Origin: Bolinopsis microptera
Taxonomy: Eukaryota > Ctenophora > Tentaculata > Lobata > Bolinopsidae
Direction of reading: 5' to 3'
Length of the DNA: 64,000 nt
Assembly (NCBI RefSeq): GCF_026151205.1
Contig: NC_087081.1
Coordinates: 11,161,113 to 11,225,112, forward strand
The translations under genes and the position numbers were made by a program. Below are positions 1-64,000 of the stretch, piece after piece; position 1 is the first letter of the stretch, and each line of letters starts with the position of its first letter. The notes beneath the pieces were generated by a model, which saw only the letters and a program-made list of their open reading frames with translations, ran no database searches and was not told where the DNA came from.

Positions 1-1499
1 CTTTCAAATACGTCGTGGAATGTTATTATAAAATAGCTGGATACTATTTGAGTAGTGAATACATGTTACAAGCTATCGATACAGATTACAGGCCTTATTT
101 TAACGTGACATAATAATACAGCAAGTGTGTAAACTCTTGGAGTAAAATCTTAAAACGGGCGTTCATTTTACATGGCGTGAGGTTGTAGCCTAGGCCTTAT
201 ATTCTAATATCATAATAAGTTATTATTATCTTACAAATCATGACTTAAATTTGAATAACATCTTCAATTAGTACAAAATCTGGTCGGCTTGCATTTTGGA
301 ATTACATCTAATTTAGATTCTAAACTCGCCATCGTAGTAAAACTTACAAACCGGAGGCAGGAGTTTTGCCGACAATTTGTTCATGAAATCTGCAGATTAG
401 TTTACAACCAGCGCGGTTGTCAGCAAACTTATAACTTTTGTGGCAGAATGGTGTGGACAAGAGATTTGGACTGAAGTTGAACCGTCTAAAAAGAAACATT
501 TTTAAACATGATTTTGAGTTTTAGATCAAAACCTGGTAGGTATAGCACATTGTTAATCATTTTATGATAATTATAACTATCATTACAGTTATTAGAGTTA
601 ATGAACAATGACATTAATGATTAATATACTTGTCAGTACAGTGCGTCAAGTGCTATAAAAGTTCCACGAAATACCTGACATTTAATCAATTAAAACACAT
701 ATTGTTCCGTTACGCTTCTCATAATTAACATTCTATAGTACCAGCGGGCCCAGACTCATGACTTATTCAACAGATTCGGTATAAGCACTCAGCAGTCAGC
801 ATGTATAGACCCAATATATAAGTATAGACCCAATATTAATGGTCCGGGGAGAATGCTAAATTAATGTAGTCCAATATAAGATATCATTGTCATGCTATGT
901 CTGCTCTGTTATCAAGGTTGTTAAGGTAGACATTATTATTCAGTTGATTACAGCTTCTGTTTGTCATCATATACGCGCCCTGAAACGATTCGTCAGTGCT
1001 GCACGTGTTTTATAGTCTCCGCAGGTCTACAACAGGTGTATAATAAAAGAATATTATCACAGATGGGGGTCATATCAAGTGTCTAATCGGAGCAAGCTTA
1101 TTATTGAAAGTTGGCAAGTTGTAGTTACTCTTAGAGGGATTCAAGCGTGCAAATTGTGCTTATGACGGGGGGAGCCCGTAAATACTTGGCCATTAGCTGT
1201 TTACAATTCCACAGTGTTTTCACTCCTTTAACGCAGACTTTCGAGTGCAGTTGTTTCCGGATTGGACCATCCGATAGGTCGATTTTATCTTAGAGGCTGT
1301 GAAAGTGAAAATCCTGTAATAAAGCTAGGATCCAGATTAGAGCAAGTTTCAAGAGCTCAATCTGAAGTTCACCCATGATTATTTTTAAAAGTAAAGGAGA
1401 TCTCGGAGTCTCTAAGTATAATATTATTGAAATCGGGGAAAAAATTATTTTTAGATACATATTTTCCTTTCTATTCGATCTATTGAATATAGATCTGAC

Positions 1500-1566
1500 T
1501 TTAATATGATTGGCCATTGGGTCTTGCCTCTTGGTACCATGGGTATGACGCACCAATCATATTAAA
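1500..1566. repeat. Short perfect inverted repeat (hairpin)
   Basis: A 14-base arm, TTTAATATGATTGG (1500-1513), is repeated exactly in inverted form at 1553-1566 around a 39-base loop. It could be a miniature element or a structured RNA; there is no other evidence for either. Confidence 0.5.
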
Positions 1567-2250
1567 ATCAACCCCATACGCAATTTCAATTCAAAAGATG
1601 TGTCGACGCATTACTATTACAATAAAATTTTGACAGATTTATTCTCTCGTGCCTAGGACCCAGATCCCAGGCGTATAAGAACTTAGATGAGTAATCTGTT
1701 AAAAGCGCCAAGCGCGTCGACACGTCTTACGAACTAAGTTTACATCCATATTACAACTTTCGATATAACAACTTGTTAAAACTAAGTTAATTTATTACTA
1801 TTAGCTGTAAGTGTAAATTGAGATCAATAATTGAATTCATCATGTTGGGCGCTTTAAACACGATTCGTCAAGAGCCGTGACGACTCGACTGACTCTTCTG
1901 AACATCTAAACATTGTTTAAAGTGATTTTATTTATTTCTGATTAGATTCGAGTACATGTAAAATTATATGCGAGGGAATTATCAATTACTAATAGTTTCA
2001 ACGCTATTATATACATAATAATTTAAGTGTCAGTATGGTAATTCCCTTATTGACAATTCTACTTACTCAACCTGTCCACACTAGAAAAAAATTAATAAAA
2101 TTCAGTTTAAAATAAAAAATATCAGACTCAAGAACTTTGCTTAAATTTTATCATCTGGAAAGTTTGTCGACATAATTGTTAATCTTAAATTTTTGTGAGA
2201 GATGATTAAACATATTAGAGTACTAGCGACCAGTTGTTCGCATCGTTGCG

Positions 2251-2261
2251 GGTTTGAATCC
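2251..2261 (+). promoter_or_regulatory. Possible Pol III B-box (SINE remnant?)
   Basis: GGTTTGAATCC matches the tRNA B-box consensus (GGTTCGANTCC) except for one base. I could not find a clear A-box or a tRNA fold around it, so a tRNA gene is unlikely. A decayed tRNA-derived SINE is possible. Confidence 0.25.
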
Positions 2262-2801
2262 GGTGCCGCTTTCAGCGGTTAAATGCTTTGTCGTGCATTT
2301 ATGTAACCATAAACCACTTAATGCTATAACAGCCGACAAGTACACTCATGAACTCATTACAGAAGATTAAATTCTGACCACTACTCCACGATATTATTTA
2401 TCTTATTATGTCCCTGCGTCAAACCAATGAGCCGACTGTTACAAATAATTTATCGTTCAAAAGACTCCTAACGACCTAGTCAGATCGCCAACTATGGTGT
2501 CACGATATCACAATGGCATAGTCGAACAACTTTCCGATAGCATGTAGGAATTTTTAACGTTTTGCTTCGTTTATAACTACAAATGGGCATTGTCTAAAAT
2601 TTTATTAGTTTTATCTCAGCTTTGACTGATTTTGATCTACTACTACATGTGCACAGTTATATAGTTGTTTTTACTGTAAAATGTGTGCTTGGTAGGGCGG
2701 ATAATACCACTTCACTGTTATTGTCATGGATAGACTGTGAATGTGAACTGGGCCTTGCAGCGTCACTCTCTCTCTCTCACTTGCTCAATTGTACTCGTGA
2801 C

Positions 2802-3077
2802 ATGAAAGTGTTATCTGAACGGCGGGCTTCTTCTTATGAGCTTCCTCTCCCGGAGGAAGCCGAGCTGACGATGCCAAAGAACAATTTTTCAAAAAGGTAC
2901 CATGATATGCTTTATCATTTTTTACTGACAATCATTTTGATTATTTTCATGGGGATCATTCCCGTTTTAGTAGGCAAAACATTTAAAAGTTTCTGCGCTC
3001 ATTTGAGCGGATTCTGGACACATTTTGCAGTTGAGCCAATCGATGAATTAACACCGAATGGAGGCGATTTTAACTGA
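2802..3077 (+). CDS. Possible small single-pass membrane protein (91 aa)
   Basis: I do not recognise this ORF. Starting at the ATG at 2802 it encodes 91 residues. A polar, acidic N-terminus (SSYELPLPEEAELTMPK near residues 10-26) is followed by a strongly hydrophobic stretch at about residues 37-57 (LYHFLLTIILIIFMGIIPVL), then a basic KTFK segment and an acidic/polar tail ending NGGDFN. The reading frame is open further upstream but lacks an ATG there, so I chose the internal ATG. The composition is more protein-like than most ORFs of this size here: charged flank, one membrane span, soluble tail. It may instead be an exon of a larger gene or a chance ORF. Confidence 0.35.
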   Translation: MKVLSERRASSYELPLPEEAELTMPKNNFSKRYHDMLYHFLLTIILIIFMGIIPVLVGKTFKSFCAHLSGFWTHFAVEPIDELTPNGGDFN

Positions 3078-3805
3078 TAAGCACTAGAAAAAGATAAGAA
3101 ATAGAAAAAGATAAGAAATGACGAGTCAGGTCTTGTCAGGATATCAAGAAGCGGACCCTCCTATGTGACCCTCACTAGGGAGACAGACGACTGTGGTGCT
3201 TTCCTCAGATTACTCGCTTACCGGAGAGAGGTAATGCTCCTTTTTATTGCTCCTTTTTAACGGACAGAGGTAATGTTCCTTTTTAGTGAGTTTTTTTAAC
3301 GGAGAGGGGTAACGCTCCTATTTATTTACTAATTTATATGGAAGAGAGGTTATATATTATATGATGGTTATACTTATTTTTTTAACAATTCCCGTTTGGT
3401 AATACACCTTATCCATGTGCACTTTAAATCACTTTTATTCTAGAAACTGTGAATGAAACTGTGATCAATACCACTGCAATTTTTTTCCCGCATAGTTTGC
3501 TAGAACGTCAAAAATAAGAAACTAAACACGAGTCCTAGATTGAGTCCATCTTCCGAGATCCCTCTTCCCAGGATTCGACATAAAAAGTTGAACCATCGAC
3601 TCTGGCAATAGTTCACGGGAACGCACACGCATTTAGTAGATTTTACGGCTATAATGTCGTTGTACACGGCCATACAGTAATATCATTACATTGAAAGGTT
3701 TCATCCATTTATGTCCTTCCTTGATCGTGCCAGTGCCGTTAATAAACCATCAAACTTGACACAAATTTGTGCTTTATCTGCTTTTGTGTTCTGTTGATCC
3801 TCAAA
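3078..3805. other. Non-coding spacer with weak tandem repeats
   Basis: No gene seen. At about 3220-3345 a unit of roughly 45 bases (containing GAGAGGTAATGCTCC) recurs imperfectly about three times. Confidence 0.4.
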
Positions 3806-6800
3806 ATGCTTCTGTTTGAACCCAAGAACCGTTGGAGACTATCCGAGGATGATAGCCCTGTACGTGCTAAAGCGGACAGCCTGGAGCTTTATCTTAAAGC
3901 TACCCAGGGAATGATCGACCAGAACTTGCTGGCATCATCGCCTCCCTCCAAGTTCAAGGTAATTTTGGGACAAATGGTTTCTAATCGTGACAAAGTCTTG
4001 ACCTTTGAAGTTTGACGTCTACGTAACAATAAGATACAATATGCTGATTTGATGAGAATAATAATAATAATACTTTGGTCCACCCTAACAAGTTAACGAC
4101 CCTATAGTTAGCTATTTAATGGGTGATCCCCTTGTTTAATGTCTCAATAAATGTCTGGCGGCTTATCTGAATAACTTTTAGTAGAGTGCACCTTACCTAC
4201 TCTTACAGGATTGGCAGTGCACCTTGCCTACTCACTACTGTTACAGGATCAACAATATGGTTCAGCCCCTAGGTATCAATAGCAATAGTGTCAGTTAGGA
4301 CGCTCTAACAAGAGCCTTTACTATCCATACCATAGTTCTTGTAAATTGAAACCTTTAAAACTTACAGCATAACCTTTAAATTTGCAACAGCTCGAGGCAT
4401 ATAACTACCGGATGGATTGAATATAAAAGTAGTTTGTTTGAGCGGAAGAATTTTTGTTTGCTAAATATTTCCCGGTATTTATGTGGTTTTTCATCGAGGA
4501 CATACTAAAACAGTTTTGGTAATTGGCTCACGCTCAATTTTGACCAAATGAATCAATCAACAGTTCAAACTAATCACACAACGTAAAAAACGGGGAATGG
4601 TATAAAAACAACATACTTTGTCAGATTTTTACTGCGCTCTAGTAAGATCTATGGCATGGTGTTAGGATTAGGATCTTTGGTGTGATCATTAGGATCATGT
4701 CTTCATCTCCAGCACTGTAATCCGTTTCACTAATTCCTCCACACTCCAGAGACCTATATATCTAAATTTCGAACGATTTTCGATGTTTTTCTCGATTCTA
4801 GACAAAAAATTCACCGTCATTAATTGTTGCACTATAGCCAGTCTAAGACATAAAATATGTTCGTTTTGTTTTGATTCGTTGCAGTATCAAATTTGTTAGT
4901 TGGTGATTAGCAGTTGGCAAAGAGGTTTACGCTTTAATTTGAAGGCTGTTCTGTACCATAATCCTGAAGAATAAGCTTATAATTTTACAATTTTCACCAA
5001 ATCTGTTCCTTTTAAAGATAGACAGTTTTTCCAACACTTCAAGCGGTCTAAGTATAAAGCAGTCTAGTATTTTATAGTAGGTATGTTTTCTCAGGAGTGC
5101 CCACTGGGGTTTTATTATGATTATGATGTAGTTAATAAATTAGTCCATTAGAGACAATCCCCTCACGAGGGGCTTTCAATCAGACAATGCCAGCACCTCT
5201 CCGACGTCAACGAACCAAGGCCACGGTAAGTGATTAGGTTATCACTTAATTGATAATAATTAATAACTTGATTAATAAGTATTAAAATGATTTTTTAATT
5301 GGACTCTACATTTCACTTATCATAGTTAAAATTTCAATCCTCATTTTCGAAATTTTTTACTGTTAAGTGAAACAGCGTAAGTTACTTACCTTAAGTGGCT
5401 CCTACCTTAGCTCCTTAAGTAACTCCTCAAGTAGCTTCTACAAATCTGCCAGAGAAATGATCTGTTCGAAACTCATTGCATTACATACAGCGAAATCTCT
5501 CTTTAGTGAAACTCGAAAATAAACACCGCAAAACAGTTATCTTCAATCTAAACTCGTTCTGTACTTGATTACATTGTCTATTAGTAAGCACTGAGCATCA
5601 TGTACCACTTAGGTGAAGGGCTCACATTTGGGCGTTTCATAGGATGTCACATGGGGTGCAGGCCGCAGGGGTGTGCTAGGGGTGCACTAGGGGCTTAAGG
5701 GTGAACTAGGGGTGCACTAGGGGTGTACTAAGGGTGCACTAGGGGTGTACTAGGGGTGCACTAGGGGATGTACTAGGGTGCACTAGGGGTGCACTAGGGG
5801 TGCACTAGGGGTGCACTAGGGGTGCACTAGGGGAGCATTAGGGGTGTACTAGGGGAGCATTAGGGGTGTACTAGGGGTGTACTAGGGGTGCACTAGGAGT
5901 GCACTAGGGGTGCACTAGGGGTGCACTAAGGGTGCACTAGGGGTGTACTAGGGGTGCACTAGGGGTGTACTAGGGGTGCACTAGGGGTGTACTAGGGGTG
6001 TACTAGGGGTGTACTAGGGGTGCACTAGGGGTGCACTAGGGGTGTACTAGGGGTGTACTAGGGGTGCACTAGGGGATGTACTAGGGGTGCACTAGGGGTG
6101 TACTAGGGGAGCATTAGGGGTGTACTAGGGGAGCATTAGGGGTGTACTAGGGGTGCACTAGGGGTGCACTAGGAGTGAACTAGGGGTGCACTAGGGGTGC
6201 ACTAGAGGTGTACTAGGGGTGCACTAGGGGTGTACTAGGGGTGCACTAGGGGATGTACTAGGGGTGCACTAGGGGTGCACTAGGGGTGCACTAGGGGATG
6301 TACTAGGGGTGCACTAGAGGTGTACTAGGGGTGTACTAGGGATGTACTAGGGGTGCACTAGGGGTGCACTAGGGGTGCACTAGGGGATGTACTAGGGGTG
6401 TACTAGGGGTGCACTAGGGGTGTACTAGGGGTGTACTAGGGGTGTACTAGGGGTGCACTAGGGGTGCACTAGGGGTGCACTAGGGGTGTACTAGGGGTGC
6501 ACTAGGGGATGTACTAGGGGTGCACTAGGGGTGTACTAGGGGTGTACTAGGGGAGCATTAGGGGTGTACTAGGGGTGCACTAGGGGTGCACTAGGAGTGC
6601 ACTAGGGGTGTACTAGGGGTGCACTAAGGGTGCACTAGGGGTGTACTAGGGGTGCACTAGGGGTGTACTAGGGGTGCACTAGGGGTGTACTAGGGGTGTA
6701 CTAGGGGTGTACTAGGGGTGCACTAGGGGTGCACTAGGGGTGTACTAGGGGTGTACTAGGGGTGCACTAGGGGATGTACTAGGGGTGCACTAGGGGTGTA

Positions 6801-7469
6801 CTAGGGGAGCATTAGGGGTGTACTAGGGGAGCATTAGGGGTGTACTAGGGGTGCACTAGGGGTGCACTAGGAGTGAACTAGGGGTGCACTAGGGGTGCAC
6901 TAGAGGTGTACTAGGGGTGCACTAGGGGTGTACTAGGGGTGCACTAGGGGATGTACTAGGGGTGCACTAGGGGTGCACTAGGGGTGCACTAGGGGATGTA
7001 CTAGGGGTGCACTAGAGGTGTACTAGGGGTGTACTAGGGATGTACTAGGGGTGCACTAGGGGTGCACTAGGGGTGCACTAGGGGATGTACTAGGGGTGCA
7101 CTAGAGGTGTACTAGGGGTGTACTAGGGATGTACTAGGGGTGCACTAGGGGTGTACTAGGAGTGTACTAGGGGTGTACTAGGGGTGTACTAGGGGAGCAC
7201 TAGGGGTGTACTAGGGGTGTACTAGGAGTGTACTAGGGGTGCACTAGGGGTGCACTAGAGGTGTACTAGGGGTGTACTAGGGGTGCACTAGGGGTGTACT
7301 AGGGGTGCACTAGGGGTGCACTAGGGGATGTACTAGGGGTGCACTAGGGGATGTACTAGGGGTGCACTAGGGGTGCACTAGGGGTGCACTAGGGGATGTA
7401 CTAGGGGTGCACTAGGAGTACTTGAGAAACATAAGTGCAGACCTGCAGCTTTCGCAGGGCCAACACTAG
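3806..7469 (+). CDS. Tentative three-exon gene for a small basic protein (68 aa)
   Basis: This is an unrecognised gene model. Exon 1 (3806-3958) starts MLLFEPKNRWRLSEDD and ends at a good donor, TTCAAG/gtaatt, in phase 0. Exon 2 (5184-5225) is bounded by tcaatcag/ACA and CCACG/gtaagt and encodes TMPAPLRRQRTKAT, again phase 0. A third acceptor, ttcgcag/GGC at 7458, adds GQH and a stop (7467-7469). The phases agree across all junctions, and exon 1 reads like real protein (DSLELYLKATQGMIDQ). The 1.75-kb minisatellite would lie in intron 2. Exon 1 could instead join exons I did not find, and the tiny terminal exons are weak evidence. No function can be proposed. Confidence 0.35.
5667..7420 (+). 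repeat. Minisatellite, 11-bp unit GGGGTGCACTA, about 1.75 kb
   Basis: Roughly 160 head-to-tail copies of an 11-base unit. The main variants are GGGGTGCACTA and GGGGTGTACTA; a 12-base form (GGGGATGTACTA) and GGGGAGCATTA recur. Rare variants fall in the same order about 698 bases apart: CACTAAGGGTG near 5925 and 6623, GGAGTGAACTA near 6173 and 6871. This shows an internal duplication, a higher-order repeat. The G-rich strand has G-runs separated by 7 bases, so nearly any four consecutive units fit the usual G-quadruplex pattern. Confidence 0.97.
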
Positions 7470-7780
7470 CTTCGACTGTGAGTTCTGATGATACTCAATG
7501 TTCAGCCATTAGAATAAAATGTGAACTTGGTAACTTGGCCCGTGGCCTTGACTTCTTTGTGGGTTGTAAAAAAAGCCTGGAATTTTCTTTCAAATGCAGC
7601 CCAAAATATTTGAACAATCCACCAAATTTTCATCGTCTGAAACGTTTTAACAGGAGTCTTGTCAACAGAAATGCAACGTGCCATCACCAAAATTCTTCGT
7701 TGAGTGGACGAGTCTGCACCTGTAGACATTGTCTAAGCAAATCGGTAATAATATTCCGGAATATCGTATCATCGGAATGA

Positions 7781-8591
7781 CAACCTTGTTCTTAACCGGC
7801 CATTAGGTTATTACGAAACAATAAATGAAGTGATTAGAAACTACTTATAAAGTGGTTAGAAACAAGATATGAAGTGTATCGTTTTAAACTGAGCACGTAA
7901 CTTTGTAATGAGTTTTTAAGTAGTATAGTTACCAAATTTCAAGTTCCATCAAGTACCTAAACAAGTTAAAGCTGGCTGCTAGTCTAAACTGTTCAGCAAA
8001 ATATTTAATGACCCATTACCATGAACCGTCACCATGAAATGTCAGCGAAACATTAATCATGTCATTGACCGGGCGAGTTGCCATATAGTAGTGCATATAT
8101 ATGTATTATATATTATACAGTTCACATACTATAGTGAAAAGCCAATTTGATAAGTGAGCAAATAAGCTTCACGCACGAGACACCATATTTTGGTATGTTA
8201 TAGTGAAATACGTTTGTAGTTCGTGGAATGTGACAAAAACTTACAATGCTTTACGATCAAAGCCAATTCCAGGTAGGTTCCACTTCCAGGTACGCGTGTC
8301 TAATAATTATGTAGGAAAACAAACTATGCGGATAATAAATTGATTATAATTAAGTTTCGCATGTATTTTATTTTCATACTTATTTAGGACACAGTAGTGG
8401 TCAGTGTTTGGCCTGGCTCTTTATTTGGCCGTATTTCAAACAGTTTCATTTGGTACTGTTTGACTACAAGATGTATTGTTTAATTTTTCTTGCTTTTAAT
8501 TTCAGCGCATTCATTTTTACGTTCATGTTAGCTATTAAGGATAACACTTCATAACATCAGCTGAACCTAATAACTTATAATACAGAAGTAG
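7781..8591. other. Intergenic, no gene recognised
   Basis: AT-rich with a short AT-dinucleotide stretch near 8093-8118. The 5' untranslated region of LINE-A probably begins somewhere here, but I cannot place the junction. Confidence 0.4.
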
Positions 8592-8627
8592 TACGTACTC
8601 CAGCTAGTTCTTAATCTGGGTCTCAAC

Positions 8628-10904
8628 TTGACTAGGAAGTCCAAAAACGGTCAGGATTACAGAATTAGAGTCTATTCATTTAAAGACGACACCACCATTG
8701 TTGAAAAACAACTGCGATTTTTCTCGAGAGATACCTGCGACAAGATTCTTAACAGTGCCTCGTCTAAGAATCTCAACAAGTGGATAGATCTTTGTGGCCT
8801 AACCAGTCAGAAAACAAACGAGCGAAGTCAAACTGCAATTAAAGCGTTTTTTAACCTTGTGATTGACAACAAATACAGCACGTACCCGTCAGCACCTCTC
8901 ATAACTAGTCTGGTCGAGAAAATGGCAGTTGATTCGCTAGATCGAGAACTCAAAAGGTTTGAAATAAACTTCAACCCGCAAACTCCTGTTGACAATAAAA
9001 AGAAACTGCTGCGTGACCACGTCAACGCTATTGGGCGCGAAGCTAGAAAGGCAAATCCACCAGATCTCATTAACTCTGAGACTGACTCTGAGTCAATATC
9101 TTCTGAACTCAGCGATGCCTCTAGCAGAAAGGGCTACAAAAGCTGTAACTCGAACAACAGCTCCAGTAACAGTGCACAGGGCAAGACGCAGAATACAGAA
9201 AAGAAAGTAAAGGTCAAAGTTAAGAAGACGAGGAAAGCAAGACAGATCTTAACCCCCGGCAAAATTAAGGTCCCTTGCAGCACTCACGAATCGATAGAAA
9301 ACTCAATACGACTCCTTGAGCAGAACTTACTAGAATTCCAAGAAAAGCTAGCAAACCAAGATTCAGTTCTGTCCTCCTTAGCCAGTCAACTCAACTCCAG
9401 CGCCCCACTAACCAGCTCAAAATCTCTAGCCACGCTGGTCAACAAAAACAAAACAATATTTGACACCCTAAATATTCAGCAAAACTCTATCGACAATATC
9501 ATGGACAGAATGATAGAAGGAGAAAAGGAACGGAAACGTATCCAAGACCAAGCTCACAGAGCAACGGCAGAAAAGGTTTTTCGATCCAAGACCCTTGAAC
9601 TTGAAAAACAGATAGCTGATTCAGCCAAGGAGGTTAACTACTTAAAAAGCGAGCTCGCAAGAATGAAAAACAACGAGCCGAACCAATCCAATGAGATACG
9701 CATAATACAGGCTAGACACAGCGAAGAACTCAGAAAACTCAAATCCGATATCATGGGGATGAAGAGTGTACCCGGAAGTCATTCGAACGGGGTCAATTAT
9801 CCCAACCAATATGATGGAGTTGACGAAAAATGTGCGATCCTAAGTCATTTGGAAAGTTTCAATAGACGCGCTACGAATGAGTTAGGAGACAAGATTCTCC
9901 AAGGACAACGAGAAGGGTTTGAACTTATCAGCCGAGAGATTACAGCGTGTCTCAAAGATCTATCTAAAATCAACACAGCAGGTCAAGAAGGTAACATCCA
10001 GCCTGCTAACAAACCTCGTGCTAATAGTTTTGAACCGGAACACCAAAACGATGCCGCCAACAAAACCCCCGAGGACCCCCTTACAAGACCAAACGACAAA
10101 AAACGCACGGCACCACACAAAGGAAAGAAAGAGAATATGCCGAGTCAAAAGGCTGAAGACCCAGCAACCTTTTTGTCCGAGGGAACCACTAAAAGCACGA
10201 CAACTGCTGGTGCCAATAAACAAAGCAAAAATAACAGTGATGGCACCCCTGTTAACCGTGAAACGTACCGTCGTGACAACTTCAATCCTCAACATTGGCA
10301 CACCCGGAAATGTGTAGTCATTCACGACGCACACTTCAATACCTTCGACGAATCAAGATTCACGAAACGTTTTGATGTCAAGAGGATAGAATATGATACT
10401 GCCGTATCAGCTAGCAGGGACCAAAACTTAGTAAAAAAAGTCTCAGAAATCAACCCTGAAGCCATTTATATCCATCTAGGGCAACTAGATGTTCTGAAGA
10501 ATACGCCAGGAAACACGATACTAGATGGTATGAAGAAAATCTTGGATGACCTAACAAAAGCAACCTCAGCAAAGATATGTGTTTCGCAGATTATTCCACT
10601 CCCCGGCTATCCACAAGGCAGCAGTACCATAAGACAGATAAACTCTGAACTAAGCGAATACGTCAAATCCAAGAATAATGCTAGCCTAGACATAAAAATA
10701 TGCACGCAAAACAATGACAATCTCGGAGGATTCATCCAGCGCAGCGTAGGACCACATGGAGTCTTGTTGGGTCTCGATGAACGAGGGGCTCGGAAATTGT
10801 GGCTTCATCTCCGTGACGGACTATTTAGATCTCTCGACATTGAGCTATCAAGAGGGACTAAAAACTCAATCAAACCTCAACAGAAGAAAAACCATAATGG
10901 ATAG
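8628..10904 (+). CDS. LINE-A ORF1 protein (coiled coil, degenerate esterase-like C-terminus)
   Basis: About 758 residues. A basic linker with KVKVKKTRKARQ lies near residues 194-206. Heptad-like coiled-coil segments occupy about residues 220-260 and 330-370, and a low-complexity polar region about 440-560. The C-terminal 190 residues (from KCVVIHDAHF) have the alternating strand/helix pattern of an SGNH hydrolase, but the usual GDS and GxND blocks are altered (VIHDAHF, HLGQLDVL), so activity is doubtful. ORF1 proteins bind the element RNA as a multimer. The frame is open from 8592 but has no ATG before about residue 98; the position given begins with TTG. Either initiation is at a non-AUG codon, the start has mutated, or the 5' part is missing. 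Confidence 0.85.
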   Translation: MTRKSKNGQDYRIRVYSFKDDTTIVEKQLRFFSRDTCDKILNSASSKNLNKWIDLCGLTSQKTNERSQTAIKAFFNLVIDNKYSTYPSAPLITSLVEKMAVDSLDRELKRFEINFNPQTPVDNKKKLLRDHVNAIGREARKANPPDLINSETDSESISSELSDASSRKGYKSCNSNNSSSNSAQGKTQNTEKKVKVKVKKTRKARQILTPGKIKVPCSTHESIENSIRLLEQNLLEFQEKLANQDSVLSSLASQLNSSAPLTSSKSLATLVNKNKTIFDTLNIQQNSIDNIMDRMIEGEKERKRIQDQAHRATAEKVFRSKTLELEKQIADSAKEVNYLKSELARMKNNEPNQSNEIRIIQARHSEELRKLKSDIMGMKSVPGSHSNGVNYPNQYDGVDEKCAILSHLESFNRRATNELGDKILQGQREGFELISREITACLKDLSKINTAGQEGNIQPANKPRANSFEPEHQNDAANKTPEDPLTRPNDKKRTAPHKGKKENMPSQKAEDPATFLSEGTTKSTTTAGANKQSKNNSDGTPVNRETYRRDNFNPQHWHTRKCVVIHDAHFNTFDESRFTKRFDVKRIEYDTAVSASRDQNLVKKVSEINPEAIYIHLGQLDVLKNTPGNTILDGMKKILDDLTKATSAKICVSQIIPLPGYPQGSSTIRQINSELSEYVKSKNNASLDIKICTQNNDNLGGFIQRSVGPHGVLLGLDERGARKLWLHLRDGLFRSLDIELSRGTKNSIKPQQKKNHNG

Positions 10905-13900
10905 TCCCAAAACAACTGATGTCCTGATCAGATTGCCTTCCCACAACAGGGAGACATTGAAAATCCTTTCGTGGAACATACACGATGCTTCAAACGGGAA
11001 AGAAGGCAGGAAAATTGATGATACTGAATTTGCTGCCATTGTCACTTCTTGTCCCATTTTCTGTCTTCAGGAAACCAAGAGTAAAATATTTGTTCCAGAC
11101 TACAAATGTTTTAATGCTAACAGACCAAACAGTCGCTCAGGAGGACTTTGCATTGGTATCCACAGGTCTATTGCCAAGGATATCAAAGAAATAACATCCA
11201 ATTGTAGTGACATCCAATCAGTAAGGATAAAACTAGGAAGTGAGAGTGATGTCGATGAACTAGTTATCATCAACTTATACGACTCCCCTGAGCACTCTTC
11301 CTACAAGAAGAGATTGAAATCAAGCAAAAGTACATCCGATGACGATGCTTCAACTCTAGACAACTTACTTGACTTCACCATGAATAGTATTCAAAACGGC
11401 AGGAAGGTGATACTAGCAGGTGATTTCAATGCAAGGACCGCAACCTTGAACAACACCATCGAGGAAGATACTGAAGCATTATCTGCTGCAAACCCATTTA
11501 GCCAACGCAGCCACCCTTGTCTCAATGATCGTTCTAGCAAGGACCAGATGGTTAATCCTAGAGGAAAGTTACTCCTTGACTTTCTGGCCTGTGCAAATCT
11601 AACCATCCTAAACGGCAGCGTACTTGGCGATTCCTTAGGGGAATTCACATCGGTCAATTATGGCGGAGCTAGCGTTGTAGACTATGTTGCTGTAGGAGCT
11701 GACATAAAAGCGTTCGTTAAGAGTTTTAGAGTCCTTGATTTGAACAAATTCTCCGATCACAAACCCTCTGTCACAACACTTAGCCTGAGACACAACATAA
11801 CCCTTTCAGAAGAAATACTGCGTGACCTCGAGGACGCGCCCAGGAAGTACAAATGGCCATGTGAGGATAATGCTGAGCTCAAATTCTTGCTAGCTATGGG
11901 TGACCCTAGTATAAAGGAAAAGACGGAAACTCTGGCTACAAGTTCATGCAAAACCCATCAAGACGTTCTTAACCTTAACAACCAAATTGTTGAGCTGTAT
12001 CATCAGGTTGCTGAACAAGTGATGCCCCGAAAAAACGCCACAAGTCGTCAGAAAGGGCCGAGACATAATAAATATGGTAGCACCAAAAAGAAGAGTCGAA
12101 TGAAGCCAAAAATGGCATGGTTTGACAGTGAATGTATCCGTCTTAAGAGGACACTCAACATTCTAGCAAAAAAGTATGGAAGATCCCCATTGGACAAGCT
12201 CCTCAGGGACTCTTATTACGACACTCGGCGACAATATAGAAAGATGATCAGACATAAGCGATCAGAATTCTTTGAGAAGCTTTGCAAGGACATAGAAACA
12301 GGGAACAACATCTGCTGGAAATCCTTCAAAGCTCTTAAAAATACAAAATCGCCTGCAACCAGTCTTGATGCCTTCGATATGATCAACTTTTGCAAGTTCT
12401 TCAGTGAACTTTACGGCAAAAAGAACATCAAAGACTCTAAGATCGCAGAGCTACAGTCAAAGATGCAGAAAAACAACATTTGTGACGACCTGACAAAGCT
12501 TTTGGATCAAGATATAAAGATGGAAGAGCTGTGTGCTTGCATTAAGGCCACTAAAAAAGGAAAGGCAGTTTCCGAAGATCTAATTTCTAATGAATTCTTC
12601 AAAGCCTCAACACGATCCATGCTCAAAGCAGTCCTCAACCTCTTCAACCACTGCCTAAGCCTATCAATTTACCCATGGACTTCATCAGTAGTTACACCAC
12701 TACACAAAAAAGGTGATATCTATGATCCAAACAACTACAGAGCCATCGCTGTAGCGAGCAATCTCGGAAAGCTCTTTGCAAGCATATTGCTGAAAAGATT
12801 GATATCATTCTGTGATCAATGTGATCCTAATACAGCCAACCAACTAGGTTTCTGTAAAGACGCACAGACAGCAGACCACATTTTCACATTATCAACCTGC
12901 GTGGAAAAGTATGTCACCAAGAAACGCCAACGGCTATACACATGCTTTGTCGATTATGCCAAAGCGTTTGATTCCATCTGTCGTGAGGCACTCCTATACA
13001 AGTTGTGGAAAATGGGTATTCAAGGGAGATTCTTTGAGTGCATTAAGTTCATGTACTCAAACTCCTCAGCCAAAGTGAAGCTACTCGGCAAGCTGTCACA
13101 GAAGATCGACATAATATGTGGTACCGAGCAAGGACACCCCATGTCCCCTGAACTGTTTAAATGCTTTGTCCACCAGCTTTCACATGATCTCAACAACATC
13201 GAAGGATTGAAAGTCCCTGTCCTAAATGATACAGATATAACTCATCTGCTATGGGCAGACGACCTTGTCCTTCTAGCCCTCAACAAACACAGTCTTCAAC
13301 AAATGCTTGATGTCCTAAACAATTACTGCTCAGAATGGGGCCTGACAGTAAACGTTGGAAAAACTTCAGTCCTTGTGTTTAACCCAACAGGAAGGCATCT
13401 GAAGGAAAGTCATGAGTTCAAACTGGGAGAACAACAGATCCCCTCCGGGAGAGAGTACTGTTACCTTGGCATTACATTTACTCTGAGCGGATCACTTAAG
13501 CTAACACAACAAAAGCTGAGGCAAAAAGCATTAAGAAGTTATTTCTCTTTGAAAAGCTACATTGATACCCGCCACATCAGGAAATCTATACTGTTCAAGC
13601 TATATGATACACTTATTGTACCTGTGGTGTCGTATGGTTGCCAAGTGTGGCTGCCAAGCACAGCCCTGTTCCGCAACTTCCCCACAAACACGAGCACCAC
13701 ACCAGAAACAGGAAACGTGTGTACACTCATTGCCAGGGACCCTCTAGAGAACTTTCATCTGTCTCTTTTGAAATGGACCTTAGGGGTGAGGAAGTCAACA
13801 TCCAATGCTGCGATATGGGGTGACACAGGCAGGCATCCACTAGGCATCACGCTATCAAAGCAAGTGTTCAACTACAAAGAAAGACTTGAACAAATGGTTG

Positions 13901-14547
13901 TAGACGGTCGTGACTGCTTTGCTAGACACGCTTTCGAAGAGCAGGCGACCCTAAACCTGAGCTGGTTCTCCACTCTCGAGCAGATGCAGGAAACCATCGA
14001 GGCATCAGAGAGAAACCAAGGATTAAGACCAAGCCAGATTAGAAAGAGTTTGCAAAAGTGGTTTATAAACTCATGGGAAACAGAAAGGACATCTAACAGA
14101 AAACTATCATTCTACAACTTAGTGAAGAGAAAGTTTGCTCAAGAGACGTACCTAGCCCTTGATCTTAAACCTAACTGCTCAAAGAAGATCGCGCAATTCA
14201 GAAGCAGCTCCCACCGCTTTAACGTTGAAACTGGTCGCTACGGCAAAAAGCGGTTTAACATAAAACATCGGGCCTGCAGACATTGCTGCTCAAGTGACGA
14301 TGACTTGTTAGATCTTCTCTATGAGCTACCAGGGGCCTATCCAGTGATAGAAGATGAGCATCACATCCTCTACGAATGCCCCCTATACGAAGACCTACGC
14401 AAAAACCTGCATCAACGAACGAGGGACCTGTTAGTTATGAGAGAAGAACCGGGAGAAATCTTCGACGACTCAACATCAATTAGAGACATTGGACGTTTTT
14501 TAAATAAGGTCGATGAACTGAGGTTCCCAAAGAAAAATACTGAATGA
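10897..14547 (+). CDS. LINE-A ORF2 protein: endonuclease / reverse transcriptase (1216 aa)
   Basis: The protein nicks target DNA and reverse-transcribes the element RNA onto it. The N-terminal endonuclease shows ILSWNIHDA, a QETK motif, AGDFNAR and FSDHKP, the expected metal and catalytic blocks. The RT domain shows CFVDYAKAFDSI (motif A), GTEQGHPMSPELF (motif B) and LWADDLVLLA (motif C, W786-A-D-D), followed by WGLTVNVGKTSVLVF. The C-terminus carries CRHC with a downstream EDEHHILYEC, a zinc-ribbon-like CCHC arrangement often found there. I chose the ATG at 10897 because it overlaps the ORF1 stop within ATGGATAG, which suggests stop-start reinitiation. The frame is open further upstream inside ORF1. 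No internal stops or frameshifts are present. Confidence 0.93.
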   Translation: MDSPKTTDVLIRLPSHNRETLKILSWNIHDASNGKEGRKIDDTEFAAIVTSCPIFCLQETKSKIFVPDYKCFNANRPNSRSGGLCIGIHRSIAKDIKEITSNCSDIQSVRIKLGSESDVDELVIINLYDSPEHSSYKKRLKSSKSTSDDDASTLDNLLDFTMNSIQNGRKVILAGDFNARTATLNNTIEEDTEALSAANPFSQRSHPCLNDRSSKDQMVNPRGKLLLDFLACANLTILNGSVLGDSLGEFTSVNYGGASVVDYVAVGADIKAFVKSFRVLDLNKFSDHKPSVTTLSLRHNITLSEEILRDLEDAPRKYKWPCEDNAELKFLLAMGDPSIKEKTETLATSSCKTHQDVLNLNNQIVELYHQVAEQVMPRKNATSRQKGPRHNKYGSTKKKSRMKPKMAWFDSECIRLKRTLNILAKKYGRSPLDKLLRDSYYDTRRQYRKMIRHKRSEFFEKLCKDIETGNNICWKSFKALKNTKSPATSLDAFDMINFCKFFSELYGKKNIKDSKIAELQSKMQKNNICDDLTKLLDQDIKMEELCACIKATKKGKAVSEDLISNEFFKASTRSMLKAVLNLFNHCLSLSIYPWTSSVVTPLHKKGDIYDPNNYRAIAVASNLGKLFASILLKRLISFCDQCDPNTANQLGFCKDAQTADHIFTLSTCVEKYVTKKRQRLYTCFVDYAKAFDSICREALLYKLWKMGIQGRFFECIKFMYSNSSAKVKLLGKLSQKIDIICGTEQGHPMSPELFKCFVHQLSHDLNNIEGLKVPVLNDTDITHLLWADDLVLLALNKHSLQQMLDVLNNYCSEWGLTVNVGKTSVLVFNPTGRHLKESHEFKLGEQQIPSGREYCYLGITFTLSGSLKLTQQKLRQKALRSYFSLKSYIDTRHIRKSILFKLYDTLIVPVVSYGCQVWLPSTALFRNFPTNTSTTPETGNVCTLIARDPLENFHLSLLKWTLGVRKSTSNAAIWGDTGRHPLGITLSKQVFNYKERLEQMVVDGRDCFARHAFEEQATLNLSWFSTLEQMQETIEASERNQGLRPSQIRKSLQKWFINSWETERTSNRKLSFYNLVKRKFAQETYLALDLKPNCSKKIAQFRSSSHRFNVETGRYGKKRFNIKHRACRHCCSSDDDLLDLLYELPGAYPVIEDEHHILYECPLYEDLRKNLHQRTRDLLVMREEPGEIFDDSTSIRDIGRFLNKVDELRFPKKNTE

Positions 14548-14786
14548 TTGTCGTGTTTTGTATATTTTGATAAGTGTGTGGACATTGTATGATACTTTCC
14601 TTGTCATTGTTGAGTGCTCTTGGCTGAGTTTTTCTGCATACGACTGTGCTATCTGTGCTATTTCTTTTACATGGCTACCTACTTTTACCACCTTGTTTGG
14701 TTATTCGTTACATTGGAGTAGTTTTGAATATTAAACCTTCTATTCCTATATTGGTCAGACACGGCATCTGCCGTTTGACCCAATTT

Positions 14787-14831
14787 TGTTTAATTCCTGT
14801 TTAATTCCTGTCTAATTCCTGTTTCACTCAG
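14787..14831 (+). repeat. LINE-A 3' terminal repeats
   Basis: TTTAATTCCTG occurs twice and a variant TCTAATTCCTG once, head to tail. This probably marks the 3' end of LINE-A, by analogy with the short tandem tails of CR1/L2 elements. Confidence 0.55.
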
Positions 14832-14928
14832 TCTCACTCTCAGAACGTGATATATATCTTTAAATGGACAAGTCTCACGTTATGTAATCCGACTGATCAC
14901 ATGATAAATTTAGACTGTAACATGTAAC

Positions 14929-15733
14929 TACCTTACTCGGGATTATTACGACGGGTTTATTAACGACCGGTTAAAATATGGTTCGGGAAAAATATGGCGA
15001 AATTGCTCAAAACCCACCACATTTTCCCGGTCGCCATTTTACCGGTGTCCAACCTTTCAATTTTAGATTCAAAAATTTTGTCTCGGATGTAAATTTCCTT
15101 ATTAGAGATAAGCAAGTTTAGAAATTTTCGCATTGCTAAAACTTGTGAAACAAGTCGAATTATCAATAATTGTTGAAAGTAGACAGAAATAATGACTCGT
15201 GGTTAATCAAACTAGATGGAAAATAATTTTTAACATTTGAAGCGTAACAACCAGATCGATATTAAGATAAAGGGAGAGTTGTTTAGTCTTCCAATAAGTT
15301 GTAATCATCTTCGTTATCTTCATCTGGATCATCCCTTTCATCAGTTTTAATTAATTCAAGTTTTAATTTAACTGTTACTTTTACTTTGAGTCCTATTTCA
15401 TTATGTAGAGATAGTCAATACCTAAGAAATTAAAAATTGGCCTATTTAAATCAAATTTGACAATAAGGATATATGACAAGAATTGGGCAAAAAGGTGAAT
15501 TTTTTGCAATTTTAGCCAAATGAAGTCGAAAAACCTACAACAAGTGTCCCAATAGTCTTCTTTAGTGAATATCAGACAACGATTAAAATATGAGCACCCA
15601 TACCCCTTGGGAACCCTAAAAGCTGAGTAGGCGGGTTTATTAACGACCGGTGAAAATGTGGTTCGGGAAAAATATGGCGAAATTACCTTAAACCCACCAC
15701 TTTATCCCGGTCATAATAATCCCGAGTAAGGTA
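14929..15733. mobile_element. MITE of the TACCTTAC family (805 bp)
   Basis: The ends are inverted copies: TACCTTACTCGGGATTATTA on the left and its complement ending CCCGAGTAAGGTA on the right. The flanking TA suggests a Tc1/mariner-like TA target. Inside each end, the motif GGTTTATTAACGACCGG followed by AAAATATGGCGAAATT repeats (14955-15010 and 15633-15690). On the minus strand at about 15291-15395 a short frame ends with an acidic tail (DPDEDNEDDYNLLED, then stop), possibly the last codons of a transposase. Confidence 0.85.
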
Positions 15734-18700
15734 CATAGCAAATGATGTAAGGTTCACTGAACCGTTCAGTGACGTTAAGTACTGCTAATATGAAGCACTA
15801 CCTATTTCTCTGTATCTCTAATTATAGATTTAACAATTTGACCGCTATTTGTTTAGCCTAACCGCCTCTTTTATTCGGGGAATTCAGGATTTATTACACA
15901 ATTTATTATGTGATTCAGTAATGAATTTGCTGGCTCAAACTCAATAGTTGTTCATGTTGTGAAACATCCACTTTTTGAGGAAATCATTTGCGTTATACAA
16001 TTTTTATATATTCTAGAAAGAGTAAGGGAATAATTGGTTATCATGGCATCACATTTCAACGTACTCGCTCCTATTATAATTAAGCATACTGAAGATGACT
16101 GATTATAATTTACTCAAAATCAAACTCGCGTACCTACAAAAATCATCATAATTGTTTAAATAGCCTGCCGATATAGGGAAATATACGGTTTGAGAGGTAT
16201 GCCGTATATAAATATTAATTGATGACTCAAGTATGTGGAGACTCCGAATGGCGCGGCGCGGATAATGGGTAAAGTACAATGTACCAGTTTAAATACCCAA
16301 CCAAAACAATTTCACCCTTACAAGGCTAACGTATTATTATAAGCATACAAGTTTATATGTTGACTGACTACCCAATTAATGTTGTGGCATTTTCATTGAA
16401 AGAGAAGAATCAAGAAGTATGACTATGATTCTATTGAAAGTTCCAATAGAATCATACTTCGTGATTCTCTCATAGTCATATCTCTCTTTTGTTTGATTAT
16501 TTAAACTTTTGTTCAATTATTTAAACTTACATTCTCTTTATGAGAGTTTTACTTAATTTTGCGTGGTCTAGAGCAAAAAATCATATGTATATAATTGCAA
16601 GATTAATGCCTTGATCAATTGATTTGTTTAAATTAATAGACGTCTGAAATATTGACATTTGACGGCAGGCCAATTATAGTTTATCAATGATCAATCGCTA
16701 TTGATTAATTGATGGGACGAATTAAAAACAGTACGCCATTATTTCATCATGATGCATGCTGCACAGTGAGAAACACGAGCTTAATTTGATACGTTTCCGT
16801 TAAACTTGCGATAGAATTTTGCTCAAAAACGTCCATGACCAAGTAAAGGGTTATATATTAACTCACAAGTTAATATATCGATTACTTCATCACATTAAAC
16901 ACAATGAACTAAATCTAATTTATAAAATTCAGATAACCAAAATACATTTTTGGAAGACTTTTACGCGAGTTCCCGGGCATATTCTTCCAGAATTTCATTG
17001 ATTTTTACCGCAATTTCATCGCCATTTTTTGATATCCACGCTGTCGCCGGTATGACTAGCTCAAACAACCAACAAATCCTCCGCCTAGTTGCAATCTTCA
17101 GATCTTCTGTTTTTAATGAGTGGTAACATGGTACCTAGTGAAACGCAGTAAATATTTAAGGACAATGATCAGCATTCAGTGACCTTTCGATGATTATATA
17201 TCGTATGCCAACGTACGGCTGACCCGCATTCAAAGCCCAAATTTAGATAGAACATTGTTCACAAAAAAATAGATTCTTAAACGAACCCATAGCTTTCTTT
17301 TCATAGTGATACGTGGTTAACAATATGTGAATACTAAAAATAGGACTAGGATAGGAAACATGAAACAAATCGGGCCTTGAGATATTTTTTGAGTGCAGAA
17401 AACATAAAATTTTGTGCAGATAGAATTCACTTTTCAGGCAACAAGGTTACTTACCAGGTTAAGGTTTTTTCTGCCCATGATTAACCAATTAGACCGATAT
17501 CTTCACTTCGAAATGTCATGTATAACTATTATAGACGAATGATTGATAAACTAGTCTTTGTTGACAGTTGTTTGAGCTTGGAGAAGCATCATGAGCGGGC
17601 GTTGCCGGGTAACTGTCTATTCCGTGAATGGGAGCACATTAGTTTTTGAAAGTTCGGAACTTAACAACTGATTGTGATAAGGTATACTGATTTACTGTGA
17701 TCCCGATCGATTTACGTTGTTCGAAAACTAACTGACCTTAAAGTTTAAACAATCCTTACCTGGTGGCTGGTACAATCCCTCGGTACGTTTTCCTATCCTT
17801 ATTTCCCCATCTAAACCCTTTTACCATTCCCTTGGTACCATGCCATGGTACGATTCATTTTACATTTTCCCTAATTGGCGATTTCCATTCTATCCTTGAA
17901 CTTGAAGTTTGACTTTACAAATTTTTCGATTATCTTTCTGTTTCTCATCGACTGAGTGCAGATGCCACCTTCAGTGCGGGTACCAACTAATTTTCAGGTA
18001 AGACACTTCAAGCCGACATTTTTGGCTGTATGTCTATGATTTGATTGAACTATTTCATAAATCATTAATAAAAGTATCCTTAATGTCACAGAATATGATA
18101 AATTGCCCAAAGTTTCTTTTTGTTCCTTCAAAAATATGGCTTCAATAAAAATATACGAATATCAATTGCAGTGCCATACAGTGAAACAGTGTTAAGAATT
18201 TCGGCCCATTTGAACATGGAAGTGTCTAATTTGACAACCAATTTTTGCTTTGCCAAACGATTTATTCAAACAGAGGCAGGTAATAATTCTCAAGGTGTCA
18301 TTTCGTCAGAAAAGCAAAAATTAGCAGTCTGTATGGTCATTGATGTTTCCATTCTTTAAAATGTACGCAGATTCTTATTCAATTTTGCTATTGCACTGGA
18401 TTTCATTTGAATTAAGAAATTAACTTGGATTTTTCCGTAGAAATTATAACATTTTGCGTAGAATCGATAATTTTCAGCATGAAAAAAATAAGTTTGACTT
18501 CTTTGAATATCCCAGACGATGTAACAGTTATTATTAACGAAGTTCATTTAAAAAATTAACAATCCTCCCTTTAAAAATATGTCGAATTGTACATAATGAA
18601 AGATCTTTAGTCGATGCTCGTTAATCTGACTCTGATAAATTCACTCCGATACCGAATATGATGTTACTGATAATCTTCTTATTAATAAAGTTTAAAGCGA

Positions 18701-20131
18701 TACAAAATTCGCAAGTTACTTCACTACATAATATAAATTAGCTTACCATAGTTGGTAAGAAGGTTCTTGCAGTTGCATGTGTCTGCGGTTTAGAGATTAG
18801 TCTCCGGTTGACCATTAATTTTACGAATTTCGTTTTGCTCTCTTTGATAGCGTGCAGAGGGTTCTAAAAACACATGTATTTTAGGAGATACCTTAAAAAG
18901 ACACGTTTGGCCGCGCCCTAATTTACTCTAATTCCTAGAGGTCCGGACTCCCGGGGTTATAAATAACCAACACTTAGGTGGCGAGCCTGATATCAGGCCC
19001 AGCATGTCTTAATGTCTAGCAATGCCACGTGTCTGGACTCGTTTTTTTAGACAGAATTAGCTAATTTAGCAAACCTCGTTTTGAAACAAACGCCTATTCA
19101 TATGATTTGTAACGTGCACAGTGCACAGTGCACACAGTGCACAATGCACATCTGTCGAGAATCAAGATTTTTCATGAAGATTTTGCCCATGATCATAATG
19201 AAGACCAAATTCAATCCAGTTTTAGTTGTGCTTTATACCTCAATACAGTTTACAAAATGGCCGAATTTTTACGAGCTAGAAATGTTTGCTAAAATAAAAC
19301 CTTCATGATTATTTCCTTCTTGATCCAAGAATTTAGAAGGGTCGAGAAAGTTATTCAGGCATGAGCGACCGTCTCACGTAATCGCTTAATTATTATTATT
19401 TAAGATTTTATCGACTCAGACAGACTATAAAACAAAAGGGTTAATTAACAATTAGGAGAACCGTTTAGATATCTACATATCAACAATACGGCCTCCCCAC
19501 CTAAATGCTCACAACCTGCATGCACCTCCGCACATCATTCCACCTAATCCAATATACCAAATCACAAAATACTCCATTCTCAACGCACGTGAATTTGCAC
19601 CTCATCGTGGGTCATGCTCAGGCAAATGGCAATGAATAGAATAAGTTCAATATCGTTTCATAGCACGGCCACGTGATCTTTTCAGCATGGCCGTGATGTT
19701 GGTCACGTGACTTTTTCAACATGGCCGTCATCTTTGTCAAACAACCTTCGTTTAAACAGGCTGATTCTGAGAATTCGTTTGTGCCACCCGGCTCAAAATT
19801 AGCCTAGCTTCCCTATAATTCTTGCTTGAACACATCTGCTTGCATGCTAGTCTCCATAGTTCTGTCGAGTCGAATTGTAATTGTCGCAGAACTTTTCGAT
19901 AACATTGTTTCTAAACTTTTATTTTTAACATCAATTATCAACTTCAATCAAGTGGAAGTTTGAGGATTTCAACCACCAGACAACAGATTATTCAGCTGAA
20001 CGATAAGTGACTATTCTCTAAGTCTACTCAAGTCTAGAGATCTAGCGGGGTCCGGACGTCTAGCACTGCTCTAAAAACAACTTGATAAAGACCCGATAAG
20101 ATCACATACTTAGCTTTGTGATCATATTCAG
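15734..20131. other. Intergenic upstream of the K2P gene; no gene recognised
   Basis: I see no convincing coding exon. Local structure includes an inverted repeat with arms ATGATTCTATTG (16425-16436) and its complement (16444-16455), a run of overlapping GTGCAC palindromes at 19117-19150, and an imperfect two-fold repeat at about 19662-19735 (CATGGCCGTGATGTTGGTCACGTGACT-like, containing CACGTG). The first exon and promoter of the K2P gene should lie here or slightly further upstream, but I could not place them. A candidate mini-exon at 17962-17998 has good splice sites but the wrong phase. Confidence 0.45.
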
Positions 20132-23100
20132 ATCTGGAAACCAATGAGCAGATGAATACATTTACCCGGCTGAGCACCATCTCCACTGCGGACATAGTCT
20201 ACATCAGGGACAAATACTACGAGGAGAACCCGAGGGAGGAAGAGCATGGTTGGTTCAGGGGTCAGCATCCGGTGGAAAGTTTGTCGTCGGGCTCGGACGA
20301 TGAGAAGACAGTGGATGATGGTCATGTAGCTGAGAATGGTTACAGGGAGATGAGTTATGAAGAGGATCAGGAAGAGGAGGCGAAGCTGTGTGGGACGATG
20401 AGAAACCAGGTTATTAATCACATTCTTTAGGGTTATCCAGGTTATTGATCACATTCTTTAGGGCTATCCAGGTTATTGATCACATTCTTTAGGGTTATCC
20501 AGGTTATTGATCACATTCTTTAGGGTTATCCAGGTTATTAATCACATTCTTTAGGGTTATCCAGGTTATTGATCACATTCTTTAGGGTTATCCAGGTTAT
20601 TGATCACATTCTTTAGGGTTATCCAGGTTATTGATCACATTCTTTAGGGTTATCCAGGTTATTGATCACATTCTTTAGGGTTATGGTAAAGTTTCAACGT
20701 ATTCTTTGCTTTCTTTTAAATGAATTCAAAACAAATGGGGTCACTTAATTACTAACTGATTAATTTACTAATTGAGATGATAAAAACGGTTTACCGAGGG
20801 TTATTATATCGTTGTACCATCTCGACTGTGAGGAATTAATTGGATTAGCTAAAATCATATTGCTATCTTGCAGCCAGCATGACACTGCTAACACGAACTA
20901 ACCTTGGAATACTGTACGTTTCTACAATAAATGAGGCATCCTCCAAGGCCTCCACTGGTACTAAAGTATCAAGCACCACATATCTATGTAATATACATTT
21001 AACAATCTACCGTATCCGAAAAAATTAGGCGTCCAGCATGTTCAGAATGAACAATAATAATATAGGTGTTTTAATATTGAATGGGCGTGGTTTAAAATAT
21101 TCAAATTTTCAAATTTTGGCGACGGAATCCTCGAACAAGTAGACCGTACAGTATGCCATCTGCAAAGCAACAACTCTCAAATATAAAACACAGCGGAGGT
21201 ATAAGACCCAACGTATGGGTACTGACTTTTGGCCCACCCTGTATATAATATATAGATTTATGTATCTATATATAGAGAAAACAAGTATATACTTATTTCA
21301 CTTCGGTTTATCCAACAGCTGCCCATTGATACATGGTAACTGGACAATCGCAGGAGGTACAACTACAGGGAACCATAAGGATGGTTCCTAGCCTGGCAAT
21401 CAAATGTGCATCTTTTGTGTTTGTTATATATATTATGGGTTGCTCTAAACAGTTTTAGTTTTGTCCGTACCTTGATAAACTGATCTTGGTAAATTCAATA
21501 CTTAAGTAACTGAAAACAACCCATCATATGAGACTTGGCCCGAGTCATGCTCGCACCAAATATGGGGTGACGTTTACGGTTATAGAAATATTATTGCAAT
21601 TAAACGACTCCTGTCAACAATTGTATCACTATCAGCAACAACTACTGGTATATAATTTAGACGAGCCACGTGGCAGCAAATATCCACCGACCCACGACCA
21701 TTAGCATGATTATTCTTAAGATTATATAAAACCGATTACAATAACCAAAGTAGCTATCTCAAATTTTATCTCACGTAATTACGAACGTTCTCACTTCCAC
21801 ACAATGTAATTATAGTGGATAAAAGCACGTATTCTCCACTACAAGTCACGTTGAATTTGACTTTGTGCGACACGATTTGCCTCGTACGGGCTCTAACAGT
21901 CCACTAGAACATTATCATTAATAACTCTAAATAACCATATAGACTCTAGTTCAACTCATATTTGACCTTAGTTTAACGTAAGTTGAACCTAACTTCTTGA
22001 CTGCATTACTACATTCTAAATTAATCTGAAATTACTGCTTCCAGGTCTTGAACATGCAAGCTGCAAAATTAATGCATTAAATTATTAGGCCGACACTCCT
22101 AATTCCTATTGGCACGTATCAGGCATTGGGCTTATTATTTTATTAGGAGACATGAATTAGCAATTCTTGATGGCCACCTTGTCCAATCTATATATTGGCT
22201 TATCTGGTTATTCATAACACTACGCTTTACAGGCGCACAAGCCCTATTAAATAGTTAAATGCCGTTGCATACAAGCTTGCCGCCCTACACCCTTGTATAT
22301 AGGATAATATTTAACGGCTTTATGTTTTAATGGTTCTGTAACCTTTTTTCTCGTGGGTTTAAATTCTATTATGCTATTGTTTTTCGGAGTCGATACTTGC
22401 GACTTTCTGTAGAAGAGATATTAGCAAGAAGACCAGAAACAGCAGCAGACCGGTGTGAATACATCATGAATACGTTCGTGCGCCTCAGCATTGTCAACAA
22501 AAAAGACATCGAGTTTGTGACGAGAACCCATGATGGTAAAAACAAAAGCATAAACAGACGGGTAAAGAACGTTGAAGAGGCTCTGGAGGATGGAACATTT
22601 TGCTCAGAACTTAAAAACACTCGGTCAGGACACAAGTGCACTCGGTCAGGACACAAGTGCACTCGGTCAGGACAAAAGTACACTCGGTCAGGACACAATA
22701 ACAAACCGGATCCTCACCTCCAATGTGAAAGTCCAGAGAGCTCACTGAGTAGTTTAAACTCTGATAACACTGACTGGTGGTCTAGCTTTCTCCAATACCC
22801 GACCATGGTAAAGTAGATCCTTATCTGTCTCCTGTCATCAAAATAACTTGCTAATTAAGTTAATATGTGTTTTAAATTGCTATTATTAATAAGCTCTGCA
22901 ATATGTACCCAAACAGCTAACATGGTTAGTTGGATGTCCTCCAAAGTCTTCAAGAAAAATTGTATTATGGTGCGAGCTCATGGCTTGTAAGAAAGAGGTC
23001 TTAATGGCATGAGACTGATACTATAGCTGTAAATGTTGCGTTGTTCAATATTATTATTCTGTAAAGCAGCCATTTGAATCGGTAATTTGTTTACCAGGAC

Positions 23101-26100
23101 TAATTAAAGTCTTGCAAAAATAATACATGCACGATATTAAAAGAACGAGCGATTAATTTCTTCCCGTTGCAGCCAATTACTCGCCGAACTAACCCATTCT
23201 GTTCTGCTGCACTGACGACAACTTTATTCACTATTTAAGTACGTTCAGTACTTAAGTTACTTTCGGGAGCATTGATCATGTATAAATTGCATAATTAATT
23301 GCAGTAAATGTTTAATTACCATAACATATATTAGCCTTCAAAGCAAAGTTGTGGGCAAAGCGAAACGTTTCAAACAAATTATGGACCAATTTGAAGGAGG
23401 AGAAATCTATTTCTGTATAACTTGTTGACCGTTTTTTCATCCGTAACGAAGTCCTATTCCGATTCGCTTGACCAAGGTTATACTTACTTTACTTAATGTT
23501 TGTACCAGAAAGAATGTTAACATTTTTATATTTTGAAGAGCGTTCAGTAGCTGCACTTTACAGGGCCTCCCAGAATTAGTACCAAAACTATTCATCAGAA
23601 CTTTGTACCATACTTCCCGTAATATACCATTTGCTTCTTCATAATGTTCATTAAAATATCTTGGGACACCAGATCTGTGACCATCATAGATCTAGACGTG
23701 TCCCAAGTGTGACGTCCCTCGGTAAAATCAACTGTCTAAATGTACCTTATAACATGGACAATTATACTGCTATTGATAACGTGTAAAAGTGTCCTTGTTG
23801 CTATAGAGCAATTAAGGGGTTGAAGGTGGCAAAAGGTGGTTGATTGGTGTCAGGGTGTACCCATTCGTATCATATTAATTAATATTATCGTGCAAGGACC
23901 CACATGCGCTGGCTAACGATACAACTTGTTTGGAGATGCTGTGTTAAAGGGAATGTTACAACTAAATCTAAACTGTCAAGAAGCTTGTGCACCTGATCTA
24001 AAATAAATTACTGTAATAGTAAATCACATGGTTCGTCTAATATAAACACTAAAGTTTTTTATTATATTTTTATTATTTAGAAAACTAAAGTTTTTTTTCC
24101 GTTTCAGGTGGTGGTCATGGCTCCTATTTTCGGATTCTTCGGAAAAGTAGACACGAAGGTGTGGTACTCGCTCATCTTGCTGCTCCTTCTGGTCACGCAC
24201 ATTTGTGTTGGAGCTCATGTCTTCAAAATCTTGGAAACAGGTTTTTTATTGTGTTTATAAACACAATATAAATATGGTTGTCTGGTGTTTAATTCTGTTT
24301 TTTATTTCAAAAAGGGATTTTGAGTGAGACTATCTGAAATGAGATAAAGAATAAGATATTATATTTCAAGCTCTTATTTTTTGTCGCTCTTTATGTAAAT
24401 TTTGATGATCCTAGTTTTCCTAGAAGTGGACGGCTAACTGGACGGTTAAACCTATAGTGTAAAGATCAACTAAAAATATTACATTTTCAGGAGAAAAAGC
24501 TCAGAACATAACGGAACTTAACGTCTACAATCGAGATTTTCTTACTCACTATCTAAGTTAGATATTGACGATATATTTTCAAGCATACGTTACCTTATCT
24601 TCTTCAAGCACTTTTCTGGGATGTTTAGATTAAACAATGCTGAGTATAAGTTTTATCTTAAAAGTGGTGTTATTAAACTTCAATTTATTATTTAATTTAC
24701 CGCTTGGAAAAACTAATTTCATCCCATTATTGACCATCGTTTATGTTATATCGTGAAGGTTTATCTATTTTATTATTTTATATTATAATTTATCTAACAA
24801 TTAATTTGTTCTTTCCACAGCTGTAGAAGGATCATTGAGACCGGACAATAAGACTTATGATAGACTTACATACGATCAGCTCCACGTTGTTATGAAGGAT
24901 CTCTACTACATGAGGTAACAGTTTTCAGCCCGTTATTAAGGTTACTAATGTTACTAATAACTAAGGTTACTAAAGTTACTAAGGTTATTAAGGTTACTAA
25001 GGTTTTGGTTACTAAGGTTCTATTGGAGATTCAAGTGTTGTATTTTAGCATTTGGTTCCCCTGATTATCTTAAATATAATTAACTTATGATTCAAGGTGT
25101 TTTAAGACTGACAACATTGAAACAGACGCGAACATGTGGAATTTCTGGACGAGTTTTGATTTCGTTTCCACAATAGTTTCTACGATAGGTAAGTGAACCC
25201 TAAAAAACCATTGATGAGAAAATTATGAAGTTCACAATATTCAATCTTCGGATTATTAAATTAGAAGGTTTCTTATATTGAGTGCCCTTCAACAGTAATA
25301 GTTAATAGTTAATAGTACTATGTTTACAGTATGTACTGAGGGGGTAGCCTAGAGAGGTTTCTTGAACTTTTAACAGGTACCCCCCTCATTTAACCCTCAA
25401 TCAAGTTTCCTATCATTCGGCTGAGTCGACCGAGGAGATCGCATAGATCCAATGGATCCTTAGCTACTCCCTAGACTAGGTGACACACTAATCTTAATGG
25501 TATAATACCTACATTTGTTTGAACACAATAACGAAAGATTAACCCTGGCAGGGTATGGTGGTATGGCACCAAGAACCGAGACAGGAAAACTTTTTGTTAT
25601 CATCTATACAATCCCGGGCATGTTGTTAATGATGAGCTATCTTAACATTTTCTCTACATGCATTTTAATCGTTCTCAGACAAGTAAGTTCTCAACATGTT
25701 TTACTTTTTAGACATGCGCTTATTCTCAAATTAAACCTGTATTATATTCAACGTTCAGCTGTGATGAAATGCATGATAACGCGAGAATTTCAAGCTATGA
25801 AGGTATCGTTTCAGATAATAAAGACGATCCGGAAGCTATCTAATCTAAAGAGGATGCCAGATGTGGTGGAGCAGATGATAGTCTTATGGGTATCCCTCCT
25901 CTTCCTCTGCAGTTATCTTCTGGTCATGGCTACCCTAATGCACCTTCAAAATAAGGAAAACGACTCCTTTCCACAATCCCTATACTTTTATGTAATAACT
26001 ATGACTACAGTCGGTGAGTTTGAAGATCTTTGATCATTGTGTGATTCTTGTTTCGTATGCTTGACAAATGAGAATATCACGATCATGCTAAGCTTAGCTC

Positions 26101-26914
26101 TTCAAAGGTGCTATGAGGGAAGCATATAAACTATTTTAGGCGGTACTTTGGATTAATTTCTTCGGCTTCACTCATTATAACATTATGGGTTAAATACAGG
26201 GTGGGCCTAATATGATAAACATAATTATAAAAATAATTAATTAATTAATTATAAATAAATAATAATGATACGATAAACATAATTGTAATGATGATTGAAT
26301 AACCCGCCTGTAGGTTTCGGAGACATAACATTGATAGATCACTCTTATCTGGCGTTGATAAGAGTACTCTTCGTCTTCTGTGTCGGGTTGGTCCTTGTGT
26401 CCCTTGTCTTCAACGCTATCAGAGAGCTAGCTGCTGCCTATCAGAGACGACTTGTTGAGGTTTGTTTATCTACTACATGGTGACTAGTCAGCTAGGACTA
26501 GTTGCTAGGATAAAGGATCAGATTTCCCTGTACTTTCCCTGATTTTTTAAATACCTTAAAACTGCAAGATTATATTCATAACTATTGACGTTACGTCTTT
26601 GTATGTTTTTTACAATGGTTTGTCTTACCAAACGGTACTGAGCTATCATATCTAAATGTCACTTGTGAAACGCGGTGTGAGTTAGCCACAGTCGCTACTT
26701 CCCGCTTAACTAACTAATTATTCTGGCCGGCTTATAAAATAACCGGTCATGATGTTAAGTAGATTTTTAGGTTGACGGATAATAATTAAAAATATAACAA
26801 CCTTAGGTGAGTCAAAGAATCGCAATGAAAACGTTAGCAGTTGCCAAACAGCACCGTTTAAAACACAGCAACGCTATCGACAGCGGTGAAGAAAAGCTGA
26901 TGGGTGTGGATTGA
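20132..26914 (+). CDS. Two-pore-domain potassium channel (K2P/TWIK-like)
   Basis: A background potassium leak channel of the plasma membrane; two subunits form one pore. Exons: alternative N-terminal a (20132-20409) or b (22413-22807), then 24108-24240, 24821-24914, 25097-25188, 25552-26013, 26314-26459 and 26807-26914. All phases agree. Membrane span 1 (WYSLILLLLLVTHICVGA) is in the 24.1-kb exon. Pore loop 1 ends STIGYG, split by the 25.2-kb intron. Span 2 is KLFVIIYTIPGMLLMMSYLN, span 3 about IVLWVSLLFLCSYLLVMATL. Pore loop 2 reads MTTVGFGD, split by the 26.0-kb intron, and span 4 is RVLFVFCVGLVLVSLVFNAI. Both filters match the family (GYG, GFG). The short cytoplasmic tail ends EEKLMGVD. 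About 475 residues are visible; an upstream first exon ending in phase 1 is missing. The M2-M3 linker is read without an intron, since a 29-base 'intron' there breaks frame. Confidence 0.88.
20409..20687 (+). repeat. 31-bp minisatellite, nine copies, at the donor of K2P exon a
   Basis: Nine near-identical 31-base units (core TCACATTCTTTAGGGTTATCC) begin at the end of exon a. Every unit junction reads CCAG/GTTATT, the same sequence as the exon's own 5' splice site (AACCAG/GTTATT). In frame, read-through would reach a stop in the first unit. Confidence 0.95.
20688..22412. other. Spacer between the alternative N-terminal exons of the K2P gene
   Basis: No other exon recognised. AT-rich, with an AT-dinucleotide patch near 21241-21275. 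Confidence 0.4.
22619..22702 (+). repeat. 21-bp in-frame coding repeat in K2P exon b
   Basis: Four tandem units (ACTCGGTCAGGACACAAGTG plus one base) encode TRSGHKC, TRSGHKC, TRSGQKY and TRSGHNN. Because the unit is a multiple of three it keeps frame. It lies in the cytoplasmic N-terminus of the predicted channel. Confidence 0.9.
24938..25019 (+). repeat. Short intronic GGTTACTAA repeats
   Basis: About eight degenerate copies of a 9-base unit (AAGGTTACT) follow the 24.9-kb exon of the K2P gene. It is intronic, with no obvious role. Confidence 0.75.
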
Positions 26915-28061
26915 GAGACTTAAACAGGGGAACTGATTTTTACGATTTAACACAACGTTTAGAGGGGGTTATTTTATGAGATAGTTGAAAAGATAGCCAA
27001 TTACCATGCACAGCGGTATGTGACGTCACGTGATCTGTGACGTCACGTGATTCGAGCACTATAACTGAGATTACCACCATGCACAGCGGTATGTGATGTC
27101 ACGTGATCTGTGACGTCACGTGATTCGAGCACTATAACTGAGATTACCACCATGCACAGCGGTATGTGATGAACTCTCACCAATAATAATGAAGGACTTT
27201 TTGAGTTTAACTTGGAGTGAATAACAGCATTTTACAAGAGTCACGATTCATGTTTCATACGCGGATGTTTAAGTCCGATTAATGATGTTATAATGACAAT
27301 GTGTAAGGTTAATGATCTTGAAACTTTTTTCGAGGAAAGAATTTATGAACACCTAACCTGTTTATGAATGAAGAAATTTTGAGATGCAGATAATACACGT
27401 TTTCTTTACCCCATCAGCCACGAAAGATTTTAAAAAGGAGGTTTCTAAAGTTTTTCTGATAAAAAATTATACTTTTGGAATACTATTTTATATTGACTTT
27501 GGATGTGTTTGAACTTTATAACATCCTAACCAAGCAAGATAAATTTGTCTTATTTGTCATCTTCATGCTTGATAAATTTATAATATTTCGAGCACCGAAG
27601 TTTTCCCAATCTTAAAGCAAGATTGTAAAACGGAGAGAGGATTCGTCAGTCATCAATTTTAGCTTTTAGGGAAATGGGCCGGCTTCTATACATGTATATG
27701 CATTATGCATGAACATATTTGCCTACGACTTTGGCATGGAAATGTATTTCACTTTCAACGATTAGGTGGGGCAATCAGCACTAATTGACTCTCAATTATG
27801 ATACTACCTCTTCTGTCTCCACTGCCCCCGATTATTTCCATTTATAAAATCGACAAAAACCCTGTTTTGATAGGACGACTGGAGTTGAAATTTACAATCG
27901 AAGTTGGCAGATTAAGTCTTGATGAATAATATACACAAAAAGTCTTCAATTGTATACACTGTACACTGTATACTGCACTGTCTGCATGTCTAGCATGATT
28001 GTTTTGCCGCATTTTAATAGTTTTATGTAAGTTTGTAAAGTGTGTAAAGAAGAGAGGGAGG
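26915..28061. other. Spacer between the K2P gene and the 883-aa gene
   Basis: It holds the 3' flank of the channel gene and the CRE/E-box repeat at 27001-27169. The rest is AT-rich with no exon seen. The promoter of the downstream gene should be in the right part. Confidence 0.4.
27001..27169. repeat. 73-bp tandem repeat carrying CRE and E-box palindromes
   Basis: About 2.3 copies of a 73-base unit. Complete units contain TGACGTCACGTGATC twice, overlaying a CRE (TGACGTCA) and a CACGTG E-box. In the second copy one CRE has become TGATGTCA. It lies between two same-strand genes, so it may regulate either, or may be an inert satellite. Confidence 0.85.
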
Positions 28062-31000
28062 ATGGTTAGCAGCTCAGGTGAACAGAGTAATGATGAAACC
28101 GGGACCGCAGGTACCAGTTACCATTTTTAAATCTTAGCGAATAATGAATCTCACTTACATTACTCGGGAATATCATGACTGGGATAAAGTGGTGGGTTTT
28201 GGAAAATTCCGCCATATTTTTCCCGTTCATTAATTTTCCCAGTCATAAATTAACCCGCTATAATGTTCCCGAGTAAGGTAAACTAATAGTAATACACTTT
28301 GATGCTTGGTGGGTTTTGGAACATTCCGCCATATTTTTCCCGGTCATTAATTTTCCCAGTCATAAATTAACCTGCTATAATATTCCCGAGTAAGGTAGCC
28401 AAATATTTGTAACACTTACCATACTTACCAGACGAAATAAGGAAAATCATGCATCCATTTTGCAGACTTTAAATTTTCAGATGTAGATTGTAGGGCTTGC
28501 TCGGTAATATCAGGAATTATTGGGGAAAGTAGGAAAACACAATTTCATCATTTTATTAGTCATCACCAATTTAACAAAATGAGATGTTAGCATTTAAATT
28601 AGCAAAAAAAATACGACAAATTTGTGTTGATATCCCATGAGATAGATTAAAATAGGTAAAATCATACATCAATTTTGCAGTTATTGCAAGGGACCCCAAC
28701 ATGAGTGTCAGTACAATCTCGATGGGAGAAACAAAAATGCTGGAATGTCACTACAAGTTTGGAGTTTATGACGAACCATTACCTGAACCAGAGGAGCCTA
28801 CTAGTACTGACATTGAACAAGATAGCTCGGTATTTGTTTTCTGCTTCGTCAAACCATTAAATTCACTGTAATGCAGTTTAACTTTAGTTAGGATTTTATT
28901 ACTTTTTTATCCTGGAAATAGTACAAACCCTAGTGCAAGTGCTACTCATGTACATTGTACAATATCATGAGACTTTACAATTGGCCCTGATCCTCCAATA
29001 TTCTTAATACTGTCAGGATCAATCATCTACCTCGACAGCAACAAGTTCTCGATATACCACCGATCAAAAGCGATCCAACTCTATTCAGTTTGGTTTTGGC
29101 AATCGGAAAAAGAAAAAGAAGGTAAGTTGCAAATAATTTCATCAATTCCCGTGTCGGGGCACGGGGGCAGGAGATGATTCTGCTAGCTTTTGGGCTATTG
29201 GTCAAAGTCTAATGGCGTGGGGTTGGGTGTTAAATAATTTCCGGATTATAAATGGAATTGAAGTACAAAATGGTATGCAATGTAAACAAATGATTTGGCG
29301 AGATATAATAATAATTACTTTTGTTAAATTTGACAAAAACATTAACTTAAAACAATTTTCAGAAACCAGAATTTGAACCAACGCCAATAGAAACAATCGA
29401 TGAAACTGAAGAAAAACCTACTAGTACTAGTGAATTACAGTATGATTCCGATGGGAGTGGAAGTTATACAGTTGATTGTACTGGCACAACGGGTGTGCGA
29501 ATAAATGTCGATACCAGCGAAATGAAACGAAAAATGGCAGAGAAACGAGACAACTTAAGAAAATCGTTGCCCTTTTCATCAATATCTAGCGAAAGTGATC
29601 AAAAGCCTCGCAGTTTCGAAGCAGGACTGAAATTAAGTGTTCGTCCCAAAACCGAGGAAGAATTACAAGATAAGGTCAGGGAAGATGAGCGTATGGAAGC
29701 AGTAAGAAATCAACAAAAGGATGAAATCTTCAGATTAAATGAAAAAACCACAGAATGGGTTCCACCAGAAACTACAAACATAAACGAAAATCGGAATAAC
29801 AACGAAAATCAGACAACCCACGATACAGATTGTATGCAATCGTTTTGCCTTTACCTGAAAATCCAGCTGAGTCAATTTTCTCATTTTAGTGTTAGGACGG
29901 TGTCCCCTGAATTTGACCCGGAGGGCAATGAGGCAGACAGGCACGTGTCCGTGGAAGAGGAGATAGAGCAGCCAGAGTCTGACATCCCCCCTCCACCATC
30001 ACCACCTCCAGTGAGACAGAGGTACAAACAGTCTACGAATTCTAAACAGAAAAAGCGCCGAGATTCGGGAGTAACTTTTGGGTTTGGCACAAAACGTTCA
30101 AAGAAAAAGTTGGGCGGATCTATTAGTCCTGTTGTTTCTGATGTCGAAGGAGAAATTCAAGCCAACTTGGAGACGGACGAAAAGATAGATGAAAAAAATA
30201 ATGAAGAACAAAGTGACAGCAATGTTGATGCAGATACGACTTCAAGCATCAATTTCGTAGAAGAATTTTGGGAAACCACTAAGGAAGCATACGGTGTTCA
30301 GAAAGCTGGCGCCGAAATAGCCATTGATGCAACAAGAAAAGAAGTCATAGATGGTACATCTACTGTTGTCGATAAAACAATAGAAATAAAAGACAGAACT
30401 TTAGAAAGGACCAAAATAGCTGCTAATGAAGCGTATGAAAAAACAGTTGAGATTGGTGACGCTACATTACAGAAAACTAAGGAAGGTGCAACTGCCGTCG
30501 TTGATAAAACAGTGGAAAGTGCTAATGTGGTCGTTGATAAAACTGTGGAACTGGCGAATAAAACGGTCGAAGTTGTCGATGATGCTTCTAAAGATATCCC
30601 AGTTCATCCATTTGGAAGAGGACGAAATTCATCAGGGGACAAGGAAGTGAATTACCAGGAGAAAGAAGATACAAGTGTAGATAACAAAGAAGAGCTACCA
30701 GCTAATGAAAGTGAAATGATAAAAGAAGATAATGTAAAAGACCTGCCAGACAATGTACATGAACCAGCAAAACCGCAAAAAAAGAAAAGACGTAAAAGCA
30801 GTGCGTTAGCATTTGGATTTGGTAACAAAAATAAACGGAAGAACTCAACAAAAAAAATTGAGAAACAATTAAGCGAAGCATCTCGGACTTCTTCGAGAAC
30901 ATCTTTAAAAATAGACACAGTTCCAGAGATGGCGGTTGTAGAAGAAATAGATGAACCACTGTCAGAAAAATCAGAACTGTCTTCACACAAATCAGAAACG

Positions 31001-32166
31001 AAGAACGAAACTAAGCCCGATGGAAAAAGTGTTTCAAGTGTTGACAGTGTATCCTCTAAATCCAGTCATTTCATTGAATCCTTCATTGTTACGACGAAGG
31101 AGGCTTTTGGGACAACTAAATCTGGCGCTGAGAAAGTTATTGATAGATCCATTGAGATAAAAAATACCTTATTCGCGAGAGAAGAATCAGATAAGACACA
31201 AGAATCTCCGCATGAAAAAGGGGAAGTTTTCCAAGAATCTTCCGTAGTTGATGATGTCCCTGATGATGAAGACACTATTCCAACAGGCGATGCACATCTT
31301 CAACGATTGTGGAGAACGATAACCAGAAATAAGATATTAGAAAGTGAACAAGAATCAGATTCGGAGGAGTGGAGAGTTTTGAATGATTATGAAAACCTTC
31401 CGAGGGCTGATCACCAATATAATGGTCACAACAATGATGGATCACAATTTTATACAGTGCCAGAATCAGTAAGTATAAACTGGTAATTTTCAGAATTTCA
31501 TATATCTTATTTTGTATCTTATATCCATCCAAAACGATATGTTTTGGTCAGGCCTCGAGGACTAAATATATGTAAAATCGCAGAGATATAACGAGATAAT
31601 TGAACCCCCTCGATCACCGCCACCGGCCTCTTCTTCGACCTCTAGTTCATCAGATCCACAAGAACTTGACGATCACATCTACATGAACGTCAGGGAAGGC
31701 GAACAAGAGGTTAATTTTAATCCATGATTTATGAAAATATTTTTACTTTACTTTAATTTGTCTGCAATTTATTTTAGGGTCGGATGAAGAATAATCTCGG
31801 TGTTAAACGATTCTTTACAATCCATCAAACATTAAACCACTTAATTAGTGGCTTCTTGGTATTAAACTTTAATATGTTATAGTTTAGATCCAGTTGAAAC
31901 AAGCACTTTTTCTCAGAGAAATCAGAGGTGGACATTTTGGAAGAAGGAACCGTTACAAGCAAACACAGTAAGAGAGAAACAATTTTCCATACGTGACAAT
32001 TAGTTCGATTTACAATTTACATTGTTGCAATAACTCCTTTGATCAAATCGTCAGTTTCCCAATTCATGAATTCAATAAAATTAATTATTGTTTACCCATA
32101 CAACCTATGATATCACTTTCAGAAGAGCCAACCGCAGAGTCCAACGAACAACAAAGGATGGGTTGA
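28062..32166 (+). CDS. Unrecognised 883-aa low-complexity protein, eight exons
   Basis: I do not recognise the family. Exons 28062-28110, 28681-28829, 29017-29121, 29363-31468, 31584-31709, 31778-31799 (22-base microexon), 31917-31967 and 32123-32166 join in consistent phases from MVSSSGEQSND to EQQRMG-stop. The protein is hydrophilic and mostly disordered. A basic motif, FGFG followed by four to eight residues rich in Lys, occurs three times (QFGFGNRKKKKK, TFGFGTKRSKKK, AFGFGNKNKRKN). A second module occurs twice: FVEEFWETTKEAYG and FIESFIVTTKEAFG, each followed by GAE. A Lys/Glu/Thr-rich stretch with iterated VVDKTVE and K-T-x-E units resembles the amphipathic repeats of LEA-type proteins. 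Pro-rich segments (PPPPSPPP, PPRSPPP) and DHIYMNV, a possible phosphotyrosine/SH2 site, follow. No signal peptide or membrane span. A scaffold or cytoskeleton-linked role is only a guess. Confidence 0.75.
28156..28397. mobile_element. MITE of the TACCTTAC family, with a duplicated right half
   Basis: The left end is TACATTACTCGGGAATAT. Two right ends, each finishing CCCGAGTAAGGTA, occur at 28268-28280 and 28385-28397. The internal block GGTGGGTTTTGGAA...CCGCCATATTTTTCCCG is present twice. It sits in intron 1 of the 883-aa gene and belongs to the same family as the element at 14929-15733. Confidence 0.8.
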
Positions 32167-32883
32167 CTACTGAAGAATAAGCATGTGAATCACCACTCCA
32201 AGCCCACAGACTCACAATGATCTATGTAGCCAGTTGGAAGGCTTGGTGCAGGTCACGTGATATCAACGAGAGAAAATTAGTGTCTACGTTTTACGAGGTC
32301 ACTAAAGTTTATAACTATGATCAATTGATGATTCATTTACGATTAAGCTTAGCTTCCTGGTGTTGAATAATATTATTCTCTTCCTGGTGCTGAGTTCGCA
32401 ATAATATTATTCTCTTGTGGAATCAAGAACAAATTTGTAATTTTCGCAGACTTTTGATTAATCTTTTAATTTTAAATCATATTATGACTGTACTATAGTG
32501 TACTATATATATAGTGTACAACTTCTTATAACTTTCAAACCTTGTATTTGTATATAAAATGATACTCCTAGATTATGAACCATTATTAATTAATATTACA
32601 CAAATATTGTATCTACAAAATAACCCTCAACAAAGCAAACGAAAGATAACATCCCCTCTTCATCCCACGGCCGTGAGCTACCACTATCAGATCAACAGAG
32701 CAGACGTTTTATTTAAGTGCTATATCTAACCAGCTAACAGCCAAAACTCGATAGAAAATAAATTTCTAATTCGAAAAACTGAAATAAGGTGCTTTAACAA
32801 TAATAAGGTGAATTTCATGTCTCAATAGTCAAAACTGCAAATGGTATTAACAAAAAATAATGTTTTCACGAATAACCGTGCAC
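32167..32883. other. Convergent 3' intergenic region
   Basis: Separates the 3' ends of the plus-strand 883-aa gene and the minus-strand Ras-like gene. No gene seen. A small near-duplication (TTCCTGGTG(T/C)TGA...AATAATATTATTCTC) lies at 32350-32415. Confidence 0.5.
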
Positions 32884-34782
32884 TCAGGACACAGCACAGC
32901 TCCCGTCATTGTCCTTGGGGACTATACCCGCCGTCCTCTTATCTACTACCTTCACCAAACTCTGAATACTCTCTGTTGCGTTAGTGTTGTCTTTGCAGGA
33001 TACCTCCATTATCTGACAGTTCCCGTACTTATCAGATACCTCAACAGCTGAGGAGATAATGAAATATAGCAGATGAGGAGATAATGAAATATATTTATAG
33101 CAGCTGAGGAGATAATGAAATATAGCAGATGAGGAGATAATGAAATATATTTATTGCAGCTGAGGAGATAATGAAATATAGCAGATGAGGAGATAATGAA
33201 ATATATTTATAGCAGCTGAGGAGATAATGAAATATATTTATAGCAGCTGAGGAGATAATGAAATATCAGCTGAGGAAATAATGAAATATAGCAGCTGAGG
33301 ATATAGTGACATGTTTCTCACATTTATTTCTGACACTGCAGAAAAATAAAATATTTTTCACTATTGAAATACTATTGAAAACAGTTTATTGGAAATATCC
33401 GTCTAAAAATACTTTAAAATCTCCGGCGATGAGTTGTGACTTGCGGAGCTACTCAGTGTTCAGTAGGTTGTAATAAATGTAAACTTTTACCCAACAAGAA
33501 TACAACAGTGGTACAGAATTGTGTGGGAACTTTACCTGAAGATCTTAGAACCTGACGGTCTGATTCTAGATCCAATTTGTTACCAATCAGAATAATTGGT
33601 GTCTTTTTGTCTTTTTTCGTCGTTACTATATCTTTGATGATCGTTTTTGCCTCTTCGAATGATGATTCATTTGTAATGTCGTAAATGACCACAAAACCTG
33701 TTGAAATTTCAAAATTTTCTGTTAAAAACGTGTGCGTCGTGAAACAAAATTCTGCGACAACAATTATAATACACATTACAAAACATAAGTTAGATGCAGG
33801 GAAATCAAATGAATGATATTGCATTAACAAAACATATGAAGTTTCTGACCTTGACCGAATAGAAACCTTGTGTCCTGGAAGTCGGGGGCCTCCTTATCTG
33901 TGTCTGTTACTCCCACAGTGTCTAACAAGTTCACAGTGTACTGAGTTAAATCGCTTTGAAGGGTACTTTTATGTGGATAATATTTAATCAACAAGTTCCA
34001 GAATAAGTTGACAGTTGCAGCGAGTTGTCTTTATTTCCGATCAGTTCAGTCAGTTTTTCTTGGAACTGTTGGAATAACTCTCGACCACAAGAATTATACC
34101 TCATTAAAATTGCCAATGAAATGTTAATACCTGAATTTGTGAGTGGTCTGTTATCTGTTCGACTATTTTCCGCCTGTATAAATCCTGCAAACGGGGCAGT
34201 GAGTATAGCACTGTATAAGAACTACATATTTATCTAACATAGCTTTCACAGCAGCTGTAACTTGTCTGTACTGGTCTGTACTGGTCTGTACTGGTCTGTA
34301 CTGGTCTGTAACTTGTCTGTAACTTGTCTGTAACTTGTCTGAACTGGTCTGTACTGGTCTGTACTGGTCTGTAACTTGTCTGTACCTTGTATGTACTGGT
34401 TGTACTCTGTACTGGTCTGTAACTAGTCTTTACTGGTCTGTACTGGTCTGTACTGGTCTGTACTGATCTGTAACTTGTCTGTAACTTGTCTGTACTGGTA
34501 TGTAACTTGTCTGTACTGGTCTGTACTGGTCTGTACTATGTACTGGTCTGTAACTTGTCTGTACTGGTCTGTACTTGCAGCTTCAGAGTTCGAGCAAAAA
34601 GGTGAAACTTTAAACCCTACCTTTCCTCTGAATAACAAAACCCAAATTAATACGTAGACTAAGTTGAGAACCTGTCTAGTAGGATCGTAGTTCTTGACGA
34701 AGATACCCTGAACAAGTCTGATAGTGTATGTGGACTTTCCCGCTCCACACGCCCCAACTACTTCCACGTTGTACTCCTTCAT
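32884..34782 (-). CDS. Atypical Ras-family small GTPase (193 aa, CAAX box)
   Basis: A membrane-anchored GTP-binding signalling switch. Exons (minus strand): 34672-34782, 34131-34184, 33850-33940, 33536-33697, 32884-33047; phases agree throughout. G1 is GACGAGKST at residues 10-18, with Lys16 and Ser17 at exact Ras positions. Switch I is YDPT (32-35). G3 reads DTVG (62-65), G4 is NKLD (125-128) and G5 is SCK (156-158). The C-terminus is CAVS, a CAAX box suggesting farnesylation. Two residues are unusual: Cys at position 12 where Ras has Gly, and Val66 where Ras has catalytic Gln61. Both would be expected to slow GTP hydrolysis. The linker after G3 ([15 protein letters not shown]) also differs from the Ras switch II. 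It is clearly Ras-superfamily, perhaps near the Ras/RERG/RasD groups; I do not assign a symbol. Intron 1 and intron 4 contain minisatellites. Confidence 0.9.
33048..33310. repeat. Intronic minisatellite repeating the exon-5 acceptor of the Ras-like gene
   Basis: About ten units of 21-31 bases, with core GAGGAGATAATGAAATATA and linker GCAGCT or GCAGAT. On the transcribed (minus) strand several units read CATTATCTCCTCAG/CTG, identical to the real 3' splice site of the last exon at 33047/33048. The array therefore extends directly from that splice site. Confidence 0.9.
34258..34577. repeat. Intronic minisatellite of TCTGTACTGG / TCTGTAACTTG units
   Basis: About 28 interspersed copies of two related 10- and 11-base units within intron 1 of the Ras-like gene, just upstream (in transcription) of its 54-base exon 2. 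Confidence 0.93.
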
Positions 34783-36452
34783 CTTATATCAATAACATTT
34801 GTACAGAATTGTCAGAAATTGTCATCAGAAACATCACAACAATGCGACTCATCAATTATGTTCTTATCCGGATATTACATACACACTTATCAAAATCAGG
34901 TTTGTTGTTGATATCGAGTGGATTCTTGACCAATGATCAAATTCTTGTTTAAATGATTGATCAGTTTATTGGGAAAATGAACTCCTCTCATTCTTGCATT
35001 GTCAAAGTGAAGAGTAAAAAAGACAAACTAAACGTACATATCACACTGCAAAATCAAGCAATAATTAAATTAAACAGCAGGAAAACAAAACGTTTTTCGG
35101 GAATTTGGTGTTTTATATCAAGTTTCTGATGATACCTGACGATGTAATGCACAGAACAGAAGTACTGTTGCGTTGGGTACAGTACAAATTTGTGTCCTGA
35201 GAATAGTAATTAGAATGTAATGACACGTGGTAGTAAAAATTGCACGTGCGACAACACCGTTGCCTGGGATAAATGTTAAAACTTTAACCACGTGGCATAC
35301 CACGTGACTTGGCCAACTTCCTTGCCTTGTAGAAACATGGTTGCAGCTTCTAGCTTTAAGTTGCGGTGCTAAACTGCCAGATTTTCCTACATTGTATCAT
35401 TTAGCTTGATACATGTAACATCTCATTATGCTAATTCAATTTTAACAAGAGGTTATTAATACTGATATAATTACAGATTAAAATCAATGTCTTAGTCACG
35501 ATTCCCCACCTTAAACTTGCAGCGATCCCGTCATTACTTATTACAGCGAAGCGAGCTTTTAGTACGATCCAAATTAAACGAAGATTTGACTACTAGTTGC
35601 TGTTAGAAATTTTCCAGTCGATCAAACCCGACCCTGTTTACACGGTTCATAGCTGGGGACCAGGCGACAAAGGGGATTATCTAAATCAATAAAATAAAGC
35701 GTACTGCAAGTGTAACTTGATCACAAATTCCAGAGTTGTTTAAACAGAGGTTAAACAAGAATCAAGTTGAATTATTTAGTAGCATATAAAATAGCGCCTC
35801 TCCCTCTAAAATAAAATTCTCGCAGAATTCGAAAGGTCCGAGAATACCTTATTTGTGCCTCCGTTTTCTTATCTGCTCATTCAAATATTGAATAAATATG
35901 AGATTAGCTGACTGGGTCGACTAAAAGGTGAGTAGAAAGAGCTACCGTATTTAGTCAATTCAGTTTCCTCCGTAATTTATAGGATATCTTAGAACATTAA
36001 CATAATATGTTCTAAGATAAAGGTTTGCTATGCTGGAGGTTACGAGAGGCGGAGACGGTTTAATTTTAAGTAACTATTGTACTTGTAGCATTTAAAACTT
36101 GTCTTTACTAAACATGGTATTGTTCAATCGTCTCCACGCAGATACTTTAATTATTTTGTTTTTCCCAAATATATTTTCATTCCCAATTTTCTCGATATTA
36201 CTAGTGGTTTTAACAACACAAGGGATCAGTTATCGTTCATTCAGGCCATTCCTAATCATTATCAAATATCATTGAGTTCATTGGTTTTTTTAACCATCCA
36301 TCATCACATAAGCTGATACATATAGAATTTGGACGAAAAATTAATGTAAATATATATACAATGTACTCACCGATAGTCTTGAGTCAACTGTTTTGTTCAT
36401 CATAAAAAAGCAAATGTTGTCCGCAATTTTAATAGGAACACGCGCATTTAAA
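34783..36452. other. Intergenic, 5' of the Ras-like gene
   Basis: The minus-strand promoter of the Ras-like gene should lie near 34783-35400. Several CACGTG hexamers occur (35225, 35290, 35302). No coding exon recognised in the remainder. Confidence 0.4.
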
Positions 36453-36556
36453 AGTACCAATTTAAAAGTACCGATTTAAAAGTACCGATTTAAAAGTACC
36501 GATTTAAAAGTACCGATTTAAAAGTACCGATTTAAAGGTCCGATTTAAAGGTGCCG
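36453..36556 (+). repeat. 14-bp tandem repeat (AAAAGTACCGATTT)
   Basis: About seven to eight copies, the last ones degraded to AAAGGTCCGATTT and AAAGGTGCCGAT. AT-rich intergenic location. Confidence 0.9.
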
Positions 36557-37314
36557 ATAAAAAATTGCGATATTTATTTAATCATACGATCAACTCATCA
36601 ACTGTTAAAGAAGAAAAGAAGGATTCGTGGATTTACACGATGTGATTATCTGTTTTGTCGAAAATGAATATCATTGTCTACATCATTGACCTATTAAGTA
36701 TTAACGAACACTATAAGAATGGTCACTAGACCACCAATACAATTATAATGCCCAGTTCTGCCGTTTTCTGACAAAAGTGCTTAAGTAACATTTTGGAAAT
36801 TTCGGGTTTTTTGGTCTAACTTTTGTTTTTGGGTCAAGAACTATCCCTGAGGACCATTGGATACATTCACCGACCCCCCGAAACCCCCTTTTTGGAACCC
36901 CCTAAAATGCAAAAAATGGTCATTTTTCTGAGAAAAGTGCTTAAGTAACATTTTGGAAAACGGGTGCCGTTTATTTCAAAAATGGTGCCATTTCGGGAAC
37001 TGAAAATGGTGGCATTGTTTTCTACGTCCAAAACTGGCCTAGTGACAGCAATTTGGTGATCGTGGGTCCTTTGGCCTGGGAGAAAACAATTTATGTCACT
37101 TAAGCACTTTTGTGAAAACGGGCTCGTTTTCTCACAAAAGTGCTTAAGTGCCATTATACGTTTAATTAAATGTTGATTCTGCCAACTGAAACTATATAAT
37201 CGGTACTAACAAATCTAAATTTTCACGACGGATCGATTGGTGATGGTCATAAACTTCAGAAACGCCAGCTTCGCCGTCAAAATTGCCGATTTGTCAATGC
37301 AGAAAATTTCAAAA

Positions 37315-37906
37315 TACCTTACAAGACATTTTTGTGGCGGACCAATTTGCGACGACCGAAATTTTGGCGGTCCGAAAATATGGCGAAATTGGACAAAAAC
37401 CGTCACATTTCGGACGTCACAGAAAATAAGGGTATTTTTCATCATTTTGTTTTCTGACACAAAGGAAATTCAAAATTTTCTAAAAATCGGTAAAATCATG
37501 TTGAAACAAAATGAAACTTATAAATCGATTTCTTCATCTTCCTCTAAGGGGTCCGGCTCGACTCTTTCAGTTTCACTTATTGAGTTTGGTATTAAATTGT
37601 TTATCTTGACTTAGTAATAGTCTCTTATAAGACGTTTATGTTAGCACATATATGTAATTTATTGTAAATTTAAAACGTATTACTTGACATTAAATTCATC
37701 ATGGAATATTGTGTTTATTTGTCCCACCATCATATCACTAACTTTTCAAGAACAAAATGAATCGATAAAGCCACAATTATTGGAATAAGCTAAAAATAAT
37801 GCGACGGATTCTATTACGACGACCGAAATTTTGGCGGTCCGAAAATATGGCGAAATTTCGAGAAAACCGTCGCATTTCGTACGTTATAAAAAAGTCTTGT
37901 AAGGTA
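37315..37906. mobile_element. MITE nested in the 4-kb transposon (592 bp)
   Basis: The ends are TACCTTACAAGAC and its complement, sharing the TACCTTAC start with the elements at 14.9 and 28.2 kb. Two internal direct copies of CGACGACCGAAATTTTGGCG occur at about 37341 and 37818. A minus-strand frame at about 37540-37612 ends in an acidic tail (EPDPLEEDEEIDL, then stop), comparable to the tail remnant in the 14.9-kb element. Confidence 0.75.
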
Positions 37907-37951
37907 TACGTCATAATTTGCTTTAACATTTTTTATTCTCTTATAAGTTGA

Positions 37952-38725
37952 GACTGGCGGGATTATCGACAGGCAAGGGAACATTACCAAAGAGATAGAA
38001 GCGATTTGCCTCACTGCTCCTTCTCTATTGATATGGAGAAAGTTCCTTTACTACTACACATGCCGGAGTACAAGGAGGCCATTTTTACAAGACGCCTTGT
38101 CACATTTGACGAGACCTTCGCGAGGCTGGGGTCAGACGGAGCTCCTTTAGCGATTCTTTGGAATGAGTTAATTTCAGGAAGGAAAGATGAGAATGTGTCC
38201 TCGACTTGGATAAGGGCAATAAAACATTTTGCCGCAGGCAAGATTGATGGTAGCAGGGAGATCATTTTTTGGGCAGACAATTGTTCTGCTCAAAACAAGT
38301 GTTGGACTTTATTTACTGCCCTATGTTCAATTTAAAACAGCCCAGATATTGACCTGGACAAGATAACGGTCAAGTATCTAGAGCCAGGGCACACCTTTAT
38401 GAGTGCAGACTCATTCCACCATAAAGTGGAGTTGTGCATTAAAGTTAAACAATCAAGTCAACTTCATGATTATAAGGACTTTGTTCAGGCAGTTGAACAG
38501 GTGGGTACTGCGATAAGCATGAACTGCACAGACTTTGAATCTTGGCCAAGGTACTACGGAACAAGCAACCGTTTTAAAACTGAGAGACCTCTCTTAAAAG
38601 ATGTTAAAGTTGTAAGTTTCCAGCGTGGGTCTGTAGAAATGGAATGGAAAACAAATCATGAGGAGGTTTCCTTTCATTTCACTCCATTTCTCAGACAAAA
38701 AGACGAGAGACTCATTTCCATCTAG
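37952..38725 (+). pseudogene. DDE-like transposase relic with an in-frame stop
   Basis: About 258 codons in one frame. The reading is HYQRDRSDLPHCSFSIDMEK near the start, then FTRRLVTFDETFA, FWADNCSAQNKCWTLFTAL, and VKYLEPGHTFMSADSFHHKV, ending DERLISI-stop. The pattern of D (SIDMEK), D (WADN) and a downstream acidic/His block suits an RNase-H-fold transposase, but the catalytic residues are my inference. I recall similar uncharacterised ORFs in other invertebrate repeats; this could not be checked. A TAA at 38333-38335 interrupts the frame between TALCSI and NSPDIDLD, and there is no clear start, so the copy is probably inactive unless the stop is read through. An upstream exon may have been displaced by the nested MITE. 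Confidence 0.6.
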
Positions 38726-40304
38726 GTTGCAAAATAGCTTTCGCCCAGGAAGAGCCCCGGGGGATAGCTACTCCCAAAAAACAAGACATTATACGTAAAC
38801 TGTGCAGGCTTATGGCCCCGAGTAGTAGGGTATTATGGATGAACTTGCCTGATAGTACAGATATAACAGATCTTAATCGAGTGTTTGACTAAAAATCATC
38901 TATTTCTTGTATTATTTACCATTTATTTATGTACAGTATTACTTACAATTAAATGTTACATTTTTATACGCTTGTTTTTCTTTGCCTCGCGTTACGATAT
39001 CAATAATTCGCAAACCATTGGTCTTTATGAAGAAAGCCTCATCTGAGTTCTTAATTTAATTTCTAAAGAAAGAAACTTATTTATTATTATCCCGTACTTT
39101 CACCAATCACCTCTTCGTTGAAATGCTGTTAGAATTCCGACTATTTTTTAATCCGCTGGGGAGAAGGGAGTGTTTTTGTGTTCTTAAACCACCACCAATC
39201 AATTTGTCGTAAAATTTTAGGTCAGAATGATCGCAGATAAAGTTCCTACTAATGTGGCTGTACTTAAGCACTTTTCTCAGAAAACGAAATTTTCAAATTT
39301 TCTGTTTCAGCGTGTCCCCTTTTTACAACCAATGTTTTATCACAACAGTTTAAGGCTAATTTTTTTCCCTACTCTTGCCGAAGGCAAAAAGATCGTAGGG
39401 AATAAGTAATCGGGTTTGGATATATGAGGTGGCCCGACGGTCCTACGTTGATGACAAAAGTCTGCTCCTTCGCAATATAGACCACTCCCCTATAATTATG
39501 TGTATAAAAGGAGTCTATTTTGTGCGCGCGACGCCGGTTATGAGTTAATTAATTACAGGCATAGCAACGAGTTTTTGGTGCTTGACGACTGTTACAAACG
39601 GATTATATATAATCATCAATATAAGTGTTATTTTGGTGAAACAAGCTTAATAAATTACCGAGTGATAAAATTCAGCAAGTCAAAACAAATAGAATTATGA
39701 TATCAGCTGACTCGTGGCTGTGGGCTGATTATTTAACAGTTCATCGACACTGAATGGTAGAAAGCATTGGAATACATAGTTGAGAATAGAAGTTACTTTA
39801 CAGTTACATTCAAGAAGCAACTGTAATACTGTAATATCAAGATTGCGGTATGCTTTTAAAGAATCCTATATCAAATAAAAGGCTTGATAAGTCGATGGTG
39901 CTGTGATGTGTCGAGTAAGCATAATATAACATATAAAAATGTATTAGTTTATGTTAGATACAAATAATAACTAAGACGAAACAGCATATTTTATTACAGT
40001 CAATAAGTTGGCATACGATGCAGTTATATGACGTGACATGATATGCATATCGTTATTGTTAACACGAAACAAAACCGCGCAAAGTATGAAATGATCTACA
40101 ACCAAACCACATACAGATCACAAATAAACGGCGACACCTCAGATGCGCGCAGGATTTTTCAAGTTCTGTACGCCTAATATAATATAAACGATTATTACAT
40201 CATACATTGTACATGCGCCAAACACCACTCTGGGATACAATAAAGTAGAACAATTAAATTGTATGCAGTAGGGAAATTTGATCGTGCGTGGTGTTACCGC
40301 GGCG

Positions 40305-40600
40305 AAATTCTTGTTTGTTTTACTTTCGATGACCAATGGTTTGAACGGGTCATTTTCATCAGAACATGGAGCTTTTTTCTGATGTGGCTGTACTTAAGCA
40401 CTTTTCTCAGAAAACGAAATTTCAAATTTTCTATTTCAGCGTGTCCCCTATTTACAACCAATGTTTCATCGCAACAGTTTTAGGCTAATTTTTCGTTTTA
40501 CTTTCGATGACCAATGGTTTGAACGGGTCATTTTCATCAGAACATGTAGTATTTGTCGATGTGACTGTACTTAAGCACTTTTCTAAGAAATTCAAACTAT
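40305..40600 (+). repeat. Tandem duplication near the right end of the transposon
   Basis: A block beginning TTTTACTTTCGATGACCAAT and ending in the CTTAAGCACTTTTCT motif occurs at about 40317 and again at about 40496, a period near 180 bases. A related copy of the CTTAAGCAC part with TTTCAGCGTGTCCCC is at 39250-39360. Confidence 0.75.
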
Positions 40601-40811
40601 AATTTGTGATTTTGAGGCACTTTCTGAGAAGTTAGGATGATGAAACCTTGTCATAAGTCTCAAAAGTCGACCAAGTACCTTAGAAACATATTGGGTGCAG
40701 TTTAAATTGGACAGTAGCTAGCCCAGAGCAATTACAGAATTGAAATCTTTAAAGTCAATTTGCACAAAAAGAACCTTGTGTTACTTAAGCACTTTTGTCA
40801 GAAAACGGCAG

Positions 40812-41992
40812 AGTTAGGGTTTTAACGTATCAGCTTTCGAAATTCAGTCTGTTCACCGAACAGCATAAACGAAGATTGATTTCGAACTTATGGCAATTTT
40901 CAGGAATATTGGAAAAGCTGGTCGTAAATGGTCGTTATTTCAGTCTGCGTTGTGGTAAAAATAATTGCGTACGATTTCTTGCAAATTTAAGGTTTTAACG
41001 GATGAAAATACAAAACGAAAGGGCTTGTTGAATGTTAATGCAAATATCAGCCGATTTGAAATATGAGTTCCGCTAGTTCCATGTACTTATAATTGTTGAA
41101 GGCAATATAAATGTGAAAGGAGTTGATACATCATGCATGCAGCTGTAATTCCAATAACCGTTAACCAACTATCGAATGCATTTGTAGAAATCAAAGTTCA
41201 AACGACGATTTCGGATTTCCCATTATTATAGTCATGAATAATTAGAAATAGAATGTGCATTGTGCTTAATACTTTAATACAAAAGATGGGCATATCGAAT
41301 GATACGTACGGACGACACGAATTGTAGACGAAACAGTTTCAGCGCAGTCCGCGAAACCAATGAAGAAATGAGTAGAGCTCGCACATGGTGCAGATGTACG
41401 TGATATGTTGATATGAACGCGACGACTGTGATCGATTACGCGCCAAATGGACGTAACGTCGCGCGCGTACGTTACGTACGTACGCGCGTGCGTCGCGTGA
41501 CTGACGTCAGGATGCGCGCGATCGGTCATAGAGTAAAATACTAAGCGTCTTCCATTTATGGTTCGAAATGTACAACCGAATGGTGAATCGTTGCGTGGCT
41601 TCTTCATCATTAATTTGTATGATTCCAGGAACCATCAACCAACCAGGATGTTGATAAATTAAACGCGTTAATTACTTAAGAGCTTTTGAGAAATCATGGC
41701 AACGTTTACATGAACATAAAAGAATAATCATGCAATATACTAGGTTCTACTAGTTTTCTCTTTCCTGGTGACAAAAGCTTAAATGTATTCAAGTCGGTGA
41801 ATAAATAAGAAGACCCCAGTTTAAAATTGTTAAGTACCAAAAGCTTAGTCAAAACTGATGCAACCCGAAATTATAAAAACATTTTTAATTAATTTAAACC
41901 AAAAAAGGTTATAATAATGGTAAACATTAATCTGTTCTGTTAGTAACAATAAATATCTAAAACGGATGATCAATAGGCAGACTCTTCCAGAG
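40812..41992. other. Intergenic, 3' of adenylate kinase 2
   Basis: No gene seen. A 70-base CG-rich alternating purine-pyrimidine patch lies at 41455-41523. Confidence 0.45.
41455..41523. repeat. CG-rich alternating purine-pyrimidine tract
   Basis: Contains overlapping palindromes such as CGTACGTTACGTACGTACG flanked by GCGCGCG and CGCGCGTGCG, then GACGTCA. It stands out sharply from the AT-rich surroundings and is a candidate Z-DNA-forming or cruciform segment. Confidence 0.7.
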
Positions 41993-47621
<5,629 letters not shown>

Positions 47622-48043
47622 GATAATCTAGCAATATTATTCAAACATTATTATAACCATAAAGTAACGGGCTAAGTAGCAAGCAAGTTATATATACTTA
47701 AACACGATTATATGAAAATCAATTTTTTTTTCCTGTGTATTATTTTCTTAACTTCAAGCACAAATCACAATTTTGTGCTACTGCTAGTACTGTCAAATTA
47801 TAACAAAATAAATGAATATATAATATAAATTATAGATATTCATTAGGTATCATACCCTCTCTGCTTCTTCCTTAACATTTACTAAGCTGAGATGATAACA
47901 AAAACGTAAATTGTCTTGTCCTAATTATCCTATCTGGTTAAAAAGCTATCACTCAATTGTTCGATGGGACAATGTACCAACTTTCATTCGATTTATTCTC
48001 TATTGAGCTATTAACAAATCAACAGACTCGACTGGTATCAAAG
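47622..48043. other. AK2 5' flank
   Basis: AT-rich, no gene. The AK2 promoter and any 5' untranslated exon should lie here. Confidence 0.4.
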
Positions 48044-50193
48044 CTTTGTTTGGGAATAGAACCTTCAGTACCTCAATTGTGTCTTGTGCCATCCTCGTGA
48101 CCTTGCTAGATGGTCATTCAAGAAAAATTCAGTCAAAACAGTGAAATATGGGGCGCAGAAGCTGAAATTCGAAAATTTCCTACCCGTAGGACATTTTCAA
48201 AACCGCGAAATTTAAGTCAAGGAGACGGCAGAAATGCTTCTCTTCAAAAATCCTCCAAAATCTCTTCTTACATATTGCAATAGATTACTTGCAATAGATT
48301 ACTATGGTCGCCTTGAAAGCACTGAAAACAAACTACTCTGTGCTGCATTTCACGAGCAAATCATGCTGTGCCTTCCTTGGTATACCAACACCTCAAAGCT
48401 TCTCACCAAATACAACTTTTTTTATGAAAATCTTTTCAAAATTTACATACAATATAACATGTGGCGCAAAATAAAATCAAAATATAACTGATTGCGATCT
48501 CTAAAGGACAGATGTATGTAAATTTCAAAGGGAAACCAGAACGCAGTAAAATTGTAGTCGAAACCACACCGCACAAGCCTAGTCCCTGGTAAATGAAAAT
48601 CAATCAAATAATATGTTGATAAAAAATCATATCCCATCAGTCCTTCTCGGAGCTTACGATCTTATTGTTCCTTATAACATGAACTCGCTGAGGCTCCAAT
48701 TCCCGTTTCTGCTTAACTTCAAGAACTAACTTCCTGAAGGCAGCTCTCTGCTCGGCTGATCGGTCGGGGCTGATGTACACTGAGTCATACCCCTCCACTT
48801 CTCTTAGTTTTCTCGCTTTGCTCAACACTCGCCGCACATGATCTGAGCCGCTGAGGGTGAACTTGATAGGTTTAACGGCTGGTCCTCCATCTGATACAGT
48901 TCTCCCCATCCTACAGCAAGAAACGATTCGAGGTTTCTCATCTATGTTTTCTAGTACCTCAAGCACTCTCTTTTCCACTCTTTTCCACTCTTTTCTGGTA
49001 GACCGTAGATGACCAGATTTTGACTACGATCCTTTTCCTCGGAGGCACTTTTCAGAGCACCTTTCATTTTCTTAGGCGCTCTAGCGCCTTGCTGCATGAA
49101 TTCTTCACAACTGACGACCAGGCTTTGAGTTCAATTTTCACTGTCGTCTGAACAGAGGTCAAATCTTCACTTTTCTTCTCAAGCAATTGTCCTTGCAGTT
49201 TAATCACAGTGTTCTGATCTGCAATCTTTTCGTCCTTCAGTTGGTCGATTTCATCTTGTAGTTTGGTGGCTGAAAACAACAGCGGTGAACAATAACTGTC
49301 GAGAATGTCGATAAAAGTTTCCATCCAATCACACAGTATAGCCTTGGTGATCTGAGGCTTGTTGAGCGTTTCTTTACGTAACACATTGGATTTCTGAACA
49401 CCTGCCGCTTGACGCATATCGTTGAGTAGCATAATCTGAGCACCCAAAATCTGTTCAGCATACGCCATACATTGATCTGAATTTGAGTGTAGAGTAATTC
49501 ATCACTATTTCATCGTCAAGATTCTCCAAGTATTTGTTAACCATGATGTACAATGTACACGCAGGGCCAGTTTAATATACACGAGTATATTATCTGCTAC
49601 ACAGTGAGAGCTGTTTAAACCGACGCAAAAGCAATTAACTGATAAGACAATACTTCAAAACTTCCCCCACCCATCTTCCTCAAAATTTAAGCTCTCCACC
49701 CAAATCAGTCATAATATGAGGGAAGAATTCGTGAATACCTGGAAATCTGCCAAGGCCTCCTCGCCAAGACTAGAAGTCTATAATTTAATTAAACATGATT
49801 TTGAACCAGAGGCATATCTACGAATGATGAAAATACCTGATGTTCAAAAAAGCTTGACAAGTTTTCGTATCAGCTGCCACAACCTCTACATCGAAAGGGG
49901 CAGATACGAAACCCCCCTTCTACCAAGAGAAGAACGTTGGTGCACTTACTGCTTTTTCAGCAAAGGGCTCAAGCCTATTGAGGACGAAAATCACGAATTA
50001 ATTGACTGTTTGCCTCACTACTCAGTTAGGGAAAAATCCCACCCAAAACATCACTGACCTAGCCGGTCTGCTCTCCAACAAAACTCTAGATCCTACCAAA
50101 TTTACTGCCACAGCAAGAGCAATCCGTTCAATTCTCTCTGTGAACGAACAATATACAGCCTTTTATAAGAGCCCAGATTTCATAATGCTATAG
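48044..50193 (+). pseudogene. LINE-A-type ORF2 C-terminal relic, interrupted
   Basis: Remnants of the C-terminal third of a LINE-A-like ORF2 occur in two pieces. The first (48044-48425) contains FSQNSEIWGAEAEIRKFP, matching STSNAAIWGDTGRHP in LINE-A, and YYGRLES...FHEQIMLCLPWY, matching YKERLEQ...FEEQATLNLSWF. The second (49716-50193) contains FRISCHNLYIERGRYETPL, matching FRSSSHRFNVETGRYGKK, with WCTYC and EDENHELIDC preserving the Cys/His motif. A frameshift near 50030 moves to the frame ending SPDFIML-stop at 50193. Between the pieces lies an oppositely oriented LINE fragment. Confidence 0.7.
48637..49468 (-). pseudogene. LINE ORF1 relic inserted antisense in another LINE relic
   Basis: Reading on the minus strand: MAYAEQILGAQIML at 49468, then a coiled-coil segment (ATKLQDEIDQLKDEKIAD), then EEKDRSQNLVIYGLPEKS in a shifted frame. 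Next come IVSCCRMGRTV, VKPIKFTLSGSDHVRRVL and YDSVYISPDRSAEQRAAFRK. This is the RNA-binding region of a LINE ORF1 protein with a trailing basic domain. Two frameshifts break it, one near 49064 and one near 48970, where an 11-base word (TTTTCCACTC-C-like) is repeated about three times. Confidence 0.65.
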
Positions 50194-50433
50194 GACCTTA
50201 AAATAAAATTGAACCATACAAACTCGATTTCTTTTTGTTTTTAACTAGTAATATATAACATTTCTAAATTATTACACATTTGTAAATAATTAGAATTGTG
50301 TAACTTAAATTATTTCAGAATTACAACTATTTTGTTCTCAATAAAGTAGTTATCACTTTCGTATCCTTGCATCCTTGTATCCTTGTATCCTTGTAACCTT
50401 GCGTCCTATATTGATGATTTTCCGTTTATCAGA

Positions 50434-50547
50434 GCTTTCTTTAGGAATAAAATTTTTAGTACCTCAATCGTGTCTTGTGCCATCCTCAGTGACCTTGCTA
50501 GATGGTCTTTTTTTTATAAATTCAGTCTAAACAGTGAAATATGGGTT
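50434..50547 (+). pseudogene. Second copy of a LINE-A-type ORF2 segment
   Basis: About 110 bases closely repeat 48044-48150, sharing GTACCTCAAT(T/C)GTGTCTTGTG and CTTGCTAGATGGTC. In frame it reads ILSDLARWSF then FSLNSEIW, resembling HLSLLKWTLGV...SNAAIWG of LINE-A. It is a separate fragment downstream of the main relic. Confidence 0.6.
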
Positions 50548-50655
50548 GTTAGTTCTGATCACATGTTTATTTACCTTTTATGTGATAAACTACATTTTAC
50601 CAGTTTTAATACTTTCAACACTACTATATAACAAATAATTTGAGGTTTGACATGA

Positions 50656-51618
50656 GGAGAAACGACACGAAAACGAAATGTCAAGAAAAGTCCAGAGAAA
50701 ACTGGTGCTACAGCACAAAAGGATGCAACTGAAGATGAAAAAGATCGTAGTTGTGAATGCAGAAGGTATATCGCAGAGGAGTTTTCATTAGCTTGTGCAA
50801 CCTGTGATATGTACTGGCATTATTGCTGTGTTGGACTGACAGGTCTGACACAAGAAGAAGGCGACCATCTGTCTAACTGGCGTTGTCAGAATTGTTTTAT
50901 ATCACCTTACATAAAAAGCAAAAGGACTCAGACCTCGAACCCTGATAATGAAGAAACAAAAATACTACGGAATTTTATTAGGCAGGAACTTGAGGCCCTT
51001 ACACCTTGTATCAGAGGGGTTGTTGAAAACGCAGTGAACGAGAACATTTCAACTAACTTTGAGTCTGAAAAAACTAAAGAAATATCAAATATAGTGAACC
51101 AGGCTTTCCAGTCCTTCGCTGATGTTACTGCAAATAGTCAGAAGAAAGTGATGGAAGAAATGAGCCTACAGCAAGCTTCACAAAGTGTTGTCAGTAAAGT
51201 TCAGACAAAGATGCACACTGATGCATATGAGCGAAATTTAAGGAAGCTCAATCTGTGTGTTTTGAATGTACCAGAGAGCAAGAAAGCTAACTCCAAGCTA
51301 CGCCAGGAAGAGGACTCGAATTTCTGCAAGGAGACATTAAAGATTGAAAAAAGTGACTTTATCAGTTGCCATCGTGCAGGTAAAGTGGATCCAGATAAGC
51401 CAGACTCCTGTCGGCCATTAATCATCCAGACAGCTGACGAGGAGTCAGTTAACTTTTATTCCAACCATGGCAAGGGCTGGAGAGAGTCATCATACTGGAT
51501 AAATCTGGATCTCTGCAGAGCAGACCGAGAGATCCGTTTTTTAGCCAGAGAAGAGAGGAAGAAGAGGCGGGAAGAAGCAGAGAAGAAAAAGACAGAGAAG
51601 AAGGTGGAGAAGAAGTAA
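50656..51618 (+). CDS. LINE-C ORF1 protein with N-terminal PHD finger
   Basis: The frame opens at 50656. A PHD/RING-type zinc finger reads CECRRYIAEEF, CATCD, HYCC, then WRCQNC, so the Cys4-His-Cys3 pattern is complete. A coiled-coil region (about TKEISNIVNQAFQSFADV) follows, then LNLCVLNVPESKK (the RNA-binding-like domain), CHRAGKVDPDKPDSCRPLI, and a strongly basic tail, REERKKRREEAEKKKTEKK. CR1-group ORF1 proteins often carry PHD fingers. No ATG lies at the frame's start; the ATG at 50652 is in another frame, so a base has probably been lost there. Otherwise this ORF is surprisingly intact for an element whose ORF2 is broken. Confidence 0.75.
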   Translation, partial: GETTRKRNVKKSPEKTGATAQKDATEDEKDRSCECRRYIAEEFSLACATCDMYWHYCCVGLTGLTQEEGDHLSNWRCQNCFISPYIKSKRTQTSNPDNEETKILRNFIRQELEALTPCIRGVVENAVNENISTNFESEKTKEISNIVNQAFQSFADVTANSQKKVMEEMSLQQASQSVVSKVQTKMHTDAYERNLRKLNLCVLNVPESKKANSKLRQEEDSNFCKETLKIEKSDFISCHRAGKVDPDKPDSCRPLIIQTADEESVNFYSNHGKGWRESSYWINLDLCRADREIRFLAREERKKRREEAEKKKTEKKVEKK

Positions 51619-51647
51619 ATAGCAGTGACAAAGAATGTAGTCAGCCC

Positions 51648-52588
51648 ATGAATATTTTTTATACTAATGCTAATGGACTATTTAATAAAATTGATGAACT
51701 AACACATGTATTCTATCAGTTTATAAATCCATTCATGTAATCTGCATTACAGAAACTCATTTTAATAGTGATATTTTAGATGCTGAAATTTTTATTGAAG
51801 GTTTTTGTATGTTTAGAAAAGACAGAGATTTTAAAATCGATAACTCCACTAGCAACATAAGTGGAGGTGGAGGTTCTATTATTTATATTTAAAACAGTTG
51901 TAATGCTCCATTAGTGAGCTCATTTTTAAAAGCACCAGACTCTTTAGCTATTAATGTCAATACCTCTGGTGGATTGATTAGTATTTGTTGTATTTATAGG
52001 TCTACTTCTTTGAATTTGGACCAGAACAATATGTTATTATCTTGCATCAAGAACATTATATCTAGTGAAAAGAATGTTTTTGAAACCATTACCATAGGAG
52101 ATTTTAACCTACCTAATGTATCTTGGGAAACTGGTAGTGTAAATAGTGGTATTTCTACTAAGAATCAGGTTTTAATGATTCAACAAAAGTATATTGATAT
52201 ATTTTTTATTGTATTTTGTGCAAAGTGTATGAAAAGTTGGTGAGGGCACATTTACTAACATTTTTAGAAGAATGAATTTCAAAGCATCAGCATGGATTTG
52301 TGAAGGGTTAATCTTGTCTATCTAATCTCTTATATTTTAGACAAAGGTGCTCCTGTCGATCTTTTGTATTTTGATTTTAGTAAGGCTTTTGACACAGTCC
52401 CCCACTTTAGACTTCTATCTAAATTGGAGGGGTTTGGGGTCAAGGGAAAAGTTTTAGATGTTATAAAAAAATTTCTGACAGACAGAACCATGAGGGTTTG
52501 TGTAGAAGGACAATGGTCTGAGGTGAAACACGTGTTATCTGGTGTTCCCCAGGGGTCAGTATTAGGTCCTTTGCTATTTATTCTTTAT
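51648..52588 (+). pseudogene. LINE-C ORF2, 5' part (endonuclease and start of RT), broken
   Basis: Begins MNIFYTNANGLFNKIDEL. The endonuclease blocks ICITETHF, CCIYRSTSLN and IGDFNLPNVSWE are visible across at least one stop and one frameshift. A deletion then joins to GFVKG...LLYFDFSKAFDTVPH (RT motif A) and VLSGVPQGSVLGPLLFILY (motif B). The sequence ends abruptly at 52588, where LINE-B has inserted. Confidence 0.8.
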
Positions 52589-52958
52589 TTTTTAATACTT
52601 TCAACACTACTAATACTTTCAACACTACTATATAACAAATAATTTGAGGACCCCTAGTGGGAATTAACACCTCAATCAAATGTAGCAACCATTACAGGTT
52701 GTATGTCGATGTAAATGGTTGTTGCATGATAGTTTATTTAAAGACATCCTAAAGACTATCAGACATCGTTTTTAAGAGCTGTTAACTCCCATCTATTACC
52801 TATCACCCATCTATCACCTAAAGAATATCAGACACCACTCATTCCCATCTTCTGAATTGCTGCAAAGGTACTGTAATCAACAACTAAATAACTATAAACA
52901 GTAGCATCGGTTTTAGACTCTATCCTGAATTCTTTGCATTATTGTGTTTATTTGAACT

Positions 52959-54569
52959 ATGTCCGGTATCCCAATCAGAAATTACAGCCTTCGTGACAGA
53001 CCTAACAGTGCAAAAGCAAAATGTTCTACCTGTGTATCACTAAGTCTTGAAAACGACAATTTGAGGAGACAAATTGCTCGTCTAACCAAACTTACCCAAG
53101 GCTCAGGCCATGACAAAATTGCGGTTCCATTCTCTTGCGGGGACAATGTTCTTATCTCTGAACATGAATCAGAAACTCAAAACTGTGAAGTTAGCAGTGT
53201 GACTGAACTTAATAGCAACCCATCTCTTGTGAATTCTTCTGATGTTAACAAACAATCTTCAACCAGTGTTAACGTTGTGGGTAAGTCCATCAATCCATAT
53301 CATGATTTGAGTCGAGGTGTATTCAGGTTTGTTGATACTCTCAAGTTGGATATGGAAACACAATACACACAAACGTTTAACAATAGGGCTGTAGCATACT
53401 ATGGGGATTTCCCATATGCCTACAATGGAGGCTTCCATAACACAAGGCCGTTAAATGACAATCCCTTATTAAAGTCTATTTTAGAACGTTTACGCTCACA
53501 GTTCCCAAGTCTGAAATTTAACAGCGCCATGATCACTAAGTATGAAAATGGCAAGCAAGGAATACCATTTCATTCAGATGATGAGAGGTCCATATCACCA
53601 GGCTCCATGATTTCCACCATATCGTTAGGAGCAACAAGAGTCCTCAGTTTTAGGTCTAAAAGCAAAGTCCATGTTGCCAATCTTACTCTCTCCCATGGCG
53701 ACATAATGATTATGACCAGAAAATCTCAGGACAGCTTTGAACACAGCCTTATTCAGGACCATACTGATGACATGAGAATTAGCATTACTCTGCGCCAGAT
53801 TGATGGCAGTGCAACCTTGTCTGCTCCACTCGATACCTCAAGTAAGCCTTTCGTTACTGTAAGAGAAACTGAACCCTCAATCAAAGGGAAATCATCACCC
53901 AACAAAATCACTCATAAGAGCACCGTACCCCCTGCTTCAGTCAAAAGCAAATCCCTTGCTGTGTATGTTAGCTCAAGCATGTTCTCCAAGTTAGATGCTA
54001 CAAAACTATCCTCTGCTCATCAAGAAGCACATGTATTTCACTATCCTGGTGGCATTGCAAACGGTATCAATGAACGCTTCCACTCAGATGAAAGAAAGAG
54101 GTCAATTGATGCAAATAATGTGAAGACCATCGTACTCATGTGTGGAACTAATGATGTGGACTTAATCCTAGAGAGTCCTCGACACATGAGGAATAGATTA
54201 TTGTCACCCGATGAGTTCACAGGAAAAGCAAAGGCCCTTGATATTACCAATCGCTCTATTGATAATCTGATCCAGTCACTTCACTCGTGGGCTCCAGCTG
54301 CAAAAATTAAGATCATAAACATTTTACCAAGAGAAAGTTTTGCTAGAAATAAAGTGATAAATGACATCAATATCTTTTTATCTAAGATTCCTTCCAAATA
54401 CTCGTTTGTTAGCTTTATACCCACAGAGATGAATCGATTTTTGTTTAGTGATAGATCTGGATTTAGGAAATCATCTTGTTTTAGTAGATTTGGGGAAGAC
54501 AATGTGCATCTAAACAGCGATGGTATCTTTAAACTAGCAAAGCACATCAAGTACCATGCTCACCATTGA
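52959..54569 (+). CDS. LINE-B ORF1 protein: AlkB-like dioxygenase plus SGNH hydrolase (536 aa)
   Basis: Starts at an ATG and is uninterrupted. Residues 29-47 form a short coiled coil. Residues about 120-282 are an AlkB-like Fe(II)/2-oxoglutarate dioxygenase: AYYGDFPYAY (145-154), then FNSAMITKYENG (187-198), iron ligands H205-S-D207 in PFHSDDE, ISLGATRVLSFRS (221-233), third ligand H262 in FEHSL, and RISITLR (273-279), the R-x5-R that binds 2-oxoglutarate and substrate. AlkB enzymes oxidatively remove alkyl groups from DNA or RNA bases. Residues about 330-536 resemble an SGNH esterase: a Ser block (VSSSMFSKL, 337-345, lacking the usual GDS), CGTND (395-399) and DNVHLN (514-519). CR1/L2 ORF1 proteins often have an esterase domain; the AlkB domain is the surprise. 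No zinc finger precedes it. Confidence 0.92.
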   Translation: MSGIPIRNYSLRDRPNSAKAKCSTCVSLSLENDNLRRQIARLTKLTQGSGHDKIAVPFSCGDNVLISEHESETQNCEVSSVTELNSNPSLVNSSDVNKQSSTSVNVVGKSINPYHDLSRGVFRFVDTLKLDMETQYTQTFNNRAVAYYGDFPYAYNGGFHNTRPLNDNPLLKSILERLRSQFPSLKFNSAMITKYENGKQGIPFHSDDERSISPGSMISTISLGATRVLSFRSKSKVHVANLTLSHGDIMIMTRKSQDSFEHSLIQDHTDDMRISITLRQIDGSATLSAPLDTSSKPFVTVRETEPSIKGKSSPNKITHKSTVPPASVKSKSLAVYVSSSMFSKLDATKLSSAHQEAHVFHYPGGIANGINERFHSDERKRSIDANNVKTIVLMCGTNDVDLILESPRHMRNRLLSPDEFTGKAKALDITNRSIDNLIQSLHSWAPAAKIKIINILPRESFARNKVINDINIFLSKIPSKYSFVSFIPTEMNRFLFSDRSGFRKSSCFSRFGEDNVHLNSDGIFKLAKHIKYHAHH

Positions 54570-54704
54570 AATCGACATGACATTTCCACCTGAATATTTA
54601 TTTTGATTTCAAGTTTAAAACTTTTCTATTGAAAATATTTACAGGCAGATAATTTTCACCTGATTTTAGTTTAATCAGACACAACGACTAACACGTTTTG
54701 TGAA

Positions 54705-57682
54705 ATGACAAATATTCACAACTCAGCTGACAAATTTCATAACCTTTGCATTGGTCACTGTAACATTCAAGGTGGTCTCCTAAATTTAGCTAAAAGTAAT
54801 GAACTTACTCAACTCATTCGAGATCATAAGCTAGACATACTGTCCCTAAATGAGATGAATCTTAATGATACTATTGACACAGACACCATAAATATTCCTT
54901 CCTCCTTCAACATTATGCGATGCGACAGGCCAAACAGTTCTAGGGGTGGTTGTGGCTTAATGATAAACAAAAAACTAGCTTACACAGAATTAGTTATGGA
55001 TAGTAAGCTTGATAACATTGAAGCATTATGGGTGAAGCTTAAGAATAGCAAGATCAATGTTTGCTGCTTCTATCGCTCTGGAAATTATTGCAGTGTTGAT
55101 AACTTTATTGAGTACATTCATTTTTGCATGAAAAAATTGAACGGGAAAAAGGTTATCTGGATTGGGGATATAAACATTGACCAGAATAATATCTCATCCA
55201 CCCAGTACAAAAAATTAGATATGACCTTGAGATGTTACAATCTAGTTCAAACCATTCAAGGGATAACTAGAGTTGCTAAACGTGGAGACAATTTTACCCA
55301 GACTACTATTGATGTAATATTCACTAACTGTTATGCAGATTTTGTTCAATCTTCTGTTCTTGATGAACGTATTGGGGATCATCAAGCTATTATGTGTGAG
55401 ATAGATTGTAAAGTACCTATAGCTCCTAAATTTGAAAAGGTTGAAATTAGAAATCATTGTAAACGTAATGTTAAACAATTCTTAGACTATCTAGATACCT
55501 GTTCTGATTACAGTCCACTATTGGAAAGTACAGATGTTGAAGCTATCACTGCTGGCCTTTGTCATCATATTGAACAGGCATATGCAACCTTCTTCCCTTG
55601 CAAGACCATAGAAAGGCATGAAAAGTTCATACATAAACCTTCTACTGAACTTTTAAATGCCATTAATCATACACATTTTCTTCTAAAGAAATTCCGTAAA
55701 AAGAAGGATAAGAGAGACAATAGAAATTGCAATAAATGTGGTATATGTAGCAAATGTATAAAGTGTAATGAGGCCTGGGATTGCTACAAGATTCAGAGAA
55801 ATATTAGAAATAAATTAGCTAAAACCTGCAAAAAAGCTAATGTAATCGATGATCTACAAGTTAAAAGTGCCAAGAATGATCTTAAAGGGGTATGGAAAAC
55901 TATCAAACTGGCATCAAATATGACCCCTGGTACAACTAATTGTCAAACTATCAATAAGAATGATCCTGAGCTATTTAACTTTCATTTTGCAAATGTTGGA
56001 TCAAGATTACAAAATCAGGCCCCCAATATTGAAAGAGTTAGTTTTACTGATTTTTTACCTCCTAGAACTTCTAACATCTCATTTGATAGATTCCAAGAAA
56101 TAAATGAAACTGATATCCTAATGTATGTCGAAACGCTCAAGAATGACAAGGCCTCATATGACGATGTGCCTCTATTTTTACTTAAGCAAGCTGTACCACA
56201 CATAGTTGAGCCACTGACCCATATTGTCAATTTGAGCCTTAATACAGGTGTTGTACCAACCCTTTGTAAAAAAGCTAGAGTAACTCCCATCCATAAGGCA
56301 GGAATGAAAGATGATCCTAATAATTACAGGCCAATATCCATCCTTCCACTTGTAGGAAAACTTATAGAATACTTTGTCGGCAAGCAACTCACTGATTACA
56401 TGGAAGAGAACAAACTTTTCATCCGGCATCAATATGGCTTTCGGAAAAATCACTCCACAACTTATTTGATGTACGATCTGATGGACGAAATATATATGAG
56501 TAAATCTAAGTCTTATAAACCAGGAATCATCTTTCTTGATCTTAAGAAGGCCTTTGACACAGTGAATCATGAAATATTGCTTCAAAAATTGGCATATTAT
56601 GGAATTGGTGGCATTGCTTTAACCTGGTTTAAGAACTTCTTATCTTGTAGATATCAATGCACTAGGATCAATGGCAAACTAAGTTCATTTTTAGAAGTTC
56701 TGAGTGGTGTACCACAAGGAAGCATCATTGGGCCTATATTATTTAGTATCTTCATAAATGACATCATTTATGCCTGTAACCTATCTAAGCCCTTTCTATT
56801 TGCAGATGATGGTGCACTATTCTTTGATCAAACCTGCAGAAGCACATTTATAAACATGAAAATAGAACTTATGACAATCTTTAAATGGCTCAGTGTAAAT
56901 AAATTATCACTCAATGAAAAGAAGACTGAATTCCTATTGTTTGATTCTGTTGATCAACATGATGAATTAACCATTGAATGTAATGAGGTAACTTTCACAA
57001 TCAAGGAGTGCAAAGAGACAAAATATCTTGGCCTCATTCTAGATAGTAAATTAAACTTCAAAAGCCATGTAGATTATATTATTAAGAAGGTCATGAAGAG
57101 AATTGGTGCCATGTATAGAAGTAAAGCACTGCTACCCATTAAATATAGGAAAATGTTTGCCAATGCACTCATGTTGCCACAATTCGATTATTTAGACACA
57201 ATCTATTGTAGAGCTGGCAAGACAAAACTTGCTGAACTTGACACTCTGTACAAAAAGGTAGCCAAAATAGCTCTCAACGTTCCACAAACAGAGAGCAGCC
57301 TTAATGTTTATAGAGACATGAAATTTGGTTACCACTCCATCTTAGACGACAACTCCATCTGTCAAATTATATGTTTAGAATCATCCATGACAATTGTCCT
57401 ACAAACTTTATGAACAAATTTAGTTACATATCAGGAGGTAGTAGGAGCGGCGAAAGCTGCAACCTATATGTTAATAGATCAACATCACATAAAAACTTTC
57501 AATACTTGGGGGCAAAATGTTGGAATAATGTTCCAACAGATCTACGAAATCTGCCCGATGTTAAAAGCTTTAGTGATTCGTATAAGAAACAGCTACTCTC
57601 ATCTATAACAACAGACCCTAATTATACCGTCGACAATTCATATGACAAATTTTACACTGCAATCATAGTCGACGATAACTAA
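54705..57682 (+). CDS. LINE-B ORF2 protein: endonuclease / reverse transcriptase, one frameshift
   Basis: The first 902 codons run to 57413. The endonuclease shows IGHCNIQGG, LNEMNLND, WIGDINID, TTIDVIFTN and IGDHQAI. A Cys cluster (C342, 345, 348, 351, 354, 360) lies between the two enzymes. The RT shows NNYRPISILPLVGKLIE, QYGFRKNHST, FLDLKKAFDTVNH (motif A), VLSGVPQGSIIGPILFS (motif B) and FLFADDGALF (motif C, F699-ADD). Near 57371 the frame shifts by one base; the shifted frame carries the expected C-terminus (GAKCWNNVPTDLRNLPDVKS) to a stop at 57682. One lost base explains this. The copy is therefore nearly, but not fully, intact. Confidence 0.92.
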
Positions 57683-58593
57683 GTATCTTCTAATTCTTTT
57701 AAATCTGAGGCATATATAATTGATGTATCGAAAGGATTTTCCCTTTTTTACCACCTTACCATTTTGATTGATTTTGCACATGACTGACATGTTTTAACCG
57801 GAGAAAGGGTTCGCACAGTGGTAGTTTTATAAACCACTTTTAATTTATTGACCTATTATAATACCTAGTGGTAGTTTTATAGACCACATTTAATTTATTT
57901 ACTTATTATACTTAGTATTTATTTTTGGTGACTGTATCACCCAGTTTTAACATTTGATAATTGTACAGTTTATTGACGACACATTGACTGAATGTTATTT
58001 TATATTCTAATTTATATTCTAGATATTTTATTTATTTTTCAACAGACGACAACTTCCTGTTTTTTCTTCTATATTAGTTACTCATATCTCTTTTACAGAC
58101 TTTTTTACAAGGACATTGACAGATGATACTCACATTAGGCATTCATTATTGCATCTAAATTATTTCACTTGCATTAGGTTTAGAAATTTATTCTCTGGTT
58201 AACAGATTTCAAATGTTTAATTAATTTGTAGTATGACAGTAAGGTATATAAGAAGTTATTTAATTTTGCTTGGGCTATTATATTGACTATTGAGGTTTAA
58301 TGATGATATGGAATTTGAATTCTATATAAATTTACACTATGTGGTTGGGGCATTTTGCATAGTAAATATGGTTACTACTCCTATATATCATATTATTTGA
58401 TTGGTATTCGATTTCTGATTATTTCTCTAGGAATATGATTATTATATCTCAATTTGGCTTTAGGTAGGGTGCCCCGCTAAAAGAACTGGATTCTTCCAGG
58501 AAGCATCCCGTGCACAGACCTTGGTCTACATATATATTAAATTATTAACCATTCATTCTGTATGTGCACGAAAATTTATTTCAATCAATCAAT
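57683..58593 (+). other. LINE-B 3' untranslated region
   Basis: Non-coding. A block with GTGGTAGTTTTATA, ACCACTTTTAATTTATT and TATTATA is duplicated in tandem at about 57819-57915. The region ends in the TCAA tail at 58581-58593. Confidence 0.7.
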
Positions 58594-59614
58594 ATAAACG
58601 ATTAACCTGACATTGTTAAAAATAAGATTAAATTATTTGCAGATGATCTCAAGTTAGTTTTTAATGCAGCTAACCATGGAAGTGTATCTGATGATATTTT
58701 AGAACTCGAAATTTGGGAGAGTATTTGGCACTTAAACTTCAATCCTGCCAAGTGTAAAGTAGTTCATATTAATCTGAATAATAATCCTAACTTAAACTAT
58801 ATTGTAAATGGAGTAGAACTAGAAGTATCTGCACAGCAAAAAGATTTAGGGGTTATTACCCATATAATAGCTCCTTGCTTTGGAATGAACAGATAAAAGC
58901 ATGTATTTCTAAAGCAAATCGTATGATCTGCTGGATTGTAAGGAATTTAGTTATTAGAGAACAGGTTGTAATGATAGCTATTTATAAAGCTTTGATAAGA
59001 CCTCATCTTGAGTATTGTGTCCAATTGTGGAATCCATTTGCGGCTCATGGAAGTTGGGGGACTATTTTGGAGCTGGAGAGCGTCCAGAGGTGGTTTACCC
59101 GTCTTATTGATGAGGTGGGTACTCTTCCATACAGCCGTAGACTGGATATCCTCAATTTGACAACACTGGCAGAGGGGCGAATACGTGGGGACCTTATTGA
59201 AGCTTTTAAAGTAACTAGTGGTTTGACTGAACATGGATCGGGTTTGTTCAGAATGAGCAGATCTGGTCTTAATCTTGTTTCAACCAATAGATGTAGTAAA
59301 AGTGTAACTAAAGTGAAGAATCTCCAGTCTTCTTTTCTTCCGGAGCGAGTCATTCCTTATTGGAACAAACTCCCTTCAGATGTCAAGAACTGCTCGACAG
59401 TTTTAAAGTTAGATTGGAAGGATTTAAGAAAGAAATGATTTCTAAAAACAGTGTAAATGATTTTTATTTTTGGAATGTTTCAAATGAAGTTTTAGGGAAA
59501 ATTGAAGGACCCAGTTATTTAAGCAATAAGGAGAGACATAATGAATATCTTTGGTTTCATCCTTTTGTGGCAAAGAAGCGTTTTGTAAATCTTTATTCCA
59601 CTGGGAAGTTTTAA
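58594..59614 (+). pseudogene. LINE-C ORF2, 3' part (RT motif C to C-terminus), broken
   Basis: Resumes IND(stop)PDIVKNKIKLFADDLKLV, the motif C region, and continues WHLNFNPAKCKVVHI and QKDLGVIT. After a frameshift near 58860 it reads IRPHLEYCVQLWNP, LESVQRWFTRLI and VIPYWNKLPSDVKNCSTV. A second frameshift near 59400 leads to KVRLEGFKKEM...FVNLYSTGKF-stop. The order exactly completes the fragment that ends at 52588. Confidence 0.85.
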
Positions 59615-60180
59615 TGAATTATTTATATATAATGTATTAGATTTTATTAATTAATAAAATTAAATTTGATAAATCATTAATGTTGATGGAAAAATATATT
59701 AATTTAAATTATTTTTCTATTTAGTGCAATGATATTTTGTAGACACTTGTGATGATGTTATGTCATAATCTTTACTTACTTACTTACTTACTTACCGGGT
59801 TTACCCTTTCTAGCAAATGGCAAGCACACAGGATTAACCAATTGGAGCGGACAGTTGCGGATCAGTGGCAGCAGACTACCGTCCATTGGACATTATTGCA
59901 CTACAAGAATATTGTTACCTGGGGACCTCAGGCTATTATATTAATATAGATTTGGCGGAATGACAGGCAGAATTTGACTACTTATAATTTGGAGTTATAG
60001 CCTAAAGTTTGCTGCTTCAATTTGTTCGCAAGTTAAGAGTCTAAAGAGAAATTCTCCAAGAGAAATCAAGTTCATAATTTGGAGTGAAGCCGTGTTTAAT
60101 GCAAATGATACTTTTAAAATATTTGCTCCAAATTAATAAGCATAAGTGAATAGTGATATTAGACTGCACGCGTCTCGGTA
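59615..60180. other. Spacer after LINE-C
   Basis: AT-rich, partly LINE-C 3' untranslated sequence. A short CTTA tetranucleotide tract (four to five copies) lies at 59773-59793. No gene seen. Confidence 0.4.
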
Positions 60181-60555
60181 CACAGGGGGGCTGAAACCAG
60201 GTTTTCGATCAAACACTGCCATTTGTAGTCAAGCGTCACCAACAGTTGCTCTCGTCCAATGAAATTGCAGAATTTTGCTTAACGGGTGATACTCGTAAAA
60301 AATATCTGTTCCATATATTGTCCCGTATACAGGATCGTCGACGAGCCCAACTCGGCGCGCGTCCTGGTAGGTTATAAACCTACAACATTTTGCAAGTTAT
60401 TATGCATAATTGAATTACATGCATACATATATTCATATGAGGAGTTTGGCGTACAATACTAATGCAGCGATTTCATTGGACGAGAGCAACTGTTGGAGAC
60501 GTTTGACTACAAATAACAGCGTTTGATCGAAAACCTGCAGTTTCAGCTCCCCTGT
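60181..60555. mobile_element. MITE with ~90-bp inverted ends (hAT-like)
   Basis: The left end, CACAGGGGGGCTGAAACCAG, and the right end, complementary from CTGCAGTTTCAGCTCCCCTG, match over about 90 bases including GGTTTTCGATCAAAC and CAACAGTTGCTCTCGTCCAA. The CAGGGG start resembles hAT MITEs, but I could not find a clear 8-base target duplication. It contains one copy of the 105-base repeat described at 60279. Confidence 0.8.
60279..60385 (+). repeat. 105-base dispersed repeat, copy 1 of 3
   Basis: Begins TTAACGGGTGATACTCGTAA and ends GTAGGTTATAAACCTACAA; the middle is GC-rich (GTCGACGAGCCCAACTCGGC). Other copies are at 61829-61910 (inverted, about 24 bases shorter) and 62321-62424 (direct). 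Confidence 0.9.
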
Positions 60556-61225
60556 GGATAGCGCAATGTATATGAACTACTTTACAATGTACAGCAGCAG
60601 TTAGCAGCAGTTAGCATGAGCAGCACCCAGCAAAAGTTACCGGCTGGCCGTGTTACTAGAGGTGGTTGTTTTCCAATAGCACGCGTGTCAGCGCGCATGA
60701 CGTTATGTTCACTAATCGCATGCGTGAATTACAATTTGAATTCAGCCATGCATGGAGTTTCACCTAACCATGTGTTGTAGGGTCATTTTGGCATTTTCCA
60801 AAATAACTATTTTGATCATAATCTAACCCTTTATTACAACAATGAATAGAAAGGACCGAGAAGAAGGACGTGGAGAGAGGAGAATACAGAGATAAGACGA
60901 AGGGATGCGCAGAGGAGATCGCGAGAAGTGGAGCCCTAATGGCAAGGAACTCGATAGACGGTTTAGATTCTAATATAGATTGACGTTGGGTTTTATTTGT
61001 AGCGCGATGCGTTACTGTGCCGGGCCACGCACTCAATGAGGCTTCTGACAGCGACATGCTAGATCGGCGAGATGCACTACTGTGCCGCGCCGAGCTGCCA
61101 TGAATTGACATCGTCAATTAAGGTTTTATATTTTAAGTTTATATGCATGACAGTATTAGTCCAGTATTTAAGGGTAGTATTTTAGGGCATATATTTATGT
61201 ACGACATTTAGTACAGCAGGGTAGT
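60556..61225. other. Spacer, no gene recognised
   Basis: Contains an R/E-rich purine stretch at 60841-60960 and GC-rich words (CTGTGCCGGGCCACGC, CTGTGCCGCGCCGAGC) that form a weak two-fold repeat at about 61015-61092. I see no supported exon. Confidence 0.35.
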
Positions 61226-61450
61226 GCAGAGAGTTTTAGGGTTAAACAGAAAGTTTATTTTAACATCTCTGTTTTGGTTATCAAAGAGTTCAGTTTAACA
61301 ACTCTGTTTTGGCTATAGGAGGATAGTTAAAGATATTGTTAAGAGCAGAGAGTTTTAGGGAAACAGAAAGTTTATTTTAACATCTCTGTTTTGGTTATCA
61401 GAGAGTTCTATTTTACACCTCTGTTTTGGCTATAGGAAGGATTGTTTAGG
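61226..61450 (+). repeat. Tandem duplication of a ~119-base unit
   Basis: The block from GCAGAGAGTTTTAGGG through ACATCTCTGTTTTGGTTATC to CTCTGTTTTGGCTATAGGA appears twice, at 61226 and 61345, with a few differences. Each unit itself contains two CTCTGTTTTGG words. Confidence 0.9.
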
Positions 61451-61828
61451 AAATTGTTTAGAGATTGCTGGGAAAAGTGGGAGATTGTGAATACTTTCGG
61501 GGGATACTTATTCTGGAGATATTGAAGGAAGGTTACCTTTTTTTGGTTTGAGAAGAGCTGATTTTGTAGTTAAAGTTTACGGTTAAAGAACTATTCGAAT
61601 TATTGACATAGTATTTGAGGAACACTGAGATATTGTAATTACAATTCTTGAACGGTTTATTCAAATTAAAGTATTTTCCCTTGTCACCTTGCAGAACAAA
61701 ATATAAAAGGAAAAGAGCCTTTTATCACATGTGCTTTCGCGCCGCTGCGGGCGCGCTTGTTTCACAAGTCAAGAGAGGTGGGGGCGCGCTACTGCAAGCG
61801 CAAGGGCTCTGGATAGAGCAACATGGAA

Positions 61829-61910
61829 TTGTAGGTTTACAACCTACCAGGCCGCGCGCCGAGTTGGACTCGGTATATGGAACAGATATTTTACGAGTAT
61901 CACCCGTTAA
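61829..61910 (-). repeat. 105-base dispersed repeat, copy 2 (inverted, shortened)
   Basis: The reverse complement of 60279-60385 with an internal gap in the GTCGAC region. It is preceded by GC-rich words (GCGCCGCTGCGGGCGCGC at 61738-61756). Confidence 0.88.
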
Positions 61911-62080
61911 AACATGGAGTCATGGCAACAACATTAATTTGCAAAGTTGAAAAGCTGCGATTTTTAGTTTGGCCCAAAATCATACTTTTCAGGACAATTC
62001 AAAATCTACGCTGTACGTTGTCCCAAATTGTGCTCCTGAGGAGCTTGATTGACGCGGACGGTGTCGACCCATCGAGATCT

Positions 62081-62252
62081 TGTCATACGTTGTATGACCC
62101 GCCGCGCGGCTCCCCCTGTATCGTCTTCGACTATAGTGAAGCGACAGTGGGGGTCACCACATGATACAAGTAAAACTAAAGTTAGCTCCCCAGTTGGCAG
62201 ATACAGGGGAGCCGCGCACTTCGTGCGCGGCGGGTCATACAACGTATGACAA
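62081..62252. mobile_element. Palindromic MITE, 172 bp
   Basis: Inverted ends of about 45 bases: TGTCATACGTTGTATGACCC at the left, complementary to GGGTCATACAACGTATGACA at the right, and then CGCCGCGCG and GGCTCCCC(C)TGTATC. The terminal word CATACGTTGTATG is itself palindromic, so each end can fold alone. The right arm carries an extra GCACTTCGTGC hairpin. Confidence 0.9.
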
Positions 62253-62320
62253 AGTTTTACGAAACGGACATTTTGTTGAAAACCAAAACTTTCTATCTCT
62301 TTTACTTCCGAAGTTAGCTG

Positions 62321-62424
62321 TTAACGGGTGATACTCGTAAAATATCTGCTCCATATTGATATATTATACAGGACCGTCGACGAGTCCAACTCGGCGCGCG
62401 TCCTGGTAGGTTGTAAACCTACAA
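62321..62424 (+). repeat. 105-base dispersed repeat, copy 3
   Basis: Same orientation as copy 1, with GTCGACGAGTCCAACTCGGC and a final GTAGGTTGTAAACCTACAA hairpin. It is 68 bases beyond the palindromic MITE. Confidence 0.9.
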
Positions 62425-63820
62425 AAGTAAGGCCCCTACGGGTAAGGTTTTTTGGGGAGCACATGTAGTTTGCACAAAGCCGCTCATCATTTGTTATCTG
62501 AATATCTCTAACTTTCGGTCTAACGTCTGTGATGTCACCCAACTTAACACTTAAGCTTGATAAACATGTAGATCGTTTGAACAGAAATGTCCTCCATTCT
62601 TCAATAATATCTTCATAACTTATGGGACTTGATTTGAACGCGCATCAACAATCAAGCATGGACGCTGCACTGGAGGTACGCGTACTAGGCACTAGCGTTT
62701 ATAATTAATATGTTTATAAATTATATGTTTATAAATTATATGTTTATCCGTTCAATTGAAGCCTTTTCCCAAAAGAATACCATTACATTGTAAATAAGTT
62801 TTTAATTTACAAACTTATTATCCAAAATATGATCGTTTTTTATTATTTCGGTCAATTTCAATTTCTATCGGGTAAATAATATGATTGGATCAATAAAAAC
62901 AAGTTATTATAAAAATGTTAAATATAATTAATAAATAACAAGTTTTATCTAAAACTAAATCACATTATAGCATCAATTTCTTCAGCTTCCTCGTTTACTT
63001 CTTTGAGTTACTATTTTGTATTTGATCTCCAAAAATATAAAACTTCGAAAAAGTTTTAAAGGTTTTTGAAATGCCTTCGGGCGATAATGTATTAATGTTC
63101 GTTTAGAATTATATCCATTCAGATCACATGCAATGTCCGGACTCCGGTCAAATTATGTCCGATAAGCTAGTAGGATTTTTAGTATTCATCAGTGTTGTGG
63201 CAGTTGGCACTTACGTACGTGTCTACTGTCTTATAACGATCGGCTGACTGCGCGGATGCAGACATTCTGTTCTGTTACTAACCAGTTATAGACGTTGAAA
63301 TGTCATGACTGAATATGAAAGTATAAGGTTAGCTGAGTATAACATTGTTAAAATAAATAAGAACAACAACACTTTTGCCTACTGCATCTCGGCAGTCGGC
63401 ATTTCGTAAATCTGTCAGTAATGAACTGGACAATTCAAGGACATTTTCAAGAATAAAATGTACATTCTGGACTAGTTTGTGATTCAGATCAAACCATTGA
63501 TACTTGATTGATTTGACATAATAAATCAAAGAAAAGTATATGAAATATTGGCAAATATACAGTTTAAGTACACAAGAATTTTCTTAAAATTTGGGCTAGC
63601 GATTTAGTAGGAGCGCAATTACTTAAGGCCGAGACATACATCAAACCGTTGATTATTTGATTTCATATTTGGAAAATATAGACAGAAGCAATTTGTTTTG
63701 GAACTTTTAAAAATGTCTTTGAGTATTCACTTTTTTTAAATTCTCAAAAGTTCTCAAAAGCTTTTTAAAAATTTGGTTGTAATATCAATTTTTTATTAAT
63801 CTTGTTGGGCAAATTTTGTA
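62425..63820. other. Intergenic, no gene recognised
   Basis: AT-rich; a TTATATGTTTATAAA word repeats about three times at 62698-62745. Only short, random-looking frames are present. Confidence 0.45.
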
Positions 63821-64000
63821 ATCCTATGGGCTGACGACTTAGTCCTCCTAGCACTTGACGCGTTCAGCCTACAATCGTTGCTGAATTGCTTGCACGACTA
63901 TGCAGAAAAATGGGAGTTATCAGTGAACATTGACAAAACCAGTGTGATGGTCTTCAATACAAGCTCACGAACACTCAAATGTTCTTATGGCTTTAAACTA
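63821..64000 (+). pseudogene. LINE-A-type reverse transcriptase fragment, cut by window end
   Basis: Sixty codons read LWADDLVLLALDAFSLQSLL, then YAEKWELSVNIDKTSVMVFN, closely matching motif C and the following region of LINE-A (LWADDLVLLALNKHSLQQML, WGLTVNVGKTSVLVFN). No upstream RT sequence precedes it, so the copy is 5'-truncated; it continues beyond the window. Confidence 0.9.

Follow-up and report, generated by a model that had tools for sequence, protein, structure and literature searches.

The window, a stretch of 64,000 nucleotides of the ctenophore Bolinopsis microptera, contains a young LINE of approximately 6 kb that is inserted in another LINE, while a third LINE lies elsewhere in the same stretch. 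The features of the window are as follows.

8628..14547, + strand: third LINE, with an ORF1 of 758 aa that has an OSK/SGNH-like C-terminus and no AlkB, and an ORF2 of 1263 aa
50604..52589, + strand: 5' part of the host-site LINE interrupted by the AlkB element (boundaries by eye)
52590..52648, + strand: host spliced leader SL1 at the LINE 5' end, identical to the leader that tandemly arrayed SL RNA genes encode
52649..52958, + strand: 5' UTR, with the first trans-splice junction at 52648/52649 and a second acceptor AG ending at 52697
52959..54569, + strand: ORF1 of 536 aa, with a Cys-containing/leucine-zipper-like N-terminus, then an AlkB domain, then an SGNH hydrolase
53016..53100, + strand: CxxC and heptad-like stretch in the ORF1 N-terminus (by eye, compared with PMC4120745)
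53412..53795, + strand: AlkB (2OG-Fe(II) oxygenase) domain, residues 152–279, with Fe ligands H205, D207 and H262, and R273 and R279
53949..54566, + strand: SGNH hydrolase domain, residues 331–536, with Ser340, Gly396-x-Asn398, His517, and Asp514 in DNVH
54705..57413, + strand: ORF2, with an AP-type endonuclease at ~54759–55325 and a reverse transcriptase at ~56295–57038
58555..58593, + strand: LINE 3' end, with ATCA-type units and no poly(A), immediately beyond which the copies diverge from one another
58594..59440, + strand: interrupted LINE resumes, with its RT region (by eye)

ORF1 is uninterrupted over its 536 codons, as the initial annotation had it, and lies upstream, across a 135-nt spacer, of an ORF2 whose endonuclease–reverse transcriptase (EN-RT) character is borne out by Pfam matches to RVT_1 (9.9e-36) and Exo_endo_phos (1.8e-7). 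The element had also been called recent and nearly intact, which is fair: among 85 ORF1 matches genome-wide, 16 (including the window) span residues 1–536 stop-free at 97–100% identity, and the ORF2 frame of the window measures 912 codons from stop to stop versus 996–1006 in 40 of the 50 scored matches. Another 21 ORF1 matches run stop-free from residue 1 or 5 to residue 536 with approximately 66% identity. The short ATCA-type 3' repeat presumably fits the CR1/L2 group. An esterase ORF1 is followed by an EN-RT ORF2, as in the type IV (esterase) LINEs of this group, and by its architecture the element belongs with the esterase-ORF1 LINEs. It has been active recently, and its predicted AlkB domain is situated between the N-terminal region and the SGNH domain.

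Type IV LINEs of CR1/L2, for instance zebrafish ZfL2-1, are known, and with them the esterase domains in CR1/L2 ORF1s to which the initial annotation referred (PMC3905857, PMC4120745). They share with the present elements an SGNH esterase ORF1 upstream of an EN-RT ORF2, a zinc-finger/leucine-zipper-like or PHD N-terminus, and ORF1s that move between LINE lineages; in B. microptera, whole ORF1s were found swapped between elements with nearly identical ORF2. The CxxC and heptad-like stretch recalls the zinc finger and leucine zipper that may precede type IV esterase ORF1s (PMC4120745). In contrast to type IV LINEs, the present ORF1 has an AlkB oxygenase after its N-terminus and ahead of the esterase. 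Five ORF1 types are distinguished by Metcalf and Casane, and the terms "alkb" and "oxygenase" do not occur in the available text of that paper (PMC4120745). AlkB in LINEs or Helitrons is not reported in the literature searched; the precedents for AlkB in such parasites come from plant RNA viruses and from one Ty3/Gypsy family of orchids.

The AlkB and SGNH domains of ORF1

The Pfam profile PF13532 matches residues 152–279 of ORF1 well above its cut-off (E=4.2e-18; 66.7 bits, cut-off 31.2), and the AlkB signature proposed in the initial annotation (H205-x-D207, H262 and R273-x5-R279) proves exact to the residue, with the stretch FNSAMITKYENG beginning at residue 187. The likeness to ALKBH2/3 holds as well, ALKBH3 and ALKBH2 being the top solved relatives both in a phmmer comparison of ORF1 with the PDB (1.3e-13 and 1.6e-12, respectively) and with the AlkB family profile (5.8e-31 and 1.5e-25), which scores more weakly with ALKBH8 (2.7e-12), E. 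coli AlkB (2e-11), and ALKBH7 (~0.01). The HxDDE motif and the ligands are common to the ORF1 AlkB and these two closest solved relatives. The predicted domain thus belongs to the ALKBH2/ALKBH3 type and lacks none of the catalytic residues, and from this similarity we infer its substrate, N6-methyladenine demethylases being among the weaker matches.

In Phalaenopsis, a Ty3/Gypsy retrotransposon family has likewise acquired a 2OG oxygenase of the AlkB family whose cofactor residues are intact; this enzyme is ALKBH5-like, occupies a separate ORF of an LTR element, and demethylates RNA in vitro as an m6A demethylase (PMC9289625). The window element is not an LTR element with a separate ALKBH5-like ORF; here AlkB is ALKBH2/3-like, is joined to SGNH, and lies in the LINE ORF1 of many families and in a Helitron-type frame. 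An m6A eraser in the orchid style, acting on element or host mRNA and altering its stability or translation, would have the orchid LTR element as a functional precedent, and the weaker profile matches include chains named DNA N6-methyl adenine demethylase (6.5e-6). However, ALKBH3 and ALKBH2 are the nearest profiles, none of the 41 matches of the AlkB family profile at E<=0.01 is named ALKBH5 or FTO, and the HxDDE motif is as in ALKBH2/3, all of which makes such an eraser very unlikely.

Across 18 aligned AlkB domains (15 from mobile elements and three from probable host genes), 13 columns are invariant, including the three iron ligands, both Arg, and the Glu of HxDDE. The pattern HxD...H...R...R stands in an open frame at all 46 loci examined, which were obtained by similarity and not by motif, eight of them duplicating places represented elsewhere in the set and three being probable host genes. 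The dN/dS of the AlkB region is 0.109 between families A and B, 0.122 between C and D, 0.233 between D and a close relative, and 0.158 and 0.206 for the Helitron-type pairs. These ratios of 0.11–0.23 show purifying selection on the predicted domain, and the value of approximately 0.11 for families A and B, together with the retained iron ligands, speaks against the neutral decay by which the initial annotation would have been refuted. AlkB might nevertheless target protein, or mainly bind RNA or DNA within ORF1p, with catalysis being incidental. No binding of oligo-(A) RNA was observed for the ZfL2-1 esterase, and the holding of RNA by such ORF1ps is only speculated on in the available text of that study (PMC3905857), a gap that a nucleic-acid-binding AlkB fold could fill. 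This role is nonetheless improbable, as the iron and 2OG ligands are invariant despite an identity to the window's AlkB of 20–39% in other families (84% in family B), which pure binding would not demand.

The SGNH half taken alone remains below the cut-off of Pfam PF13472 (16.1 bits vs. 32.9, E=0.017), families E and G have no GDSL domain match in Pfam, and the sole match above the cut-off is in the Helitron-type L031 (34.0 bits). Although Pfam alone is sub-threshold, the SGNH-like domain claimed at the outset is sustained by a family profile of 10 sequences, which matches 2hsj (6e-15) and the ZfL2-1 ORF1 esterase 4c1b (3.7e-8), and by the Ser, GxN, and His columns, which are invariant in the 10 aligned sequences (family G lying outside the alignment). 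The Asp of DxxH is present in the window ORF1 and missing from families F and J, so that catalytic constraint on the esterase half is not uniform. Profile matches, the conserved active sites, and the large number of copies all support the predicted union of AlkB and SGNH in a single LINE ORF1.

Carriers of AlkB in the genome

Further genomic copies with both domains are many. AlkB is encoded at roughly 370 places, a hand-merged lower bound, which fall by eye into approximately 30 classes; in 10 sampled classes, AlkB is followed by SGNH within one ORF, and in nine of these a LINE ORF2, or at least its beginning, comes next. A chance or recent one-off fusion without a role, or a single-copy artefact, is refuted by this copy number and the dN/dS values, together with the number of classes and the intact frames, and its probability is negligible.

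AlkB is also carried by Helitron-type elements. In L030, SGNH precedes AlkB, the reverse of the order in LINE ORF1, and both share an open frame with a Helitron Rep-type domain (PF14214, Helitron_like_N; 3.7e-22), in an open stretch of at least 2487 aa; this joint frame is known from one locus. Similarly, the Texim SGNH genes lie near fish Helitrons and are related to CR1 esterases (PMC4021074), but they are separate intron-bearing genes, and AlkB is unmentioned in the available text on them, whereas SGNH, AlkB, and Helitron_like_N form a single frame here.

In the AlkB tree, the mobile-element AlkBs stand apart from host ALKBH2, human ALKBH2/3, and bacterial/phage AlkB (100/100), except for family G, whose placement is unsure. 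The free tree suggests two separate LINE captures of AlkB, with family G apart, which is not upheld in the tree test: keeping all mobile AlkBs together survives the test and scores marginally better (p-AU 0.566). The free tree also nests the Helitron AlkB among PHD-type LINEs (95/90), and the alternative, in which the LINEs without G form one group excluding the Helitrons, is not rejected (p-AU 0.47). The SGNH tree, in which the family-G segment starts past the catalytic Ser, is too weak to tell joint from separate acquisition of the two domains by the Helitrons. The retention of AlkB across many ORF1 classes and its kinship with the Helitron-type AlkB suggest that the module is strongly selected and has moved from one class of element to another. 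A viral or plasmid source of the AlkB was also considered: a single pattern scan over viral contigs gave no relative; AlkB-like places occur in 18 phage records with the host AlkB L044 as query, in 17 with the window AlkB, and in 84 plasmid records with L044, all at less than 60% identity.

Spliced leaders at the LINE 5' ends

The leader SL1, which resembles the published leader of the ctenophore Hormiphora, is found at the 5' ends of copies from several LINE families; in the window element, its first 18 nt are doubled (52593–52610 and 52611–52628). SL1 forms tandem arrays on C3 and C5, whose units were read and carry the leader with a GT donor, and the SL2 and SL3 arrays are known from leader-plus-GT matches only. 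Head-to-head SL pairs were seen at two places. Among 14 copies of family A compared at one junction, nine carry SL1 (including the window, and one with a single change), one an SL1 variant, three SL2, and one SL3, and differing leaders are attached in other copies precisely at both points of the 5' UTR (52648/52649 and the AG ending at 52697). Since near-identical copies bear three leaders, each also present, next to a GT donor, in a tandem array, the LINE RNA is evidently trans-spliced to host leaders before its reverse transcription. A leader encoded in the element as a conserved 5' promoter was rejected, given the three leaders at one junction on near-identical bodies and the array of its own that each leader has. 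At two of eight leader sites, L052 and L056 looked AlkB-like by eye and were dismissed as carriers, since Pfam finds no AlkB in them; the L056 sequence is partial.

Leader remnants are carried by dinoflagellate retrogenes (PMC12014239), where the leader has likewise returned to the genome through reverse transcription, and TE transcripts of Hydra carry a spliced leader on their RNA (PMC12220107). Unlike in those cases, the carriers here are LINE families, one of which has three host leaders at one junction. Genomic sequence alone can thus reveal the trans-splicing of LINE RNA before reverse transcription, which bears on the transcription of such LINEs and on the evolution of their 5' ends.

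Possible roles of the AlkB domain

Little is understood of LINE ORF1 proteins, and a nucleic-acid demethylase domain in one of them offers a concrete, assayable candidate activity that could tie base methylation to retrotransposition in an early-branching animal. Both the repair or demodification of element RNA or cDNA and a counter-defence are plausible uses of AlkB. The modified bases m1A and m3C stop reverse transcriptases. We lean towards the reading that the AlkB–SGNH ORF1p keeps the trans-spliced LINE template readable by removing Watson–Crick-face methyls, which we hold to be somewhat probable. ORF1p would coat the trans-spliced LINE RNA to form an RNP, with the SGNH part helping the RNP to assemble or localise, a role also proposed for ZfL2-1, and AlkB, acting in cis on the RNP, would oxidatively strip Watson–Crick-face methyls (m1A and m3C) that stem from damage or are applied by the host. 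Such methyl groups would otherwise halt RT on the 6-kb template or block second-strand synthesis, and the net effect of AlkB would be a template that stays readable. In related settings, hABH3 and AlkB reactivate methylated RNA phage, and plant RNA viruses are also RNA-genome parasites with an AlkB domain, there in a viral protein and here in LINE ORF1 (PMC544882).

Alternatively, host base methylation (m6A, m1A, 6mA, or similar) could silence transposons and the ORF1 AlkB erase the mark, in an arms race and not as repair, as the authors of the orchid Gypsy study proposed for their AlkB (PMC9289625). Counter-defence is favoured by the swapping of AlkB-bearing ORF1s among elements and by the spread of AlkB over many ORF classes and even to a Helitron-type element; as the latter does without reverse transcription, the benefit would seem to reach beyond RT. 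However, a host mark of such kind is without support in the present data, the domain is ALKBH2/3-like and not ALKBH5-like, and its dN/dS of 0.11–0.23 gives no sign of positive selection at this resolution, so that counter-defence is rather unlikely. Protection of the template by ORF1p remains the preferred reading, and a broader version of it is put forward tentatively, as a possibility that we would not yet call probable: the ctenophore elements may share a mobile AlkB–SGNH cassette, in LINE ORF1s and in reversed order in Helitrons, that acts as an RNP-borne eraser of Watson–Crick-face methyls, and the LINEs, having no fixed 5' end, may be trans-spliced in each round to any available host leader, their RNA mimicking the 5' end of host mRNA while ORF1p keeps the template readable.

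The LINE interrupted by the AlkB element carries the SL1 leader at 50604–50644 and a PHD-like ORF1 without AlkB at 50809–51618; a Pfam scan of this ORF1 piece gave no match, and L055, a related copy, has a weak PHD match. The genome, and the window itself, thus also contain LINEs lacking AlkB, so that LINEs of this host can retrotranspose without the domain.

An AlkB–SGNH fusion in the first ORF of a LINE

An AlkB domain that bears its catalytic residues, is under purifying selection and is fused to an SGNH domain is shown to be encoded by ORF1 of LINEs that were recently active. The window element is about 6.0 kb long, and its best-kept copies are co-linear with the window from about 52600 to 58589–58593, where they end in ATCA-type units before unrelated flanks. 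It is inserted in another LINE, whose ORF1 is of the PHD type without AlkB and which has a related copy at locus L055. The features, 5′ to 3′, are as follows:

50604–52589 and 58594–59440: the interrupted LINE (boundaries by eye)
52590–52648: spliced leader SL1, followed by a 310-nt 5′ UTR
52959–54569: ORF1 (AlkB and SGNH), followed by a 135-nt spacer
54705–57413: ORF2 (EN-RT), followed by the 3′ UTR

The 3′ UTR contains a near-duplicate 44-bp repeat (57817–57910, starts 50 bp apart). Elsewhere in the window, a 1.75-kb array (5667–7416) consists of 158 copies of the 11-bp repeat AGGGGTGCACT.

The initial annotation had described ORF1 as uninterrupted over 536 codons, and the frame was found open throughout. 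Its AlkB identity, proposed there from motifs, was confirmed by a PF13532 match (E = 4.2e-18, residues 152–279), and a PDB search with the ORF1 protein matched ALKBH3 and ALKBH2 at E of about 1e-13 to 1e-12. The residues H205, D207, H262, R273 and R279 are located exactly as named and lie within 13 invariant columns of an 18-sequence AlkB alignment, the rows of which were excised using a motif that contains these same residues. Ligand conservation is checked independently by 46 loci retrieved through protein or HMM similarity, the motif playing no part in the retrieval; all of them carry the catalytic motif in an open frame (46/46, including eight that duplicate places present elsewhere in the set and three probable host genes).

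In the window ORF1 alone, the SGNH domain at the C-terminus gives a weak match (PF13472, E = 0.017); Pfam matches are stronger in families C (8e-6), D (2e-5) and I (3e-5), lower-scoring in B (9e-4), F (1e-3), J (4e-3) and H (PF00657, 1e-2), and absent in E and G. A 10-sequence family profile, built without G, retrieves SGNH hydrolases including 4c1b, the ORF1 esterase of a non-LTR retrotransposon, which upholds the proposed domain, and the Ser, Gly-x-Asn and His columns are invariant in these sequences. Other genomic copies with both domains, sought as a check, were found among 85 ORF1 matches. Sixteen of them (window counted) constitute family A, spanning residues 1–536 at 97–100% identity, and 21 constitute family B (551 aa), starting at residue 1 or 5, reaching 536 and sharing about 66% identity; all are stop-free. 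The ORF2 frame has 912 codons from stop to stop in the window and 996–1006 in 40 of the 50 scored matches.

AlkB in other mobile elements, its relationships and selection

A genome search with PF13532 gave at least 151 matches (150 of 587 candidates scored), nearly all with E below 1e-15, and five more, queried with AlkB domains from other families, gave at least 150 each. Merging the match lists by hand, not by script, and excluding three probable host ALKBH genes left at least about 370 distinct AlkB-encoding places. About 30 classes are distinguishable by eye from frame length and identity, of which ten were read: A, B, C646, D611, E707, F593, G777, H692, I676 and J599. AlkB precedes SGNH in all ten, and in nine of them ORF1 is followed by a LINE ORF2 or by the beginning of its endonuclease; J599 has only a PHD-like start within 631 nt beyond ORF1. 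Weak PHD matches are N-terminal to AlkB in E, H and I. The endonucleases of the main groups share just 16–27% identity, so the AlkB–SGNH arrangement is old.

AlkB is not universal among the LINEs of this genome. Another LINE in the window (8628–14547; ORF1 758 aa, ORF2 1263 aa) has a G777-type endonuclease (36% identity, 5e-23) and an OSK/SGNH-like ORF1 end in common with G777 (4e-11); it lacks AlkB and has no leader in the 1.2 kb upstream. On contig C1, at least six of 73 exact SL1 sites are followed, on their own strand and no more than 3.5 kb away, by an AlkB place. Eight further C1 sites were picked for being away from any AlkB place among the matches listed: two (L053 and L055) are AlkB-less LINEs whose ORF1 is of the PHD type, four lack a long frame, and two (L052 and L056) look AlkB-like by eye, yet give no Pfam AlkB match.

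AlkB of the Helitron type was also found, at 11 or more places, three of which were read. L030 (C10:16871843–16881842) encodes SGNH (9e-6), AlkB (5.3e-21), DUF6570 and Helitron_like_N (3.7e-22) in a single frame that stays open for at least 2487 aa; L031 has SGNH (5e-8) followed by AlkB (2e-22), and in L037 the stretch examined contains AlkB. Pro/Ala-rich spacers of variable length separate SGNH from AlkB at these loci.

The LINE and Helitron-type AlkBs are relatives: a 29-row tree gathers the three Helitron-type rows and the 10 rows of nine LINE families into a single group (100/100), to the exclusion of the host ALKBH2 (L036, 4e-60 to human ALKBH2) and of the remaining host, human, bacterial and phage sequences. 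The mobile AlkBs therefore did not arise as recent copies of these host genes. Family G was placed among the sequences outside the group, and a tree uniting all mobile AlkBs, G included, was not rejected (p-AU 0.566, 2.3 log units better); a single capture may account for all of them, and the two captures that the placement of G suggests are not upheld. The LINE AlkB grouping matches the endonuclease tree wherever both are resolved.

Neutral decay, which would have spoken against the initial annotation, was not found. By Nei–Gojobori estimates (used for all dN/dS and dS values), A versus B gave a dN/dS of 0.109 in AlkB, 0.057 in SGNH (synonymous sites near saturation) and 0.49 in the linker, the N-terminus being not computable. 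C (L029) versus D (L033) gave 0.122 in AlkB and 0.154 in the N-terminus, with SGNH not computable, while the close relatives D611 and D613 gave 0.233, 0.248 and 0.517 in AlkB, SGNH and N-terminus, respectively. ORF2 is almost identical between A and B (dS 0.009, codons 101–500), whereas dS is about 1 in the AlkB of ORF1, and windowed identity shows a matching step. The same pattern was observed for C and D, with DNA identity of 98% in ORF2 and about 70% in ORF1. Whole ORF1s have thus been exchanged between LINEs sharing an ORF2, with the A/B breakpoint slightly within ORF2, as its first 100 codons still have a dS of 0.345. Both partners of each pair carry AlkB–SGNH. Such modularity of ORF1 is known from CR1/L2 LINEs (PMC4120745).

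The Helitron-type relatives somewhat favor the main rival account of function, in which the element AlkB would serve counter-defence. The preferred account is that the ORF1 AlkB would perform ALKBH2/3-type chemistry on Watson–Crick-face methyl groups of element RNA or cDNA, as suggested by the profile ranking, by the HxDDE motif common to element AlkB and ALKBH2/3, and by the fact that such lesions block reverse transcription. With the AlkB profile, ALKBH3 and ALKBH2 rank first in the PDB, no chain among the 41 hits is named ALKBH5 or FTO, and N6-methyladenine demethylase chains match at 6.5e-6.

Spliced leaders at LINE 5′ ends

A leader of about 41 nt is common to the 5′ ends of A, C, D, E and G copies and of the interrupted LINE; none was found in the 1.3 kb upstream of F or in the short upstream stretch examined for H, I and J. 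Its 39-nt core has 896 exact occurrences in the genome versus 0 for the reversed control, and the leader followed by GT has 194. Among the leader+GT matches listed, 34 lie in a tandem array on C3 (590–592-bp units) and seven in an array on C5 (about 857-bp units). The repeat unit, L047, has the layout of an SL RNA gene: the leader, a GTAAG donor and, by eye, two stem-loops around CATCTTTTGGT. The SL RNA genes L047 and L048 gave sub-threshold Rfam matches (26 and 23 bits versus 39) to SmY, a nematode RNA associated with trans-splicing.

Fourteen family-A copies, aligned by their 5′ ends, are joined at 52648/52649 to SL1 (nine, window counted and one with a single change), an SL1 variant (one), SL2 (three) or SL3 (one). 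SL2 and SL3 each occur in an array of their own, known from leader+GT matches: 71 of 94 SL2+GT matches are in a 434-bp array on C1, and 20 of 30 SL3+GT matches in a 428-bp array on C5. The smallest divergence between the bodies of an SL1 and an SL2 copy is 1.6 per 1000. In L016 (A) and L024 (B), the leader is attached at the next AG, at window 52697, and L022, one of 15 family-A copies retrieved, is rearranged with no leader visible. Among four family-B copies, L026 is joined to SL2 at the first junction; the SL2 of L027 is partial, and L025 shows no leader. Three leaders at one junction within a family, together with a second acceptor in two copies, are read as LINE RNA being trans-spliced to host SL RNA before retrotransposition; the spliced RNA would then be the retrotransposition template, and the leader would be renewed every cycle.

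The published leader of the ctenophore Hormiphora californensis (GAGTTTCAAACTTTTCAACACTACTTTAAACAAATTAATTTGAG) is close to the present one, and the Hormiphora paper counts 718 leaders in its genome and 491 in M. leidyi; part of these may be LINE 5′ ends. Among the open PMC papers listed, judged by title and opening of the abstract, none describes AlkB in a LINE or Helitron or a LINE family with swapped leaders. The nearest published precedents found are an orchid Ty3/Gypsy AlkB (PMC9289625) and, for the leaders, Hydra TE transcripts bearing leaders (PMC12220107) and dinoflagellate retrogenes (PMC12014239).

Ten of the 73 exact C1 SL1 sites form five head-to-head pairs of cores 4–15 bp apart (7307505–7307590, 15606568–15606660, 16284611–16284695, 18035177–18035264 and 23931773–23931854). 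The two pairs read (L066 and L067) carry the same short SL-tagged sequence on both arms, cut to unequal lengths; this looks like the copying of a single RNA species from each of the two strands of the same target.
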